Assembly (NCBI GenBank): GCA_030710605.1
Contig: CP092880.1
Span: 2,274,862 to 2,338,861 of the forward strand
Direction of reading: 5' to 3'
Source of the DNA: Cordylochernes scorpioides
Taxonomy: Eukaryota > Arthropoda > Arachnida > Pseudoscorpiones > Chernetidae
DNA: 64,000 bases
A program made the translations under genes and the position numbers. Below are positions 1-64,000 of the stretch, piece by piece; the first letter of the stretch is position 1; each line of letters starts with the position of its first letter. The notes beneath the pieces were generated by a model. It saw only the letters and a program-made list of their open reading frames with translations, was not told the DNA's origin and ran no database searches.

Positions 1-150
1 GCACTCGCAGGTGGGGTTGAACTTTTGCAAGAATCGGGGGCCATTGGAGCATATTCTTTTTAACAGAAAAAAGTGTCCAATGCGGGGAATCGAACCCGGG
101 TCGTAGTGGTCGAAAACTAAAAGGTTTAACCAGCCTTCCACCGACCCCCC
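1..150 (-). repeat. tRNA-derived SINE, 5' head
   Basis: Read on the - strand, this stretch has a tRNA-like head with a good B box (GGGTTCGATTCCC) about 60 bases inside, followed by the start of the SINE body. The same body occurs at 9.0, 12.4, 21.2 and 40.05 kb, and the 21.2 kb copy is the most complete. The copy is cut by the window edge. The B box is seen directly; pol III origin is inferred from it. Confidence 0.75.
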
Positions 151-429
151 ACAATAAATAGTACTCACATAAATAATATTTACGTATGGAACTATATAAA
201 ACAGCTTCACATCCAAAGAACCGCATGTAGCTCACGAGCCGCAGTTTACCGACCTCTGGACTATGGTAATGAACACACAGATTTCAATTTTAAATAAATA
301 TAACAAGATATTTATTATCCCAGGCAGATTGGTTATAGCTGAAAATATTTTCACATAGAAAATAAGGAAAGACAAACTTCAAGATGACACAGGAAAAATA
401 TTTAAGACACAACTAAAATTTTTAAATTA

Positions 430-643
430 CTAGACGGGTGACCCGGGCTTCGTCCCGGATTGACCCGTGTGCATATCTACCCGAGTGATATATATTTAGA
501 TAATATTTTTTTATATAATTGTTTGCTATTAGCATTATCTATTTGTTTGCATCAGCGTAATTTAATCTAATCTTTGATAGAGGGCGCTGTTCGTGAGCTA
601 AGTAGAATAATTTGAACATATAGTTTTAATAATTGATTTATAT
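430..643 (-). mobile_element. Non-autonomous Helitron, 3' part
   Basis: On the - strand the segment ends in a GC-rich hairpin (CCGGGACGAAGCCCGGG) followed after about ten bases by CTAG, the expected Helitron 3' end. The + strand sequence is nearly identical to 40570-40790. The 5' TC end is missing because another repeat starts at about 644. It encodes no protein. Confidence 0.7.
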
Positions 644-1380
644 ACAGGGTGATCCAAAAGTCCCGCACAACTTTAAAAATTAATAACTCCGCGAATATTT
701 GCGCTAGAGCAATTCGGTAAACACCATTGTGTTCAGGATGCAATGGGATTTTTTATGGCAAATAATGAAAAATTCGAAATTGATTTTAGTTACAACTTTA
801 TTCGCTAGATGGCGCCCTACCAGAATCAGCGATTAAGCGGCCAAATTGTTTGATAAATTGAAAAATTTAACTGAACGACACGTATTTTTACTTTTTGGAT
901 ACCAGGAAAGAACCCTAATAATATCAAATGATAAATTAATAAAACACCATTTCGCCAAAAGTTAGAAGAAATGGTTAACGATTTTTAAATACAATCTGAG
1001 ATATGTAAAATAGGTATATGCAAATTAAAACATGTAGCAAAAAAAAAACTGATATTATAGATGAGGTTTGCTGGAATCTTCCTCAGCTATTTATATTTCG
1101 AAAATAATAATTTTCTATTTTTTTTAAATTCAACTCTCTCTCAGTATCGATTGTATTTATTTTAATTCATTTGAAAAATATTTATCTATCTCTGATGATT
1201 TATTTTACTCTGGAATGCCGTTGTTGTTTTGTCGTGTCCAATAAAGAGCCTTAGATTCTTTTCGTTTGGCCAACAAAAAATGTCCAATTTATATACACAT
1301 ATCTTTTTACATAATGAGACTTTGAATAATACAAATAATATCCATCTATTTGCATAAACAACAGTTAATATATAGAGAGA
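644..1380. other. AT-rich, no gene; one transposon-like end
   Basis: It begins with ACAGGGTGATCCAAAAGTCC, which resembles a DNA transposon terminus, but I find no matching inverted end. The rest is AT-rich with frequent stops in all frames, and I see no coding signal or RNA gene. Confidence 0.4.
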
Positions 1381-1384
1381 AGAG

Positions 1385-2720
1385 TAGAGGACTGAGCACA
1401 GATCCCTGAGTTACACCAGCCCATGTTTCTTCGGTCCTTGGAAACTGTTCCATTGACCCAAACTTTATCCTTCTTCCCCTTAAGAAGTCTGCAATCCAGA
1501 TTAAGGTTTTTCCTCTTACTCCGATGTTGTGCAGCCTTTCAAATAATTTCTACACTCGATCAAAAGCTGAGGTCATATCAGGAATACGGCCGTTGTCTTC
1601 TTTGGCGGTTTTTCCTAGAAATCTATTATTGATTGACAGAAGTAGAACAGTTTATCAGTTGTACAGTGTCTGGATCTTTAGGCAGTTTGGTAGAAGTTTA
1701 TTTTATTATTTTTAGTGAGCCAGACTATGAGCCTACAGTGGATAATTCATTCTGTTATTTTACAAAGTATGCTGGTAAGAGCAATTGGCCGATAGTTCTT
1801 GCATTCCTTGGCATCTTTGTTTGGTTTCAGTATTGGCACTATAATTGATATCTTCCAATTCTTTGGTAGTTGACCAGTTTGCCATGAAATGTTCAGTATT
1901 CGTAGGAGTTGATTTTTAGCTTCGTCTCCAAAGTGTTTAATCATTTGACCAAAGATTAGAGCATCTCCAGGTGACATCTTGGATTTAACTTTCCTATTGA
2001 TGAATTTAGCTCATTCAGTGTGAAGTCTCTCGAGTAAATATCTTGTTGATGGTAATTTCTTGCTTGTTTAACTAACTTGTTTATATTATTTTTAGAGTCC
2101 TGACTTCATTCGTATAGCTGAGTCTGGAATTGCTTGAAAGATATTCAGCAATTATGTCAGCCATCTGTTTGTTCGTTCTCGCTGTTCATATCGGTTAGAG
2201 TATTGGAGGATTATTGTTGGTTTTGATTGTTTTATAACACTAATCATATTCCAGTGATGGCTTTCCTTTTTGGATCCATTTTTTTCGCAGAATTTTGCCC
2301 ATTTTTCTTGTTTGAATATCCAAATTTCTTGTTCTATTTTGTGACTAATTTCAATGAGTTGCTTTTGATTTCTTCTGTTTTATTTGTTTAAAGAAGTTCA
2401 TTTTTATTGTCTCTCTCTGCAATCATTGCCTCGATATTGTGGTCCTTCCAGTAAAGTATTCACAGGTCTTTACGTCTACCTCTAGGTATCGATACTTTTG
2501 CAGCTTTGGATATGTTCAAAGAGATTTTTTTCCAACNNNNNNNNNNNNNNNNNNNNNNNNNNNNNNNNNNNNNNNNNNNNNNNNNNNNNNNNNNNNNNNN
2601 NNNNNNNNNNNNNNNNNNNNNNNNNNNNNNNNNNNNAGACGTTTGACTAGCACATCTATCTAGTGTGTTCACTAAGTGTTCTAATTGCATTTTCGAATGT
2701 AAAACTGTGGTTGAGGCCAT
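1385..2720 (-). pseudogene. Broken non-LTR retrotransposon (LINE) reverse transcriptase
   Basis: The - strand carries a Jockey/CR1-like reverse transcriptase in pieces. The open part at 1747-1977 reads SPGDALIF... followed by SWQTGQLPKNWK, PILKPNKD and NYRPIALTSI, the conserved fingers/palm block 1-2 region. Further downstream on the - strand (about 1620-1400), in other frames, come FLDMTSAFD-like and IRVRGKTLIW-like blocks with a WAGVTQGS-like motif. The part upstream of the RT (2000-2720) is also out of frame and contains a 100-base gap. No intact ORF remains, so this is a dead, 5'-truncated copy. Clade is inferred from motif spacing only. Confidence 0.8.
2537..2636. other. Assembly gap (100 N)
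   Basis: A run of 100 N falls inside the LINE fragment. The round length suggests a placeholder of unknown true size. Confidence 0.98.
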
Positions 2721-2874
2721 GTTTCTGTTGTGACGCGTGTGATATGCTCCACATGATGTTACTCACGTCCAGGCTATTCAATTTTAGCCATTAATTATAA
2801 ATGTACAAATTTACAAGTATATATTTAATTATTCTGAAAATAGAGCAATACCTACTTAAATCTTTAGATAGTAA

Positions 2875-3175
2875 AAAGGCATATATTGGATTGAATGGTT
2901 GGCTGAACGCCAATCTTGTTGGCGGCGCTAAGTTTGTGTATGCAAAAAATGTAATGCCTCGATAAAGGTTGGCGTTCAGCAATAAATTTGGCAATAAATA
3001 TTTTCTATTCAATCCAATATATATATATGCCTTTTTAAAATAATAATGATTATTTCTCCTTAAAATGAATTAGGATTTTCCGTTGAAAAGAAACACATGC
3101 GGTATAATTTTTAAATGTCGTTTTACAATCACAAGCCGCATTATATTATATTGTATATGCCTTTTTACTATCTAA
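2875..3175. repeat. Nested inverted repeats, one foldback-family arm
   Basis: AAAAGGCATATATTGGATTG at about 2876 is answered by an inverted copy at 3006-3034, enclosing about 110 bases. A single arm of a foldback family follows (about 3050-3170): TTCTCCTTAAAAT, then ACATGCGGTATAAT and CGTTTTACAATCA, ending CAAGCCGCATTATATTATAT. Fuller palindromic copies of that family are at 37.5, 59.2 and 63.6 kb. Confidence 0.55.
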
Positions 3176-3300
3176 TATTTAATTATGTGAAAAAATACTA
3201 AAAATATACAAAAAAGGTCAGGCGAGATATTAAAAACAAAATATCTTAATTTCTTAGGAAGCCTCTTAGAATAAATTATTGGTCGTGTAGGTACAGGGCA

Positions 3301-3344
3301 CCACGCTGACGAGGGCCAACACCCCAAAACGCGTGCGTTCGTGG
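3301..3344 (+). ncRNA. Degenerate hammerhead ribozyme in a repeat interrupted by copia
   Basis: CCACG, CTGACGA, a hairpin GGG...CCC, then an A-rich core, ACGCGTGCGTTC and GTGG follow the type I hammerhead layout. The conserved G of GAAA (G12) is replaced, so catalysis is unlikely. The rest of this repeat lies beyond the copia element, at 6490-6625, and resumes exactly where the 60.24 kb copy predicts. Confidence 0.6.
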
Positions 3345-3363
3345 TTTGTTTTTCTTTATTTAT

Positions 3364-3575
3364 TGTTGTACATATTTTAATTATTTGTTACCACAGAGTG
3401 TGTGTAAGCTCACGGGTAAAATAGGCGCTAAAAAACAAGAAAAAAAAGAGTTCCTTTGTTTTCAATATAAGTTTCCTTTTTATATTTTGTTACCTCTCTT
3501 GTTAATCAATAAATATAATGTTTAATTAATAATTATTGGAATCAGTTTCATTAATAATTCTAAGCAAAGTCAACA
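3364..3575 (+). repeat. copia 5' LTR
   Basis: The LTR begins TGTTGTACATATTTTAATTA and ends AAAGTCAACA. It is followed by ATTGGCAGCAGATGG, the likely primer-binding region. It matches the 3' LTR throughout except for one extra A. Confidence 0.93.
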
Positions 3576-3827
3576 ATTGGCAGCAGATGGTGGTTTATTG
3601 ATATAAAGCTCAAAAACGAAAATATTCAATCTGAAGATTAAGCAAGAAGTTTATTCTGATCGGTAAACTGAAGCACTTATAAGAAGATTAAAGGTATTTA
3701 TATAGATTAAGTTAAATTATATCTATATATTGCATGTTTAAAAGCTACCCAATATTTAAATAAATTTAAAATATATATTTGTTTTAATTTATATATTGGT
3801 TTGTTTATATTAGCTCAAAAGACGAAA

Positions 3828-5066
3828 ATGGCTGAATATAATGTTTTATCCCAAACAAAAATTGAACCATTAACAGGAAATAATTATCAAATATGGGCGT
3901 TGAAAATCGGCGCAGTTCTGAGAGGAAGAAAATTATTTAAATGTGTAATTTCAGATCCAGAACCTGATATGGAAGACAAAAGTTCTTGGGAGATTTGGAG
4001 TGATAAAAATGATGAAGCTTTTGGGATAATCATCACTACGTTGACAAATGAACAAGCTGGAATGTTCATAGGAGAAACAAATGCTAAGAAAGTATGGGAC
4101 TCACTGAGAAAAACATACACAGGCAATTTGGAAGATAAAATTATTGATATAGGCTTAGAATTAAAGAACATTAGAATGAAAGATAATGAAACTGTAGATG
4201 AATATATAACAAGGGCAAAAAATATTGCTGCTAGAAGTTCATCATTAGGGCATCAATTTACCTCAAGAGAACTTTCATTTCATATTGTCAGAGGCATACA
4301 TCCAAGGTATGAAAATATTGCTATTGTCTTACGATCAAAGAGAGAAGCAACAATTGAAGAGATTCAACAAACTCTAAGAGAAGAGGAGTCAAGAATAAAT
4401 ATGAGATTAAATCAATCTGTTGAGAATGGGCATGAACAAGCATACAGAATTAAAAATAGAAAAGTCCAACAATTTCAGCCAAAAAGATGTTTTGTTTGTA
4501 ATAAAAAGGGACATCTAGCTAATGATTGCTGGTTTCGAGATAAACAGAAACAAGGATACCAAAAGAAATGGACTCCTGGTGATAGAAATCACAAATACAG
4601 TAGGGAACATTCAAATAACCTAGTGGATACTATGAAAAGTGGAATTAATGAGCAAGCATTTGAAACATATGTAAAAGAATTTGAAGATTCACCAGATGAG
4701 AGAAATGATAGACAAATATGGTGTATAGATTCAGGATGCACCGCACATCTAACCCCAAACCTAACTTTGATGGAAAATGTGGTAGATTATGAAAGTGAAA
4801 TCAACCTAGCTGAAAAGGGCAAAACTACCCAAGCCATAGCCAAAGGAGATATGAGACTTACTACATGCACAAGTGAAGGCCAAGAAAATATTTGCATCAA
4901 AGATATCTTACATGTACCAAGTTTAAGGAATAATTTCTTGTCAGTATACGAATTAGTCAACAAGGGAAATTCAGTTATTTTCAATAAGGATGGAGCAAAA
5001 ATTTATAATGAAGGGAATGACTTAATTGCTGAAGCATATATTAAAGATAGAATGTTTATGATGTGA
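3828..5066 (+). CDS. copia Gag-protease fragment, truncated polyprotein
   Basis: The first ATG is at 3828 (MAEYNVLSQ), giving 412 residues. The N-terminal two thirds is a UBN2/Gag-type region (LTGNNYQIWALKI, a VWDSLRKTY motif). A CCHC zinc knuckle CFVCNKKGHLANDC starts near residue 221, and the aspartic protease motif WCIDSGCTAHLTP has its catalytic D near residue 301. The frame ends at 5066, just where the Gag-pre-integrase domain should begin (KDRMFMM, then stop). A deletion there joined it out of frame to the reverse transcriptase. In a full element this would continue as Gag-Pol. Confidence 0.9.
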   Translation: MAEYNVLSQTKIEPLTGNNYQIWALKIGAVLRGRKLFKCVISDPEPDMEDKSSWEIWSDKNDEAFGIIITTLTNEQAGMFIGETNAKKVWDSLRKTYTGNLEDKIIDIGLELKNIRMKDNETVDEYITRAKNIAARSSSLGHQFTSRELSFHIVRGIHPRYENIAIVLRSKREATIEEIQQTLREEESRINMRLNQSVENGHEQAYRIKNRKVQQFQPKRCFVCNKKGHLANDCWFRDKQKQGYQKKWTPGDRNHKYSREHSNNLVDTMKSGINEQAFETYVKEFEDSPDERNDRQIWCIDSGCTAHLTPNLTLMENVVDYESEINLAEKGKTTQAIAKGDMRLTTCTSEGQENICIKDILHVPSLRNNFLSVYELVNKGNSVIFNKDGAKIYNEGNDLIAEAYIKDRMFMM

Positions 5067-5689
5067 AGACAGCTTATCTCTATGGTGAGTTAAAAGAGAC
5101 AGTATACATGAGACAACCAGATGGTTTTATACAAAAAGGAGAAGAAAACAAAGTGTGTAAATTGGAAAAAAGCCTGTATGGTCTACCACAATCAGGAAAA
5201 TGTTGGAACAAAAAGATCAATGAAATTTTATACCAGTTGGGAATGATTAAAACCAAATGTGATCCATGTGTCTATAAACTCCAGAGAGGAGAAGAGTATG
5301 CAATACTGGGTCTATATGTAGATGATCTCATCATTGTTGGAACTAGTAAGGAAATTAATGACAACCTAGCCTCAGAAATAGAAAAATATGTTACTCTAAC
5401 AGAAAAGAAAGATAGCGAACCATTTATTGGAATTGAAATAAAAAGGGAAGAAGATGGATTTTATCTATCTCAGACTCATTATATTGATACAATTCTTCAC
5501 AGATTTGGACTGGAAGAATGCAACAGTGTGCAGACACCTGGAGATCAAAATCAAAATTTGGATGAATATTTGGACTCTAAGCCAGTAGATAAAACTGTAT
5601 ACCAGGAAATGATTGGATCACTAATGTACCTCTCTACGGGTACTCAACCGGACATTATCCTTCAACGTCAGCAATTTATCACAGTATAG
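5060..5689 (+). pseudogene. copia reverse transcriptase, C-terminal half
   Basis: It opens directly at the deletion joint with DVKTAYLYGELKE, an internal RT block, so there is no native start. The catalytic YVDD lies at 5315-5326, and block LEKSLYGLPQSGKCW and FIGIEI also fit copia RT. The frame is lost near 5650-5670, and the continuation (NLSQYSNDPREIHLTG) reads in another frame at about 5670-5762. Integrase and the RT fingers are missing, so no active enzyme is expected. Confidence 0.88.
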
Positions 5690-5762
5690 TAATGATCCAA
5701 GAGAAATACACTTAACTGGAGTTAAAAGGATTTATAGATATCTGAAGGGAACAAGAGATAAC

Positions 5763-6251
5763 ATGTTGGCATATAAGTCAAAAGACAACAATATCACAAT
5801 AAGTACTGATGCGAGCTGGTGCACAACCCGAGACGCAAAATCCTATTCAGGCTATACAGTCAAACTTGGCAACAACTTAATAAACTGGAGAAGTAGAAAG
5901 CAAAATTTAGTAGCCTTGTCTACATGTGAAGCAGAACTTATTTCAATATGTGAAGGCATTTCAGAAGTATTATGGTTAAAGGGATTACTAGAAGAACTTT
6001 GTGAAAATTTAACTTTCCCAATTACCTTGAAAAGTGACAGCCAGGCTGCAATAAACTGGATACAATCTGACAAGATTACTTCACGAACAAAGCACATAAA
6101 CCGAAAGTATTATTTTGTGAAAGAGGAAATTCAAAATGGAATCAAGCTGGAATACACTAAAAGTGAAGACATGGAGGCGGATATACTAACGAAGAGTCTA
6201 CCTAAGGACAAACTACGGAAATGTGCAGATAGCCTTGGACTTGCTGATTAG
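5763..6251 (+). pseudogene. copia RNase H domain
   Basis: The ORF of 162 residues has the copia RNase H signature: STDASWCTTRDAKSYSGYTV, then WRSRKQNLVALSTCEAEL, KSDSQAAINWI, and RTKHINRKYYFVKE with ADILTKSLPKDK near the end. The catalytic acidic residues (D in TDASW, E in CEAE, D in SDSQ) are present. It is separated from the RT fragment by a frameshift and ends 22 bases before the 3' LTR. Confidence 0.88.
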
Positions 6252-6273
6252 GGCTTACACACAGGGGAGCGTG

Positions 6274-6484
6274 TGTTGTACATATTTTAATTATTTGTTA
6301 CCACAGAGTGTGTGTAAGCTCACGGGTAAAATAGGCGCTAAAAAACAAGAAAAAAAGAGTTCCTTTGTTTTCAATATAAGTTTCCTTTTTATATTTTGTT
6401 ACCTCTCTTGTTAATCAATAAATATAATGTTTAATTAATAATTATTGGAATCAGTTTCATTAATAATTCTAAGCAAAGTCAACA
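6274..6484 (+). repeat. copia 3' LTR
   Basis: It is identical to the 5' LTR except for one fewer A in the run after ACAAG, and is followed by the target duplication TTTAT. The matching pair supports a recent insertion. Confidence 0.93.
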
Positions 6485-6489
6485 TTTAT

Positions 6490-6625
6490 CAAGAAATTGG
6501 GTTGGTCAAATATCACATAACAAGTTAAATCAACGCTTAGTTGATTTTTTATTTCATTAAATGACGATCTTCCATCTAAAATGCTCATGTAAGCGGTCAG
6601 GATATGCCAACTTTGTTTTTAATAT
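6490..6625 (+). repeat. Right remainder of the hammerhead-bearing repeat split by copia
   Basis: CAAGAAATTGGGTTGG, then AAATCAACGCTTAGTTGATT and the terminal TCAGGATATGCC follow the same order as at 60300-60440 and (inverted) 41400-41545. Together with 3301-3363 it makes one pre-insertion repeat. Confidence 0.75.
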
Positions 6626-8180
6626 TTACTTATATAATAATATTTATGTGTATACATATGTGTACCAAAGGAGTGGAGCTTCTCTCTTTAAAAATATATT
6701 AAAACAAAGCATGTTGTCAAGCTCCCTGGTTAGTTTTTGAAATTATATTCAAGTGGAGATGTAGACTTTTCTGTCTTTAGGTTGCCTGTTTTTTAAATTA
6801 TTATTTTCCCCTCAGCTTGTTAACTTTTATTTTATCCAATTTGAAAAGAAATATAGAACCTGTACAACCTTCAAGTCCCCAACCCAACAAGTCTTAAATT
6901 TTGTAAACATGCATTGATAGCTGGATTGTGGGTGAGGGTAAAAGGTCTCAGACTTCTATGTAATCTGAAAGTATATAAAAAATTGGGCACAGAAATTTAA
7001 AGGAAATATAGAAATTTGTCCAGTCCCAACCTTCCACTCCTTTTCAATGGAACTCGAGATACTTATTACGCCAGTGAAATGGTTGCGCCTATTTTCCTTC
7101 GTTTGAAAGAAATTTACAAATTCGTTTCTCTTTCTAGTCTTCTCCTGATCACCACGGCCACCTACAAGTTTTTAATTTTGTATATTTTCAATGTTATTCT
7201 AAATTATCATTTCATTTATAAAGCCATATACTAAAAAAATTGTTGCCCACTTTGAAATTATAAAATGAAATATGGAATAATATATATATTTTTTATTCCA
7301 AAATAAAATTTTAGGAAATAACGTATTACCTGAAGAAATCACAACTTTAATAATAATAATTCACAGCGTTAATTTATATTGAGCTCCTCGTTAACAAAGA
7401 AACCTTCCTACCATTTTTAAATTCTTCAAAACATTTGAGTGCGTACATTTAATGTTGTCAAAAGAAAGCGGTATTGTCAGCTTTTGACAGTTAGCTTAAG
7501 GAAGGTAATTTTAAGTCACATATCTTGGTTCTTTTTATGTATTTTTATTCTAATTGATATATCAAATGACATTGTTTATTGACCTCAAACTAACTTGGAA
7601 ATCTGTGTAAACAAATATTTTAAAATTATATAAAACATCTATTTAAATGGTCAACGTCAACATTTTAAGAAATTTAAAAACGAAAATATTTTTTTTCCTG
7701 AGTTGTAATGATAAATACAAAAAAATGAATATTAGTTTTACTTATAAAAGTTAATAAAGGTACACCAGATGAAATATCCATTTGATATAATAAATCAACT
7801 TTATTCAATAGAATATATCTGGTGTTATTTTCTTTTCTAAACAAAATTTTTTCTTCTTCAATTTAAAAGGTGGGCTATTTCATTGTCAACCTATAAAAAT
7901 ATAGTTCAATATAACATGTTTGTGGTCAGATACTCATTTCAGACGACTATCAATGATTGTATTATTCTGTGCTAGGCCTACTTGCAATAAATAAAAATAG
8001 TTCCATGTCTAAGTCAACCTATAACCCAACCTAAATTAAGCTAATCTATAATATGATGCACTAGCGCGCCATCTGTTATCAAAATTAGAAACTATTTTAA
8101 ACGCGTAATATTCTTTTTGAAATTAAACAATTTCTACTGCAATGGAAAAATTAATGGGAGGGTCTGGTTTATCAGTGGCC
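6626..8180. other. AT-rich intergenic, no gene seen
   Basis: ORFs here are short, lack coding bias and have no recognisable domain. A weak inverted pair lies around 7750-7830 (ACACCAGATGAAATATCC and ATATATCTGGTGT). CGCGCCATCTGTTAT near 8060 recurs at 55.87 kb, so an old repeat crosses this stretch. Confidence 0.5.
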
Positions 8181-8545
8181 TTCTTCTTCCTTATCTCCAC
8201 TCAATCATATTAGGGTATCAAGTTGTGACCCTTGATGGTGTCTGTTTGACAACCATCATGACTGGGTGAAGTATAATGCGTCTGCCTTTGTCATTAAGAC
8301 TGGGAGCACTACTCAGTGGCAGGCCGACTTAGCTCCAAAAGAAATGGCCGCCTCTGACATGAGGAACAGACGCCATGTGCAGCTGCTCCTAACATGGAGT
8401 ACAAACGCTGCTCATCCTGTATCCCTGGATTAGGAGCCCTTACAGGGTACTATCAGCCGGGCCAGCTGAGCCCAGGTTTTTTAATGAGCTTGTTACTGCT
8501 CCCCCTCCTCCTTTTTCATCCGGGCTTGGGAACGGCAAAGGCAGT
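8181..8545 (-). mobile_element. SINE-like retroposon, family A, copy 1
   Basis: Family A runs about 300-350 bases. On the - strand it starts near CCGGTCCCAAGCCCGGATG and ends GTGGAGATAAGAAAGAAGAA with an (AAG)n tail. Eight copies occur in the window, all on the - strand. Orientation follows from the tail and from one copy (40.2 kb) truncated at the opposite end. Flanking CAGTGG on both sides is a possible short target duplication. No protein is encoded. Confidence 0.8.
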
Positions 8546-9002
8546 GGTGAACCTTCCCAATGTTTCATTCTGAGTCTGCTAGTTTGTTGAGGCGGTCAAT
8601 AAATGGGGGGCTTAGTTTTTGGGTCTATTTTGATGGGAGAGGTGACCTTTTTAAAAATGTTTTTTTTTGAGATACCTCTCATGCCCATAGTTTACCTAAA
8701 TACCATGGCCAAAAAAAAAAAAGAAGAATCTTACGCATTTAAAATAGTTTAGAATTTTGATAAACTAATCTATCTTCATTGACATCTTTTTTAAAGAGAA
8801 TGGTGTACGCGGGAGAGATAAATTGTTGTCAATCTATCTCAACCTAGCATATTGATATACTCAGCGGCACCTTGTCACCAATGGTCAGCAGTAATGAGTA
8901 TTTCACCCATTTTTGTTAATTAAATAATACAAAAGGTTTCTTTTCATATTTATTAATGTTATCTTAAGCCTTTCAGGTATCTCTTCCCTTCTACTGGAGT
9001 AC

Positions 9003-9163
9003 TTTTTTTTTTTAATTATCGCTAGTACACGTGGTACAGTCCATGATAATCTTGGTGGGTAGTTAGCGACTGCTTTTTACTGTATGCGCACCACATGTCT
9101 ACACATGTGAAAAGCAGTTTGACTTTGCACTTACAAATGTGCCAGAGCCCTGTTGTACAGTTG
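9003..9163 (-). repeat. tRNA-derived SINE body fragment
   Basis: The + strand run TTTTTTTTTAATTATCGCTA, then GCACCACATGTCTACACATG, is the inverse of the body of the 21.19 kb SINE. The head is missing. Confidence 0.7.
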
Positions 9164-9444
9164 TACAGGAGAACATAAAAACAAATAATAATAATGACAT
9201 TTATTATTATATGTTTCTATGTACTCCAGTAGAAGGGTAGAGATGCCTGAAAACTTGAGATTACATTAATAAATATGAAAACAAACTCATCTCCAGAAAC
9301 CTGTTGTATTATTTTAATTTTATATCCAGGAAAAAAGAATTTTCAAATTTCTGCAAGGACATGAGAATATGTGGGTAGGTGTTAGTTCCACACCAGGACA
9401 ATTGTTACATGTCCTATAGGTTCTTGTGTCATCTGGATGTATTG

Positions 9445-9552
9445 CCATTCCATTGTAATGTTTCATATAAGAGGACACCTCTCCCTAAAGGACATTTTAG
9501 CTCAGCAACTAGATGTTGTACTTTACAGAGAGGTAGTTCCACTGACAAATAG
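9445..9552. repeat. pogo/Tigger-like MITE (family B) fragment just before an exon
   Basis: AAGAGGACACCTCTCCCTAA... to GAGGTAGTTCCACTG is the right part of a MITE family whose full copies run TACAGTAGAACC...GGTTCTACTGTA over about 180 bases (for example 28519-28703). It abuts the first recognised exon and may have supplied part of its upstream flank. Confidence 0.65.
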
Positions 9553-9581
9553 GTGTCCAAAGGTCCAGAGGGGTGTGGCAG

Positions 9582-9821
9582 ATGAACAGAGAGGACCTGC
9601 GGACCCTGGAGGAGGAAGAGGAAGAAGAGAAGGACCACCAGGATGAGAAGACCCCCCAGTTCTACTCTCTCCCCCCTGACCTCAGCCATCTTAGGAGGAC
9701 TCCCCTCACTCTCGACCTGACCATGGACGAGGATTCAGTGTTCCATTCTTTCTCCGGGGACCTTCGTCGCAAGCTGCAGGAGCTCTCTTCCCTGGGCCAC
9801 ACCCCATCTTCCCCGCTCCTG
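9582..9821 (+). CDS. Coiled-coil host gene, first recognised exon
   Basis: The exon encodes 80 residues from the ATG at 9582 (MNREDLRTLEEEEEEEKDH) to ELSSLGHTPSSPLL, where a strong donor GTGAGT begins at 9822 in phase 0. An acidic run of Glu is followed by a Pro-rich segment and a short helix (FSGDLRRKLQELSSL). Possible acceptors (CAG) lie at 9566 and 9581, so this may be either the first coding exon or an internal exon starting a few bases earlier. GC content is much higher than its surroundings. I cannot name the protein; later exons continue with coiled coil, suggesting a cytoskeletal or scaffold role, which is inference. Confidence 0.7.
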
Positions 9822-9888
9822 GTGAGTCAGAACCCCATTGCTTTACACAGGAGTAACTTCATCACTGTTAGCTAGGTCTGGTAAATCT

Positions 9889-10035
9889 TCCTTGAAGATT
9901 TCATTTTGAAGCATTTATTGTAGAACCTTTCTCTAAAAGACACCTAGTTGTAGAACCAAAGTGTTCTTTAGGTAGACGTGTTCACTTATTGGAGAACTGC
10001 TAATTAATAAAATGGATAATTTTGGTGGTGAGAGA
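9889..10035. repeat. Family B MITE, old copy
   Basis: TGTAGAACCTTTCTCTAAAA, then GTGTTCTTTAGGTAGACGTG and the internal AACTGCTAATTAATAAAATG match the internal and left parts of the family. The ends are degraded. Confidence 0.55.
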
Positions 10036-10044
10036 AAACGGTTC

Positions 10045-10835
10045 TCTAGCTAGAGTGACTCAGATGTCTCCTCCTCCTTCAATGCCTTCCTCTACTGAGG
10101 GTGGGCCACATGGTCTCTCCATATCTCTCTCCTTCAGTGCCTTCTTCTACTGAGGGTGGGCCACATGGTCTCTCCATATCTCCCTCCTTCAGTGCCTTCC
10201 TCTACTGAGGGTGGGCCACATGGTCTCTCCATATCTCCCTCCTTCAGTGCCTTCTTCTACTGAGGGTGAGCCACATGGTCTCTCCATATCTCCCTCCTTC
10301 AGTGCCTTCCTCTACTGAGGGTGGGCCACATGGTCTCTCCATATCTCCCTCCTTCAGTGCCTTCCTCTACTGAGGGTGGGCCACATGGTCTCTCCATATC
10401 TCCCTCCTTCAGTGCCTTCCTCTACTGAGGGTGGGCCACATGGTCTCTCCATATCTCCCTCCTTCAGTGCCTTCCTCTACTGAGGGTGGGCCACATGGTC
10501 TCTCCATATCTCCCTCCTTCAGTGCCTTCCTCTACTGAGGGTGGGCCACATGGTCTCTCCATATCTCCCTCCTTCAGTGCCTTCTTCTACTGAGGGTGAG
10601 CCACATGGTCTCTCCATATCTCCCTCCTTCAGTGCCTTCCTCTACTGAGGGTGGGCCACATGGTCTCTCCATATCTCCCTCCTTCAGTGTCTTCCTCTAC
10701 TGAGGGTGGGCCACATGGTCTCTCCATATCTCCCTCCTTCAGTGCCTTCCTCTACTGAGGGTGGGCCATATGGTCTCTCCATATCTCCTTCCTTCAGTGC
10801 CTTCCTCTACTGAGGGTGGGCCACATGGTCCCTAC
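10045..10835. repeat. 55-bp minisatellite in intron
   Basis: About 14 tandem copies of a 55-base unit containing CTACTGAGGGTGGGCCACAT and GGTCTCTCCATATCTCCCT. Copies differ by single substitutions (CCTTCC/CTTCTT, GGGTGG/GGGTGA). It lies in the 10.7 kb intron and has no conserved open frame of note. Confidence 0.95.
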
Positions 10836-10844
10836 TACTATTTA

Positions 10845-10940
10845 ACAACTCTCTGGTAAGAAGACACCTCTCTCCCTAAAGGATACTTAGGCTCTGAAAC
10901 TAGGTATTGTCCTTTACAGGGAGGTTGTTCTACTGTACTG
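10845..10940. repeat. Family B MITE fragment after the minisatellite
   Basis: AACTCTCTGGTAAGAAGACA, then CTAGGTATTGTCCTTTACAG and GGAGGTTGTTCTACTGTA form the right half of family B. The left half is missing, perhaps replaced by the minisatellite. Confidence 0.65.
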
Positions 10941-11292
10941 TTTGATGATGACAGTGAGAAGCAGAAGTTTAATTCAAAATAAGCTGCTTGTACGGAGCAC
11001 AGTCTCCCATATACAGACACCATGATGGTGGGCTGTGCTGGCAGGAAGTCTAAGTGGGCTAATTTGGCTGAGACAGCTCAGCCTGGGCTGGAACAATTGA
11101 CTTCACACGGCCTTGACAGTGATTTAGTAGGCTGCTGCTTCCTTCCTTACATGTAGCTTCCTCCTATTCTTGCACAGGTTTCTCTGCAGCTTCTGGATGG
11201 TAAATGTATTCTCTTAAATCTGGACCTACCAGGGATGTTGGAGAAATACAGAAACAATTGCTAAGGCACAATTTGGATTATAGATTATAAAC

Positions 11293-11412
11293 ACGAGGTA
11301 ATAAGACCAAATCCAAAGAAATAAATAGTGTGTGACGTTTCGGTAACAGCATTGTTACTGAAACGTCACACACTATTTATTTCTTTGGATTAGGTCTTAT
11401 TACCTCGTGTTT
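11293..11412. repeat. Palindromic repeat, family D, copy 1
   Basis: Two near-perfect arms of about 55 bases run from ACGAGGTAATAAGACCAAAT through GTGTGTGACGTTTCGGTAAC to the inverse, with only a few bases between them. The same family is at 14.06, 20.23, 28.7, 28.9, 29.87, 30.65, 38.4, 39.48 and 58.7 kb, sometimes with CTGATGATGG or CTGAAGATGG and spacer between the arms. Confidence 0.85.
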
Positions 11413-11673
11413 GGAAACAATTGCTGTAGTCTCTCTCATGAGATATCACAGTCTAAAAACATGGCTAAACTCAGGCCTCTCCTGGAGATAGTCTCTTATT
11501 AGAAACTGTTTGGGTTGAAAGACTTCTCATGACACGGCCTGACATGACAGAGAAGAGTCCAACCTTCAGGAGAGACCAGAGTAATCCATGTTTTCAGCCT
11601 TAGGTCTATTATGGTAGAATGCTGTTCTACTTATAAACCATATCCATCTATTGATTCAGATATTCCTATAGTT

Positions 11674-12143
11674 TAATATATATAAAAATGAATGTATGTA
11701 TGTGTGTGTGTGTCCTTTATGCCTGACCAAACCACACATTGGAACGCCATGAAACTCTGGGAAGTTATTTAGTATAGTACGGGGAAGGTTTCTAGCAAAT
11801 AAAATTTTTGAAATAACTTTTCGCCTAAAAAATAATCAAGATAAATATTCTAATTTATCTGTTATAATTCAACAATCTGCTCTAAATATTATCATGATGA
11901 TACGATGATTTTGTAATGTAGAAAATTAGGAAAGACAAAATGAGACAAGAATAATGATACAATTCCAAGGCAAGATACTATTCCTTTAACTTCCAATTAC
12001 TGAGGGAACCAATTAATATTGATTTTATTCTATTTATTAAGTATTTTTCAAGGGACCGGGAAAAAATGTTGACTTTATCGAGAGATTCGTTAGACAAACC
12101 TTTACTCGGGTAAAACCCGGGCGAAGCCGGGTACATCCGCTAG
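11674..12143 (+). mobile_element. Non-autonomous Helitron
   Basis: It begins near TATATATAAAAATGAATGTA and ends with the hairpin CCCGGGCGAAGCCGGG, then TACATCCGCTAG followed by T, the expected Helitron 3' end inserted before T. There are no terminal inverted repeats and no coding sequence. It differs in its middle from the 40.57 kb copy, so two subfamilies are present. The 5' TC is not preserved. Confidence 0.72.
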
Positions 12144-12246
12144 TAGTTTAATAAAAATAGGAGAGCATAGCACATAAATCTTTTATTAAAAACCAAATAA
12201 TCATAAGAGAGAGTGAAAATATTTGTGTGAATAGTAGACAACTTCT

Positions 12247-12305
12247 TTTACTGTAGAGAGGTGTCTGCTAGCGGGGTGTCCACTAAAGGGAGGTTCCACT
12301 GTATT
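12247..12305. repeat. Family B MITE end
   Basis: TGTAGAGAGGTGTCTGCTAG, then GAGGTTCCACTGTA, is a single terminus of family B. A similar end is at 12630-12685, flanking the SINE fragment, so the SINE may have inserted into one MITE. Confidence 0.5.
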
Positions 12306-12416
12306 GCACTTCTGGGGCGACTGAGCATTCCTAATGGCATTAAAAACTTACATTTTTTAAAAGACTAATCATTTCAAGTATAGTCACTGAAAATAGACAT
12401 TTTTCAAGACTTTTTT

Positions 12417-12620
12417 TATTATCACTAGAACATGAGGTACAGCCCTGGATAAACATGGTGGGTAGAAGTTGGCGACTGCTTTTACTGGAAGTGCACCACA
12501 TGTCTACATATGTGAAAAATAATTTGGCTTTTGGTTATTTGCACTTGGTAGTGGGGTTGGACTTTGTAAGAATCAGGGACCAATGGAGCTTTTTCTTTAA
12601 ATTAGAAAAAAGAAGTTAGA
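12417..12620 (-). repeat. tRNA-derived SINE body, 5' truncated
   Basis: The + strand TTTTTTTATTATCACTAGAA, then GCACCACATGTCTACATATG and AATCAGGGACCAATGGAGC, is the inverse of the 21.2 kb SINE body and ends before the tRNA-like head. Confidence 0.7.
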
Positions 12621-12689
12621 AAATTGTCCTTTATAGAGAGGTGTCTGCTAGTGGGGAGTCCTCTAAAGGAAGGTTCTACTGTATAAATA

Positions 12690-13215
12690 TGTTATATTAA
12701 AATATTATTTTATTTAAAATTATCTTTCATAGATTCAAATACTCTGTTAAATCGACCGCCAGAGGTCATGCTTCCCCTATAAAAACTCATTGTTGTTGTT
12801 TCCCGATGGCCGGCTCAAAACCTTATGTACATTTTGTAAATAAGTTTTTCATTTTTTGATTCTTACGCTTTAAGCCAGGCAGTACTTTTATCAAACTATG
12901 TTTTTATATATATTCCATAAGTTCAATTAAAGCAATATCTGATCAAAACCATTTTTATTCTTTCAGGATTTTAACCACGACTGTATTAACATAGTATGAT
13001 CCTCAAGATGATCAAAAATAAAGCACAGAGATCTCATCTTTTATATAACATATATATATGAGAGACCCACATTGTGACAATCTCTGTGTTCCCATTGTCA
13101 TCAATGTGGTGTCATGGTGGTGTGTGTGATCAGGAATAATGAGCTGCACACAAGGGTTGCTACAGCTAGCTCCTACCTTTTGTTTTGTTTGTTGTGGGTC
13201 AAGTAGAAACTACCT
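12690..13215. other. Intronic AT-rich stretch, nothing recognised
   Basis: I see no coding frame, RNA fold or terminal repeat that I can support here. It contains short TA and GTGT runs only. Confidence 0.5.
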
Positions 13216-13219
13216 CTCT

Positions 13220-13680
13220 CTCTATACACATAGTTGCTGAGCTAAAGTGTCCTTTAGAGGTCCTCTTACTGGAGAGTTACTAATTAGTAATCATACTAAT
13301 TTTGGAAATGAAAACTGTCCTTTGTAGAGAGATGTCCTCTAGCAGGAGATGTTCTCTTACCCCGGAGAGTTGCTAATAATAAAAAAGGTAATTTTGGCAA
13401 TGAAAACTGTCCTTTGTAGAGAGATGTCCTCTAGTGGGAGTGTCCCCTTACCTGAGAGTTGCTAAATAGTAAAAATGGTAATTTTGACAATGAAAACTCA
13501 CCTTTGTAAAGAGCTATTCTCTAGCAGGAGTGTCCTCTTACTGGAGAGATGCTAATTAGTAAAAAATGAAAATTTTGGTATTGAAAACTGTCCTTTGTAG
13601 AGAGGAGTCATCTAGCAGGAGTGTCCTCTTACCAGAGTAGTTGCTAGATAGTAAAAATAGTAATTTTGGAAATTGAAGAA
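13220..13680. repeat. Short tandem array of a family B MITE segment
   Basis: About 4-5 copies of a unit of about 90 bases carrying AAAACTGTCCTTTGTAGAGA and CTAGCAGGAGTGTCCTCTTA. The marker AAAACT recurs at 13311, 13403, 13493 and 13583. It is the same MITE family that forms the 43.6-55.3 kb array, in opposite orientation. Confidence 0.85.
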
Positions 13681-13739
13681 GAATAAAGAAGATGCCAATA
13701 TGCTGGAATGAATATAAATCAACATTCAGTGATATTTAT

Positions 13740-13858
13740 GCCTACGGCCACACCACATTGAAAACATCTGTTTTCGTCCGATCACCAAAGTTAAGCAATG
13801 TCGGGCCCGGTCAGTACTTGGGAGGGTGACCATCTGGGAACACCGGGTGCTGTAGACT
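13740..13858 (+). rRNA. 5S rRNA-like gene or pseudogene in an intron
   Basis: The 119 bases follow 5S rRNA from end to end: GCCTACGGCCACACCACATT, CGTCCGATCACCAAAGTTAA, GCAATGTCGGGCCCGGTCAG, TACTTGGGAGGGTGACCATC, CTGGGAACACCGGGTGCTGT and closing AGACT. Length matches the usual 119-121. The internal control region is recognisable but altered (GGGAGGGTGACC rather than GGATGGGTGACC), and the closing stem has a mismatch. A TTTT run lies about 6 bases downstream. It could be a dispersed gene, a pseudogene or the head of a 5S-derived SINE; one copy only is seen here. Confidence 0.85.
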
Positions 13859-14053
13859 ATTACCTTTTCTTGTGGTCTCCAACCGGCATTCTAGGCTTAA
13901 CCCAATATTTTGGAGATTATAAAGATGTGGTGTCCCTCTCATCAAATGACCATTCATATGTGAGGTGGCCTCTCTTACTATGACTACAATTTCTATACTT
14001 TCCCAAATTTCTTTCCCACATTGTGGTGGGAAAGTGAAACAGGTAACACAATA

Positions 14054-14176
14054 AACATAAGGTAATAAGACCAAATCCAAATAAATAAATAGTGTGTGAC
14101 GTTTCAGTAACAACGCTGTTACTGAAATGTCACACACTATTTATTTATTTGGATTTGGTCTTATTACCTTATGTTT
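14054..14176. repeat. Palindromic repeat, family D, copy 2
   Basis: The arms CATAAGGTAATAAGACCAAA ... and inverse meet at GTAACAACGCTGTTAC. The family tail TTCTATAATCCAAATTGTAC follows and is the start of the 73-base segment duplicated around the gypsy element. Confidence 0.85.
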
Positions 14177-14250
14177 ATATTCTATAATCCAAATTGTACC
14201 TTATCAGGTATGTTAGGACTCCTAGCAGGGTCACCTTAAGCTGTGTTATA

Positions 14251-14455
14251 TGAATGCATGGAAAGGATGCGCGGGGGGAGGCCCGGGAGGTGCGCGCGCA
14301 GTGGAACGGTGGGAGCATGCGCGGATTAGGTGGTTGGCTGCGATTTTTGTAAACATACTGCGCTAGCTCCCGTTATTCTCTTCTTTATAACCTTACTTTA
14401 AATAAACTATATTTAATCTCAACATCGAATTCTATTTAATTTATTCTACTCTACA
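14251..14455 (+). repeat. gypsy 5' LTR
   Basis: It starts TGAATGCATGGAAAGG and ends TTCTACTCTACA, with a GC-rich U3 (GCGGGGGGAGGCCCGGGAGG) and an AT-rich 3' part including TTCTTTATAACC. It lacks the 8-base CGCCATTT found in the 3' LTR. Confidence 0.9.
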
Positions 14456-14550
14456 AAGTGGCGGAGATCAGCTGGGTACCTAAAGAAGAAGAACGCTCTA
14501 TTAGAAGAAGCAGAAGATTACAAGGACTTACCCCCGACAACACAGCGACG

Positions 14551-15720
14551 ATGAACAACAGAAGCGAGGCGACCACTCAGGTGAGTCCACTCTTTTGTCA
14601 GAATGTGGTGCGGAACCCTTCCATGTTCTCTGGTGAGATCAGCGAAGACCCCCAAGCCTGGCTGAAAGGTTATGAGAGAGTGGCAAGACATAACCATTGG
14701 GACGATTCGCTCAGTCTGGCTAACGTGTACTTTTATCTACACGGTACCGCTCAACGGTGGTACGAAAATAACGAGGAAAATATCCCATCGTGGGAGATAT
14801 TTAAAGACCAACTAGGATCCGTATTTGGGAAGAAAGATAACCTGCGGCGTCAAGCCGAGCAAAAGCTAAAGGTGCGAGCTCAAACGAGGGGCGAAAGCAC
14901 TGAATTTTATATCCAAGATGTTTTGCGACTCTGCAGGGAAGTAGATGCACAGATGCCAGAAGAAGAGAGACTATCTCATCTGATGAAGGGAGTAGCAGAG
15001 GAAGTCTACCGGTATCTTCTGCCGAGAGACATAGCGACGACGGATCAGTTTATCGCAGAGTGTCGTCGCGTTGTGGCGCTCCAAGGACGACGAGTGACAG
15101 CCTCAAAATTCGAGCGCTTGCCCAATGTTACCTCGCTCGGTGACCTGGGGGACGTGACGGATCTACAGTCTCTGATAAGACAGATCGTTAGAGAAGAAGT
15201 GCAGCGGGCCCTAGCACCGCCACGGGAAGAACCAAGAATCTCCTCCCTTGAGGAAATAGTGAAGGAGGAAGTCGACAAAGTCCTCGCTCCCATGTCGGGG
15301 ATAAATACCTTCCCAATGGAATCGGCGGCGAGGTCAGCACCACGGAACTATAGAAAGAACACCTGGTATGCACCTAAGGTCGAAGCAAGTGGCTCAAGAG
15401 TCGAAGTACGGGACACTAATGAGTGGAGGACCCCAGACGGCACGCCCGTATGCTTCCACTGTGGACGGCCCGGCCACGTTGTCCGCTATTGCCGCGACAG
15501 GAGGAGGTTACTTGATGAGAGAAGAGACGAAATGTACCAAGATCGGGCCAGGACAATGACGAACTCCGGACGCAACAATAACTCAAACGACGCTGATCAA
15601 AGGGTCAACACCAGACGTTATCGCAGCCCCTCCCCTTCTCCTAGACGCGGAAGTTCCCCTGGTCGCAGTGCTACAAGACGAGCCAGCCAGTCTCCTCGGC
15701 GTTTACAATCGGAAAACTAA
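14551..15720 (+). CDS. gypsy Gag (capsid-nucleocapsid)
   Basis: The first ATG at 14551 (MNNRSEATTQ) gives 389 residues; the frame is open further upstream to a GTG in the primer-binding site. The N-terminal half is a Ty3-type capsid (PSMFSGEISEDPQAWLKGYE, WYENNEENIPSWEIFKDQL). A CCHC knuckle CFHCGRPGHVVRYC starts near residue 301. The C terminus is an Arg/Ser-rich tail (RRYRSPSPSPRRGSSPGRS). Gag ends in TAA directly after GGAAAAC, and the pol frame is open in -1 across this stop, so -1 frameshifting is plausible. No frameshift or premature stop is seen. Confidence 0.92.
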   Translation: MNNRSEATTQVSPLFCQNVVRNPSMFSGEISEDPQAWLKGYERVARHNHWDDSLSLANVYFYLHGTAQRWYENNEENIPSWEIFKDQLGSVFGKKDNLRRQAEQKLKVRAQTRGESTEFYIQDVLRLCREVDAQMPEEERLSHLMKGVAEEVYRYLLPRDIATTDQFIAECRRVVALQGRRVTASKFERLPNVTSLGDLGDVTDLQSLIRQIVREEVQRALAPPREEPRISSLEEIVKEEVDKVLAPMSGINTFPMESAARSAPRNYRKNTWYAPKVEASGSRVEVRDTNEWRTPDGTPVCFHCGRPGHVVRYCRDRRRLLDERRDEMYQDRARTMTNSGRNNNSNDADQRVNTRRYRSPSPSPRRGSSPGRSATRRASQSPRRLQSEN

Positions 15721-15791
15721 GAGCCGCGCCCTCAAATGGAGGTGAGGCCGCTGCACAACCTATAATTCCTCCCCTGTCGACAGTCGTGAAA

Positions 15792-18700
15792 ATGACGAAC
15801 AACTACATTGACATTAAAGTTGAAGGCGACACAATACGGGCTCTGGTGGATTCCGGAGCCTCCTATTCTGTTATATCCGAGCGGTTCAGAGTAGAACTGA
15901 AAAAGACGATGTTTGCCGAAACCGACGTTGTATTGAAAGTTGCTGACGATAAGGTGGTCAAATCCAAAGGACGCTGCACTTTGAAGTTGGAAGTAAATGG
16001 ACATCCGGAAAACTTTGAATTCGTCGTTTTGGAAAATTGCAGTCACGATGTGATTCTAGGCTGGGATTTCTTCAAGGCGACCAACGCGGTTATCGACTGC
16101 GGTCTGGGCGAACTACAACTGGACGACCTACCAGACCTAGACGCCGAGGGTAGAGATGACGGAGTGTACGCTATCCAAGACTTCGTTATCCCCGGGAGAT
16201 CGTCGCAGAGGATAAGCGTCGTCAATAGATCTCTCGTAGGAATTGTTAACATGGAGGTTACCTGTTCTAAAGAACTATTCATTCGAAAAGACGTGATTCT
16301 TCCTTCTTCATTGATTGAATTTGAAGAAGGAATTGGAAAAATTTGGATAACTAACGGCGGACTTCAACCTCAAATGATTCCGAAAGGAATGAACTTGGGT
16401 AGGATGTGCGATATTGAGACGGAACACGTGTGCCTCTTGAGTGTGGAGCCGGAAAGTTTTTCAAGGGAGAGAAGAGAAGATGACCACAGCAACTACCTGT
16501 TATCTCTAATCAACCCCGATCTGCCCAAGAAAAAAAAAGAAGATTTAATGGGGCTGCTGTTGTCTTTTAAAGGAGTTTTCCTTCCCACGATGAAAAACGC
16601 AAACAAGGTACAGAACAGAGTGAAGCACAGAATTCCCACCGGCGACCATCCCCCTATAAAGCAGCTCCCATATCGGGTATCTAAAAGAGAGCGAGAAATA
16701 ATGCAGAAGGAAGTAGATACCATGCTTGAAAGAAAAGTAATTCAGCCATCTGAGAGTCCCTGGTCAGCCCCTGTGGTGCTGGTCAAGAAGAAAGACGGCA
16801 CATGGAGATTCTGCGTGGACTTCCGGCGGCTAAATCACATCACCAAGAAAGACGTTTATCCATTGCCTCGCATTGATGACGTTCTGGATCTTCTGTCATC
16901 CGCCAGGTATTACTCGACCATGGACCTGAAGACCGGGTACTGGCAGGTGGAGGTGGACGAGCGAGACCGCGAGAAGACTGCCTTTGTTACTCCGGATGGG
17001 TTGTACGAGTTCATGGTAATGCCGTTTGGATTGTGCAACGCGCCTGCCACATTCGAAAGGATGATGGATAATGTGCTCATGGGCCTCAAGTGGAACATTT
17101 GTTTGTGCTATTTGGACGACATCGTGGTCTACTCTGATACTTTTGAGGAACATTTAGAACGTCTGTCTAAGGTTCTGAGCTGTCTTCAACAAGCGGGGCT
17201 TACAATCAATCCGGATAAATGTCTGTTTGGATCAACAAGAATAAAAATCCTGGGTCATGTGGTAGATAAGGATGGCATACAACCCGACTCCGAAAAGGTC
17301 GAAGCCATAAAGAAGTTCCCTGTACCCAAGTCCGTCTGTGATATTCAAAGCTATTTAGGATTGTGCTCCTACTACAGAAGGTTTATCAAGAATTTCTCCA
17401 AAATCGCTGCTCCTCTACAAATTCTTCTGAAAAAAGATCAAAAGTTTATTTGGACACAAGAGCAAAAAGATTCATTCGAGTCCCTGAAGAAAGCTCTGAT
17501 GCAGAAGCCGGTACTAGGACATTTTAAAGAAAGTGCCATCACCAAACTTCATACCGACGCCAGTAGCTACGGCTTGGGTACTGTTCTGGTACAGATCCAG
17601 GAGAATCAAGAAAATCCTATTGCTTATGCCTCCAGAACACTTTCCAAGGCGGAAAAGAACTACTCCACCACTGAACGAGAATGCCTAGCAGTCATTTGGG
17701 CAATTGGAAAATTTCGTCCATATTTATATGGAAGGCCCTTTGAGGTTGTTTCGGACCATCATTCTTTGTGCTGGTTGGCTGGTCTGAAGGACCCTTCTGG
17801 AAGACTAGCAAGATGGGCCCTCAGACTGCAAGATTTCGACGCAACCATCACCTATAAAAGCGGGGTCAAGCACAAAGACGCGGATTGCCTATCGAGATAC
17901 CCGCTGCCAGAGTCGCCTGCTCTGACGTCGCTTACATTAGTAAGAGAACAACAGAATCTAGATCCTGATATAACAAAAATTTCAAATGCCTTAAACCAGG
18001 GTGAAGGGGCCGAGAGATTCGAAATGAAGAACGGTCTACTCTATAAGCGTAATTTTGATCCATTGGGTAGACGTTTGCTGTTGGTTATACCGAAGTGTAT
18101 GAGACCAGATATCCTGAAGGAGTTCCACGATGTTCCGACCGCGGGCCACCTAGGTTTTGCAAGGACCTACGACAGAATAAGAAAGAGATACTTCTGGCCG
18201 GGACTTTACAACAGCGTTCGATGTTATGTCGCCCATTGCAAGGAGTGCCAGCGAAGAAAGGGAGAAAACAAACTGCCTGCTGGAAAACTAATTCCCATTC
18301 AACCCCCGTCATTTCCGTTCCAGAAAATAGGCATGGACCTGCTTGGGAGGTTTCCCCTTTCGGACAAAGGAAATCGATGGATAATTGTATGTACAGATTA
18401 TTTGACCAAATATGCAATCGCCAAAGCCCTGCCATCTGGTACGGCTGCAGAAATCGCGACTTTCATACTGGAAGAAGTAATTTTGAAGCATGGCGCTCCA
18501 CGCGAAATAATAACTGACAGAGGTCGGGCCTTCATGTCTCAGATGGTCAAAGAAGTCACTTCCCGTTGCAAGATAAGCCACCTGTTCACCACGGCTTATC
18601 ACCCTCAAACAAACCGATTGACAGAGAGGCTGAATAAGACCCTGGGTGACATGCTCTCCATGTATGTGGACGCCGAGCAGAGGGATTGGGACAGCGTTCT

Positions 18701-19250
18701 GCCATATGTCATCTTTGCATACAACACGGCCCAACAAGGAAGTACCAGATTTTCTCCTTTCTTTTTGGTTCATGGTCGCGAGGCCGAGACCCTCTTTGAT
18801 GTCCTGCTGCCTTACGAAGACGAAACATCGGATCATGACTTTGGAGATCAGATGGTAACCAAGGCAGAAGAAGCACGGCAGCTCGCTCGGATACACATTT
18901 TGAGAGCCCAGGAGAATAACAAGTACCATTACGACCAGGTGCATCGATCTGTTGAGTACCGTGTTGGGGACCTCGTCTGGGTGTTCACCCCTGTTCGAAA
19001 GACAGGGTTGTCCGAGAAATTACTAAAGAAATACTTCGGGCCGTATAAGATAACGAGGAAGGTGTCGGAAGTGAATTATGAAGTGGAAGCTCTGGAACAA
19101 AGTTCAAGACGGAGGAGACGCAGCCAGAAGGACGTCGTCCATGTTCTCCGGATGAAGCCCTACAGAGATCCTGGCCAACAGCTGGTGACCGGAGACTACA
19201 ATAGCTGGGACAGCGAGGATGCTGTCGACATCCTGGAGGGAGGGCTGTGA
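15792..19250 (+). CDS. gypsy Pol (protease, RT, RNase H, integrase)
   Basis: From the ATG at 15792 the product is 1152 residues, and the frame is open upstream into gag in -1. In order: protease ALVDSGASYSVIS with D20; reverse transcriptase with VVLVKKKDGTWRFCVDFRRL, MPFGLCNAPATF and catalytic YLDD at 440-443; RNase H with HTDASSYG (D589) and TTERECLAVIWAI; integrase HHCC finger near 778-815 (FHDVPTAGHLGF, HCKECQRRK); catalytic D849, D909 and E945 with the canonical 35-residue D-E spacing (TDRGRAF, LTERLN); and a GPY/F module near 1081 (KYFGPYKI). All key residues are present, so the copy could encode active enzymes. The usual PQTNG is PQTNR. Confidence 0.95.
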   Translation: MTNNYIDIKVEGDTIRALVDSGASYSVISERFRVELKKTMFAETDVVLKVADDKVVKSKGRCTLKLEVNGHPENFEFVVLENCSHDVILGWDFFKATNAVIDCGLGELQLDDLPDLDAEGRDDGVYAIQDFVIPGRSSQRISVVNRSLVGIVNMEVTCSKELFIRKDVILPSSLIEFEEGIGKIWITNGGLQPQMIPKGMNLGRMCDIETEHVCLLSVEPESFSRERREDDHSNYLLSLINPDLPKKKKEDLMGLLLSFKGVFLPTMKNANKVQNRVKHRIPTGDHPPIKQLPYRVSKREREIMQKEVDTMLERKVIQPSESPWSAPVVLVKKKDGTWRFCVDFRRLNHITKKDVYPLPRIDDVLDLLSSARYYSTMDLKTGYWQVEVDERDREKTAFVTPDGLYEFMVMPFGLCNAPATFERMMDNVLMGLKWNICLCYLDDIVVYSDTFEEHLERLSKVLSCLQQAGLTINPDKCLFGSTRIKILGHVVDKDGIQPDSEKVEAIKKFPVPKSVCDIQSYLGLCSYYRRFIKNFSKIAAPLQILLKKDQKFIWTQEQKDSFESLKKALMQKPVLGHFKESAITKLHTDASSYGLGTVLVQIQENQENPIAYASRTLSKAEKNYSTTERECLAVIWAIGKFRPYLYGRPFEVVSDHHSLCWLAGLKDPSGRLARWALRLQDFDATITYKSGVKHKDADCLSRYPLPESPALTSLTLVREQQNLDPDITKISNALNQGEGAERFEMKNGLLYKRNFDPLGRRLLLVIPKCMRPDILKEFHDVPTAGHLGFARTYDRIRKRYFWPGLYNSVRCYVAHCKECQRRKGENKLPAGKLIPIQPPSFPFQKIGMDLLGRFPLSDKGNRWIIVCTDYLTKYAIAKALPSGTAAEIATFILEEVILKHGAPREIITDRGRAFMSQMVKEVTSRCKISHLFTTAYHPQTNRLTERLNKTLGDMLSMYVDAEQRDWDSVLPYVIFAYNTAQQGSTRFSPFFLVHGREAETLFDVLLPYEDETSDHDFGDQMVTKAEEARQLARIHILRAQENNKYHYDQVHRSVEYRVGDLVWVFTPVRKTGLSEKLLKKYFGPYKITRKVSEVNYEVEALEQSSRRRRRSQKDVVHVLRMKPYRDPGQQLVTGDYNSWDSEDAVDILEGGL

Positions 19251-19254
19251 AATA

Positions 19255-19467
19255 TGAATGCATCGCCATTTGGAAAGGATGCGCGGGGGGAGGCCCGGGA
19301 GGTGCGCGCGCAGTGGAACGGTGGGAGCATGCGCGGATTAGGTGGTTGGCTGCGATTTTTGTAAACATACTGCGCTAGCTCCCGTTATTCTCTTCTTTAT
19401 AACCTTACTTTAAATAAACTATATTTAATCTCAACATCGAATTCTATTTAATTTATTCTACTCTACA
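19255..19467 (+). repeat. gypsy 3' LTR
   Basis: It matches the 5' LTR base for base except for CGCCATTT inserted after TGAATGCAT. It is preceded by a purine-rich tract GGAGGGAGGG. The 73-base duplicated flank starts immediately after. Confidence 0.9.
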
Positions 19468-19770
19468 ATATTCTATAATCCAAATTGTACCTTATCAGGT
19501 ATGTTAGGACTCCTAGCAGGGTCACCTTAAGCTGTGTTATGCATCCAACAGGAAGGTACAAATTGTTTGTTCTCCAAAGGAGAGGCTACAAAGGGTACTC
19601 CATGTTAAGAGCAGTTCCAAACTAGAAGCAAAGTCCCACTGAATGGTACTTCCAGGTTTCCAGACAGGCGCATCCTTCTTTCACCTCTTAGGGAAAAGGC
19701 AACAACAACACAATTCCTATAGAAAGTGGGAATGCCACACTATGTAAAATAATACCAAAGTGAAATTGTG

Positions 19771-20056
19771 CTGTTGTTTCTTATCCCCTTGTGCAAAGAT
19801 TACATGAATCCCATGAGTCCATGCTCCTTAAGCTATTTTATGATAAGCAACAGCCTCTCCCAAAGGTCCTGTTTAGTGCATCTAATGCAAGCCAAAATGT
19901 GTTCTGGAGCTGCAGGCACCAAACTACATTTTGGGCAAGTGGGGTAGATTTTGTTGTTCTTCAATGGCTTGAGATGGCCTGTTCTAAATCTTGTGTTGTT
20001 TGATGCTGTCTGAGGTTCAGAGCTCCTCCTGGGTTCACTCCTCTGTACCAACTGTG
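19771..20056 (-). mobile_element. LINE 3' end, family C, copy 1
   Basis: Read on the - strand, a 5'-truncated LINE ends with a C-terminal segment RFRTGHLKPLKNNKIYPTCP, CSLVPAAPEHILACIRCTKQ and DLWERLLLIIK, then a tail ATAAGAAACAACAG. The CPxC...PEHILxC cluster is the terminal zinc-ribbon-like motif of many arthropod LINE ORF2 proteins. The same end occurs at 29.6, 31.44, 34.96 and 35.74 kb. Confidence 0.8.
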
Positions 20057-20228
20057 CTTAGGTGGGATCCTCCAGTTCTTGTTTATTTTTGTTTTGGCTA
20101 CTGTTTCTATTTCTTTAAAAGTGAAAGAGTATCAAGGGGATATCTAAATTTAAAAAAAGTCCTGATGGTGTAACTAAAAGTTGCTGATGGCTTGTACTAT
20201 CTGTTGGAATAACAATTAAAATTGATAT

Positions 20229-20442
20229 AAGGTAATAAGACCAAATCCAAATAAATAAATAGTGTGTGACGTTTTGGTAACAGCATTGTTACCATCATCA
20301 GACAAAAGTACTGAGTATAAAGTACTCAGTACAAAAGTACTACCTCATTCAGTACTTTTGTCTGAAGATGGTAACAACGCTGTTACCGAAACGTCACACA
20401 CTATTTATTCATTTGGATTTGGTCTTATTACCTTGTGTTTAA
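20229..20442. repeat. Palindromic repeat, family D, copy 3 with spacer
   Basis: The arms AAGGTAATAAGACCAAATCC ... and inverse enclose GTACTGAGTATAAAGTACTC and a second AGTACTTTTGTCTGAAGATG. Both inner arms carry GGTAACAACGCTGTTACC-like hairpins adjacent to GAAACGTC. Confidence 0.85.
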
Positions 20443-20547
20443 CCACTAAAGTTTATTTTTAATTATTCTAGAGTTTTCAGTTGGTTAAATTAAAGAGGTG
20501 TTAGACTGTATTCCCAGTGTGGTAGGACTAACAGTGGTGGTGTACAG

Positions 20548-20742
20548 GTATGGGGAGGGGAGGAGGAGCCCAAACAAGGCCGGGCTCTGGACTACCTCAC
20601 CTCTGCCCTGCGCCGCCTGCTGAAGGAATACCTCCCAGGAGCCCCCACCTCCGACAGTCCGGAGCTACTGGTGGTCCTGCTCCAAGACTGCCTGGACCAG
20701 CACCGACGTAGGGTGGCGGACCTCCAGTCCCGTCTCAAGGAG
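20548..20742 (+). CDS. Coiled-coil host gene, internal exon
   Basis: The exon is bounded by TACAG before 20548 and donor GTGGGT at 20743; 195 bases, 65 codons, phase 0 at both ends, matching the upstream exon. It encodes VWGGEEEPKQGRALDYLTSA, LRRLLKEYLPGAPTSDSPEL and LVVLLQDCLDQHRRRVADLQ, ending SRLKE. The two helical segments around an APTSDSPE turn look like a helical domain leading into coiled coil. The GC-rich, in-frame sequence stands out in AT-rich repeats. Family not recognised. Confidence 0.85.
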
Positions 20743-20818
20743 GTGGGTAACAACACAGGGTGCTTCAAGTGGCGATGTTTCCTGTAGGATTGATATCTTG
20801 ACCAACTATACAGTAGAA

Positions 20819-21166
20819 CTTCTTCTTTCTTATCTCCATTCAATCATATCAGGGTATCAAGCTTGTAGAGCTTGAGATCATGACTGGGTGAAGTAGAATG
20901 CCTTTGTCATTAAGACTGGGAGCACTACTCAGTGGCAGTCCGACTTAGCTCCAAAAGAAATGGCCGCCTCTGACATGAGGAACAGACGCCATGTGAAGCC
21001 GCTCCTAACATGGAGTACAAATGCTGCTCATCCTGTATCCCAGGAGCCCTTACAGGGTACTATCAGCCGGGCCAACTGAGCCCAGGTTTTTTAGTGAACT
21101 TGTTACTGCTCCCCCTCCTCCTTTTTCATCCGGGCTTGGGCTTGGGACCGGCAAAGGTGGAGTTAT
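20819..21166 (-). mobile_element. SINE-like retroposon, family A, copy 2
   Basis: The copy is flanked by TATACAGTAGAACT on both sides, a good target duplication made from a family B MITE end. The right end contains a short duplication GGGCTTGGGCTTGGG. It lies on the - strand by its (AAG)n tail. Confidence 0.85.
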
Positions 21167-21186
21167 ACAGTAGAACTACCTCCCTG

Positions 21187-21515
21187 TAAGCAGGGTTGGT
21201 GGAAGGATGGTCTAAACAGTTGGTTTTCGACCGCTACGACCCGGGTTTGATTCCTGCATTGGGCACTTTGTTTCTAATTAAAAAAAAAAATGCTCCAATG
21301 GCCCCCCGATTCTTACAAAAGTCCAAACCCCACCAGTGAGTGCAAGTAACCAAGCTGGGCTCTGGCACATTTGTAAGTGCAAAAGTTGAACTGCTTTTCA
21401 CATGTGTAGACATGTGGTGCACTTACAGTAAAAGCAGAAGAAAAAAAAACTTCTACCCACCCTGATTATCATGGCCTGTGTACCACGTGTATTAGTATCC
21501 CTAGCAAAAAAAATA
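21187..21515 (+). mobile_element. tRNA-derived SINE, most complete copy
   Basis: The head GTTGGTGGAAGGATGGTCTA, then GACCCGGGTTTGATTCCTGC (B box), is tRNA-like. The body contains CACATGTGTAGACATGTGGT and the copy ends in an A-rich tail with AATAATAAT. It inserted next to the family A copy. Confidence 0.82.
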
Positions 21516-21633
21516 ATAATTTCTCATTTTTTAAAACTATCTTTTCATATAGTTTGGCATTCTCATGTACAAATTAGCCTTGAATACCCAATCCTTGATT
21601 TATCAGGAAGCCCCAAAGATCTGTGTGCACCGT

Positions 21634-21798
21634 GCAGTAGAACCTCTCTTTAGCAGACACATCTCTACAAAGGATAGTTTTCATTTGCAAAATTACCATT
21701 TTTACTATTTAACAACTCTTCGGTAAGAGGACACCTCTCCCTAAAGGACACTTTGGCTCTGCAATCAGGTATTGTCCTTTACAGGGAGGTTCTACTGT
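21634..21798. repeat. Family B MITE, full copy
   Basis: It runs from GCAGTAGAACCTCTCTTTAG to GGAGGTTCTACTGTA, with internal ATTTAACAACTCTTCGGTAA. Length of about 165 and TA at the right border fit a pogo/Tigger-like MITE; the terminal CAGTAGAACC is the shared inverted repeat. Confidence 0.8.
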
Positions 21799-21874
21799 AC
21801 TTTTATTAATTTATTTTTCTCTTCTTTCCAGAGTATTCTATTTTCTATTCCTGTTTATACAACTGATACAAGTA

Positions 21875-24800
21875 CAGTTAAACCTGTCTATAGCACCCCC
21901 TCTAAATAGCGCCTTCCACTCTATAGCGGCCAATTTTAAATACGTAGTACAATGCCATTTACATTAAAAGTGACCTGTCTATAGCATCCTATTTTGGTGA
22001 GTCCCAAGAGGGGGCTCTCTAGACAGGTTTAACTGTACATTAAAAGGGACCTGTCTATAGCACCCCCTCTCTATAGCATCCTATTTTGGTGAATCCCAAG
22101 AGGGGGCGCTATAGACAGGTTTAACTGTACATTAAAAGTGACCTGTCTATAGCACCCCCTCTCTATAGCATCCTATTTTGGTGAATCCCAAGAGGGGGCG
22201 CTATAGACAGGTTTAACTGTACATTAAAAGTGACCTGTCTATAGCACCCCCTCTCTATAGCATCCTATTTTGGTGAGTCCCAAGAGGGGGCGCTATAGAC
22301 ACGTTTAAACTGTACATTAAAAGTGACCTGTCTATAGCACCCCCTCTCTATAGCACCATATTTTGGTGAGTCCCAAGAGGGGGCACTATAGACGGGTTTA
22401 ACTGTACATTAAAAGTGACCTGTCTATAGCATCCCCTCTCTATAGCATCCTATTTTGGTGAGTCCCAAGAGGGGGCACTATAGACAGGTTTAACTGTACA
22501 TTAAAAGTGACCTGTCTATAGCATCCCCTCTCTATAGCACCCTATTTTGGTGAGTCCCAAGAGGGGGCGCTATAGACAGGTTTAACTGTACATTAAAAGT
22601 GACCTGTCTATAGCACCTCCTCTCTATTACATCCTATTTTGGTGAGTCCCAAGAGGGGGCGCTATAGACACATTTAAACTGTACATTAAAAGTGACCTGT
22701 CTATAGCACCCCCTCTCTATAGCACCATATTTTGGTGAGTCCCAAGAGGGGGCACTATAGACGGGTTTAACTGTACATTAAAAGTGACCTGTCTATAGCA
22801 TCCCCTCTCTATAGCATCCTATTTTGGTGAGTCCCAAGAGGGGGCACTATAGACAGGTTTAACTGTACATTAAAAGTGACCTGTCTATAGCATCCCCTCT
22901 CTATAGCACCCTATTTTGGTGAGTCCCAAGAGGGGGCACTATAGACAGGTTTAGCTGTACATTAAAAGTGACCTGTCTATAGCATCCCCTCTCTATAGCA
23001 TCCTATTTTGGTGAGTCCCAAGAGGGGGCACTATAGACAGGTTTAGCTGTACATTAAAAGTGACCTGTCTATAGCCTACCCTCTCTATAGCATCCTATTT
23101 TGGTGAGTCCCAAGAGGGGGCGCTATAGACAGGTTTAACTGTACATTAAAAGTGACCTGTCTATAGCACCCCCTCTCTATAGCATCCTATTTTGGTGAGT
23201 CCCAAGAGGGGGCACTATAGACAGGTTTAGCTGTACATTAAAAGTGACCTGTCTATAGCATCCCCTCTCTATAGCATCCTATTTTGGTGAGTCCCAAGAG
23301 GGGGCACTATAGACAGGTTTAGCTGTACATTAAAAGTGACCTGTCTATAGCATCCCCTCTCTATAGCATCCTATTTTGGTGAGTCCCAAGAGGGGGCACT
23401 ATAGACAGGTTTAGCTGTACATTAAAAGTGACCTGTCTATAGCATCCCCTCTCTATAGCATCCTATTTTGGTGAGTCCCAAGAGGGGGCACTATAGACAG
23501 GTTTAACTGTACATTAAAAGTGACCTGTCTATAGCATCCCCTCTCTATAGCATCCTATTTTGGTGAGTCCCAAGAGGGGGCACTATAGACAGGTTTAGCT
23601 GTACATTAAAAGTGACCTGTCTATAGCATCCCCTCTCTATAGCATCCTATTTTGGTGAGTCCCAAGAGGGGGCACTATAGACAGGTTTAGCTGTACATTA
23701 AAAGTGACCTGTCTATAGCATCCCCTCTCTATAGCACCCTATTTTGGTGAGTCCCAAGAGGGGGCACTATAGACAGGTTTAGCTGTATATTAAAAGTGAC
23801 CTGTCTATAGCATCCCCTCTCTATAGCACCCTATTTTGGTGAGTCCCAAGAGGGGGCACTATAGACAGGTTTAGCTGTACATTAAAAGTGACCTGTCTAT
23901 AGCATCCCCTCTCTATAGCACCCTATTTTGGTGAGTCCCAAGAGGGGGCACTATAGACAGGTTTAGCTGTACATTAAAAGTGACCTGTCTTTAGCACCCC
24001 CTCTCTATAACACCCTATTTTGGTGAGTCCCAAGAGGGGGCACTATAGACAGGTTTAGCTGTACATTAAAAGTGACCTGTCTATAGCATCCCCTCTCTAT
24101 AGCACCCTATTTTGGTGAGTCCCAAGAGGGGGCACTATAGACAGGTTTAGCTGTACATTAAAAGTGACCTGTCTATAGCATCCCCTCTCTATAGCACCCT
24201 ATTTTGGTGAGTCCCAAGAGGGGGCACTATAGACAGGTTTAGCTGTACATTAAAAGTGACCTGTCTATAGCACCCCCTCTCTATTACATCCTATTTTGGT
24301 GAGTCCCAAGAGGGGGCACTATAGACAGGTTTAGCTGTACATTAAAAGTGACCTGTCTATAGCACCCCCTCTCTATTACATCCTATTTTGGTGAGTCCCA
24401 AGAGGGGGCGCTATAGACAGGTTTAGCTGTACATTAAAAGTGACCTGTCTATAGCACCCCCTCTCTATTACATCCTATTTTGGTGAGTCCCAAGAGGGGG
24501 CACTATAGACAGGTTTAACTGTACATTAAAAGTGACCTGTCTATAGCACCCCCTCTCTATTACATCCTATTTTGGTGAGTCCCAAGAGGGGGCGCTATAG
24601 ACAGGTTTAGCTGTACATTAAAAGTGACCTGTCTATAGCACCCCCTCTCTATTACATCCTATTTTGGTGAGTCCCAAGAGGGGGCACTATAGACAGGTTT
24701 AACTGTACATTAAAAGTGACCTGTCTATAGCACCCCCTCTCTATTACATCCTATTTTGGTGAGTCCCAAGAGGGGGCACTATAGACAGGTTTAACTGTAC

Positions 24801-24889
24801 ATTAAAAGTGACCTGTCTATAGCACCCCCTCTCTATTACATCCTATTTTGGTGAGTCCCAAGAGGGGGCACTATAGACAGGTTTAACTG
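21875..24889. repeat. 92-bp satellite array inside one TA-flanked MITE (family F)
   Basis: The left end is CAGTTAAACCTGTCTATAGC and the right end the inverse GACAGGTTTAACTG, each flanked by TA, as in the 180-base full copy at 41094-41269. Between them lie about 31 tandem 92-base units: ACATTAAAAGTGACCTGTCT, then ATAGCATCCCCTCTCTATAG and GGTGAGTCCCAAGAGGGGGC, ending GACAGGTTTAGCTGT. Each unit is the right half of the MITE. The array fills most of an intron of the coiled-coil gene. Confidence 0.95.
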
Positions 24890-25007
24890 TATTAACTATT
24901 CAAAAACAAGCAGTGGTCCAACATTGCCATGTGGTCCAAGCATCATGACTCTGCTGGAGTGGGTTTGTGATGCCAGGATCTCTACCTACAGTATGGTGTG
25001 TGTGTAG

Positions 25008-25084
25008 GTCAAACAGGAAGTGGAGGAATGCAGACAGAGCTCTGCCACCAGGTACCAGGCTTTGGTTGAGGAGCACAAGGAAAG
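25008..25084 (+). CDS. Coiled-coil host gene, internal exon
   Basis: It follows GTGTAG and precedes donor GTAGGT at 25085. The 77 bases encode VKQEVEECRQSSATRYQALV plus EEHKER, entering in phase 0 and leaving two bases over. The next exon starts with the single base needed to complete Arg. The charged heptad-like pattern continues the coiled coil. Confidence 0.82.
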
Positions 25085-25593
25085 GTAGGTGTGGACTGCT
25101 TCTTCTCTTTGGCTTCAAAACTATCTTTTCATCCGTCACAAACTGTCTTCAAATACAATAGTTCAGATATCCTTGTAAAATTTTACTTATAAAGATTTCT
25201 TGACAGTTTTTTCTCGTCAAAGAATTCTATTTGGTGTGGTTCACATTGCTCAGTTGCTCAAGAGCTATGGTTCTCTTTGTAAGATTTTACATAGGTGGAT
25301 TCCTCTTAACAGTTTTCCTTTTTTCAAAGAATTCAATTTGGTGTAGAACACATTGCACTGTGCTTATAAAAATGTGAAATTTACTTGTGCATGTGTGCCA
25401 TTGTACCATTGCTTGTGTCATCACCTCCTGCGATCTTGCCATTGCCCTGAGTGTGCTATTGAGGGGGCCATTGCCTTAAGCGTGGCCGTTACCTTGAGTG
25501 TACCATTGTACCATAGCTTTGTGCCATAGCTTATGTCATCACCTCCAGCAATCCTTCCATTGCCCTGAGTGTGCCATTGCCTGTTGTGCCCAG

Positions 25594-25696
25594 GCTGAAC
25601 CGAATCATCCACGACCATGAACTCCAGCTGACAGCTGCAGTGGAGCGAGCCATGAATGCCAGGAGACAAGCCTCCGGTCTTCAGTCTCAGCTTGCT
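25594..25696 (+). CDS. Coiled-coil host gene, internal exon
   Basis: It follows a strong acceptor TTGTGCCCAG and starts with the G completing the split Arg codon, then LNRIIHDHELQLTAAVERAM and NARRQASGLQSQLA. The donor is uncertain: GTGGCT at 25697 gives phase 0 but is weak, and reading on meets a stop soon after. The amphipathic sequence fits coiled coil. Confidence 0.75.
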
Positions 25697-25778
25697 GTGG
25701 CTTTGTTAGTGTTTGTTTACCCATGTTTGTGCTTGTACCCACACACTTCCTTGTACCTGTACACACAGTTACACATCT

Positions 25779-26330
25779 AAAGAGACAAGGGTCGCCTTTC
25801 CCATCAAAACAAACGTCAAAACTAGACGCCATCTATTGACTGTCGCCACAAACTAGCATCCTCAATTCGATGACAAAACCACAACACCAGCTTTGGCAAA
25901 CTGAAAAGCATCCACCTAGAGACCATCCTTCTTCTTCTTCTTTCTTATCTCCACACTTGGTGAAGTAGAATGCGTCTGCCTTTGTCATTAAGACTGGGAG
26001 CACTACTCAGTGGCAGGCCGACTTAGCTCCAAAAGAAATGGCCGCCTCTGACATGAGGAACAGACGCCATGTGCAGCCGCTCCTAACATGGAGTACAAAC
26101 GCTGCTCATCCTGTATCCCTGGAGCCCTTACAGGGTACTATCAGCCGGGCCAGCTGAACCCAGGTTTTTAGTGAGCTTGTTACTGTTCCCCCTCCTCCTT
26201 TTTCATCCGGGCTTGGGACCGGCAAAGGCGAAGTTCCTAGAGACCATGGTTTGCGGTGAAGGTCAATAGATGGCGTCTAATTTTGACGTCTATTTTGACG
26301 GGAGAGACGACCCTTGTCTCTTTAGATCAA
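25779..26330. repeat. Head-to-head pair of hammerhead-type repeats (family H) split by a SINE
   Basis: The left half (25779-25924) is family H on the - strand (ACGCCATCTATTGACTGTCG) and the right half (about 26234-26330) is the same family on + (CAATAGATGGCGTCTAATTT, then TTTTGACGGGAGAGACGACC). The family A SINE lies between them with a 12-base duplication CCTAGAGACCAT. The halves face each other with their 5' sides, as at 61.3-62.3 kb. Confidence 0.7.
25926..26234 (-). mobile_element. SINE-like retroposon, family A, copy 3
   Basis: It is flanked by CCTAGAGACCAT on both sides (a 12-base target duplication). The - strand tail is (AAG)n. It is one of the most complete copies. Confidence 0.9.
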
Positions 26331-26633
26331 TATCCTCCCCGGCAAAATTTCCATCTACAGTTAAATATATTGATGAGACAAAGGCAGGGATGTAGGGTTC
26401 AGATTAATTATTCCATTAAACATTTTATTCTGGTGAGCCACGGCCACTAGAGTCCAAATTCCTGGTTCAGTCCAGAGCAGTCGAGATGTCCTAGGTTCCA
26501 TGGGGCAGGTTGTAGTAGGTGATATTGCTGCTAGACATTCAATCTCGTTGTGACATATTATGAGTGGAAGTTCTAACTGATTGTTATCTCTGACATGCTG
26601 ACACATAAACAGTGGTCAACAGGTTAAAACAGG

Positions 26634-27428
26634 AAGTAGGTGAATAGCGTGGTAAGTTTCTTTATTCCGCACAACAAGCTTTCGGGCATCAGCTGCCCTT
26701 CATCAGGTACAATGCGTGATTAGAAAGAGTGAACCAATATTTATATGCAGTGAATTAGCATAAAAGAAAACTAACTAAGATCTACTTAAAAATTAAGAAA
26801 TTTACATATGGAACTAAAAAAGTACGAAATTTCTAAAAAATAAACTAAAAATCTGTATAAGACGAATTAAAGGTAAAACACGAAAAAAGGATGGAAAGAC
26901 GAGAAAACGTAAGTATCTAGGCATAATAAAGGAAAGGAGCAAAATAGGATGTCAGTGGCCAAGTTTAGAAAAAACAGTATATTGAGGGGAGAGATCTATT
27001 TTTCTGTTAAAACTAGGGATAGAGCTGGACACAAGAGCCTCAAGGACCAAACGTTGATATTTGTTTTTAACATCACTATATACCGGGATCGTGTTGCGTA
27101 AATTAAAAGAGTGGTTAAATTCGTGGCTGTGTTGATATAGTAGTGACTTACGATCATGAGAACGGATGTTACGGTCGTGTTCTAGGACTCTAGTGGCAAT
27201 GGTTCGGCCAGTTTCTCCGACATAGGATTGTGGGCAGTCATCACACGGAATTCTGTAGATGGCATTGGAGAAAGATTGGGGGCTGGGTTTAAAGGAGCTT
27301 TTTGTGAGGGGATGGCGTAAAGATGTGCCTAGGGAAGGTGATTTTTTATAAAACGTACGGATGCCAAATTTACGTAGATAGAAACCAATGTCGGAATTCG
27401 TAATAGAAAACGGAAGAACGCAAACATC
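26634..27428 (-). mobile_element. Penelope-like element, 5'-truncated, left arm
   Basis: On the - strand, from the junction near 27428, the frame reads VCVLPFSITNSDIGFYLRKF, then SFSNAIYRIPCDDCPQSYVG and ETGRTIATRVLEHDRN, which is the start of a GIY-YIG endonuclease domain of the Penelope type (YRI...YVG, CDDC). It continues to a stop near 27020 and an AT-rich 3' region, closing with CTGATGAAGGGCAGC and CCCGAAAGC near the 3' end. Reverse transcriptase is absent. It forms an inverted repeat with the next entry. Confidence 0.85.
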
Positions 27429-28027
27429 CTCGGAGAAACTGGCCGAACCATTGCCACTCGAGTCCTAGAACACGACCGTAACATCCGTTCTCATGATCGT
27501 AAGTCACTACTATATCAACACAGCCACGAATTTAACCACTCTTTTAATTTACGCAACACGATCCCGGTATATAGTGATGTTAAAAACAAATATCAACGTT
27601 TGGTCCTTGAGGCTCTTGTGTCCAGCTCTATCCCTAGTTTTAACAGAAAAATAGATCTCTCCCCTCAATATACTGTTTTTTCTAAACTTGGCCACTGACA
27701 TCCTATTTTGCTCCTTTCCTTTATTATGCCTAGATACTTACGTTTTCTCGTCTTTCCATCCTTTTTTCGTGTTTTACCTTTAATTCGTCTTATACAGATT
27801 TTTAGTTTATTTTTTAGAAATTTCGTACTTTTTTAGTTCCATATGTAAATTTCTTAATTTTTAAGTAGATCTTAGTTAGTTTTCTTTTATGCTAATTCAC
27901 TGCATATAAATATTGGTTCACTCTTTCTAATCACGCATTGTACCTGATGAAGGGCAGCTGATGCCCGAAAGCTTGTTGTGCGGAATAAAGAAACTTACCA
28001 CGCTATTCACCTACTTCCTGTTTTAAT
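27429..28027 (+). mobile_element. Penelope-like element, 5'-truncated, right arm
   Basis: The + strand encodes the C-terminal GIY-YIG part, GETGRTIATRVLEHDRN, HDRKSLLYQHSHEFNHSFNL, RLVLEALVSSSIPSFNRKID and LSPQYTVFSKLGH, stopping at 27700. The 3' region is almost identical to the inverse of the left arm, including ACCTGATGAAGGGCAGCTGA, TGCCCGAAAGCTTG and the end TTCCTGTTTTAA. It starts later in the domain than the left arm, so the two are separate truncations joined 5' to 5'. Confidence 0.85.
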
Positions 28028-28272
28028 CTATCAAGCGTGGCTATACTATGTCTGATCCCAACAGGTCAAATATAATATTGTAGCGAAGAAATATAATTTA
28101 TATTTATTATTTAATTTGATTATTCAATGAAAATATTGGAAACAGATTTATTATTTGTAAAATCATCATTTAGTTGCCTAGCTTGCTTGCTCGATATTCT
28201 CTAGCTGTAGATAGTTGGGGTTGATTTGTTAATATTTGTCGACTATACATGTCATTTGCTTCCATTTCCCTC

Positions 28273-28443
28273 CATCTAGATTCAGTTGTACTCCACTCTC
28301 CTATTTCACCCGAGTCCGCTGTGCTCAGGTCCAGAATCCAGCACCTTGAGGGAGATGCCAAGAAGTCCACGGACTCTTCCATGCTGAACTACCACCAGAA
28401 GATGCTGGAGATCTCCCAGACCAACACTTCCCTGGTGGACAAT
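28273..28443 (+). CDS. Coiled-coil host gene, internal exon
   Basis: It ends at a strong donor GTGAGT (28444) after SLVDN, in phase 0. The start is uncertain: CATCTAG before 28273 or CTCAG before 28329, the latter preceded by a better pyrimidine tract. The secure part encodes SRIQHLEGDAKKSTDSSMLN and YHQKMLEISQTNTSLVDN, a heptad-like coil. If the upstream site is used, an extra VVLHSPISPESAVL is included. The phase with the preceding exon is not resolved by either choice, so a small exon or a different donor may be missing between 25.7 and 28.3 kb. Confidence 0.72.
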
Positions 28444-28518
28444 GTGAGTTCTCTCACTGAGGACAGGAAGCTTTGCAACTTTTGTTACATTATTTTAATC
28501 CTGTAACATTTGAAAATA

Positions 28519-28703
28519 CAGTACAACCTCCATGAAAGTACACTCCCACTAGAGGATACCTCTCCACAAAGGACAGTTTTCATTTCCAAAATGACAATTT
28601 TTCTAATTTGACACTCTCCAGTAAGAGGACACTACTTCTTCCTAAAGGACACTTTGACTCTGCAATTAGGTGTTGTCCTTTACAAAGTGGTTCTACTGTA
28701 CAA
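28519..28703. repeat. Family B MITE, full copy
   Basis: It starts TACAGTACAACCTCCATGAA and ends GTGGTTCTACTGTA, with internal ACTCCCACTAGAGG, TCTCCACAAAGGACAG and CTCTGCAATTAGGTGT. The first 74 bases correspond to the monomer of the 43.6-55.3 kb array, which makes this a useful reference copy. Confidence 0.85.
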
Positions 28704-28705
28704 GT

Positions 28706-29268
28706 TAATAAGATTAAATCTAAATAAATAGTGTCTCTTATGATAACATCGCTGTTACTGAAACGTCGCACACTATTTATTTGGATTTGGTCTTATTCCC
28801 TTGTGTTTCAGTCTTGTAACTTTTCCAAAATTCTGTAGTAATTCCTTCAAAAGTTAAATTGAGGAAGTTGACAATTTTGAACACAGAAACAATAGTTTTT
28901 TAAAAATTAAAAATGAAAATAAGACCTAATCCAAATAATTTATTAGTGTGTGACGTTTCGGCAACAACATTGTCACCATCATCAGACAAAAGAATAAATG
29001 ACAAATAGATGTGAGAAAAAGAACTCACCCTTTTAATGCTGTGTTTGCTCAACTTCTTGAAGTAGAGGAGAGCTTCAGATCCTGAACTCTTTAAAATAGA
29101 ATCTTCAAGTGATGGCATCAACATTGAAATTTACTTTGGAATTCTTTATCTTCAATTCAAAGGAAGAATAACTTCTTAGTTTTTATTCTTTTGTCTGATG
29201 ATGGTGACAATGTTGTTGCCGAAACGTCACACACTAATAAATTCTTTGGATTAGGTCTTATTTTATTT
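28706..29268. repeat. Palindromic repeats, family D, two copies
   Basis: 28706-28806 is a short, diverged copy. 28917-29268 has arms ATAAGACCTAATCCAAATAA ... and inverse, separated by about 180 bases of unrelated sequence. Its right inner arm is TTGTCTGATGATGGTGACAA, then TGTTGTTGCC and GAAACGTC. Confidence 0.8.
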
Positions 29269-29486
29269 TATTATAATCTATAATCCAAATTGGGGTTTAT
29301 CATTAATTAAAAAGGCATATTTTGATCCAATATATGACTTTTTAATAGAAAGATTTATTTATGGATTGCTCTATTTTCAAAAGAAACAATAGTACACCAG
29401 GATTTACTATACCACTCTTGTTCCCTAGACTGTGTCTGATGCCATGTGTCTGATACCATGTGCTCACACATCTGTGTGGTCCCCAG

Positions 29487-29552
29487 GTGGATTCCCTGAA
29501 ACTACAGCTGGGCCAGACCCGCCAGGAACTACGTGGGGCCAAGGACCTGAAT
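29487..29552 (+). CDS. Coiled-coil host gene, internal exon
   Basis: 66 bases between acceptor GTCCCCAG and donor GTGAGT (29553), 22 codons, phase 0 at both ends. It encodes VDSLKLQLGQTRQELRGAKD followed by LN, a clear coiled-coil segment. It joins in frame to the terminal exon. Confidence 0.85.
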
Positions 29553-29619
29553 GTGAGTGCCCATAGCTATTTATATTGGATTCCTAAAGTAACAAAAATC
29601 CAAATCCAAGTAAATAAAT

Positions 29620-29875
29620 CCTGTTGTTGTTGTTTCTTATCCCCTTGTGTAAAGATTACACAAACTCCATAAGTCCATGCTCCTCGAGCTGTTTGATGAT
29701 AAGCAGCGGCCTCTCCCAAAGGTCCTGTTTAGTGCATCTTGTGCAAGCCAAAATGTGTTCTGGAGTTGCAGGTGCCAAGCTACATTTTGGGCAAGTGGGG
29801 TAGATTTTGTTGTTATTTTCTATCTTCAATGGCTTGAGATGGCCTGTTCTAAATCTTGTTAGTGTTGTTATATAT
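29620..29875 (-). mobile_element. LINE 3' end, family C, copy 2
   Basis: The - strand encodes TRFRTGHLKPLKIENNNKIY, CPKCSLAPATPEHILACTRC and TKQDLWERPLLIIKQLEEHG, then the tail ATAAGAAACAACAACAACAG. The protein segment is in frame to the end. It is 5' truncated. Confidence 0.82.
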
Positions 29876-30022
29876 ATATAAATAGTGTGTGATGTTTTGG
29901 TTAACACAGTTGTTACCATCATCAGACAAAATACTGAATGCTGATGGTAACAATTCTGTTACCTAAATGTCACACACTATTTATTTACTTGGATATCGTT
30001 TGTTGTTACCTTATGTTTCTAA
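29876..30022. repeat. Palindromic repeat, family D, truncated copy
   Basis: AATAGTGTGTGATGTTTTGG ... with spacer and the inverse right arm CACACACTATTTATTTACTT. The left outer arm is lost at the LINE junction. Confidence 0.7.
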
Positions 30023-30232
30023 TCTATAATCCACCTTGTATATCTTATCATATATTAGAATCCCTACTGTGCCATTGTAAGTCCAGGATTGGGGTCACTC
30101 TATGTTGAGATGGTGGAACCTGGTTTCTTCCACATTGAGGCTTTTTTACAACAAATAAATTTTTTCCTCGATGTTTGTAAGATGGAAGTGTTTTGTTGTT
30201 TGGAATGCTTGGAAGCTTTTTGTAGATACATT

Positions 30233-30582
30233 TCTCCTTCTTTCTTATCTCCACTCAATCATAAGTTGTGACCCTTGATGGTGTCTGTTTGACAACCATC
30301 ATGACTGGTAGAATGCATCTGCCTTTGTCATTAAGACTGGGAGCACTACTCAGTAGCAGGCCACTGACTTAGCTACAAAAGAAATGGCCGCTTCTGACAT
30401 GAGGAACAGACACCATGTGCAGCCACTCCTAACATGGAGTACAAACGCTGCTCATCCTGTATCCCTGGAGCCCTTACAGGGTACTATCAGCCGGGCCAGC
30501 TGAACCCAGGTTTTTTAGTGAGCTTGTTACTGCTCCCCCTCCTCCTTTTTCATCCGGGCTTGGGACTGGCAAAGGCGGAGTT
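30233..30582 (-). mobile_element. SINE-like retroposon, family A, copy 4
   Basis: It is flanked by TACATTTCTCCTT on both sides (13-base target duplication). The body matches the other copies, with extra ACTG in the middle. Confidence 0.9.
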
Positions 30583-30649
30583 ACATTTCTCCTTTAATTA
30601 GATCATCTTTCCTTTCCTCAATCACATTTTCAATGTCTTCATAAACACA

Positions 30650-30812
30650 AGGTAAAAAGACCAAATCCAAATAACATAAATAGTGTGTAACATTTCGGTA
30701 ACTGCATTGTTACCCATCATCAGACAAAAGTACTGAATGCTGTTAGGAACAACTCTATTACTGAAAGATTACACTATTTATTTATTTGGATTTGGTTTTA
30801 TGGTAATGTGTT
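30650..30812. repeat. Palindromic repeat, family D, old copy
   Basis: Arms AAGGTAAAAAGACCAAATCC ... and a decayed inverse, with CATCATCAGACAAAAGTACT between. Mismatches show age. Confidence 0.7.
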
Positions 30813-30883
30813 TCTAATCTATAATGCAAATTGTGCCTTATTATCATTTTTTCTATCTAATTGAATTTAGAAAATTGCAATGT

Positions 30884-31055
30884 ACAGTAGAACCTCCCTG
30901 TAAAGGACACCTAATTGCAAAGTCAAAATGTCCTTTAGAGAGAGGTGTCTTCTTACTGGAGATTTGTTAAATAATAAAAATGATAATTTTGCAAATGAAA
31001 ACTGACCTTTATAGAGCGGTGTCCTCTAGCGTGAGTGTCCTCTCGTGTATTTTGT
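30884..31055. repeat. Family B MITE
   Basis: It starts TACAGTAGAACCTCCCTGTA and carries internal GATTTGTTAAATAATAAAAA and CCTTTATAGAGCGGTGTCCT. The right end is degraded. Confidence 0.7.
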
Positions 31056-31204
31056 CAAAATTGCTGAGAGTGAAAGTTCACCACTGATGAGCAAAGCCCT
31101 CTCATCTAATATTGTCTATCATCGTGGTAAGAAAGTCTGTAGAGATAATATTTGATAATACATGTCATAAGAAACATATTGGCATATTTACATATTTTGT
31201 GAAA

Positions 31205-31440
31205 TACAGTAAAACCTCTCTATAGTCAACCTCAATGGGACAGAACATTTGGTTCACTATAGTCATGACAATTGACAATTAAAACAAATTTATTGACAAC
31301 TCAGTCAATATTTACAAAATGAGGAGAGATCATAAAATAATTAGAGAAAATAAAAAGATAGCGAAAAGTGTGTTTGAACCAGGGACATCAGGTTCTAAAG
31401 TCTAAAGCTTTTAGCAGCTCACTATACATAGAAAACAATA
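31205..31440. repeat. MITE end of CAGTAAAACC type and flanking AT-rich DNA
   Basis: TACAGTAAAACCTCTCTATA starts a relative of the pogo/Tigger-like MITEs. GGTTCACTATAGTC recurs at 31634 beyond the LINE tail, so the LINE inserted into this element. Confidence 0.5.
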
Positions 31441-31637
31441 ACAAAATCTACCCCCCCCCCACTTGCCCTAAATGTAGCTTGGTACCTGCAGCTCTAAAAC
31501 ACATTTTGGCTTGTATTAGATGCACTAAACAGGACCTTTAGGAGAGGCCTCTGCATATCATCAAACAGCTCGAGGAGCATGAACTCATGGAATTTGTATA
31601 ATCTTTACACAAGGGGATAAGAAACAACAACATGGTT
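31440..31637 (+). mobile_element. LINE 3' end, family C, copy on + strand
   Basis: AAATCTACCC, then CACTTGCCCTAAATGTAGCT and ACAGGACCTTTAGGAGAGGC, ending GGGATAAGAAACAACAACA, is the same LINE terminus as at 29.62 kb in the opposite direction. A C10 run near the start disrupts the frame. Confidence 0.8.
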
Positions 31638-31675
31638 CACTATAGTGGCTATTTTTGTATTGATGCATCTTGCAC

Positions 31676-31870
31676 CATACTAATGAGGACCAACAGCCCG
31701 AAATGCGTACGTGGTTAGCTTTTATTGATTAATCAAAATGGGTATTTGGTCAATTCTGGAATAATCAAAAATCAACGATTAGTTGATATTTATTCCAATA
31801 GATGGAGCAAGCCAACTTTTAGTTGAATGATCAGGAGATGCTTTTTAAAAAAATGTATTCACCTGATACA
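31676..31870 (+). repeat. Degenerate hammerhead-bearing repeat (family G)
   Basis: ACTAATGAGGACCAACAGCC, then CGAAATGCGTACGTGG, is a decayed hammerhead. The downstream body (TCAACGATTAGTTGATATTT, ATCAGGAGATGC) matches the 60.24 kb copy. Confidence 0.65.
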
Positions 31871-31914
31871 CTTACAATGATTCACTTTTGTACCATTTTT
31901 TTATACTTCTATGT

Positions 31915-32060
31915 CACTACAAAGACATTAAGAACAAATTTCAACGGTTACTATTAGAATCTCTTGTTTCCAATGAATACAACAGCATAAACAGAAAAAT
32001 AGATTTACCATCACAATACCTTAGATATCTCAGAAGAAATCAATAGATCAATTTAATAGG
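31915..32060 (+). pseudogene. Penelope-like GIY-YIG domain, C-terminal scrap
   Basis: The frame reads DIKNKFQRLLLESLVSNEYN then SINRKIDLPSQYLRYLRRNQ, parallel to the C terminus of the 27.4 kb copy but clearly a different family. The tail near 32223 has TTGAAGAGCGAATAACGCTT followed by GAAAGTT, the same CTGATGAAG...GAAAG type of end as other Penelope tails, close upstream of the terminal host exon. Confidence 0.7.
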
Positions 32061-32340
32061 TTCTGGATGCCCTAAAAATTGAAATAGATATATTCCATAA
32101 AATATTAAAAATAGTTAAATTACAAACCAATTCAAAAATTTTCAGTTATAAATATCCACGTTGCGCGCGTTTGTTTTTTGTAAATATTTCTGGTGGGATC
32201 AAGTCGATATTTTTGTAAGCCCGTTGAAGAGCGAATAACGCTTGAAAGTTAGGGTTTTTTTAAATAAAAAAGATACTCATTGTGAGAATATAATTGTAAT
32301 TTTAATACTTCTATGTATTGAGATCAAGTGGGGATTGCAG

Positions 32341-33786
32341 GAGTCTCTGGAGAGGGAGCTGCATAGCCTGCGTGCCCAGCTCCAGAATGAAGCGGAGTTG
32401 CGTGGACAGAAGGTAGCCCTCCTCCAAGCCAAGCTGGAGGCCTCTGCCCAGAGAGACAGCCTCCTGGAGGCCTTCAAGGAGGTGTTATCCCAGTCTCTAC
32501 CCTCACCCCAGCCTGTGGGGGGTCCCAGCCCCGAGGTGGAGCGGACCAGTGACCGGGTGAGGCAGGCTGAGACCCAGATCTCTGTCCTGGCTGAGAGACT
32601 CAGCACCCGGCAGGCATCCCTCTCTGATCTGGAGGACAAGTTGGCCATGAGCCAGGCCCTGCTGGACGAGAAGAAGGAAGAGGTAGGCCGCAAGCAACAG
32701 TTGGTAAGCCAGCTCTCAGCCCAGGCCAGCAAACTGGACACCCAGGTGGCCTCCCTCACTGCCAAGATCAAAGAGCGGGAGACCCTCGTGGACACACTCA
32801 AGGCTACCTCCAGGAAACGTCTGGAGAAGCTGGAGAAGTTTGCTCGCAGGGCCAAGGAGGAGAAGTCTAAGACCCTGGATCTCAAGGAGGCCATCCGGGT
32901 GATGGAAGACCAGCTGATTCGGATGAACAACCGGCGCAGGGAGCTCCTTAACCAGAAGGAGAGCCTGGAGGTGGAGTGCCTGTCCATCGAAGGCCATATC
33001 GCCTACCTCACCAAGTACATCCAGAGCAAGAACAAGCTGGTGCTCAATCTGGAGAGGGATCTGAGCAAGAGCAACTCCCACATCTCCGAGTACCTCGACC
33101 TACCCATCCTGAATGGTACCTCAGAGGACATGTATGGCAACAAGGTGGCCAGTGAGCCTGAAATTGTCCCAAAGAAGGCCTATCTCTGTGGTCCAGGGGT
33201 GGGCTCAGGGGACTTGATTGACTCCCCAGCTGGGAAGCCCACCAGTTCCACCCCACTCAAGAAGACCTATTTCTGTGGCAGTTTTGACACAGAGATGCTG
33301 CAGGACTACCTGGATGCCAACAGCCCAGAGGCCCAGTCGGAGGCCACCAAGAGAAGTTCTCCACCACACACTCCCAAGATGGATGGACCACAAAGGTCTT
33401 CTGCCTGCAGGAGCCTCAACTTCTCCAGCAGTGACGCAGCCAAGCCAGCTTCTCCCCCAGCAACTCCCAGCCTCCCCTCCTCCCACTTTGAGGCGGACCG
33501 GTCCCTGCCCTCCATGCTGGAGACTTTCGCCGTCAGCTCCCCCCTGGTGAAGGACGACCCCTCTCTAGTCAGTATCCATCGCTCCCCTGCCCCCAAACCC
33601 ATCACCCTCAACATCAATGTGGACTCCTCCAAGGTGGACAAACCAGCGGAATCCGTCCAGTACAACATTGCAGTCAATGTCCAGCAACAGCAGTCCACCA
33701 GGTCTCTGGACCTCACCCCAGTCTCCAAGAGTTCCATCGTCCCACCTAGACCTTCATCTAGCCTGCCCTCACACCTCTCTCCATGA
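32341..33786 (+). CDS. Coiled-coil host gene, large terminal exon
   Basis: The acceptor GGGATTGCAG precedes GAGTCTCTGGAG; 481 residues to TGA at 33784. Residues 1-245 are strongly charged coiled coil (ESLERELHSLRAQLQNEAEL; LSDLEDKLAMSQALLDEKKE; RLEKLEKFARRAKEEKSKTL; HIAYLTKYIQSKNKLVLNLE), with a Pro-rich break at 53-68. Residues 246-481 are low-complexity Ser/Pro/Thr, probably disordered. A short motif KKAYLCG at 278-284 recurs as KKTYFCG at 307-313. There is no transmembrane or catalytic motif. The architecture suggests a cytoskeletal, centrosomal or adaptor protein, but I do not recognise the family and give no symbol. Smooth GC-rich codon use over 1.4 kb confirms it as real coding sequence. 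Confidence 0.93.
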   Translation, partial: ESLERELHSLRAQLQNEAELRGQKVALLQAKLEASAQRDSLLEAFKEVLSQSLPSPQPVGGPSPEVERTSDRVRQAETQISVLAERLSTRQASLSDLEDKLAMSQALLDEKKEEVGRKQQLVSQLSAQASKLDTQVASLTAKIKERETLVDTLKATSRKRLEKLEKFARRAKEEKSKTLDLKEAIRVMEDQLIRMNNRRRELLNQKESLEVECLSIEGHIAYLTKYIQSKNKLVLNLERDLSKSNSHISEYLDLPILNGTSEDMYGNKVASEPEIVPKKAYLCGPGVGSGDLIDSPAGKPTSSTPLKKTYFCGSFDTEMLQDYLDANSPEAQSEATKRSSPPHTPKMDGPQRSSACRSLNFSSSDAAKPASPPATPSLPSSHFEADRSLPSMLETFAVSSPLVKDDPSLVSIHRSPAPKPITLNINVDSSKVDKPAESVQYNIAVNVQQQQSTRSLDLTPVSKSSIVPPRPSSSLPSHLSP

Positions 33787-34278
33787 CACAGCTGCTGCAC
33801 CAAGTTATGTTTAGTTTACATGGCACTGGGGTGGAAGCATAGGAGGCACAGTGGAACCTCCCTATAACACCAACCTGGTTATAACATCATAGGTTACACT
33901 TGTTTCAAACATGTCTCAATCATACGGTGTTATAACAGGGAATCTTGTGGTATAGAGAGGTTAGACTGTATGGTATCTATGTGAAACAAACAAAAAGGTG
34001 AAACTTTATTTTAAACTTTTACCTTGGTTTTAAGACATAATTATATTCACCGTTCATGAATCTCATTTAGGAAAATGATCACAATTCTCTGTGTGAGATA
34101 TCGTCTACAATTGCCTAATGCTATCTGTAGTGGTTATTCAATTTTACATCTTTCTCTCTCTCCTACTTAATTTTACCATCAGTTTCTTCATCTCAAATCT
34201 ATCTGGAATGCTTTCTCCCAGCCTTGGAGCTGAGTATAACACAATCCATTCTTTCTTCCTCTCAAGTCATTCTTTTTA
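33787..34278 (+). other. 3' flank of the coiled-coil gene with a MITE
   Basis: This should hold the 3' UTR. A MITE (33849-33972, CAGTGGAACCTCCCTATAAC ... AGAGGTTAGACTGTA) starts 60 bases after the stop. No polyadenylation signal outside repeats is obvious; an AATAAA at 34556 lies inside a Tc1-like MITE. Confidence 0.5.
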
Positions 34279-34280
34279 TA

Positions 34281-34650
34281 CACTCATGGACAAAACCTGA
34301 GGAAGTGGAAAGTTTCTGATGTTGCCTGTCCTCTAAATAGCGCCTTCCTCTCTATAGCGCCCAATTTTAAACATTAAAATGTAAACATTTTACATTAAAA
34401 GTGACCTTTCTATAGCACCCTATCTCTATAGCATCCTATTTTGGTGAGTCCCAAGAAGGGGCGCTATAGACAGGTTTCACTGTATATATATATTTTTTTG
34501 AAGGAGACAGGCTTTTGAAGACTTTTGTTCACACTTGGTTATCTTGTGTGTCTTTAATAAAGGTCACTGTAATATCTTTCAGAGTTATTGTCTGAATCTC
34601 AAAATACATGCTCTAAAAAGTACAAATTCCTTAAGTTTTGTCCATGAGTG
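34281..34650. mobile_element. Tc1-like MITE with a nested family F MITE
   Basis: Ends CACTCATGGACAAAACCTGA and inverse (AAGTTTTGTCCATGAGTG) are flanked by TA. A family F copy (about 34322-34487, TGTCCTCTAAATAGCGCC ... GACAGGTTTCACTGTA) is inserted in it. The parent element without insertion is at 59710-59903. Confidence 0.85.
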
Positions 34651-34961
34651 TATTTTCTCCGGCCGAGTATAGTGCAATGTTGATGATATGACAAGTCAGT
34701 CCATGCTATCTTCCTCCAAGTCAGTTTCCTGCTTTCTTCAGACGGCTCCACTAGATGGCATGTTTCCTAGGAATCTTCCTTAGAGGGAGGTAAAGGAAGA
34801 AGTAGACAAACTTTAGATTTGTTAAGATTCTGCCTTAGTAGTGTTAGACGTCCTGTGTGCCATATTTATTTCATTCCTTTAGTATTATTGGATCTTTTTT
34901 TTCTCAAATTGTGTTTAGAAATGCCAACACATGTTCCTAAAATTCTGCTACACTCATTCTC

Positions 34962-35260
34962 TGTTGTTGTTTCTTATCCCCTTGTGTAAAGATTACACGA
35001 ATTCCATGAGTTCAGATCTCATGGAATGGGGTGTAGGGGTGCAGCTTTCGTTGATCATGGCACCATGATCCAGGCATACTTTGGTGAAAGTCTGACTTTG
35101 CCTGTAATTTGAGGCCGTTTCCTAACATGGAAGCCTTTGCTGCCGACTCTAACATGAATACAGACACAGCTTCTCCGTATCCTTGGAGTGGGACCCTTGC
35201 TGAGGTCTATCAACCGGGTCAGTTGAAGTCAGGATTTTTAAATAGGTCTTTCTCCTCTTT
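34962..35260 (-). repeat. LINE C tail fragment and an ancient family A relative
   Basis: 34962-35030 repeats the LINE C tail (CTGTTGTTGTTTCTTATCCC). From about 35100 comes a diverged relative of family A (AACATGGAAGCCTTTGCTGC; TCCGTATCCTTGGAGTGGGA; GGTCTATCAACCGGGTCAGT), alignable only in order and spacing. Confidence 0.55.
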
Positions 35261-35261
35261 T

Positions 35262-35735
35262 AACACTCATTCTCTGGTGCTACCAACCAGATTTGAGAAC
35301 CTATCCTGGCTCCAGATTCAAGCCATTTTTGGAAGTTCCTAGAGTTCTGATCTAGATGACATTTTGCTTAAATCTCACACAGTAGTTTACAATTTTTCTG
35401 TTATGTTCAAATGTATCTGGTTGCCTCTCATATTGCTATGGTTCTGGCAAAGTCTATGCCTTTCTAAGGTCAACAGTTGTTTCTAGAAGTGATGTTCTTG
35501 ACCCATTTTACTCTCGCTTTCTTTGGGAGTCTTGGCTGGTTGGCAGACATGTTTGATTGATATATTTTAAGGATTCTCTTATGTCACACAATACTAGTTT
35601 CCATATTTTGATTCTTTCTCCCAAAGAAAAGCATAAAGAATGATAAGTCTGAATCTATATTGAGTAACAGCATTGTTACCATCTACAGACATAAAAAGAC
35701 TGAATTGCTTTATAATTCTTATCTGAATTTCAAAT
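35262..35735. other. No gene or clear repeat seen
   Basis: The ORFs are short and frame-broken, and there is no domain or terminal repeat that I can support. Confidence 0.45.
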
Positions 35736-35739
35736 TACA

Positions 35740-35918
35740 TCTGTTGTTGTTGTTTCTTATCCCATTGTGTAAAGATTACACGAATTCCATGAGTTCATGC
35801 TCCTCGAGCTGTTTTATGATAAGCAGTGGCCTCTCCCAAAGGTCCTGTTTAGTGCATCTAATGCAAGCCAAAATGTGTTCTGGAGCTGCAGGTACCAAAC
35901 TACATTTTGGGCAAGTGG
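35740..35918 (-). mobile_element. LINE 3' end, family C, copy
   Basis: Same terminus as at 29.62 kb: TTGTTGTTGTTTCTTATCCC ... CTACATTTTGGGCAAGTGG on + is the inverse of the LINE end, truncated within the CPKC region. Confidence 0.8.
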
Positions 35919-36029
35919 TCAAATTACATCTTACAAACAACATAAATAATGCTTTCTTTATTGTTTTTTTTTTTTGGAAAATTCTTATTAATATTTCAAT
36001 TAAACAGTTGTCTTCACATAGTTTTGTAT

Positions 36030-36282
36030 TTTAAAAATAAGGCTTATTTTGGATTGTAATAAGATTATTTTATTAATCCAATATTTCAATGGACCAATCA
36101 TCCATCTTTTACGAGGTTTTTTTGTTATGAAGTTTGTAAGATGTCCGTAGCTCACCTGAAGCGCATGAACTGCTATGTGCTTCATAACAATAAAACCTCG
36201 TAAAAGATGGACGATTGGTCCATCAAAATATTGGATTAATAAATAATCTTATTACATCCAAAATAAACCCTATTTTTAAAAT
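36030..36282. repeat. Foldback element with ~100-bp arms
   Basis: The left arm AAAAATAAGGCTTATTTTGG to GAGGTTTTTTTGTTATGAAG and the right inverse arm meet around a roughly 45-base centre (GTAGCTCACCTGAAGCGCAT). The arms are about 95% complementary, so single-stranded DNA or RNA would fold into a long hairpin. Confidence 0.82.
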
Positions 36283-36290
36283 ATATATAT

Positions 36291-36715
36291 CAACAACAAC
36301 AAAAAGCCTTTATTTAGGGTCACTGACCCTGTACAGGATTCACCAGAGGTATGCATAAGAACAAAGCAGTGAGACAAAGGAAACAACGATATAAACAGAA
36401 GAAAAAAAAAAGAAAGAGAAAGAGGGAAGCAAGAAAAACAACACAAAAAGAGTAGCAGTAAGAAAGTGAGGAGTGAGTGTCACTTGGCCTTCTTCTGAGA
36501 TATGGACTTGTGGAAACCATAAAATGCCATAGCAATATACTTATTCTGGGTCATATTGTCAATTATTGATGGAAGTGAAGCACAGAGTTGCCCAGTTTTG
36601 AGCATAATGGTTCTTCTTTCAGAGCAAAGCAATCAAAAATATAGTGAGTGATTTCATTTTTTAGTTTTGAATTACAGAAGGTACAAATTAAATATATATA
36701 TTATGGATGGCTCTA
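36291..36715 (-). pseudogene. LINE ORF2 C-terminus and 3' end (family L)
   Basis: On the - strand: NSKLKNEITHYIFDCFALKE, then ERTIMLKTGQLCASLPSIID and FYGFHKSISQKKAK before a stop at about 36485. The C...THYIFDC...EER pattern is typical for the end of LINE ORF2. The 3' UTR closes with GTACAGGGTCAGTGACCCTA, AATAAAGGC and a (TTG)n tail. The hairpin next to AATAAA resembles the repeats at 55.4 and 57.1 kb. Confidence 0.75.
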
Positions 36716-36785
36716 TATTCAGAATAATTGTGTATATTTGTTCTGCCAGCCAAGATCTCTCATATTAAAATTCAATTCCCTAACA

Positions 36786-37117
36786 CAGTGATTCTCAACC
36801 TTTTTTTTGTTGCGGCATTATTTTAAAGATTTGAAAATTTGGCGGCACAATTTTAGAATTTCGCGGCACACTTTTGCTAACTTGAATGCAAGAAAATTCA
36901 AATTATGTATCAATATTTCTATGCAAAATATAAGTAATATACATCTCTAACATTCAATTTGCTAATTTCGTTATTTTAAAAAGTAAAAAAATGAAAAAGA
37001 AAAAAAAAAAAAAACCAATACAAACGTGAACATAATCATATGACTAAAATTCGGCGGCACATTTTTAGAATTTCGCGGCACACAAAATTACCGCGGCACA
37101 GTGGTTGAGAATCACTG
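36786..37117. mobile_element. hAT-type MITE with 8-bp target duplication
   Basis: The ends CAGTGATTCTCAACC and GGTTGAGAATCACTG form perfect 15-base inverted repeats, flanked by CCCTAACA on both sides (36778-36785, 37118-37125). Inside, GGCGGCAC and TTTCGCGGCACAC are repeated in inverted or direct order. The 8-base duplication and CAGTG...TCTCAACC ends are typical of hAT elements. It is 332 bases, non-coding. Confidence 0.93.
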
Positions 37118-37125
37118 CCCTAACA

Positions 37126-37535
37126 CCTCTCTCTCTCTTTACTATGGTGTGCTATATCTGCAGTACACCAAGTCTGCATTCCACCATACCTATGGGACAT
37201 TATGTCTTTGGAATGTCCCATGTTCTTGGTGCACTTATATCTCTCCTAGAGTCTTTTTTCTTCTTCCAGCTCTTGTGTGCTTCTGTGTAGGTCCAGTATG
37301 GGCTTCCTTTCAAAACTACCCTCTTCTTCGTCTTTAGATTCTCTTTGATAATTTATCCTTCTTGGTTTTGTGTCTTGAAGATTAGAAATGGTATCTAAGT
37401 AGGTAATCAAGATGTTTATGGCTTCACTCCCAACTGCTGCTTCTTCCTAGTTGTTGTGATAGGGTTTGGTAGCTTCCATTATTGGGGTTGTTGTGGTCAC
37501 TTGGTTGGTTTGAGAATGAGGAGGTTTGGATGAAG
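37126..37535. other. No gene recognised
   Basis: Short unsupported ORFs; GGGACATTATGTCTTTGGAA followed by TGTCCC forms a small inverted repeat near 37195. The sequence flows from the LINE L fragment across the hAT insertion and may be its older upstream part. Confidence 0.4.
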
Positions 37536-37539
37536 AAAG

Positions 37540-37905
37540 TTATTGGAATTGTAGAACGACATTTGATCCCGCATGTGTTTCTTTTGAAAGAAAAATTGAA
37601 ATTTAAGGAGAAATAACGATTATTTTTAACCTTAGGGATGAAGTATGAAAGGATGAATTGTGAAGAGTAATAATAAACAGGAAAAATAAAAGTGTCCAGG
37701 GATGGGAATCAACACGAATGGACACTTTTATTTTTACGTTTATCATTACTCTTCACAATTCATCTTTTCATACTTCATCCCTAAGGTTAAAAATAATTGT
37801 TATTTCAACCTTAAATTTCGTTTTTTTGTTCAAAAAGAAACACATGCGGGATAAATTTCAAATGTCATTCTACAATTATAAGCCACATTATATTGTATTG
37901 TAATT
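37540..37905. repeat. Foldback family E, complete copy
   Basis: The left arm (GAACGACATTTGATCCCGCA, TGTGTTTCTTTTGAAAG ... GTGAAGAGTAATAATAAACA) and right arm are inverse over about 150 bases. The centre GTGTCCAGGGATGGGAATCA is a shortened version of the tRNA-like centre at 59.35 kb. Confidence 0.85.
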
Positions 37906-38333
37906 GGAATGGCTTGGCAATACCTGCCTTATATGTAGTTGTTGCCATAGTGTTTTTTGCCTGTGGTTTGGCTTCCTCTAAGAGTATTCAAGAACTGAAC
38001 TACATTGTAACTCGCTGCTTAATTCTGGCATCTAGTTAGTGAAACTATCTCCATTTCAAGTCACAATTCACACACCCCCAGATGTTGTTACATACAGTGG
38101 GGAAAAACACCAGAAATGTTACTAATTTCGACAATGTCGCAAGTTCCCTACACATTCTGTAAGAAGTGCACCTGCCAAATATTTCCTTAGATTCAACCAT
38201 GTTGTCTTGTGTTATTGTGGAACACACTCTCCGTCCATCTGTGGTACTGACACACACAATGTCGTGTTGTTGACATCACCTATCTAGTCTACACACCCCT
38301 GTGTTTGTTTGCTTGCAATCTGTTTTACCTATA

Positions 38334-38900
38334 CAGTAGAACCTCCCTGTAGCGGACACCTCTCCACAAAGGACAGTTTTCAAAACAAGGTAATAAGGCC
38401 AAATAAATAAATAGTGTGACAATTTTTTTTTTTTTTGACAATTAAAAATAACTTTATTGACCAACTGTCAATTGTCTACACTGACAAAGAGTCAGAATTC
38501 AACAAGAGAAGAAACACAAAAGTTCAGATTCAATTAAATTAAAAGTATGCACACAGACAAAGCCCTACGAAGGGACGCCTGGAAATTTGTCAAGAACCAA
38601 GATCTGCCTGGAGTGTAATCAGGTTCTTGCAGATCACAGGATCCACATCCCCAGCAAGTTGGTAACAACGCTGTTACCGAAACGTCACACACTATTTATT
38701 TATTTGGATTTGGTCTTATTACCTTGTTTTATAATCTATGATCCAAATTGTGCTTTATCAAGGACAGTTTTCATTTGCAAAATTACCAGTTTTACAATTA
38801 AGCAACTCTCTGATATGAGGACACCTCTCCCTAAAAGACACTTTGCCTCTGCAACTAGGTGTTGTCCTTTACAGGGAGGTAGTTCTACTGTATTTGGAAT
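38334..38900. repeat. Family B MITE and family D palindrome, interleaved, with a polyA retroposon
   Basis: Outer layer: family B MITE, left end TACAGTAGAACCTCCCTGTA (38334) and right end GAGGTAGTTCTACTGTA (38892). Inside it a family D palindrome (38391-38735) is itself interrupted by a retroposon (38419-38660, - strand) with an AATAAAG signal and a polyA tail. Three layers of insertion can be read from the borders. Confidence 0.8.
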
Positions 38901-38956
38901 CTGGTTTTGTTTTTATTTAACCCCAATTGTGCCTTTTTATATTGCTTGTTAGCCTA

Positions 38957-39095
38957 TACAGGGGAACCTCGCTATAACAACAAATTGGTTAAAACATCTT
39001 AATTCTCTATGATCACCCAAGTTCTAAATTGTTTTATAACTCCAGTTATAACAATGATCTCCCAAGTAATGATGTTATAGCAAGGTTCAACTGCA
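38957..39095. repeat. pogo/Tigger-like MITE, another subfamily
   Basis: It starts TACAGGGGAACCTCGCTATA and ends TTATAGCAAGGTTCAACTG, about 135 bases, related in design to the MITE at 33.85 kb (CTATAAC ends). A (CA)n run follows. Confidence 0.7.
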
Positions 39096-39482
39096 CACAC
39101 ACACACACACACACATATTTATATTTTTTTACATTTGTGAACAATTTTTGAAAAGATAAATGGTGCTTGAATTATGTTGTAATGGCGAATTCTCTTTTAA
39201 CAGAATTTAACCTAATTTGCCTAGTCCCCATTTACATTTTTTGTGTTCTTTGATTCTTAGTTATTAGTAAAGGATGGTAGTTTTCAAGGAAATGGTTATG
39301 CTCTTGATGATGGTTTTAAAAGAAGTTTTCATGTTACACGATGCTCTCTAATTGGAACTTTTTCCTTATTTTCTTCTCATATTTTTGCATAGCTCTGATT
39401 ATACACCAGATGCACATGTTAGCCAGTGCTTGTTATCATAAGAGTAGAATTGTCCTAAGTGCAAACACATTCTTTTTTAAAA

Positions 39483-39725
39483 CAAGGTAATAAGACCAAA
39501 TAAATAAATAGTGTGTGATGTTTCGGTAACAGCGTTGTTACCATCTTCAGACAAAAGTATTGAATGATAAATTTTACCACAGCATGTTTTAATTCATTAC
39601 TTCAGTACTTTTGTCTGAAGATGGTAACAATGCTATTACCGAAACGTCACACACTATTTATTTATTTGGATTTGGTCTTATTACCTTGTTTTATAATCTA
39701 TAATCCAAATTGTACCTTATCAATT
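39483..39725. repeat. Palindromic repeat, family D, with full tail
   Basis: Arms AAGGTAATAAGACCAAATAA ... and inverse; the right inner arm is TTTTGTCTGAAGATGGTAAC, then ATTACCGAAACGTCACACAC. The tail TAATCCAAATTGTACCTTAT matches the sequence duplicated around the gypsy element. Confidence 0.85.
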
Positions 39726-40236
39726 AAACCTTTTATTTTCTTCAAGTTATATAGCTAGTTCTGTGTTTTTGTTTGTTTTTCGATATTAGAAGCTCTGTAA
39801 ATATGGAAATGCAGTTTAACATGACAAAAAGTTCAATTTTGCTGAAATGGTAATCTATAAAATAATACACTGTAGTCATATTGAAATATATTTTTTTCAG
39901 TCTGTCTGTTACTATATATACAGTAAAACCTATCTTAGAAGTTACCTGCCCAGTGTTTACCTGTCTTAGGAGTATCAAATTTTAGTAGAAACTGTTTGTT
40001 TTCCCCATTAATTTAGTTTTCTTAAACATCTCTTCTTTCTTATCTCAAAGCCATGATAATCATGGTGGGTAGTTAGCGACTGCTTTTACTGTAAGCGCAC
40101 CACATGTCTACACATGTGAAAAGCAGATGTGTAAACATCTGACCCTGTCTAACGTGTTTATGTCTACATTTTCTTTAAGCCCATAAAATCTAAATGAGTT
40201 ACATATCCTACAGTAAATAATTTAATTTGCATATGT

Positions 40237-40512
40237 CTTCTTCTTCTTTCTTATCTCCACATTGGGTGAAGTAGAATGCCTTTGTCATTAAGACTGGGAG
40301 CACTACTTAGTGGCAGGCCACTGACTTAGCTCCAAAAGAAATGGCCGCCTCTGACATGAGGAACAGACGCCATGTGCAGCCGCTCCTAACATGGAGTACA
40401 AGCACTGCTCATCCTGTATCCCTGGAATAGGAGCCCTTATAGGGTACTATCAGCCGGGCCAGCTGAGCCCAGGTTTTTTAGTGAGCTTGTCTCTGCTCAC
40501 CCTCCTCCTTTT
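40237..40512 (-). mobile_element. SINE-like retroposon, family A, 5'-truncated copy
   Basis: The target duplication ATTTGCATATGT is at 40225-40236 and 40513-40524. The right end lacks the CCGGGCTTGGGACCGGC part while the (CTT)n end is intact, which shows that the family is transcribed on the - strand. Confidence 0.93.
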
Positions 40513-40569
40513 ATTTGCATATGTAAGAGAATATAGTTTCAGATTTGTCATAACCAATTTTATTTAACA

Positions 40570-40933
40570 CTAGACGGGTGACCCGGGCTTCGCCTCGGGA
40601 TTGACCCGTGTGCATATCTACCCGAGTGATATATATTTAGATAAGATTTTTTTTTTATAATTGTTTGTTATTAGCATTATCTATTTGTTTGCCTCAGCAT
40701 AATTTAATCTAATCTTTGATAGAGGGCGCTGTTCGTGAGCTAAGTAGAATAATTTGAATATATAGTTTTAATAATTGATTTATATATATTTTCTAAAATA
40801 GCCTATCGTCTTCCCCGTATTTTTTTTATCTATGTATGGAAATTTTGGTTTGAATTAGTGAACTACTGTAAATTTGTATACCGGACATACAAACAAACAA
40901 ACATACAAACATTGATTTTTATATATATATAGA
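40570..40933 (-). mobile_element. Non-autonomous Helitron, complete
   Basis: On the - strand it starts TCTATATATATATAAAAATC after A and ends with a hairpin (CCCGAGGCGAAGCCCGGG), then TCACCCGTCTAG before T. No inverted repeats or target duplication. Complete 5' TC and 3' CTAG ends make it the reference copy for the fragment at 430-643. Confidence 0.85.
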
Positions 40934-41093
40934 TGTTTAGAGAGTGCATCTTTGTTTAGATCCAAATGAAAAAAACTTCCAAAATAGGGTTTTACTGTAT
41001 CTATATAAAATATACATAAATATATCCGATATTTGCCTTTTTAATTGAAGATCTATTTATGAATTTCTCTCTTTTTTCAAAACAAAATATACA

Positions 41094-41269
41094 TACAGTT
41101 AAACCTGTCTATAGCGCCCCCTCTAAATAGCGCCTTCCTCTCTATAGCGCCCGTTTTTAAATACGTAGTACGATGCAATTTACATTAAAAGTAACCTGTC
41201 TATAGCACCCCTCTCTATAACACCCTATTTTTATGAGTCACAAGAGGGGGCGCTATAGACAGGTTTAAC
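41094..41269. repeat. Family F MITE, full unexpanded copy
   Basis: CAGTTAAACCTGTCTATAGC to GACAGGTTTAACTG flanked by TA, about 176 bases, non-coding. It is the single-unit form of the 21.9-24.9 kb array. Confidence 0.9.
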
Positions 41270-41276
41270 TGTATAT

Positions 41277-41605
41277 ATATATATATTAAAAATAAAGAAG
41301 GCATTTCCTGACCACAAGTACATGCCTTCTTTATTTTTAATATCGACACCTGATCCACTTATCTTTTATTTTTTTTCTATTGTTTTTTCATACATATATA
41401 TATATTAAAAATAAAGAAGGCATCTCCTGACCACGAGCACATGTGCTTTTTAGATGGCAGAGCGCCATCTAGTGGAGCAAAAATAAACTAAACGTTTATT
41501 TAGCTTGCTCCGTGATATTTGGCCAACCCAATTTCTTGATAAATCAAGAAAAGCCATCCACGAACGCGTTTTGCGCTGTTGGCGCTCGTCATTGTTTTTT
41601 CATAT
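41277..41605 (-). repeat. Hammerhead-bearing repeat family G, inverted and partly duplicated
   Basis: On the - strand: ATGACGAGCGCCAACAGCGC, then AAAACGCGTTCGTGG (hammerhead with C3 and G12 lost), the body TTAGTTTATTTTTGCTCC, and the end TCAGGAGATGCCTTCTTTAT. A second copy of the last part (41284-41342) forms a hairpin (AAGAAGGCATTTCCTGACCA and inverse). Confidence 0.7.
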
Positions 41606-41920
41606 ATATATATGTATATATTTTTTGAATGTGATTTTTTTTGTAAATTTAAATGTACAAATATTATAAGGATGTATAGAAGCTAGTCATCTAGAGTGGA
41701 GGGTAAAAAAATCAATTTTTTAAAAACATTTTCATTTTTTAGCAGTCATGAATTTTTGGCTCATTTTCCCAAGATGATTTACTATGGTACTTAGATCAAG
41801 GTCTTGGTTGACAATAATGTTTAGAGCTTGCCCCCTTATTATTCACTATGGCATTACTATGGCTGTGTTGGCTTGCTAAACTAAAAGAAATCAAAAAGAA
41901 ACGAAGCCCTTGATTCCTCT

Positions 41921-42170
41921 TCTTCTTCTTTCTTATCTCCACTCAATTATATTAGGGTATCAAGTTGTGACCCTTGATGGTGTCTGTTTGGGTGAAGTAG
42001 AATGTGTCTGCCTTTGTCATTAAGACTGGGAGCACTACTCAGTGGCAGGCTGACTTAGCTCCAAATGACAGCTCTGACATGAGGAACAGACATCATGTGC
42101 AGCTGCTCCTAACATGGAGTACAGACTCGTCCTGTATCCCTGGAGCTCTTACAGGGTACTATCAGCCAGA
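41921..42170 (-). mobile_element. SINE-like retroposon, family A, truncated copy
   Basis: It starts with (CTT)n on + and breaks off at TATCAGCCAGACCA; the CCGGGCTTGGG end is missing. Internal deletions are present. Confidence 0.75.
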
Positions 42171-42440
42171 CCAGGGGTCATGACACCGTACTTCGCCTAT
42201 TAGGCAGTCCCTTACCTGTGCTGCTTCTCCCGCTCGCCACGTAAAGGAGGACTTCTGACAGGATTCAGACAGCTTCTGGCTTATATAGTGATCACTGTCC
42301 CCAACACTCACTATCGTACGGTCGAGGAGTCAGCAAGAATGATCTTTTCCTTTGGCGTAAGACTCCCTCTCTTGTAATAAGACCATTCATATTTCCTTAA
42401 CACAATCTTAGCAATTTATTTATTAAAAAGGTAGTTGCAA
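42171..42440. other. Unclassified segment, balanced base composition
   Basis: GTCATGACACCGTACTTCGC to CTCCCTCTCTTGTAATAAGA has higher GC than its flanks and is not repeated in the window. It has no long frame and no terminal repeats. GTACGGTCGAGGAGTCAGCA is the most distinctive part. I do not recognise it. Confidence 0.35.
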
Positions 42441-42454
42441 TGTCTTCTTTTTTT

Positions 42455-42750
42455 TCTTCTTCTTTCTTATCTCCACACTGGGTGAAGTAGAATGCATCTG
42501 CCTTTGTCATCAAGACTGGCAGGCTGGCTTAGTTTCAAAAGAAATGGCCGCCTCTGACATGAGGAACAGACGCCATGTGCAGCTGCTCCTAACATGGAGT
42601 ACAAACGCTGCTCATCCTGTATCCCTGGATTGGGAGCCCTTACAAGGTACTTTCAGCAGGGCCAGCTGAACCCAGGTTTTTTAGTAAGCTTGTTACTGCT
42701 CCCTCTCCTCCTTTTTCATCCAGGTTTGGGACCGGCAAAGGCGGAGTTTG
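42455..42750 (-). mobile_element. SINE-like retroposon, family A, copy
   Basis: CTTCTTCTTTCTTATCTCCA ... GGGACCGGCAAAGGCGGAG on +, with a short internal deletion after CAAGACTGG. No clear target duplication found. Confidence 0.85.
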
Positions 42751-43083
42751 AAATTGTCTGAAGTCTCTATACAGTTGTAATTGGATATATATTTTTTCTT
42801 TTTACTGGTTATGACCCAAAAATCAAAAATAGGTGTTTATCATCTTTAAATCACTAAAATATAAATCAAAACTGTATAAATATGAATAAACATCTTTATT
42901 TTTCTATAAAAACTAAACTAAAACTGTTGTATCTCAAGGATTCACCCTCTAATGAAGTGCCTCCTCCATCTTTGTTCTGCGCCAATATGATCAATGTGAA
43001 GGAATCTCAATGTGCCTTTTATACCTGCCCACCATTCTGTTTATTTATTTATTTGTAGATTTTTAAAAAATAAATTATCTTCA

Positions 43084-43213
43084 CAGTTAAAACTGTCTAT
43101 AGCGCCTGATTTTACACATTAAAATGTAAACATTTTACATTAAAAGTGACCTCTCTATAGCACCCTATTTTGGTGTGTCCCAAGAGGGGACGCTATAGAC
43201 AGGTTTAACTGTA
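43084..43213. repeat. Family F MITE, short copy
   Basis: CAGTTAAAACTGTCTATAGC ... GACAGGTTTAACTG, about 130 bases, internal deletion compared with the 41.09 kb copy. Confidence 0.82.
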
Positions 43214-43373
43214 TATATATATTTACATTTTTTTTATTTATACTTTTTTTTGCCATTTTTTTTTGCAATGCATCCGTTTTTTTTTTAGATGCCTGTTTTA
43301 TGATGCACATAGTGAGAATAAAATATATTTCGCATTTTTGTGAATTTATTTCATTTATGTAACATTTTGCATT

Positions 43374-43557
43374 ACAGTAGAGCTACCTACCTGTAAAGGA
43401 CACCTAATTATAGAGCCAAAGTGTCTTTTAGGGAGAGGTGTCTTCTTACCAGAGAGTTACTAAATAGTAAAAATGGTAAATTTGTAAATGAAAACTGTTC
43501 TTTGTAGAGAGGTGTTCTCTAGCAGGAGTGTCCTCTCATGGAGTTTCTACTGTATTA
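43374..43557. repeat. Family B MITE, full copy, adjacent to its satellite
   Basis: TACAGTAGAGCTACCTACCT ... CATGGAGTTTCTACTGTA, in the inverse orientation to the array that starts 80 bases later. It is a single-unit form of the array parent. Confidence 0.85.
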
Positions 43558-43636
43558 GAGACTGTAATATGTTTTATAGATTTTTAATTATTTAGTGGTA
43601 GTGGTGCTTATCTCTACGGAGTATATATATATGAGA

Positions 43637-46600
43637 TACATAGTAGAACCTCTATGAGAGGAAACCTCGTGCTATAGGACATCTCTCTACAAAGGACAGT
43701 TTACATCACCAATACAGTAGAACATCTATGAGAGGAAAACTCATGCTAGAGGACACCTCTCTACAAAGGACAGTTTACATCACCAATACAGTAGAACCTC
43801 TATGAGAGGAAACCTCGTGCTAGAGGACACCTCTCTACAAAGGACAGTTTACATCACCAATACAGTAGAACATCTATGAGAGGAAACCTCGTGCTAGAGG
43901 ACACCTCTCTACAAAGGACAGTTTACATCACCAATACAGTAGAACATCTATGAGAGGAAACCTCGTGCTAGAGAACACCTCTCTACAAAGGACAGTTTAC
44001 ATCACCAATACAGTAGAACCTCTATGAGAGGAAACCTCGTGCTAGAGGACACCTCTCTACAAAGGACAGTTTACATCACCAATACAGTAGAACCTCTATG
44101 AGAGGAAACCTCGTGCTAGAGGACACCTCTCTACAAAGGACAGCTTTCATCACCAATACAGTAGAACATCTATGAGAGGAAACCTCGTACTAGAGGACAT
44201 CTCTCTACAAAGGACAGTTTACATCACCAATACAGTAGAACATCTATGAGAGGACACTCCCACTAGAGGACATCTCTCTACAAAGGACAGTTTACATCAC
44301 CAATACAGTAGAACATCTATGAGAGGAAACCTCGTGCTAGAGGACATCTCTCTACAAAGGACAGTTTACATCACCAATACAGTAGAACATCTATGAGAGG
44401 ACACTCCCACTAGAGGACATCTCTCTACAAAGGACAGTTTACATCACCAATACAGTAGAACATCTATGAGAGGAAACCTCGTGCTAGAGGAAATCTCTCT
44501 ACAAAGGACAGTTTTCATCACCAATACTGTAGGATATCTATGAGAGGACACTCCCACTAGAGGACACCTCTCTACAAAGGACAGCTTTCATCACCAATAC
44601 AGTAGAACATCTATGAGAGGAAACCTCGTGCTAGAGGACATCTCTCTACAAAGGACAGTTTTCATCACCAATACAGTAGAACATCTATGAGAGGAAAACT
44701 CGTGTTAGAGGACATCTCTCTATAAAAGACAGTTTTCATCACCAATACAGTAGAACATCTATGAGAGGACACTCCCACTAGAGGACATCTCTCTACAAAG
44801 GACAGTTTTCATCACCAATACAGTAGAACATCTATGAGAGGAAACCTCGTGCTAGAGGACATCTCTCTACAAAGGACAGTTTTCATCACCAATACAGTAG
44901 AACATCTATGAGAGGAAACCTCGTGCTAGAGGACATCTCTCTACAAAGGACAGTTTTCATCACCAATACAGTAGAACATCTATGAGAGGAAACCTCGTGC
45001 TAGAGGACACCTCTCTATAAAGGACAGTTTTCATCACCAATACAGTAGAACCTCTATGAGAGGACACTCCCACTAGAGGACATCTCTCTACAAAGGACAG
45101 TTTTCATCACCAATACAGTAGAACCTCTATGAGAGGAAAACTCGTGTTAGAGGACATCTCTCTACAAAGGACAGTTTTCATCACCAATACAGTAGAACCT
45201 TTATGAGAGGACACTCCCACTAGAGGACATCTCTCTACAAAGGACAGTTTTCATCACCAATACAGTAGAACATCTATGAGAGGACACTCCCACTAGAGGA
45301 CATCTCTCTACAAAGGACAGTTTTCATCACCAATACAGTAGAACCTCTATGAGAGGAAAACTCGTGTTAGAGGACATCTCTCTACAAAGGACAGTTTTCA
45401 TCAACAATACAGTAGAACCTTTATGAGAGGACACTCCCACTAGAGGACATCTCTCTACAAAGGACAGTTTTCATCACCAATACAGTAGAACCTCTATGAG
45501 AGGAAAACTCGTGTTAGAGGACATCTCTCTACAAAGGACAGTTTTCATCACCAATACAGTAGAACATCTATGAAAGGACACTCCCACTAGAGGACATCTC
45601 TCTACAAAGGACAGTTTTCATCACCAATACAGTAGAACCTCTATGAGAGGAAAACTCGTACTAGAGGACATCTCTCTACAAAGGACAGTTTTTTTCACCA
45701 ATACAGTAGAACCTCCATGTGAGGACACTCACGCTAGAGGACATCTCTCTACAAAGGACAGTTTTCATCACCAATACAGTAGAACATCTATGAAAGGACA
45801 CCCCCACTAGAGGACATCTCTCTACAAAGGACAGTTTTCATCACCAATACAGTAGAACCTCTATGAGAGGAAAACTCGTGTTAGAGGACATCTCTCTACA
45901 AAGGACAGTTTTCATCACCAATACAGTAGAACATCTATTAAAGGACATTCCCACTAGAGGACATCTCTCTACAAAGGACAGTTTACATCACCAATACAGT
46001 AGAACATCTATGAGAGGACACTCCCACTAGAGGACATCTCTCTACAAAGGACAGTTTTCATCACCAATACAGTAGAACCTCTATGAGAGGAAAACTCGTG
46101 TTAGAGGACATCTCTCTACAAAGGACAGTTTTCATCACCAATACAGTAGAACATCTATGAAAGGACACTCCCACTAGAGGACATCTCTCTACAAAGGACA
46201 GTTTTCATCACCAATACAGTAGAACATCTATGAGAGGAAAACTCATGCTAGAGGACACCTCTCTACAAAGGACAGTTTACATCACCAATACAGTAGAACC
46301 TCTATGAGAGGAAACCTCGTGCTAGAGGACACCTCTCTACAAAGGACAGTTTACATCACCAATACAGTAGAACATCTATGAGAGGAAACCTCGTGCTAGA
46401 GGACACCTCTCTACAAAGGACAGTTTACATCACCAATACAGTAGAACATCTATGAGAGGAAACCTCGTGCTAGAGAACACCTCTCTACAAAGGACAGTTT
46501 ACATCACCAATACAGTAGAACCTCTATGAGAGGAAACCTCGTGCTAGAGGACACCTCTCTACAAAGGACAGTTTACATCACCAATACAGTAGAACCTCTA

Positions 46601-49600
46601 TGAGAGGAAACCTCGTGCTAGAGGACACCTCTCTACAAAGGACAGCTTTCATCACCAATACAGTAGAACATCTATGAGAGGAAACCTCGTACTAGAGGAC
46701 ATCTCTCTACAAAGGACAGTTTACATCACCAATACAGTAGAACATCTATGAGAGGACACTCCCACTAGAGGACATCTCTCTACAAAGGACAGTTTACATC
46801 ACCAATACAGTAGAACATCTATGAGAGGAAACCTCGTGCTAGAGGACATCTCTCTACAAAGGACAGTTTACATCACCAATACAGTAGAACATCTATGAGA
46901 GGACACTCCCACTAGAGGACATCTCTCTACAAAGGACAGTTTACATCACCAATACAGTAGAACATCTATGAGAGGAAACCTCGTGCTAGAGGAAATCTCT
47001 CTACAAAGGACAGTTTTCATCACCAATACTGTAGGATATCTATGAGAGGACACTCCCACTAGAGGACACCTCTCTACAAAGGACAGCTTTCATCACCAAT
47101 ACAGTAGAACATCTATGAGAGGAAACCTCGTGCTAGAGGACATCTCTCTACAAAGGACAGTTTTCATCACCAATACAGTAGAACATCTATGAGAGGAAAA
47201 CTCGTGTTAGAGGACATCTCTCTATAAAAGACAGTTTTCATCACCAATACAGTAGAACATCTATGAGAGGAAACCTCGTGCTAGAGGACATCTCTCTACA
47301 AAGGACAGTTTTCATCACCAATACAGTAGAACATCTATGAGAGGAAACCTCGTGCTAGAGGACATCTCTCTACAAAGGACAGTTTTCATCACCAATACAG
47401 TAGAACATCTATGAGAGGAAACCTCGTGCTAGAGGACACCTCTCTATAAAGGACAGTTTTCATCACCAATACAGTAGAACCTCTATGAGAGGACACTCCC
47501 ACTAGAGGACATCTCTCTACAAAGGACAGTTTTCATCACCAATACAGTAGAACCTCTATGAGAGGAAAACTCGTGTTAGAGGACATCTCTCTACAAAGGA
47601 CAGTTTTCATCACCAATACAGTAGAACCTTTATGAGAGGACACTCCCACTAGAGGACATCTCTCTACAAAGGACAGTTTTCATCACCAATACAGTAGAAC
47701 ATCTATGAGAGGACACTCCCACTAGAGGACATCTCTCTACAAAGGACAGTTTTCATCACCAATACAGTAGAACCTCTATGAGAGGAAAACTCGTGTTAGA
47801 GGACATCTCTCTACAAAGGACAGTTTTCATCAACAATACAGTAGAACCTTTATGAGAGGACACTCCCACTAGAGGACATCTCTCTACAAAGGACAGTTTT
47901 CATCACCAATACAGTAGAACCTCTATGAGAGGAAAACTCGTGTTAGAGGACATCTCTCTACAAAGGACAGTTTTCATCACCAATACAGTAGAACATCTAT
48001 GAAAGGACACTCCCACTAGAGGACATCTCTCTACAAAGGACAGTTTTCATCACCAATACAGTAGAACCTCTATGAGAGGAAAACTCGTACTAGAGGACAT
48101 CTCTCTACAAAGGACAGTTTTTTTCACCAATACAGTAGAACCTCCATGTGAGGACACTCACGCTAGAGGACATCTCTCTACAAAGGACAGTTTTCATCAC
48201 CAATACAGTAGAACATCTATGAAAGGACACCCCCACTAGAGGACATCTCTCTACAAAGGACAGTTTTCATCACCAATACAGTAGAACCTCTATGAGAGGA
48301 AAACTCGTGTTAGAGGACATCTCTCTACAAAGGACAGTTTTCATCACCAATACAGTAGAACATCTATTAAAGGACATTCCCACTAGAGGACATCTCTCTA
48401 CAAAGGACAGTTTACATCACCAATACAGTAGAACATCTATGAGAGGACACTCCCACTAGAGGACATCTCTCTACAAAGGACAGTTTTCATCACCAATACA
48501 GTAGAACCTCTATGAGAGGAAAACTCGTGTTAGAGGACATCTCTCTACAAAGGACAGTTTTCATCACCAATACAGTAGAACATCTATGAAAGGACACTCC
48601 CACTAGAGGACATCTCTCTACAAAGGACAGTTTTCATCACCAATACAGTAGAACATCTATGAGAGGAAACCTCGTGCTAGAGGACATCTCTCTACAAAGG
48701 ACAGTTTTCATCACCAATACAGTAGAACCTTTATGAGAGGAAAACTCGTGCTAGAGGACATCTCTCTACAAAGGACAGTTTCCATCACCAATACAGTAGA
48801 ACCTCTATGAGAGGAAACCTCGTGTTAGAGGACATCTCTCTACAAAGGACAGTTTTCATCACCAATACAGTAGAACATCTATGAGAGGACACTCCCACTA
48901 GAGGACATCTCTCTACAAAGGACAGTTTTCATCACCAATACAGTAGAACCTCTATGAAAGGAAAACTCGTGTTAGAGGACATCTCTCTACAAAGGACAGT
49001 TTTCATCACCAATACAGTAGAACATCTATGAGAGGAAACCTCGTGCTAGAGGACATCTCTCTACAAAGGACAGTTTTCATCACCAATACAGTAGAACATC
49101 TATGAGAGGAAACCTCGTGCTAGAGGACATCTCTCTACAAAGGACAGTTTTCATCACCAATACAGTAGAACATCTATGAGAGGAAAACTCGTGTTAGAGG
49201 ACATCTCTCTATAAAGGACAGTTTTCATCACCAATACAGTAGAACATCTATGAGAGGACACTCCCACTAGAGGACATCTCTCTACAAAGGACAGTTTTCA
49301 TCACCAATACAGTAGAACCTCTATGAGAGGAAAACTCGTGCTAGAGGACACCTCTCTACAAAGGACAGCTTTCATCACCAATACAGTAGAACATCTATGA
49401 GAGGAAACCTCGTGCTAGAGGAAATCTCTCTACAAAGGACAGTTTTCATCACCAATACTGTAGGATATCTATGAGAGGACACTCCCACTAGAGGACACCT
49501 CTCTACAAAGGACAGCTTTCATCACCAATACAGTAGAACATCTATGAGAGGAAACCTCGTGCTAGAGGACATCTCTCTACAAAGGACAGTTTTCATCACC

Positions 49601-52600
49601 AATACAGTAGAACATCTATGAGAGGAAAACTCGTGTTAGAGGACATCTCTCTATAAAAGACAGTTTTCATCACCAATACAGTAGAACATCTATGAGAGGA
49701 CACTCCCACTAGAGGACATCTCTCTACAAAGGACAGTTTTCATCACCAATACAGTAGAACATCTATGAGAGGAAACCTCGTGCTAGAGGACATCTCTCTA
49801 CAAAGGACAGTTTTCATCACCAATACAGTAGAACATCTATGAGAGGAAACCTCGTGCTAGAGGACATCTCTCTACAAAGGACAGTTTTCATCACCAATAC
49901 AGTAGAACATCTATGAGAGGAAACCTCGTGCTAGAGGACACCTCTCTATAAAGGACAGTTTTCATCACCAATACAGTAGAACCTCTATGAGAGGACACTC
50001 CCACTAGAGGACATCTCTCTACAAAGGACAGTTTTCATCACCAATACAGTAGAACCTCTATGAGAGGAAAACTCGTGTTAGAGGACATCTCTCTACAAAG
50101 GACAGTTTTCATCACCAATACAGTAGAACCTTTATGAGAGGACACTCCCACTAGAGGACATCTCTCTACAAAGGACAGTTTTCATCACCAATACAGTAGA
50201 ACATCTATGAGAGGACACTCCCACTAGAGGACATCTCTCTACAAAGGACAGTTTTCATCACCAATACAGTAGAACCTCTATGAGAGGAAAACTCGTGTTA
50301 GAGGACATCTCTCTACAAAGGACAGTTTTCATCAACAATACAGTAGAACCTTTATGAGAGGACACTCCCACTAGAGGACATCTCTCTACAAAGGACAGTT
50401 TTCATCACCAATACAGTAGAACCTCTATGAGAGGAAAACTCGTGTTAGAGGACATCTCTCTACAAAGGACAGTTTTCATCACCAATACAGTAGAACATCT
50501 ATGAAAGGACACTCCCACTAGAGGACATCTCTCTACAAAGGACAGTTTTCATCACCAATACAGTAGAACCTCTATGAGAGGAAAACTCGTACTAGAGGAC
50601 ATCTCTCTACAAAGGACAGTTTTTTTCACCAATACAGTAGAACCTCCATGTGAGGACACTCACGCTAGAGGACATCTCTCTACAAAGGACAGTTTTCATC
50701 ACCAATACAGTAGAACATCTATGAAAGGACACCCCCACTAGAGGACATCTCTCTACAAAGGACAGTTTTCATCACCAATACAGTAGAACCTCTATGAGAG
50801 GAAAACTCGTGTTAGAGGACATCTCTCTACAAAGGACAGTTTTCATCACCAATACAGTAGAACATCTATTAAAGGACATTCCCACTAGAGGACATCTCTC
50901 TACAAAGGACAGTTTACATCACCAATACAGTAGAACATCTATGAGAGGACACTCCCACTAGAGGACATCTCTCTACAAAGGACAGTTTTCATCACCAATA
51001 CAGTAGAACCTCTATGAGAGGAAAACTCGTGTTAGAGGACATCTCTCTACAAAGGACAGTTTTCATCACCAATACAGTAGAACATCTATGAAAGGACACT
51101 CCCACTAGAGGACATCTCTCTACAAAGGACAGTTTTCATCACCAATACAGTAGAACATCTATGAGAGGAAAACTCATGCTAGAGGACACCTCTCTACAAA
51201 GGACAGTTTACATCACCAATACAGTAGAACCTCTATGAGAGGAAACCTCGTGCTAGAGGACACCTCTCTACAAAGGACAGTTTACATCACCAATACAGTA
51301 GAACATCTATGAGAGGAAACCTCGTGCTAGAGGACACCTCTCTACAAAGGACAGTTTACATCACCAATACAGTAGAACATCTATGAGAGGAAACCTCGTG
51401 CTAGAGAACACCTCTCTACAAAGGACAGTTTACATCACCAATACAGTAGAACCTCTATGAGAGGAAACCTCGTGCTAGAGGACACCTCTCTACAAAGGAC
51501 AGTTTACATCACCAATACAGTAGAACCTCTATGAGAGGAAACCTCGTGCTAGAGGACACCTCTCTACAAAGGACAGCTTTCATCACCAATACAGTAGAAC
51601 ATCTATGAGAGGAAACCTCGTACTAGAGGACATCTCTCTACAAAGGACAGTTTACATCACCAATACAGTAGAACATCTATGAGAGGACACTCCCACTAGA
51701 GGACATCTCTCTACAAAGGACAGTTTACATCACCAATACAGTAGAACATCTATGAGAGGAAACCTCGTGCTAGAGGACATCTCTCTACAAAGGACAGTTT
51801 ACATCACCAATACAGTAGAACATCTATGAGAGGACACTCCCACTAGAGGACATCTCTCTACAAAGGACAGTTTACATCACCAATACAGTAGAACATCTAT
51901 GAGAGGAAACCTCGTGCTAGAGGAAATCTCTCTACAAAGGACAGTTTTCATCACCAATACTGTAGGATATCTATGAGAGGACACTCCCACTAGAGGACAC
52001 CTCTCTACAAAGGACAGCTTTCATCACCAATACAGTAGAACATCTATGAGAGGAAACCTCGTGCTAGAGGACATCTCTCTACAAAGGACAGTTTTCATCA
52101 CCAATACAGTAGAACATCTATGAGAGGAAAACTCGTGTTAGAGGACATCTCTCTATAAAAGACAGTTTTCATCACCAATACAGTAGAACATCTATGAGAG
52201 GAAACCTCGTGCTAGAGGACATCTCTCTACAAAGGACAGTTTTCATCACCAATACAGTAGAACATCTATGAGAGGAAACCTCGTGCTAGAGGACATCTCT
52301 CTACAAAGGACAGCTTTCATCACCAATACAGTAGAACATCTATGAGAGGAAACCTCGTGCTAGAGGACACCTCTCTATAAAGGACAGTTTTCATCACCAA
52401 TACAGTAGAACCTCTATGAGAGGACACTCCCACTAGAGGACATCTCTCTACAAAGGACAGTTTTCATCACCAATACAGTAGAACCTCTATGAGAGGAAAA
52501 CTCGTGTTAGAGGACATCTCTCTACAAAGGACAGTTTTCATCACCAATACAGTAGAACCTTTATGAGAGGACACTCCCACTAGAGGACATCTCTCTACAA

Positions 52601-55317
52601 AGGACAGTTTTCATCACCAATACAGTAGAACATCTATGAGAGGAAACCTCGTGCTAGAGGACACCTCTCTATAAAGGACAGTTTTCATCACCAATACAGT
52701 AGAACCTCTATGAGAGGACACTCCCACTAGAGGACATCTCTCTACAAAGGACAGTTTTCATCACCAATACAGTAGAACCTCTATGAGAGGAAAACTCGTG
52801 TTAGAGGACATCTCTCTACAAAGGACAGTTTTCATCACCAATACAGTAGAACCTTTATGAGAGGACACTCCCACTAGAGGACATCTCTCTACAAAGGACA
52901 GTTTTCATCACCAATACAGTAGAACATCTATGAGAGGACACTCCCACTAGAGGACATCTCTCTACAAAGGACAGTTTTCATCACCAATACAGTAGAACCT
53001 CTATGAGAGGAAAACTCGTGTTAGAGGACATCTCTCTACAAAGGACAGTTTTCATCAACAATACAGTAGAACCTTTATGAGAGGACACTCCCACTAGAGG
53101 ACATCTCTCTACAAAGGACAGTTTTCATCACCAATACAGTAGAACCTCTATGAGAGGAAAACTCGTGTTAGAGGACATCTCTCTACAAAGGACAGTTTTC
53201 ATCACCAATACAGTAGAACATCTATGAAAGGACACTCCCACTAGAGGACATCTCTCTACAAAGGACAGTTTTCATCACCAATACAGTAGAACCTCTATGA
53301 GAGGAAAACTCGTACTAGAGGACATCTCTCTACAAAGGACAGTTTTTTTCACCAATACAGTAGAACCTCCATGTGAGGACACTCACGCTAGAGGACATCT
53401 CTCTACAAAGGACAGTTTTCATCACCAATACAGTAGAACATCTATGAAAGGACACCCCCACTAGAGGACATCTCTCTACAAAGGACAGTTTTCATCACCA
53501 ATACAGTAGAACCTCTATGAGAGGAAAACTCGTGTTAGAGGACATCTCTCTACAAAGGACAGTTTTCATCACCAATACAGTAGAACATCTATTAAAGGAC
53601 ATTCCCACTAGAGGACATCTCTCTACAAAGGACAGTTTACATCACCAATACAGTAGAACATCTATGAGAGGACACTCCCACTAGAGGACATCTCTCTACA
53701 AAGGACAGTTTTCATCACCAATACAGTAGAACCTCTATGAGAGGAAAACTCGTGTTAGAGGACATCTCTCTACAAAGGACAGTTTTCATCACCAATACAG
53801 TAGAACATCTATGAAAGGACACTCCCACTAGAGGACATCTCTCTACAAAGGACAGTTTTCATCACCAATACAGTAGAACATCTATGAGAGGAAACCTCGT
53901 GCTAGAGGACATCTCTCTACAAAGGACAGTTTTCATCACCAATACAGTAGAACCTTTATGAGAGGAAAACTCGTGCTAGAGGACATCTCTCTACAAAGGA
54001 CAGTTTCCATCACCAATACAGTAGAACCTCTATGAGAGGAAACCTCGTGTTAGAGGACATCTCTCTACAAAGGACAGTTTTCATCACCAATACAGTAGAA
54101 CATCTATGAGAGGACACTCCCACTAGAGGACATCTCTCTACAAAGGACAGTTTTCATCACCAATACAGTAGAACCTCTATGAAAGGAAAACTCGTGTTAG
54201 AGGACATCTCTCTACAAAGGACAGTTTTCATCACCAATACAGTAGAACATCTATGAGAGGAAACCTCGTGCTAGAGGACATCTCTCTACAAAGGACAGTT
54301 TTCATCACCAATACAGTAGAACATCTATGAGAGGAAACCTCGTGCTAGAGGACATCTCTCTACAAAGGACAGTTTTCATCACCAATACAGTAGAACATCT
54401 ATGAGAGGAAAACTCGTGTTAGAGGACATCTCTCTATAAAGGACAGTTTTCATCACCAATACAGTAGAACATCTATGAGAGGACACTCCCACTAGAGGAC
54501 ATCTCTCTACAAAGGACAGTTTTCATCACCAATACAGTAGAACCTCTATGAGAGGAAAACTCGTGTTAGAGGACATCTCTCTACAAAGGACAGTTTTCAT
54601 CACCAATACAGTAGAACATCTATGAGAGGACACTCCCACTAGAGGACATCTCTCTACAAAGGACAGTTTTCATCACTAATACAGTAGAACATCTATGAGA
54701 GGAAACCTCGTGCTAGAGGACATCTCTCTACAAAGGACAGTTTTCATCACCAATACAGTAGAACATCTATGAGAGGAAACCTCGTGCTAGAGGACATCTC
54801 TCTACAAAGGACAGTTTACATCACCAATACAGTAGAACATCTATGAGAGGAAACCTCGTGCTAGAGGACATCTCTCTACAAAGGACAGTTTTCATCACCA
54901 ATACAGTAGAACCTCTATGAGAGGAAACCTCGTACTAGAGGACATCTCTCTACAAAGGACAGTTTTCATCACCAATACAGTAGAACATCTATGAAAGGAA
55001 AACTCGTGCTAGAGGACATCTCTCTACAAAGGACAGTTTTCATCACCAATACAGTAGAACATCTATGAGAGGAAACCTCGTACTAGAGGACATCTCTCTA
55101 CAAAGGACAGTTTACATCACCAATACAGTAGAACATCTATGAAAGGACACCCCCACTAGAGGACATCTCTCTACAAAGGACAGTTTTCATCACCAATACA
55201 GTAGAACATTCTCCATGAGAGGACACCTCCACTAGAGGACATCTCTCTACAAAGGACAGTTTGTCTCTGCAACTAGGGGTCGTCCTTTACAGTGTATTTT
55301 CACTGTATTGGCTTGTG
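43637..55317. repeat. 11.7 kb satellite array of a 73/74-bp MITE-derived monomer with higher-order structure
   Basis: About 157 copies of a unit built as ACAGTAGAACATCTATGAGA, GGAAACCTCGTGCTAGAGGA, CATCTCTCTACAAAGGACAG and TTTTCATCACCAAT. Variant units have GGACACTCCCACTAGAGG or GGAAAACTCGTGTTAGAGG. Marker variants recur at fixed spacing: ACTGTAGGATATC at about 44526, 47028, 49457 and 51959; ACCTCCATGTGAGG at 45711, 48140, 50642 and 53365. Intervals are 2429, 2502 and 2723 bases, differing by whole monomers. The right edge carries the other end of the family B MITE (TTGTCTCTGCAACTAGGGG ... CACTGTA), so the array sits inside a MITE. No coding sequence. Confidence 0.96.
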
Positions 55318-55364
55318 CATGCATTCTATTGTAAAAAAAAAGTGTTTTCGATTTTTTTTAATGA

Positions 55365-55699
55365 ACAATATCTTTATTAGACATGTTTTCGATCAAATTA
55401 CCTTTCATCTTATAAAATAATAATATACACACAGCTTTATTAAGACCACCGGTCTTATACAGATTGACATCAGGGAGAAAAGAAGCATAGATAGAGCTCC
55501 TATACTCCAGGCAGCACAGCACCCAACAACAGCCTCCAGGTCCGAGTATATCCAGTGACCACACTGTACATATGTCATGGTTAGCTATCACTGAAAAAGC
55601 TAGTGTGGAATCAGCCGTGTTCTAATCTTCGCTTTCCTCATCCAAATAGACCACGGCATTCGGTGATTCTATCAGTCTCCTCCGAACGGTGACTGCGGC
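55365..55699 (-). pseudogene. 3' end of a transcript: short C-terminal frame plus 3' UTR
   Basis: On the - strand a frame of 25 residues, AAVTVRRRLIESPNAVVYLD then EESED, runs to TAG at 55622, after a possible acceptor TACAAG. A roughly 240-base 3' region follows with hairpin AAGACCGGTGGTCTT beside AATAAAG and an A-rich end near 55360. Partial copies at 57065-57172 and 57206-57412 share this 3' region. This is more likely a LINE or processed retroposon end than a host terminal exon, because it is multi-copy and resembles the LINE L tail at 36.3 kb. Confidence 0.5.
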
Positions 55700-56595
55700 C
55701 TTGTAGAATTATAAAATTATAATAATAAAATACTGGGGTCATCTCTATTACCTGGTCATTAGTCAAATGTAATATTCAATTATTTTATTTTCGGAAAATA
55801 ATCATAGAATCAAGATAGAGGTTTTATAAATCGAATTAACGTGTTTTATATTAATTTATGATGCAACACACATAATCGCGCCATCTGTTATGAAAATTCG
55901 AAACTATTATAGACGCGTATGATTCTTTTTAAAAAGTAAGTACAGTAGAAATTGTTTTATTTTAAAAATAATCATACGCGTCTATAATAGTTTCAAATAT
56001 ATTAATTTACAAAGTATTTTTTTGTAAGAATTTGTTTATTATTGGAACAAAAGACTAAGAAATATTGTACTTTAGAGCTTTGTGAGGGCGTCTCACGTTT
56101 TACTCAAATTAATTCTGTGAAATAAAAAAAAAAAACGTATTTGACCATTTTCAATTGGAACATGAACCGCCGTTCAATAAACCTCACTAAATTATTTACA
56201 TCAATTTAACGATAAAAGAAATTCAAATCTCAGCAATTGGGATTTTGATTAGAGACCCGACACAAATAGAGTTTTAATTTAAAAAAAGTAATTGCACGCG
56301 CACTTTTATTTTTTTAAATTAAGTAACTTTTCCCTAGAATTTTTTTTTTCCAATTTAAATTACGCCCATTTAAAATTTAATTGCCTTCATTAGTTGAATT
56401 TAAATTCAAACCTTTTCGTCGAATCTTCTTGGCTATGAGAATTTTGGGATTATTTCTCCATCATATTACTTCTGCACTACCACAGTTTATAGGACAAAGT
56501 CAAAATTAATATTCTGTTTAGAAAATAATACATATTTTGTTACAATATAATTAATTATTTGTTGACTACATTGAAGCGAAATTTTGTCGTAAATC
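55700..56595. other. AT-rich with one 35-bp inverted repeat; no gene
   Basis: GAAACTATTATAGACGCGTA at 55900 is inverted at 55970-55992, enclosing about 20 bases (ACAGTAGAAATTG). ATCGCGCCATCTGTTATG before it recurs in altered form at 8060. Nothing else is recognised. Confidence 0.5.
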
Positions 56596-56597
56596 CA

Positions 56598-56912
56598 GCA
56601 AAGCTTCTTCTTCTTTCTTATCTCCACACTGGGTGAAGTAGAATGTGTCTGCCTTTGTCATTAAGATTGGGAGCACTACTCAGTGGCAGGCCGACTTAGC
56701 TCCAATATAAATGGCCACCTCTGACATGAGGAACAAACACCATGTGCAGCCGCTCCTAACATGGAGTACAAACGCTGCTCATCCTGTATCCTTAGATAAG
56801 GAGCCTTTACAGGGTACTATCAGCCGGGCCAGCTGAGCCCAGGTTTTTTAGTGAGCTTGTTACTGCTCCCTTTCTTCATTTTTCATCGGGGCTTGGGACC
56901 GGCAAGGGCGGA
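56598..56912 (-). mobile_element. SINE-like retroposon, family A, copy
   Basis: It is flanked by AGCAAAGCT on both sides (9 bases). A full-length copy with moderate divergence (TTTCTTCATTTTTCATCGGG). Confidence 0.88.
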
Positions 56913-57064
56913 CGGAGCAAAGCTCAAACGTCCGAATACAGTGGAAAGGAAAATATTATTCAAAAGAGATGGAAACCTTTTATGGGACATTTTGATCTAC
57001 AAAAGAAAGGATCATCTCTCTCTCTCGTCAAAATAAATTCTAAAATAAAACTCCATCATACACA

Positions 57065-57412
57065 CAGCTTTATTAAGACCACCGTTATTATACAGGTTCA
57101 CCGCAGGAAGGAAGCATAGATGGAGCTCCTATACTCCAGGTAACTCATAGCCCAACAACAGCCTCCAGGTCCGACGCATGATTTCATTATATATACACAC
57201 ATACAGCTTTATTAAGACCACCGGTCTTATACAGATTCACCGCAGGAAGGAAGCATAGATGGAGCTCCTATACTCCAGACAACACAGCACCCAAAATCAC
57301 CCTGCAGGTTCGACACATTTCCAGTGGCCACACCGTTCATACGTAAAGGTTAGCATATTACTGAAAAGGCGAGTGTGTAATCAGTAGTCTTCGCTTTCCT
57401 CATCCAAATGGA
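57065..57412 (-). repeat. Two tandem copies of the 55.4 kb 3' end
   Basis: Both contain GCTTTATTAAGACCACC, then CATAGATGGAGCTCCTATAC on +. The second reaches the end of the coding part (VVHLDEESEDY in - frame) before it breaks off. They are separated by a short ATATACACACA run. Confidence 0.7.
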
Positions 57413-57639
57413 CCACAAAAAATCTCCATACATATAGAATGTAGTTTTCTTCACTCTTTCTCAATATGGATAGTTGGATCAAGCATTGCTTCCCTCCACA
57501 CATATATAACAAAAACAAATTCAATACACTCCGAAATTTTCATATTTCTAATCATAAAAAAAACAAACATTTTTCTATAATTTCTTTCTATCATTGTAGA
57601 AATAAAGTATAAACGTTATCCCCTTACTTATAATTTAAT
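57413..57639. other. No gene seen
   Basis: AT-rich sequence between repeats with no supported signal. Confidence 0.45.
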
Positions 57640-57641
57640 AC

Positions 57642-57920
57642 ACCCATACCTCGCTTTGCGTCGGGGTTACGTTCCAAAAAAAAAAAACACGACGCAAATT
57701 GAATCGACGCAAAGTGAAAATAAGTGAAGGCGCAATCAAAAACAAATGTGTTGCCATATTTTAGGAGAAAAAATTCAAAAAGAAAAATTAAAGACTCGAA
57801 TTCGAAACAACGCAACTTCAATAATCTAACGACGCACAGTGAAAATCAGTAAAAATTAACCCGCGACGCAACTTCGAAAAAAAAACGCAAAACGAAACTA
57901 CGCAAAGCGTGGTATTGGTG
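57642..57920. mobile_element. pogo/Tigger-like MITE (family T1)
   Basis: Ends CACCCATACCTCGCTTTGCG and inverse (GCAAAGCGTGGTATTGGTG) flanked by TA. Inside, GACGCAAA motifs repeat (AACACGACGCAAATTGAATC and GACGCAACTTCG). The CATACCTCG..TTTGCG style of end is typical of Tigger/pogo elements. Non-coding. Confidence 0.85.
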
Positions 57921-57921
57921 T

Positions 57922-59160
57922 AATTCCAAAAGGCAAACCCGGGTTTAAGTGCAAGAAACTTGACCATGGATTGCTTGTTGATATTAATAAAGAAATGAAG
58001 TATACTTCTTAGCTTTGTTTGTTCAAATTGAAAGAAAGATTGAAACTTGAAGCAGATTGTATGAAAAATCAAGAGAGGTAATGTAAGCATTTGTTCTTTA
58101 ACGATTTTCATGAAAACCCATGTAACGTTTTCAATGTTTTCATATCCAAGGAAAAATATCTTAAATTCTCATCTTTACTCTAAACTGTTTATCTGACCAA
58201 TCACTCTTGATCTACTCAGAACTGAATGCAAGGTATTCACTCAAAATAGTGAAAATTAAGAAATGTTGGATTTATTAAAGAATCCATCCTCTTAATTGAG
58301 ATGAGAACAAATCGAAAGGTAAAATCTGCCAAGAAACTAAATGGCGCCGAGTTCAGCCCACTTTTAAAATAATTTATGGATAGTTTTATGGCGCGTTAGG
58401 ATATTATCCTAACTTTTAGGCCATAAAAATAATTTCTTTAAAAAAACATTCTTTTCCATATTTAGGCAATCCAAAACATGCTTTGTATATTTGCTGAATT
58501 AGAGATTTTTCTTATACAATCTGTTTCCAATATTTCAACCGTTTTATTCCAAAATTTGAACAAACACAAACAAAACTAAGAAGAATACTTTTTTCTAAAA
58601 TGATACATAAATTATAAGCAATATTGTACTCATTCCATTTCTCACCCACTTTAATAAAGCGAAACTTAGCTGCATATCTCTAACGAACTCATGTGTCATC
58701 TACCGAAACGTCATACACAATTTATTCATTTGAATAGGATCTTATTACCTTGTGTATAAAAAGAATGAAAAAATCAAAAAAATTGAAAGTCTATTTTAAA
58801 ACATGTAAAAAATGCTATTTATTGACGCACTTGGTTCATAAATATCAGCAAGAGAAAAGAATCTAAAAAAGGAAGGAGCCTGATATAGAAAAAAGTCAAA
58901 AATTAATATATTTTAAAATAACTTTTCCCCAACTTTGAATATTTAGGCAAACAGAGGAAAGTTTCCATCGAGTCTGTTGACATTTGAGACAGGATCTGTC
59001 CGCCATCTTGGAGACTCAATTCTTGAAAGTTGAATTTAGAATTGACACACTTGATTAAAAGTTTTCACTCCATATCTGTTTATATTCATTTGTATATTCC
59101 ACAGAATTCAATTGGAATATATGAGGCGAGTAAATAATTAATATTCTAAGCATTATTTTT
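57922..59160. other. AT-rich intergenic; one family D fragment
   Basis: 58693-58756 is a single family D arm (CATCTACCGAAACGTCATAC ... CTTATTACCTTGTG). The remainder has no supported ORF, RNA or transposon end. Confidence 0.5.
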
Positions 59161-59515
59161 ATTTACAATACAATATAATGCGGCTTATATTGTAAAACGA
59201 CATTTGAAAATTATCCCGCATGTGTTTCTTTTGAACGAAAAATTGATATTTATTTCAAGGAGAAATAACGATTATTTCTAACCTTACAGATAAAGTATGA
59301 AAGTATGAATTGTGAAGAGTAATAATAAACGGAAAAATAAAGTTGCCAGGGATGGGAATCGAACCCACAGTGTTCCGCTTACCAGGCAGATGCCATGTCC
59401 ACTAAGCAACCCTGGACATATTTCCCGTTCGTAAATATTAAAGTAATTTATAATACAATATAATGAGGCTTATGATTGTAAAACGACATTTGAAAATTAT
59501 TATTATTTTAAAAAT
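59160..59515. repeat. Foldback family E copy carrying a tRNA-like centre
   Basis: The left arm CAATACAATATAATGCGGCT ... GAAGAGTAATAATAAACGGA leads to the tRNA-like sequence; the right side resumes with a direct, not inverted, partial arm (CAATATAATGAGGCTTATGA). Compare the complete palindromes at 37.54 and 63.58 kb. Confidence 0.75.
59344..59416 (-). tRNA. tRNA-like sequence, anticodon position reads GGT
   Basis: On the - strand: TCCAGGG acceptor strand, A-box-like GCTTAGTGGACATGG, anticodon arm TCTGC-CTGGTAA-GCGGA (5 pairs; GGT in the anticodon place), variable ACACT, T arm GTGGG-TTCGATT-CCCAT, and CCCTGGC. The length of 73 and both internal promoter boxes fit a tRNA. The first acceptor pair is mismatched, the D stem is weak, and GGT (Thr) is not the usual eukaryotic isoacceptor. 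It is probably a tRNA-like part of a mobile element rather than a working tRNA. Confidence 0.55.
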
Positions 59516-59709
59516 TTAAACTATATAGAAAGAAGTAACCACTCTAAGTTTTCATTCAAATTGAAACGAATCTATTTGCGGCTTTATATAGTAGTGTATT
59601 TTTTATAGGTAAATATATCTGTGTGTGTGTGCCACGATGAACAATTATTAAACTATTATATAATTAAGTTTTAAATACGCATATAGTAGAGAGTAAGTAG
59701 CAGAAAATA

Positions 59710-59903
59710 CACTCTTAGACAAAACTTAAGGAAGTTTGAATATTGTCTGTCTTTGATTTTTTAAAGAAACAGAGACAATTTTGTTCACACTTGGTTATCT
59801 CGTATGTCTTCAATAAAGGTCACTGTAATATCTTTCAGAGTTATTGTCTCAATCCCGATATACATTGTAAAGGTACAACTTTCTCAAGTTTTGTCCATGA
59901 GTG
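59710..59903. mobile_element. Tc1-like MITE
   Basis: Ends CACTCTTAGACAAAACTTAA and inverse (CAAGTTTTGTCCATGAGTG), TA on both sides; 194 bases. Internal CACTTGGTTATCTCGTATGT matches the 34.3 kb copy. Confidence 0.88.
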
Positions 59904-60148
59904 TATATATCAGTGAAGAGATAAACTGTTTAATTAAATTTGACTTTGCATTTTCATGTCTCTCAAATGAAAACACACTCTCAGCGACTGTAAGTTTTAT
60001 TTCCAGTCCAGAAGTGAGAACAAGGTTATTTCCAAACAAGATGGCATCCATATATAGTAGGTCATGCATATATTCATATATATATATTTACATAATCATG
60101 TATTAACACGCCATATATACACATAAAGAACGGATTCATACATTAACC

Positions 60149-60692
60149 TTTCTTTTATATATACAATACAAACTTCTACTGTCCTTACTGCGATGAAAAA
60201 AATATAAATATACATATCTTTTTGGTCTCAGTGTTACAGCCTACTCCACGCTGACGAGCGCTAACAGCGCGAAACGCGTTCGTGGAGGGCTTTTCTTGAT
60301 TTATTAAGAAATTGGGTTGGCCAATTATCAGGGAACAGGTTAAATCAATGTTTAGTTGATTTATATTCCACCAGATGGCGCTCTGTTATCTAAAAAGCAC
60401 ATGTGCTCCTGTTTAGAAAATGCCTTTTTTATTTTAATATATTTATATGTAATTCTACTGTCCGAAAAGTTTATGTCCATAGTTTACTTGAAAACCATTT
60501 CTGAGATTCCACCCTTCAGTGTAGCATATAAAATCAGAATGATCCAATACAGTATTAGAGCTCTGAGAAGCAGTCTGGTAGATTAAATTGGTGAAACTGT
60601 TGGAAGGGTTCACCACTGATAAGCCAAGTCCTCCCAATATATCTTTTCATCGCAGTAAGGACAGTAGAAGTTTGTATTGTATATAAAAGAAA
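60149..60692. mobile_element. Element with 50-bp terminal inverted repeats enclosing a hammerhead-bearing repeat
   Basis: CAAACTTCTACTGTCCTTAC, then TGCGATGAAAA, at 60170-60199 is inverted at 60643-60675, and pairing extends outward through ATATACAATA and TTTCTTTT. Inside lie the hammerhead repeat (60241-60440) and GAAGGGTTCACCACTGATAA. A related right part is at 31.07 kb. Confidence 0.65.
60244..60287 (+). ncRNA. Hammerhead ribozyme, type I, all core bases conserved
   Basis: Stem I is CTCCACG (60244-60250) with CGTGGAG (60281-60287), 7 pairs. Core CTGACGA at 60251-60257; stem II GCGCT-AAC-AGCGC (60258-60270), 5 pairs; GAAA at 60271-60274; a minimal stem III A-C...G-U with loop GC; cleavage triplet GTT, predicted cut after 60280. 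Tiny stem III is the form described for Penelope-like elements and retrozymes. Older copies in this window (3301, 31676, 41605) are broken in the core. Confidence 0.85.
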
Positions 60693-61317
60693 CATTTATG
60701 CTTAAATCCTTTTATTTTATAATAAAGTATATATATATTTCCTCTCTATATGTACATCATATACAAAATAGATATATATGTTCGGAATGTGAATTCATGT
60801 TAGAAGAAAGAATATAGAATATCCTATGTACAGTGAAGCTCATTTCTTGATAAATAAAGGATCACATGGGAGAGGTAAAATGGACAGAAAACCAACCTAA
60901 TCCTGATAATGTATGTTGGAGACAAACTGAAGTATTTTCCCTGGAGATAGAGGCAAGCGTGGTGTCATAGAGATATTCAAAAGTTGTTGCTGATTAAAAC
61001 ACAAACATACCAAAATTATATATATATGTCATAATATATGCTCTTCCAGGAATAATAAAGCAAACCTACAGTCAACCCAGAGAGAGACGGGCGGGTAAGG
61101 ACCTGTCACTTTAGACCTCAGTGACATTCCAAAGGGCGACTACTGGGGCCAGTTACTTGGAAAACCTCGGGACTTTTAAGACAGTAGGGGATTGTGTGCG
61201 ACACGAACGGACGCCCGGCTCTCTCTCTCTCTCTCTCTCTGGTTGTCTGGGATTTCTCTTCCAAACTTGTGGTGTCCTTATTTCTCTTTCCCCACCTTAT
61301 TATATTGCCATATATAT
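60693..61317. other. AT-rich; (CT)n run; no gene
   Basis: GGCTCTCTCTCTCTCTCTCT near 61218 is a microsatellite. GGGCGACTACTGGGGCCAGT lies in a GC-richer patch (61080-61200) that I cannot classify. Confidence 0.45.
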
Positions 61318-61830
61318 AGCTCATCTTTCCCATTAAAACTAGGCGCCATCTATTGACTGTCTGATCAAAATAAAAGACTCAGGTCGGTGACAAAGCCACA
61401 ACACCAGCTTTGGAAAACTGAGAAGCGTTCACCTAGACACCATTATCTCGTTCTAATGGCCCTTATCAGTCCAAGGCGGACTTTATTCCATGAGATCCAC
61501 ACGGAATCAAATCTTCACAATCTACCAAAGAGATGTTTAGTTGGAAAAGTGGCTATAGGCCAAATTTATGGCCAAAATATACATGGAAATTTTGCTGGGT
61601 AGAGATTGATCTATAGAATAAAGGTCACCTCTCCCGTCAAAATGGACGCCAAGACTAAACGCCATCTATTGACTGTCTCGGAACACTAGCGGACTCTGTT
61701 AGGTGACAAATCCACAACACTAGTTTTGGTAAACCGAGAAGCGTCCAACTGGAGATCATTGTTTCTGCTTAATGGCCCTTGTCAATCCAGGGTGGGCTTT
61801 GATTTCGTGAGGTCGACAAGGAATCAAATG
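61318..61830 (-). repeat. Hammerhead repeat family H, two tandem copies on -
   Basis: CGCCATCTATTGACTGTCT occurs at about 61345 and 61656, giving a repeat period of about 311. Each unit has, on the - strand, a hammerhead position (CTGATAAGGGCCATTAGAAC and TTGACAAGGGCCATTAAGCA) that has decayed in the core. The + strand copies follow head to head at 61831. Confidence 0.75.
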
Positions 61831-62340
61831 AAATCAAAGCCCGCATTGCAATAACGAAGGCCATTAGCTCGAAACCAGGGTCTTCAGCTGAACGCTTCTC
61901 AGTTTACCAAAGCTGGTGTTGTGGCTTTGTCACCGACCCGAAGCGGCTATTTCTTGGCGACAGTCAATAGATGGCGTCTAGTTTTGACGTCTATTTTGAC
62001 GGGAGAGGCGATCTTTGCTTTTATAGATCTATATTCTCCCGGAAAAATTTCCATCTATATTTTGGCATAGATTTGGCATAGCCTCTTCGCCAGCTAAACA
62101 CCTTTTTGACAGATTGTGAAGATTCCATTAGGTCCCGTGTGGATCTCATGGAATAAAGTATGTCCTAGGCTGACGAGAGCCATTAGCCCGAAACCATGGT
62201 CTCTAGGTGGACGCTTCTCAGTTTGCCAAAGCTGGTGTTGTGGCTTTTGTCACCAACTCGAGGTCGTCAGTTTGCGGCGACAGTCAATAGATGGCGTCTA
62301 ATTTTGACGTCTATTTTGACAGGAGAGGCAACCTTTTGCT
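61831..62340 (+). repeat. Hammerhead repeat family H, two tandem copies on +
   Basis: GTCAATAGATGGCGTCTA occurs at 61964 and 62283 (period about 319), followed each time by TTTTGACGTCTATTTTGAC. The first unit has a decayed hammerhead (TAACGAAGGCCATTAGCTCG), the second a nearly intact one (see next entry). Confidence 0.78.
62164..62207 (+). ncRNA. Hammerhead ribozyme, type I, family H
   Basis: Stem I CCTAGG (62164-62169) with TCTAGG (62202-62207), 6 pairs including one G-U; core CTGACGA (62170-62176); stem II GAGC-CATTA-GCCC with one A-C mismatch; GAAA (62190-62193); short stem III A-C/G-T with loop CATG; triplet GTC, predicted cut after 62201. All strictly conserved core bases are present. 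Confidence 0.8.
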
Positions 62341-62623
62341 TATATATTTATAATATTTTAAAGTATAATTTTAAATTTATATTCTATTTTATTCATTATT
62401 GAAATTATCAACACATACATTTAGATAAATTTTTAAAACGTTATTGTCTTCTTTTAAATTAATATGTTATTCTTTTAAAGTTAGGTCTTAAAAACACTAT
62501 GTAACTATTGAAAATAATTGTCCTTATTTATTATCATTCACAATAATGAAGACGTAACTAAATAAATTCTATAGTAACACTGTGACATATTTCGTAAATT
62601 TTACATAAGAGTTAAAAACAAAC
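62341..62623. other. AT-rich, no gene
   Basis: No supported feature. Confidence 0.45.
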
Positions 62624-62625
62624 TA

Positions 62626-62893
62626 CACCTATCCCCCGATTTACACGGTACTTGTTTTACACGTTTTCGCTTTTACACGATTTTCCAAATAAGTTTTTTT
62701 TTTGTTTTTATCGCACTATACTAAAATGCGATATTCTACTCTATACTACCTATGTTGAAAAGAATATTGGGAGGCTCTGATTCATGAGGGGGCAAACACC
62801 TATTCAGATTTGACAGTTTAATATACACCTATCCCTCGATTTACATGTTTTTCTCAGGAACGTATCTACCGTGTAAATCGGAGGATAGGTGTA
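62626..62893. mobile_element. pogo/Tigger-like MITE (family T2), copy 1
   Basis: CACCTATCCCCCGATTTACA at the left, GTGTAAATCGGAGGATAGGTG at the right, flanked by TA. Inside the right end a second short foldback starts (CACCTATCCCTCGATTTACA at 62826), so this copy has a duplicated terminus. Confidence 0.85.
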
Positions 62894-63128
62894 CTCTTTT
62901 TTTAACAAATAAATATTCTAAATTCTTTTGACCAAAGAACTGCATTTTAGTAAGAAACTTCATCCTAAAATTCATCATAAAGATAGAGGCTGCCTGGCCG
63001 GTATTCAGAGTTCTTAGAATTAAAGATACTTTGGTCAGTAAATCTTTTATTATCTCTAATTAAAATATATTTACTAGCTGAAGTATCTTTAATTTGAATT
63101 CCTAGTAATCAATTATTTTTAAAACAAA
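62894..63128. other. AT-rich spacer with a small inverted pair
   Basis: AATTAAAGATACTTTGGTCA at 63017 is partly inverted at 63078 (GAAGTATCTTTAATTTGAAT). Possibly another MITE; ends not clear. Confidence 0.4.
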
Positions 63129-63130
63129 TA

Positions 63131-63406
63131 CACCTATCCCCCGATTTACACGGTACTTGTTTTACACGTTTTCGCTTTTACACGGTTTTCCAAATAAGTT
63201 TTTTTTTTATCGCACTATACTAAATGCTACTGTGATTGAACACATGCGCTGTGTACACATCTCACGAGGAATCCCGAGCTTATGTGCTGATTTGCTGCAC
63301 ACGCAAACTGTGTCTGTATTTCTTTTTTTTTTTAAATAAATTTTTAATTTTCGATTTACACGTTTTTCTCAGGAACGTATCTACCGTGTAAATCGGGGGA
63401 TAGGTG
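63131..63406. mobile_element. pogo/Tigger-like MITE (family T2), copy 2
   Basis: CACCTATCCCCCGATTTACA ... GTAAATCGGGGGATAGGTG with TA on both sides, 276 bases; subterminal GTTTTACACGTTTTCGCTTT and GTTTTTCTCAGGAACGTATC. Ends identical to copy 1 but with an intact terminus. Confidence 0.88.
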
Positions 63407-63579
63407 TATTATAAAACGTCAAACTTCAAAAAATAAAAGAAAAATATGTGAAACTAGAGAGTTTGCTATGACAAGGATTTACAAAGTGTTTTAGATACGA
63501 GGATGTTGAAGAATCCAGAGTTGCTTAAAGAACAGACTCAGTTGGATTGAAATATCTTAGCAAAAGATCAACATCTCAA

Positions 63580-63915
63580 CAATTTATAATACAATATAAT
63601 GCTGCTTATGATTGTAAAACGGCATTTGAAAATTATCCCGCATGTGTTTCTTTTGAACGAAAAATCGAAATTTATTTTAAGGAGAACTAACGATTATTTC
63701 TAACCTTAGGGATGAAGTATGAAAGGATGAATTGTGAAGAGTAATGATAAACAGAATCCCTAGACACTTTATTTTTCCGTTTATCATTACTCTTTACAAT
63801 TCATCCTTTCATACTTCATTACTAAGGTTAGAAATAATCGTTATTTCTTCTTAAATTTCGATTTTTCGTTCAAAAGAAATACATGCGGGATAATTTTCAA
63901 ATGTCGTTTTACAAC
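63580..63915. repeat. Foldback family E, complete copy
   Basis: The left arm CAATATAATGCTGCTTATGA ... GATGAATTGTGAAGAGTAAT is inverted on the right over about 140 bases. The centre (ACAGAATCCCTAGACACTTT) is a further reduced version of the tRNA-like centre. Confidence 0.85.
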
Positions 63916-64000
63916 AAAAATATTGTTGAAATAGTAAAGAATCCAAAAGATAAATAGAGTACAAACATGATCCTAAGTGGGCGGACCAATATGGACGAGC

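Follow-up and report, generated by a model that had tools for sequence, protein, structure and literature searches.

Metazoan retrozymes are described as tandem copies in the available text of Cervera and de la Pena (2020, PMC7229834), in whose main text a word search finds none of the terms "inverted", "head-to-head" and "opposite". Penelope-like elements (PLEs) have already been proposed in print to move animal retrozymes (PMC7229834; PMC7761336; PMC8969392), and in the passages of PMC7229834 devoted to it the suspicion rests on the type I hammerheads found in both, on their tandem occurrence and on their coexistence. For the PLEs themselves, the accessible parts of the literature report head-to-head pLTRs with a 31-bp tail at one of them and duplications of 8-10 bp (PMC3846280); for one PLE they show that it cuts and extends both strands, favors AT-rich DNA and begins copying from a pair of neighboring internal positions, between which the tail lies (PMC11167929). 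In contrast to the tandem copies described for other metazoans, the retrozyme repeat analyzed here, from the pseudoscorpion Cordylochernes scorpioides, lies mostly head-to-head and has two paired end points.

The window, that is, the whole stretch of 64,000 nucleotides that was analyzed (C18:2274862-2338861), contains a copy of this repeat, and the family was surveyed in the genome of 2.62 Gb (24 contigs). In a self-comparison of the window the region at 61334-62345 aligns with its own reverse complement over 988 columns (77%, 740 bits), far beyond chance, and 61620-61806 and 61830-62016 are 79% complementary across 187 nt; by both measures the inverted pair claimed in an earlier, sequence-only reading of this DNA is real. 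The minus arm lies on the left and the plus arm on the right, with their 5' sides facing (head-to-head; Table 1). The unit is 319 nt long and is numbered from u1, the first base past the predicted hammerhead cut. The mapped arms share 35 bases because the junction sits in a self-complementary stretch of the unit. Two tandem units per arm had been proposed, and tandem repetition is indeed present, but neither arm is a full dimer (about 1.6 and 1.7-1.8 units); the period of the minus units is 316-317 rather than about 311, whereas that of the plus units, put at about 319, was measured at 319-320. The tandem units of the window copy (L001) are about 70-80% alike, and it is a diverged copy of the 319-nt repeat with a type I hammerhead. 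At its left end divergence is too high for assignment to either end point of the family. At its right end no tail is found by the tail test, whereas a looser alignment-end method gave u179, so that the tests disagree; the likeliest end of the plus arm is close to the short end point, at about u145.

Table 1. Coordinates of the head-to-head copy and of other features within the window.
Feature	Position	Strand	Remarks
Minus arm	61334-61806, mapped through 61835	-	About 1.5-1.6 units of the 319-nt repeat
Head-to-head junction	61807-61829		23 nt between the paired arms, within a self-complementary stretch of the unit
Plus arm	61830-62345, mapped from 61801	+	About 1.6-1.8 units; weak alignment on to 62383
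Hammerhead site, broken core	61438-61469	-	Row L001 1265-1005
Hammerhead site, broken core	61754-61785	-	Read from the sequence
Hammerhead site, broken core	61851-61882	+	Row L001 1494-1713
Predicted type I hammerhead, core CUGANGA/GAAA/UH intact	62170-62201	+	Row L001 1715-2030; predicted cut after GTC at 62201
Putative PLE-type head-to-head pair	39475-39730		Minimal hammerhead; short end left, tailed end right
Further similar putative PLE-type pairs	14051-14206, 20204-20449, 29874-30050, 30641-30841, 38375-38761		
Second type I hammerhead element	60225-60453		Canonical-looking; core at 60251; helix I CTCCACG/CGTGGAG
Relatives of the second hammerhead element	41391-41591, 6484-6638, 31661-31808, 3271-3364		
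Inverted repeat	26621-28029		1.4 kb, 91% identical; CTGATGA..GAAA hammerhead-like motifs (26706 minus, 27944 plus)
Satellite array	43642-55262		11.6 kb; 74-bp unit, about 158 copies
Ty3/gypsy-type retrotransposon	14440-19250		Long open reading frame
Copia-type retrotransposon fragments	3711-6251		
5S rRNA match	13740-13858		Well over the Rfam gathering score; by eye, looks like a diverged copy

Each of the four units holds a hammerhead site, in agreement with the sequence-only reading, and the core is intact in one of them, the site given there as nearly intact at 62164-62207. Within the family the type I core is intact in 49 of the 67 copies that span it (43 loci), and it is conserved in young copies: all rows displayed for the two least diverged loci, five for L008 and six for L006, keep it. 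Helix III consists of two pairs and a CAUG loop, a short form that is described for animal hammerheads in the available text of PMC7229834. The helix I pair u285/u3 covaries (A-U in 34 copies, G-C in 18) and is paired in 56 of 67 copies, against 47.0 expected; the other 11 pairs are paired about as often as expected and show no covariation, except for u286/u2 (59 against 55.6). Conservation of the core, at 0.959 against 0.914 elsewhere, lies within one s.d. and is not clearly higher. Rfam reported no hammerhead in the window, nor did its models report one even in the well-preserved L008, and the minimum-energy fold of 62146-62225 in the window is not the hammerhead form. The L008 hammerhead piece is predicted to fold with helices I and II, and the fold z-scores of the hammerhead pieces (-1.43 for L008, 0.42 for the window) are not significant against shuffles. 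The unit carries a predicted type I hammerhead, whose cleavage is likewise a prediction from the sequence.

The genome contains 1,243 exact occurrences of the 18-mer GACAGTCAATAGATGGCG, which is part of the unit, and none of its reversed control. As a sample we took the first 90 of 100 listed 18-mer places, all on contig C1, together with eight of the best BLAST matches; 24 of these 98 loci were dropped as duplicates by their flanks, leaving 66 C1 and 8 BLAST loci. The survey covers one contig and copies that retain the 18-mer, which lies at about u76-93, so that conservation measured there is partly so by construction. In the C1 sample, head-to-head is the usual arrangement of the family: 45 of 66 loci run minus-then-plus, 20 are one-armed and 1 runs plus-then-minus (tail-to-tail), and among the best BLAST loci 7 of 8 run minus-then-plus and 1 is one-armed. 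These counts do not support the earlier opinion that the layout is not the standard arrangement, and they differ from a genome in which copies are mostly single linear units. One locus that was counted as one-armed (L039) does hold a short inverted tail piece; in the other one-armed loci no clear hidden short inverted arm was detected, with L019 and L090 masked in this test and L017 equal to the 99% control value. The arms measure between 42 and 1253 nt, and their lengths vary continuously and form no dimer class; the "dimers of dimers" of the sequence-only reading are thus not supported, and a rare inverted form of that kind is disfavored.

The window also holds the second type I hammerhead element (Table 1), which, like its relatives in the window, looks single-armed, so not every hammerhead element here has the head-to-head layout. 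No Pfam domain was found in the tested open reading frames of the 1.4-kb inverted repeat. The satellite array explains a block of the window in which GC and AT skew are strong.

The outer 3' ends of the arms cluster at two approximate end points, u145 for the short ends and u176 for the long ones, which carry a tail of about 31 nt. By the alignment-end method both ends could be classed in 32 of the 52 two-armed loci, and 30 of these 32 have one short and one tailed end. A separate tail test classed 39 of 52 loci on both sides, with 34 having one end of each kind, 4 two short and 1 two long ends (pairing of unlike ends in 34/39, binomial p 2.4e-6). In the remaining 13 of 52 loci, the window copy among them, the tail test could not class both sides; with a right end without tail and an unclassed left end, the window copy alone does not show the pairing.

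The longest exact direct repeat across the ends has a mean of 9.75 bp (n = 32 loci), against 5.70 in mismatched pairs; repeats of at least 10 bp are present in 15 of 32 loci (5.4% of mismatched pairs) and of at least 12 bp in 13 of 32 (1.6%), and none of 5,000 re-pairings reached the true direct-repeat total. In 17 of 32 loci the longest direct repeat is at most 8 bp. Several of the longer repeats are TA runs, and AT-rich microsatellite targets blur many of them. The AT content is 84% in the first 10 flanking bases and 64% at 101-300. As one direct-repeat pair encloses both arms, a joint insertion of the two is most likely.

A similar layout is found in other repeats of the same genome. The repeats that we call PLE-type (Table 1) would belong to PLEs by their naming in the literature; no attached open reading frame was found. 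In the window and the fetched loci they form 21 clusters, of which 8 consist of a simple minus-plus pair, another 3 include a minus-plus step and 10 lack one. Both ends could be classed in 6 of the simple pairs, and in 5 of these one end is short and the other tailed. Many PLE-type repeats also occur in one-strand arrays. One such head-to-head pair lies in the flank of a retrozyme (L034:2570-2931), with its tailed end on the left and its short end on the right, mirroring the pairs in the window. At 14177-14206 and 19468-19497 an identical PLE-type tail is followed by an identical flank, so that the LTRs of the Ty3/gypsy-type element seem to contain a PLE-type repeat. Of 17,015 candidates for the GIY-YIG profile (PF01541), 150 were scored and 146 of these match, and all 11 neighboring pairs within 8 kb among the scored matches are minus-then-plus. 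No hammerhead was found in the 381 bases read of one GIY-YIG element (L099), and the one PLE-type repeat that was compared with the retrozyme shows no detectable sequence similarity to it. Pfam searches with open reading frames of the window (18 queries, one repeated) gave only copia and Ty3/gypsy domains and no PLE protein. An open reading frame with reverse transcriptase and GIY-YIG is absent, and only two of at least 80 aa overlap the array (81 and 86 aa). Lacking a PLE open reading frame, the 319-nt repeat is at most a passenger of PLEs.

We consider the family to be a metazoan-type non-LTR retrozyme, with a 319-nt unit and a type I hammerhead, whose insertions follow PLE geometry, and put the probability of this at about 0.7. 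The best reading is that PLE machinery copies its RNA, which is probably circular, starting from both of the cut target strands, a proposal of two-strand priming that follows from established PLE biochemistry and the anatomy of the insertions. The hammerheads would cut tandem RNA, which would then close into a circle. A PLE-type enzyme would cut the two strands of an AT-rich target some 10-15 nt apart, as the AT richness and the duplications indicate statistically, and the target 3' ends would prime reverse transcription within the RNA, near u145 and u176, the two end points that are found paired. Both cDNAs would extend toward the 5' side of the RNA, in many cases past the cut site and in some for several rounds, in keeping with the arms observed. 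They would halt at varying points and be joined head-to-head, giving the layout seen, and gap filling would leave the single target duplication that is detected statistically around both arms. The inversion, for which the sequence-only reading called for another step, would most simply be priming from both cut target strands, by analogy with PLEs.

This account draws on the 45/66 C1 and 7/8 BLAST loci that are head-to-head, with paired ends, enclosing repeats and AT-rich flanks, and on the same layout in PLE-type repeats and GIY-YIG pairs of this genome. Against it stand the 20/66 one-armed loci, the 5/39 loci with two like ends and the 13/52 that could not be classed on both sides, the 17/32 without a direct repeat of more than 8 bp, the lack of a hammerhead in the GIY-YIG piece that was read, the slight gain in similarity between arms of one locus (see below), the absence of similarity to the PLE-type repeat compared, the one-strand PLE-type arrays and the single-armed look of the second hammerhead element of the window (60251).

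With regard to the template, 38 of 80 end-classed arms run past the ribozyme cut site and 16 of 80 are longer than one unit, and several loci have two or more units within one arm. A template that ends at the hammerhead cut was rejected, as only 5 of 104 arms start within 6 nt of it (3.9 expected). Since arms pass the cut site and starts are not enriched there, the template is circular or an uncut multimer; the circular RNA intermediates invoked in the sequence-only reading thus gain indirect support as one of two forms, circular or multimeric. The alternative is that the same PLE-type insertion takes as its template a linear multimer, a transcript of a tandem array in the genome that the hammerhead leaves uncut, with no circle. 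The crossing of the cut site requires no more than an uncut template, and the accessible text of PMC11167929 reports in vitro work in which an anole PLE accepted RNA that had not been processed, the hammerhead being dispensable. On the other hand, the units of both arms are 98-100% alike within L006 and within L008, the two least diverged loci, and each of these is set apart from the other by variants common to all of its displayed units, as expected from one circle, although a homogeneous source array could give the same uniformity. A linear template is possible, and we hold it to be somewhat unlikely. Folded as a circle, the L008 unit is strongly self-paired in the model: its value of -117.5 lies below those of all 100 mononucleotide shuffles (mean -88.0, minimum -100.9). 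The other arm of the same locus is the best match in 10 of 43 two-strand loci, where about 1 is expected by chance, and the mean similarity of arms is 0.866 within and 0.829 between loci, a small gain. Both arms of a locus probably derive from one RNA, in a family in which most loci do not demonstrate this individually.

Copying by PLE machinery from both target strands also has to be weighed against routes that make the second arm in another way. In snap-back self-priming, one cDNA would prime its own second arm at a hairpin, a process that was once proposed for PLEs with palindromic junctions, with an antisense template (according to the available text of PMC3846280). Junction overlaps of at least 20 bases that are self-complementary are seen in 6 of 52 loci (L001, L023, L028, L045, L080 and L081), and snap-back may account for individual loci, among them the window copy. 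It predicts symmetric arms with the same end, whereas the arms are usually unequal, start at different places in the unit and have different outer ends; as a general cause it is disfavored by these features and improbable. Another route is LINE-type target-primed insertion with twin priming, in which the second strand would prime at a chance site of the RNA and so create an inverted left arm. This would account for the head-to-head orientation and the target duplications, but the outer end on the inverted side should then be scattered, whereas both sides are fixed and paired (34/39), and we regard twin priming as a very improbable main cause. That two separate insertions, or a later inversion or recombination, united the arms could be imagined in so dense a repeat family, and the plus-minus locus L029 looks like nested copies, but this idea has next to no credibility, disfavored as it is by the one duplication that encloses both arms, beyond all 5,000 re-pairings, and by the ratio of 45 minus-plus to 1 plus-minus loci on C1.

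For the two-strand priming by PLE machinery that we prefer, the pairing of end points suggests one enzyme dimer acting on one RNA. A more specific version is that at each insertion a dimeric PLE works on one retrozyme circle, each target end taking a different start and both polymerases rolling round it; we offer it tentatively, at somewhat less than even odds. If it is true, animal retrozymes would parasitize PLEs by double-ended rolling-circle copying, and the inserted copies would record the mechanism of PLEs. The pairing also constrains PLE integration, which the accessible text of PMC11167929 presents as a little-known process. Searches of the openly accessible journal literature found no head-to-head retrozyme insertions with paired ends, and the use of insertion anatomy as evidence for mobilization by PLEs appears to be new in the searchable literature, where an earlier mention is possible. 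For the enzyme that moves retrozymes in animals, this anatomy offers a direct test that is applicable to other animal genomes; the PLE-like end marks of the insertions hint at the copying machinery.

Compared with known systems, the classification as a retrozyme-type repeat, made in the sequence-only reading, is supported by the 319-nt unit and its core, intact in 49/67 copies. Plant LTR retrozymes share the lack of autonomy and the hammerhead and move via circular RNA, but in the available texts (PMC7229834; PMC7761336) they have type III hammerheads in LTRs, units of 600-1000 bp and 4-bp duplications. The metazoan non-LTR retrozymes are closer, being, in the available text of Cervera and de la Pena (2020, PMC7229834), the same kind of non-autonomous tandem repeat of a few hundred bases, with the same type I hammerhead that has a two-pair helix III and a tetraloop. 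The 319-nt unit falls inside their range of about 150-450 bp for tandem units, no LTR features were seen in it either, and duplications of more than 4 bp are common to both, with repeats of at least 10 bp in 15/32 loci here against 5.4% of controls. The GC content is 50.8% in the L008 unit and 44.8% in the window unit; for metazoan retrozymes PMC7229834 gives under 50% in its text and under 45% in a figure legend.

With PLEs that encode GIY-YIG the family has in common, as far as the accessible descriptions go, the head-to-head copies, a tail that may be present at one of the two 3' ends and is about 30 nt long, AT-rich targets, short duplications and type I hammerhead relatives. PLEs encode a reverse transcriptase and an endonuclease, whereas the retrozyme repeat has no coding capacity, and their hammerheads are minimal while that of the retrozyme is of canonical size; the retrozyme duplications also seem to be a little longer than those of rotifer PLEs, given as 8-10 bp in the available text of PMC3846280. 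Three marks of PLE-type insertion are found in this family, with head-to-head arms in 45/66 loci, a one-sided tail in 34/39 and an AT-rich target (84% against 64%).
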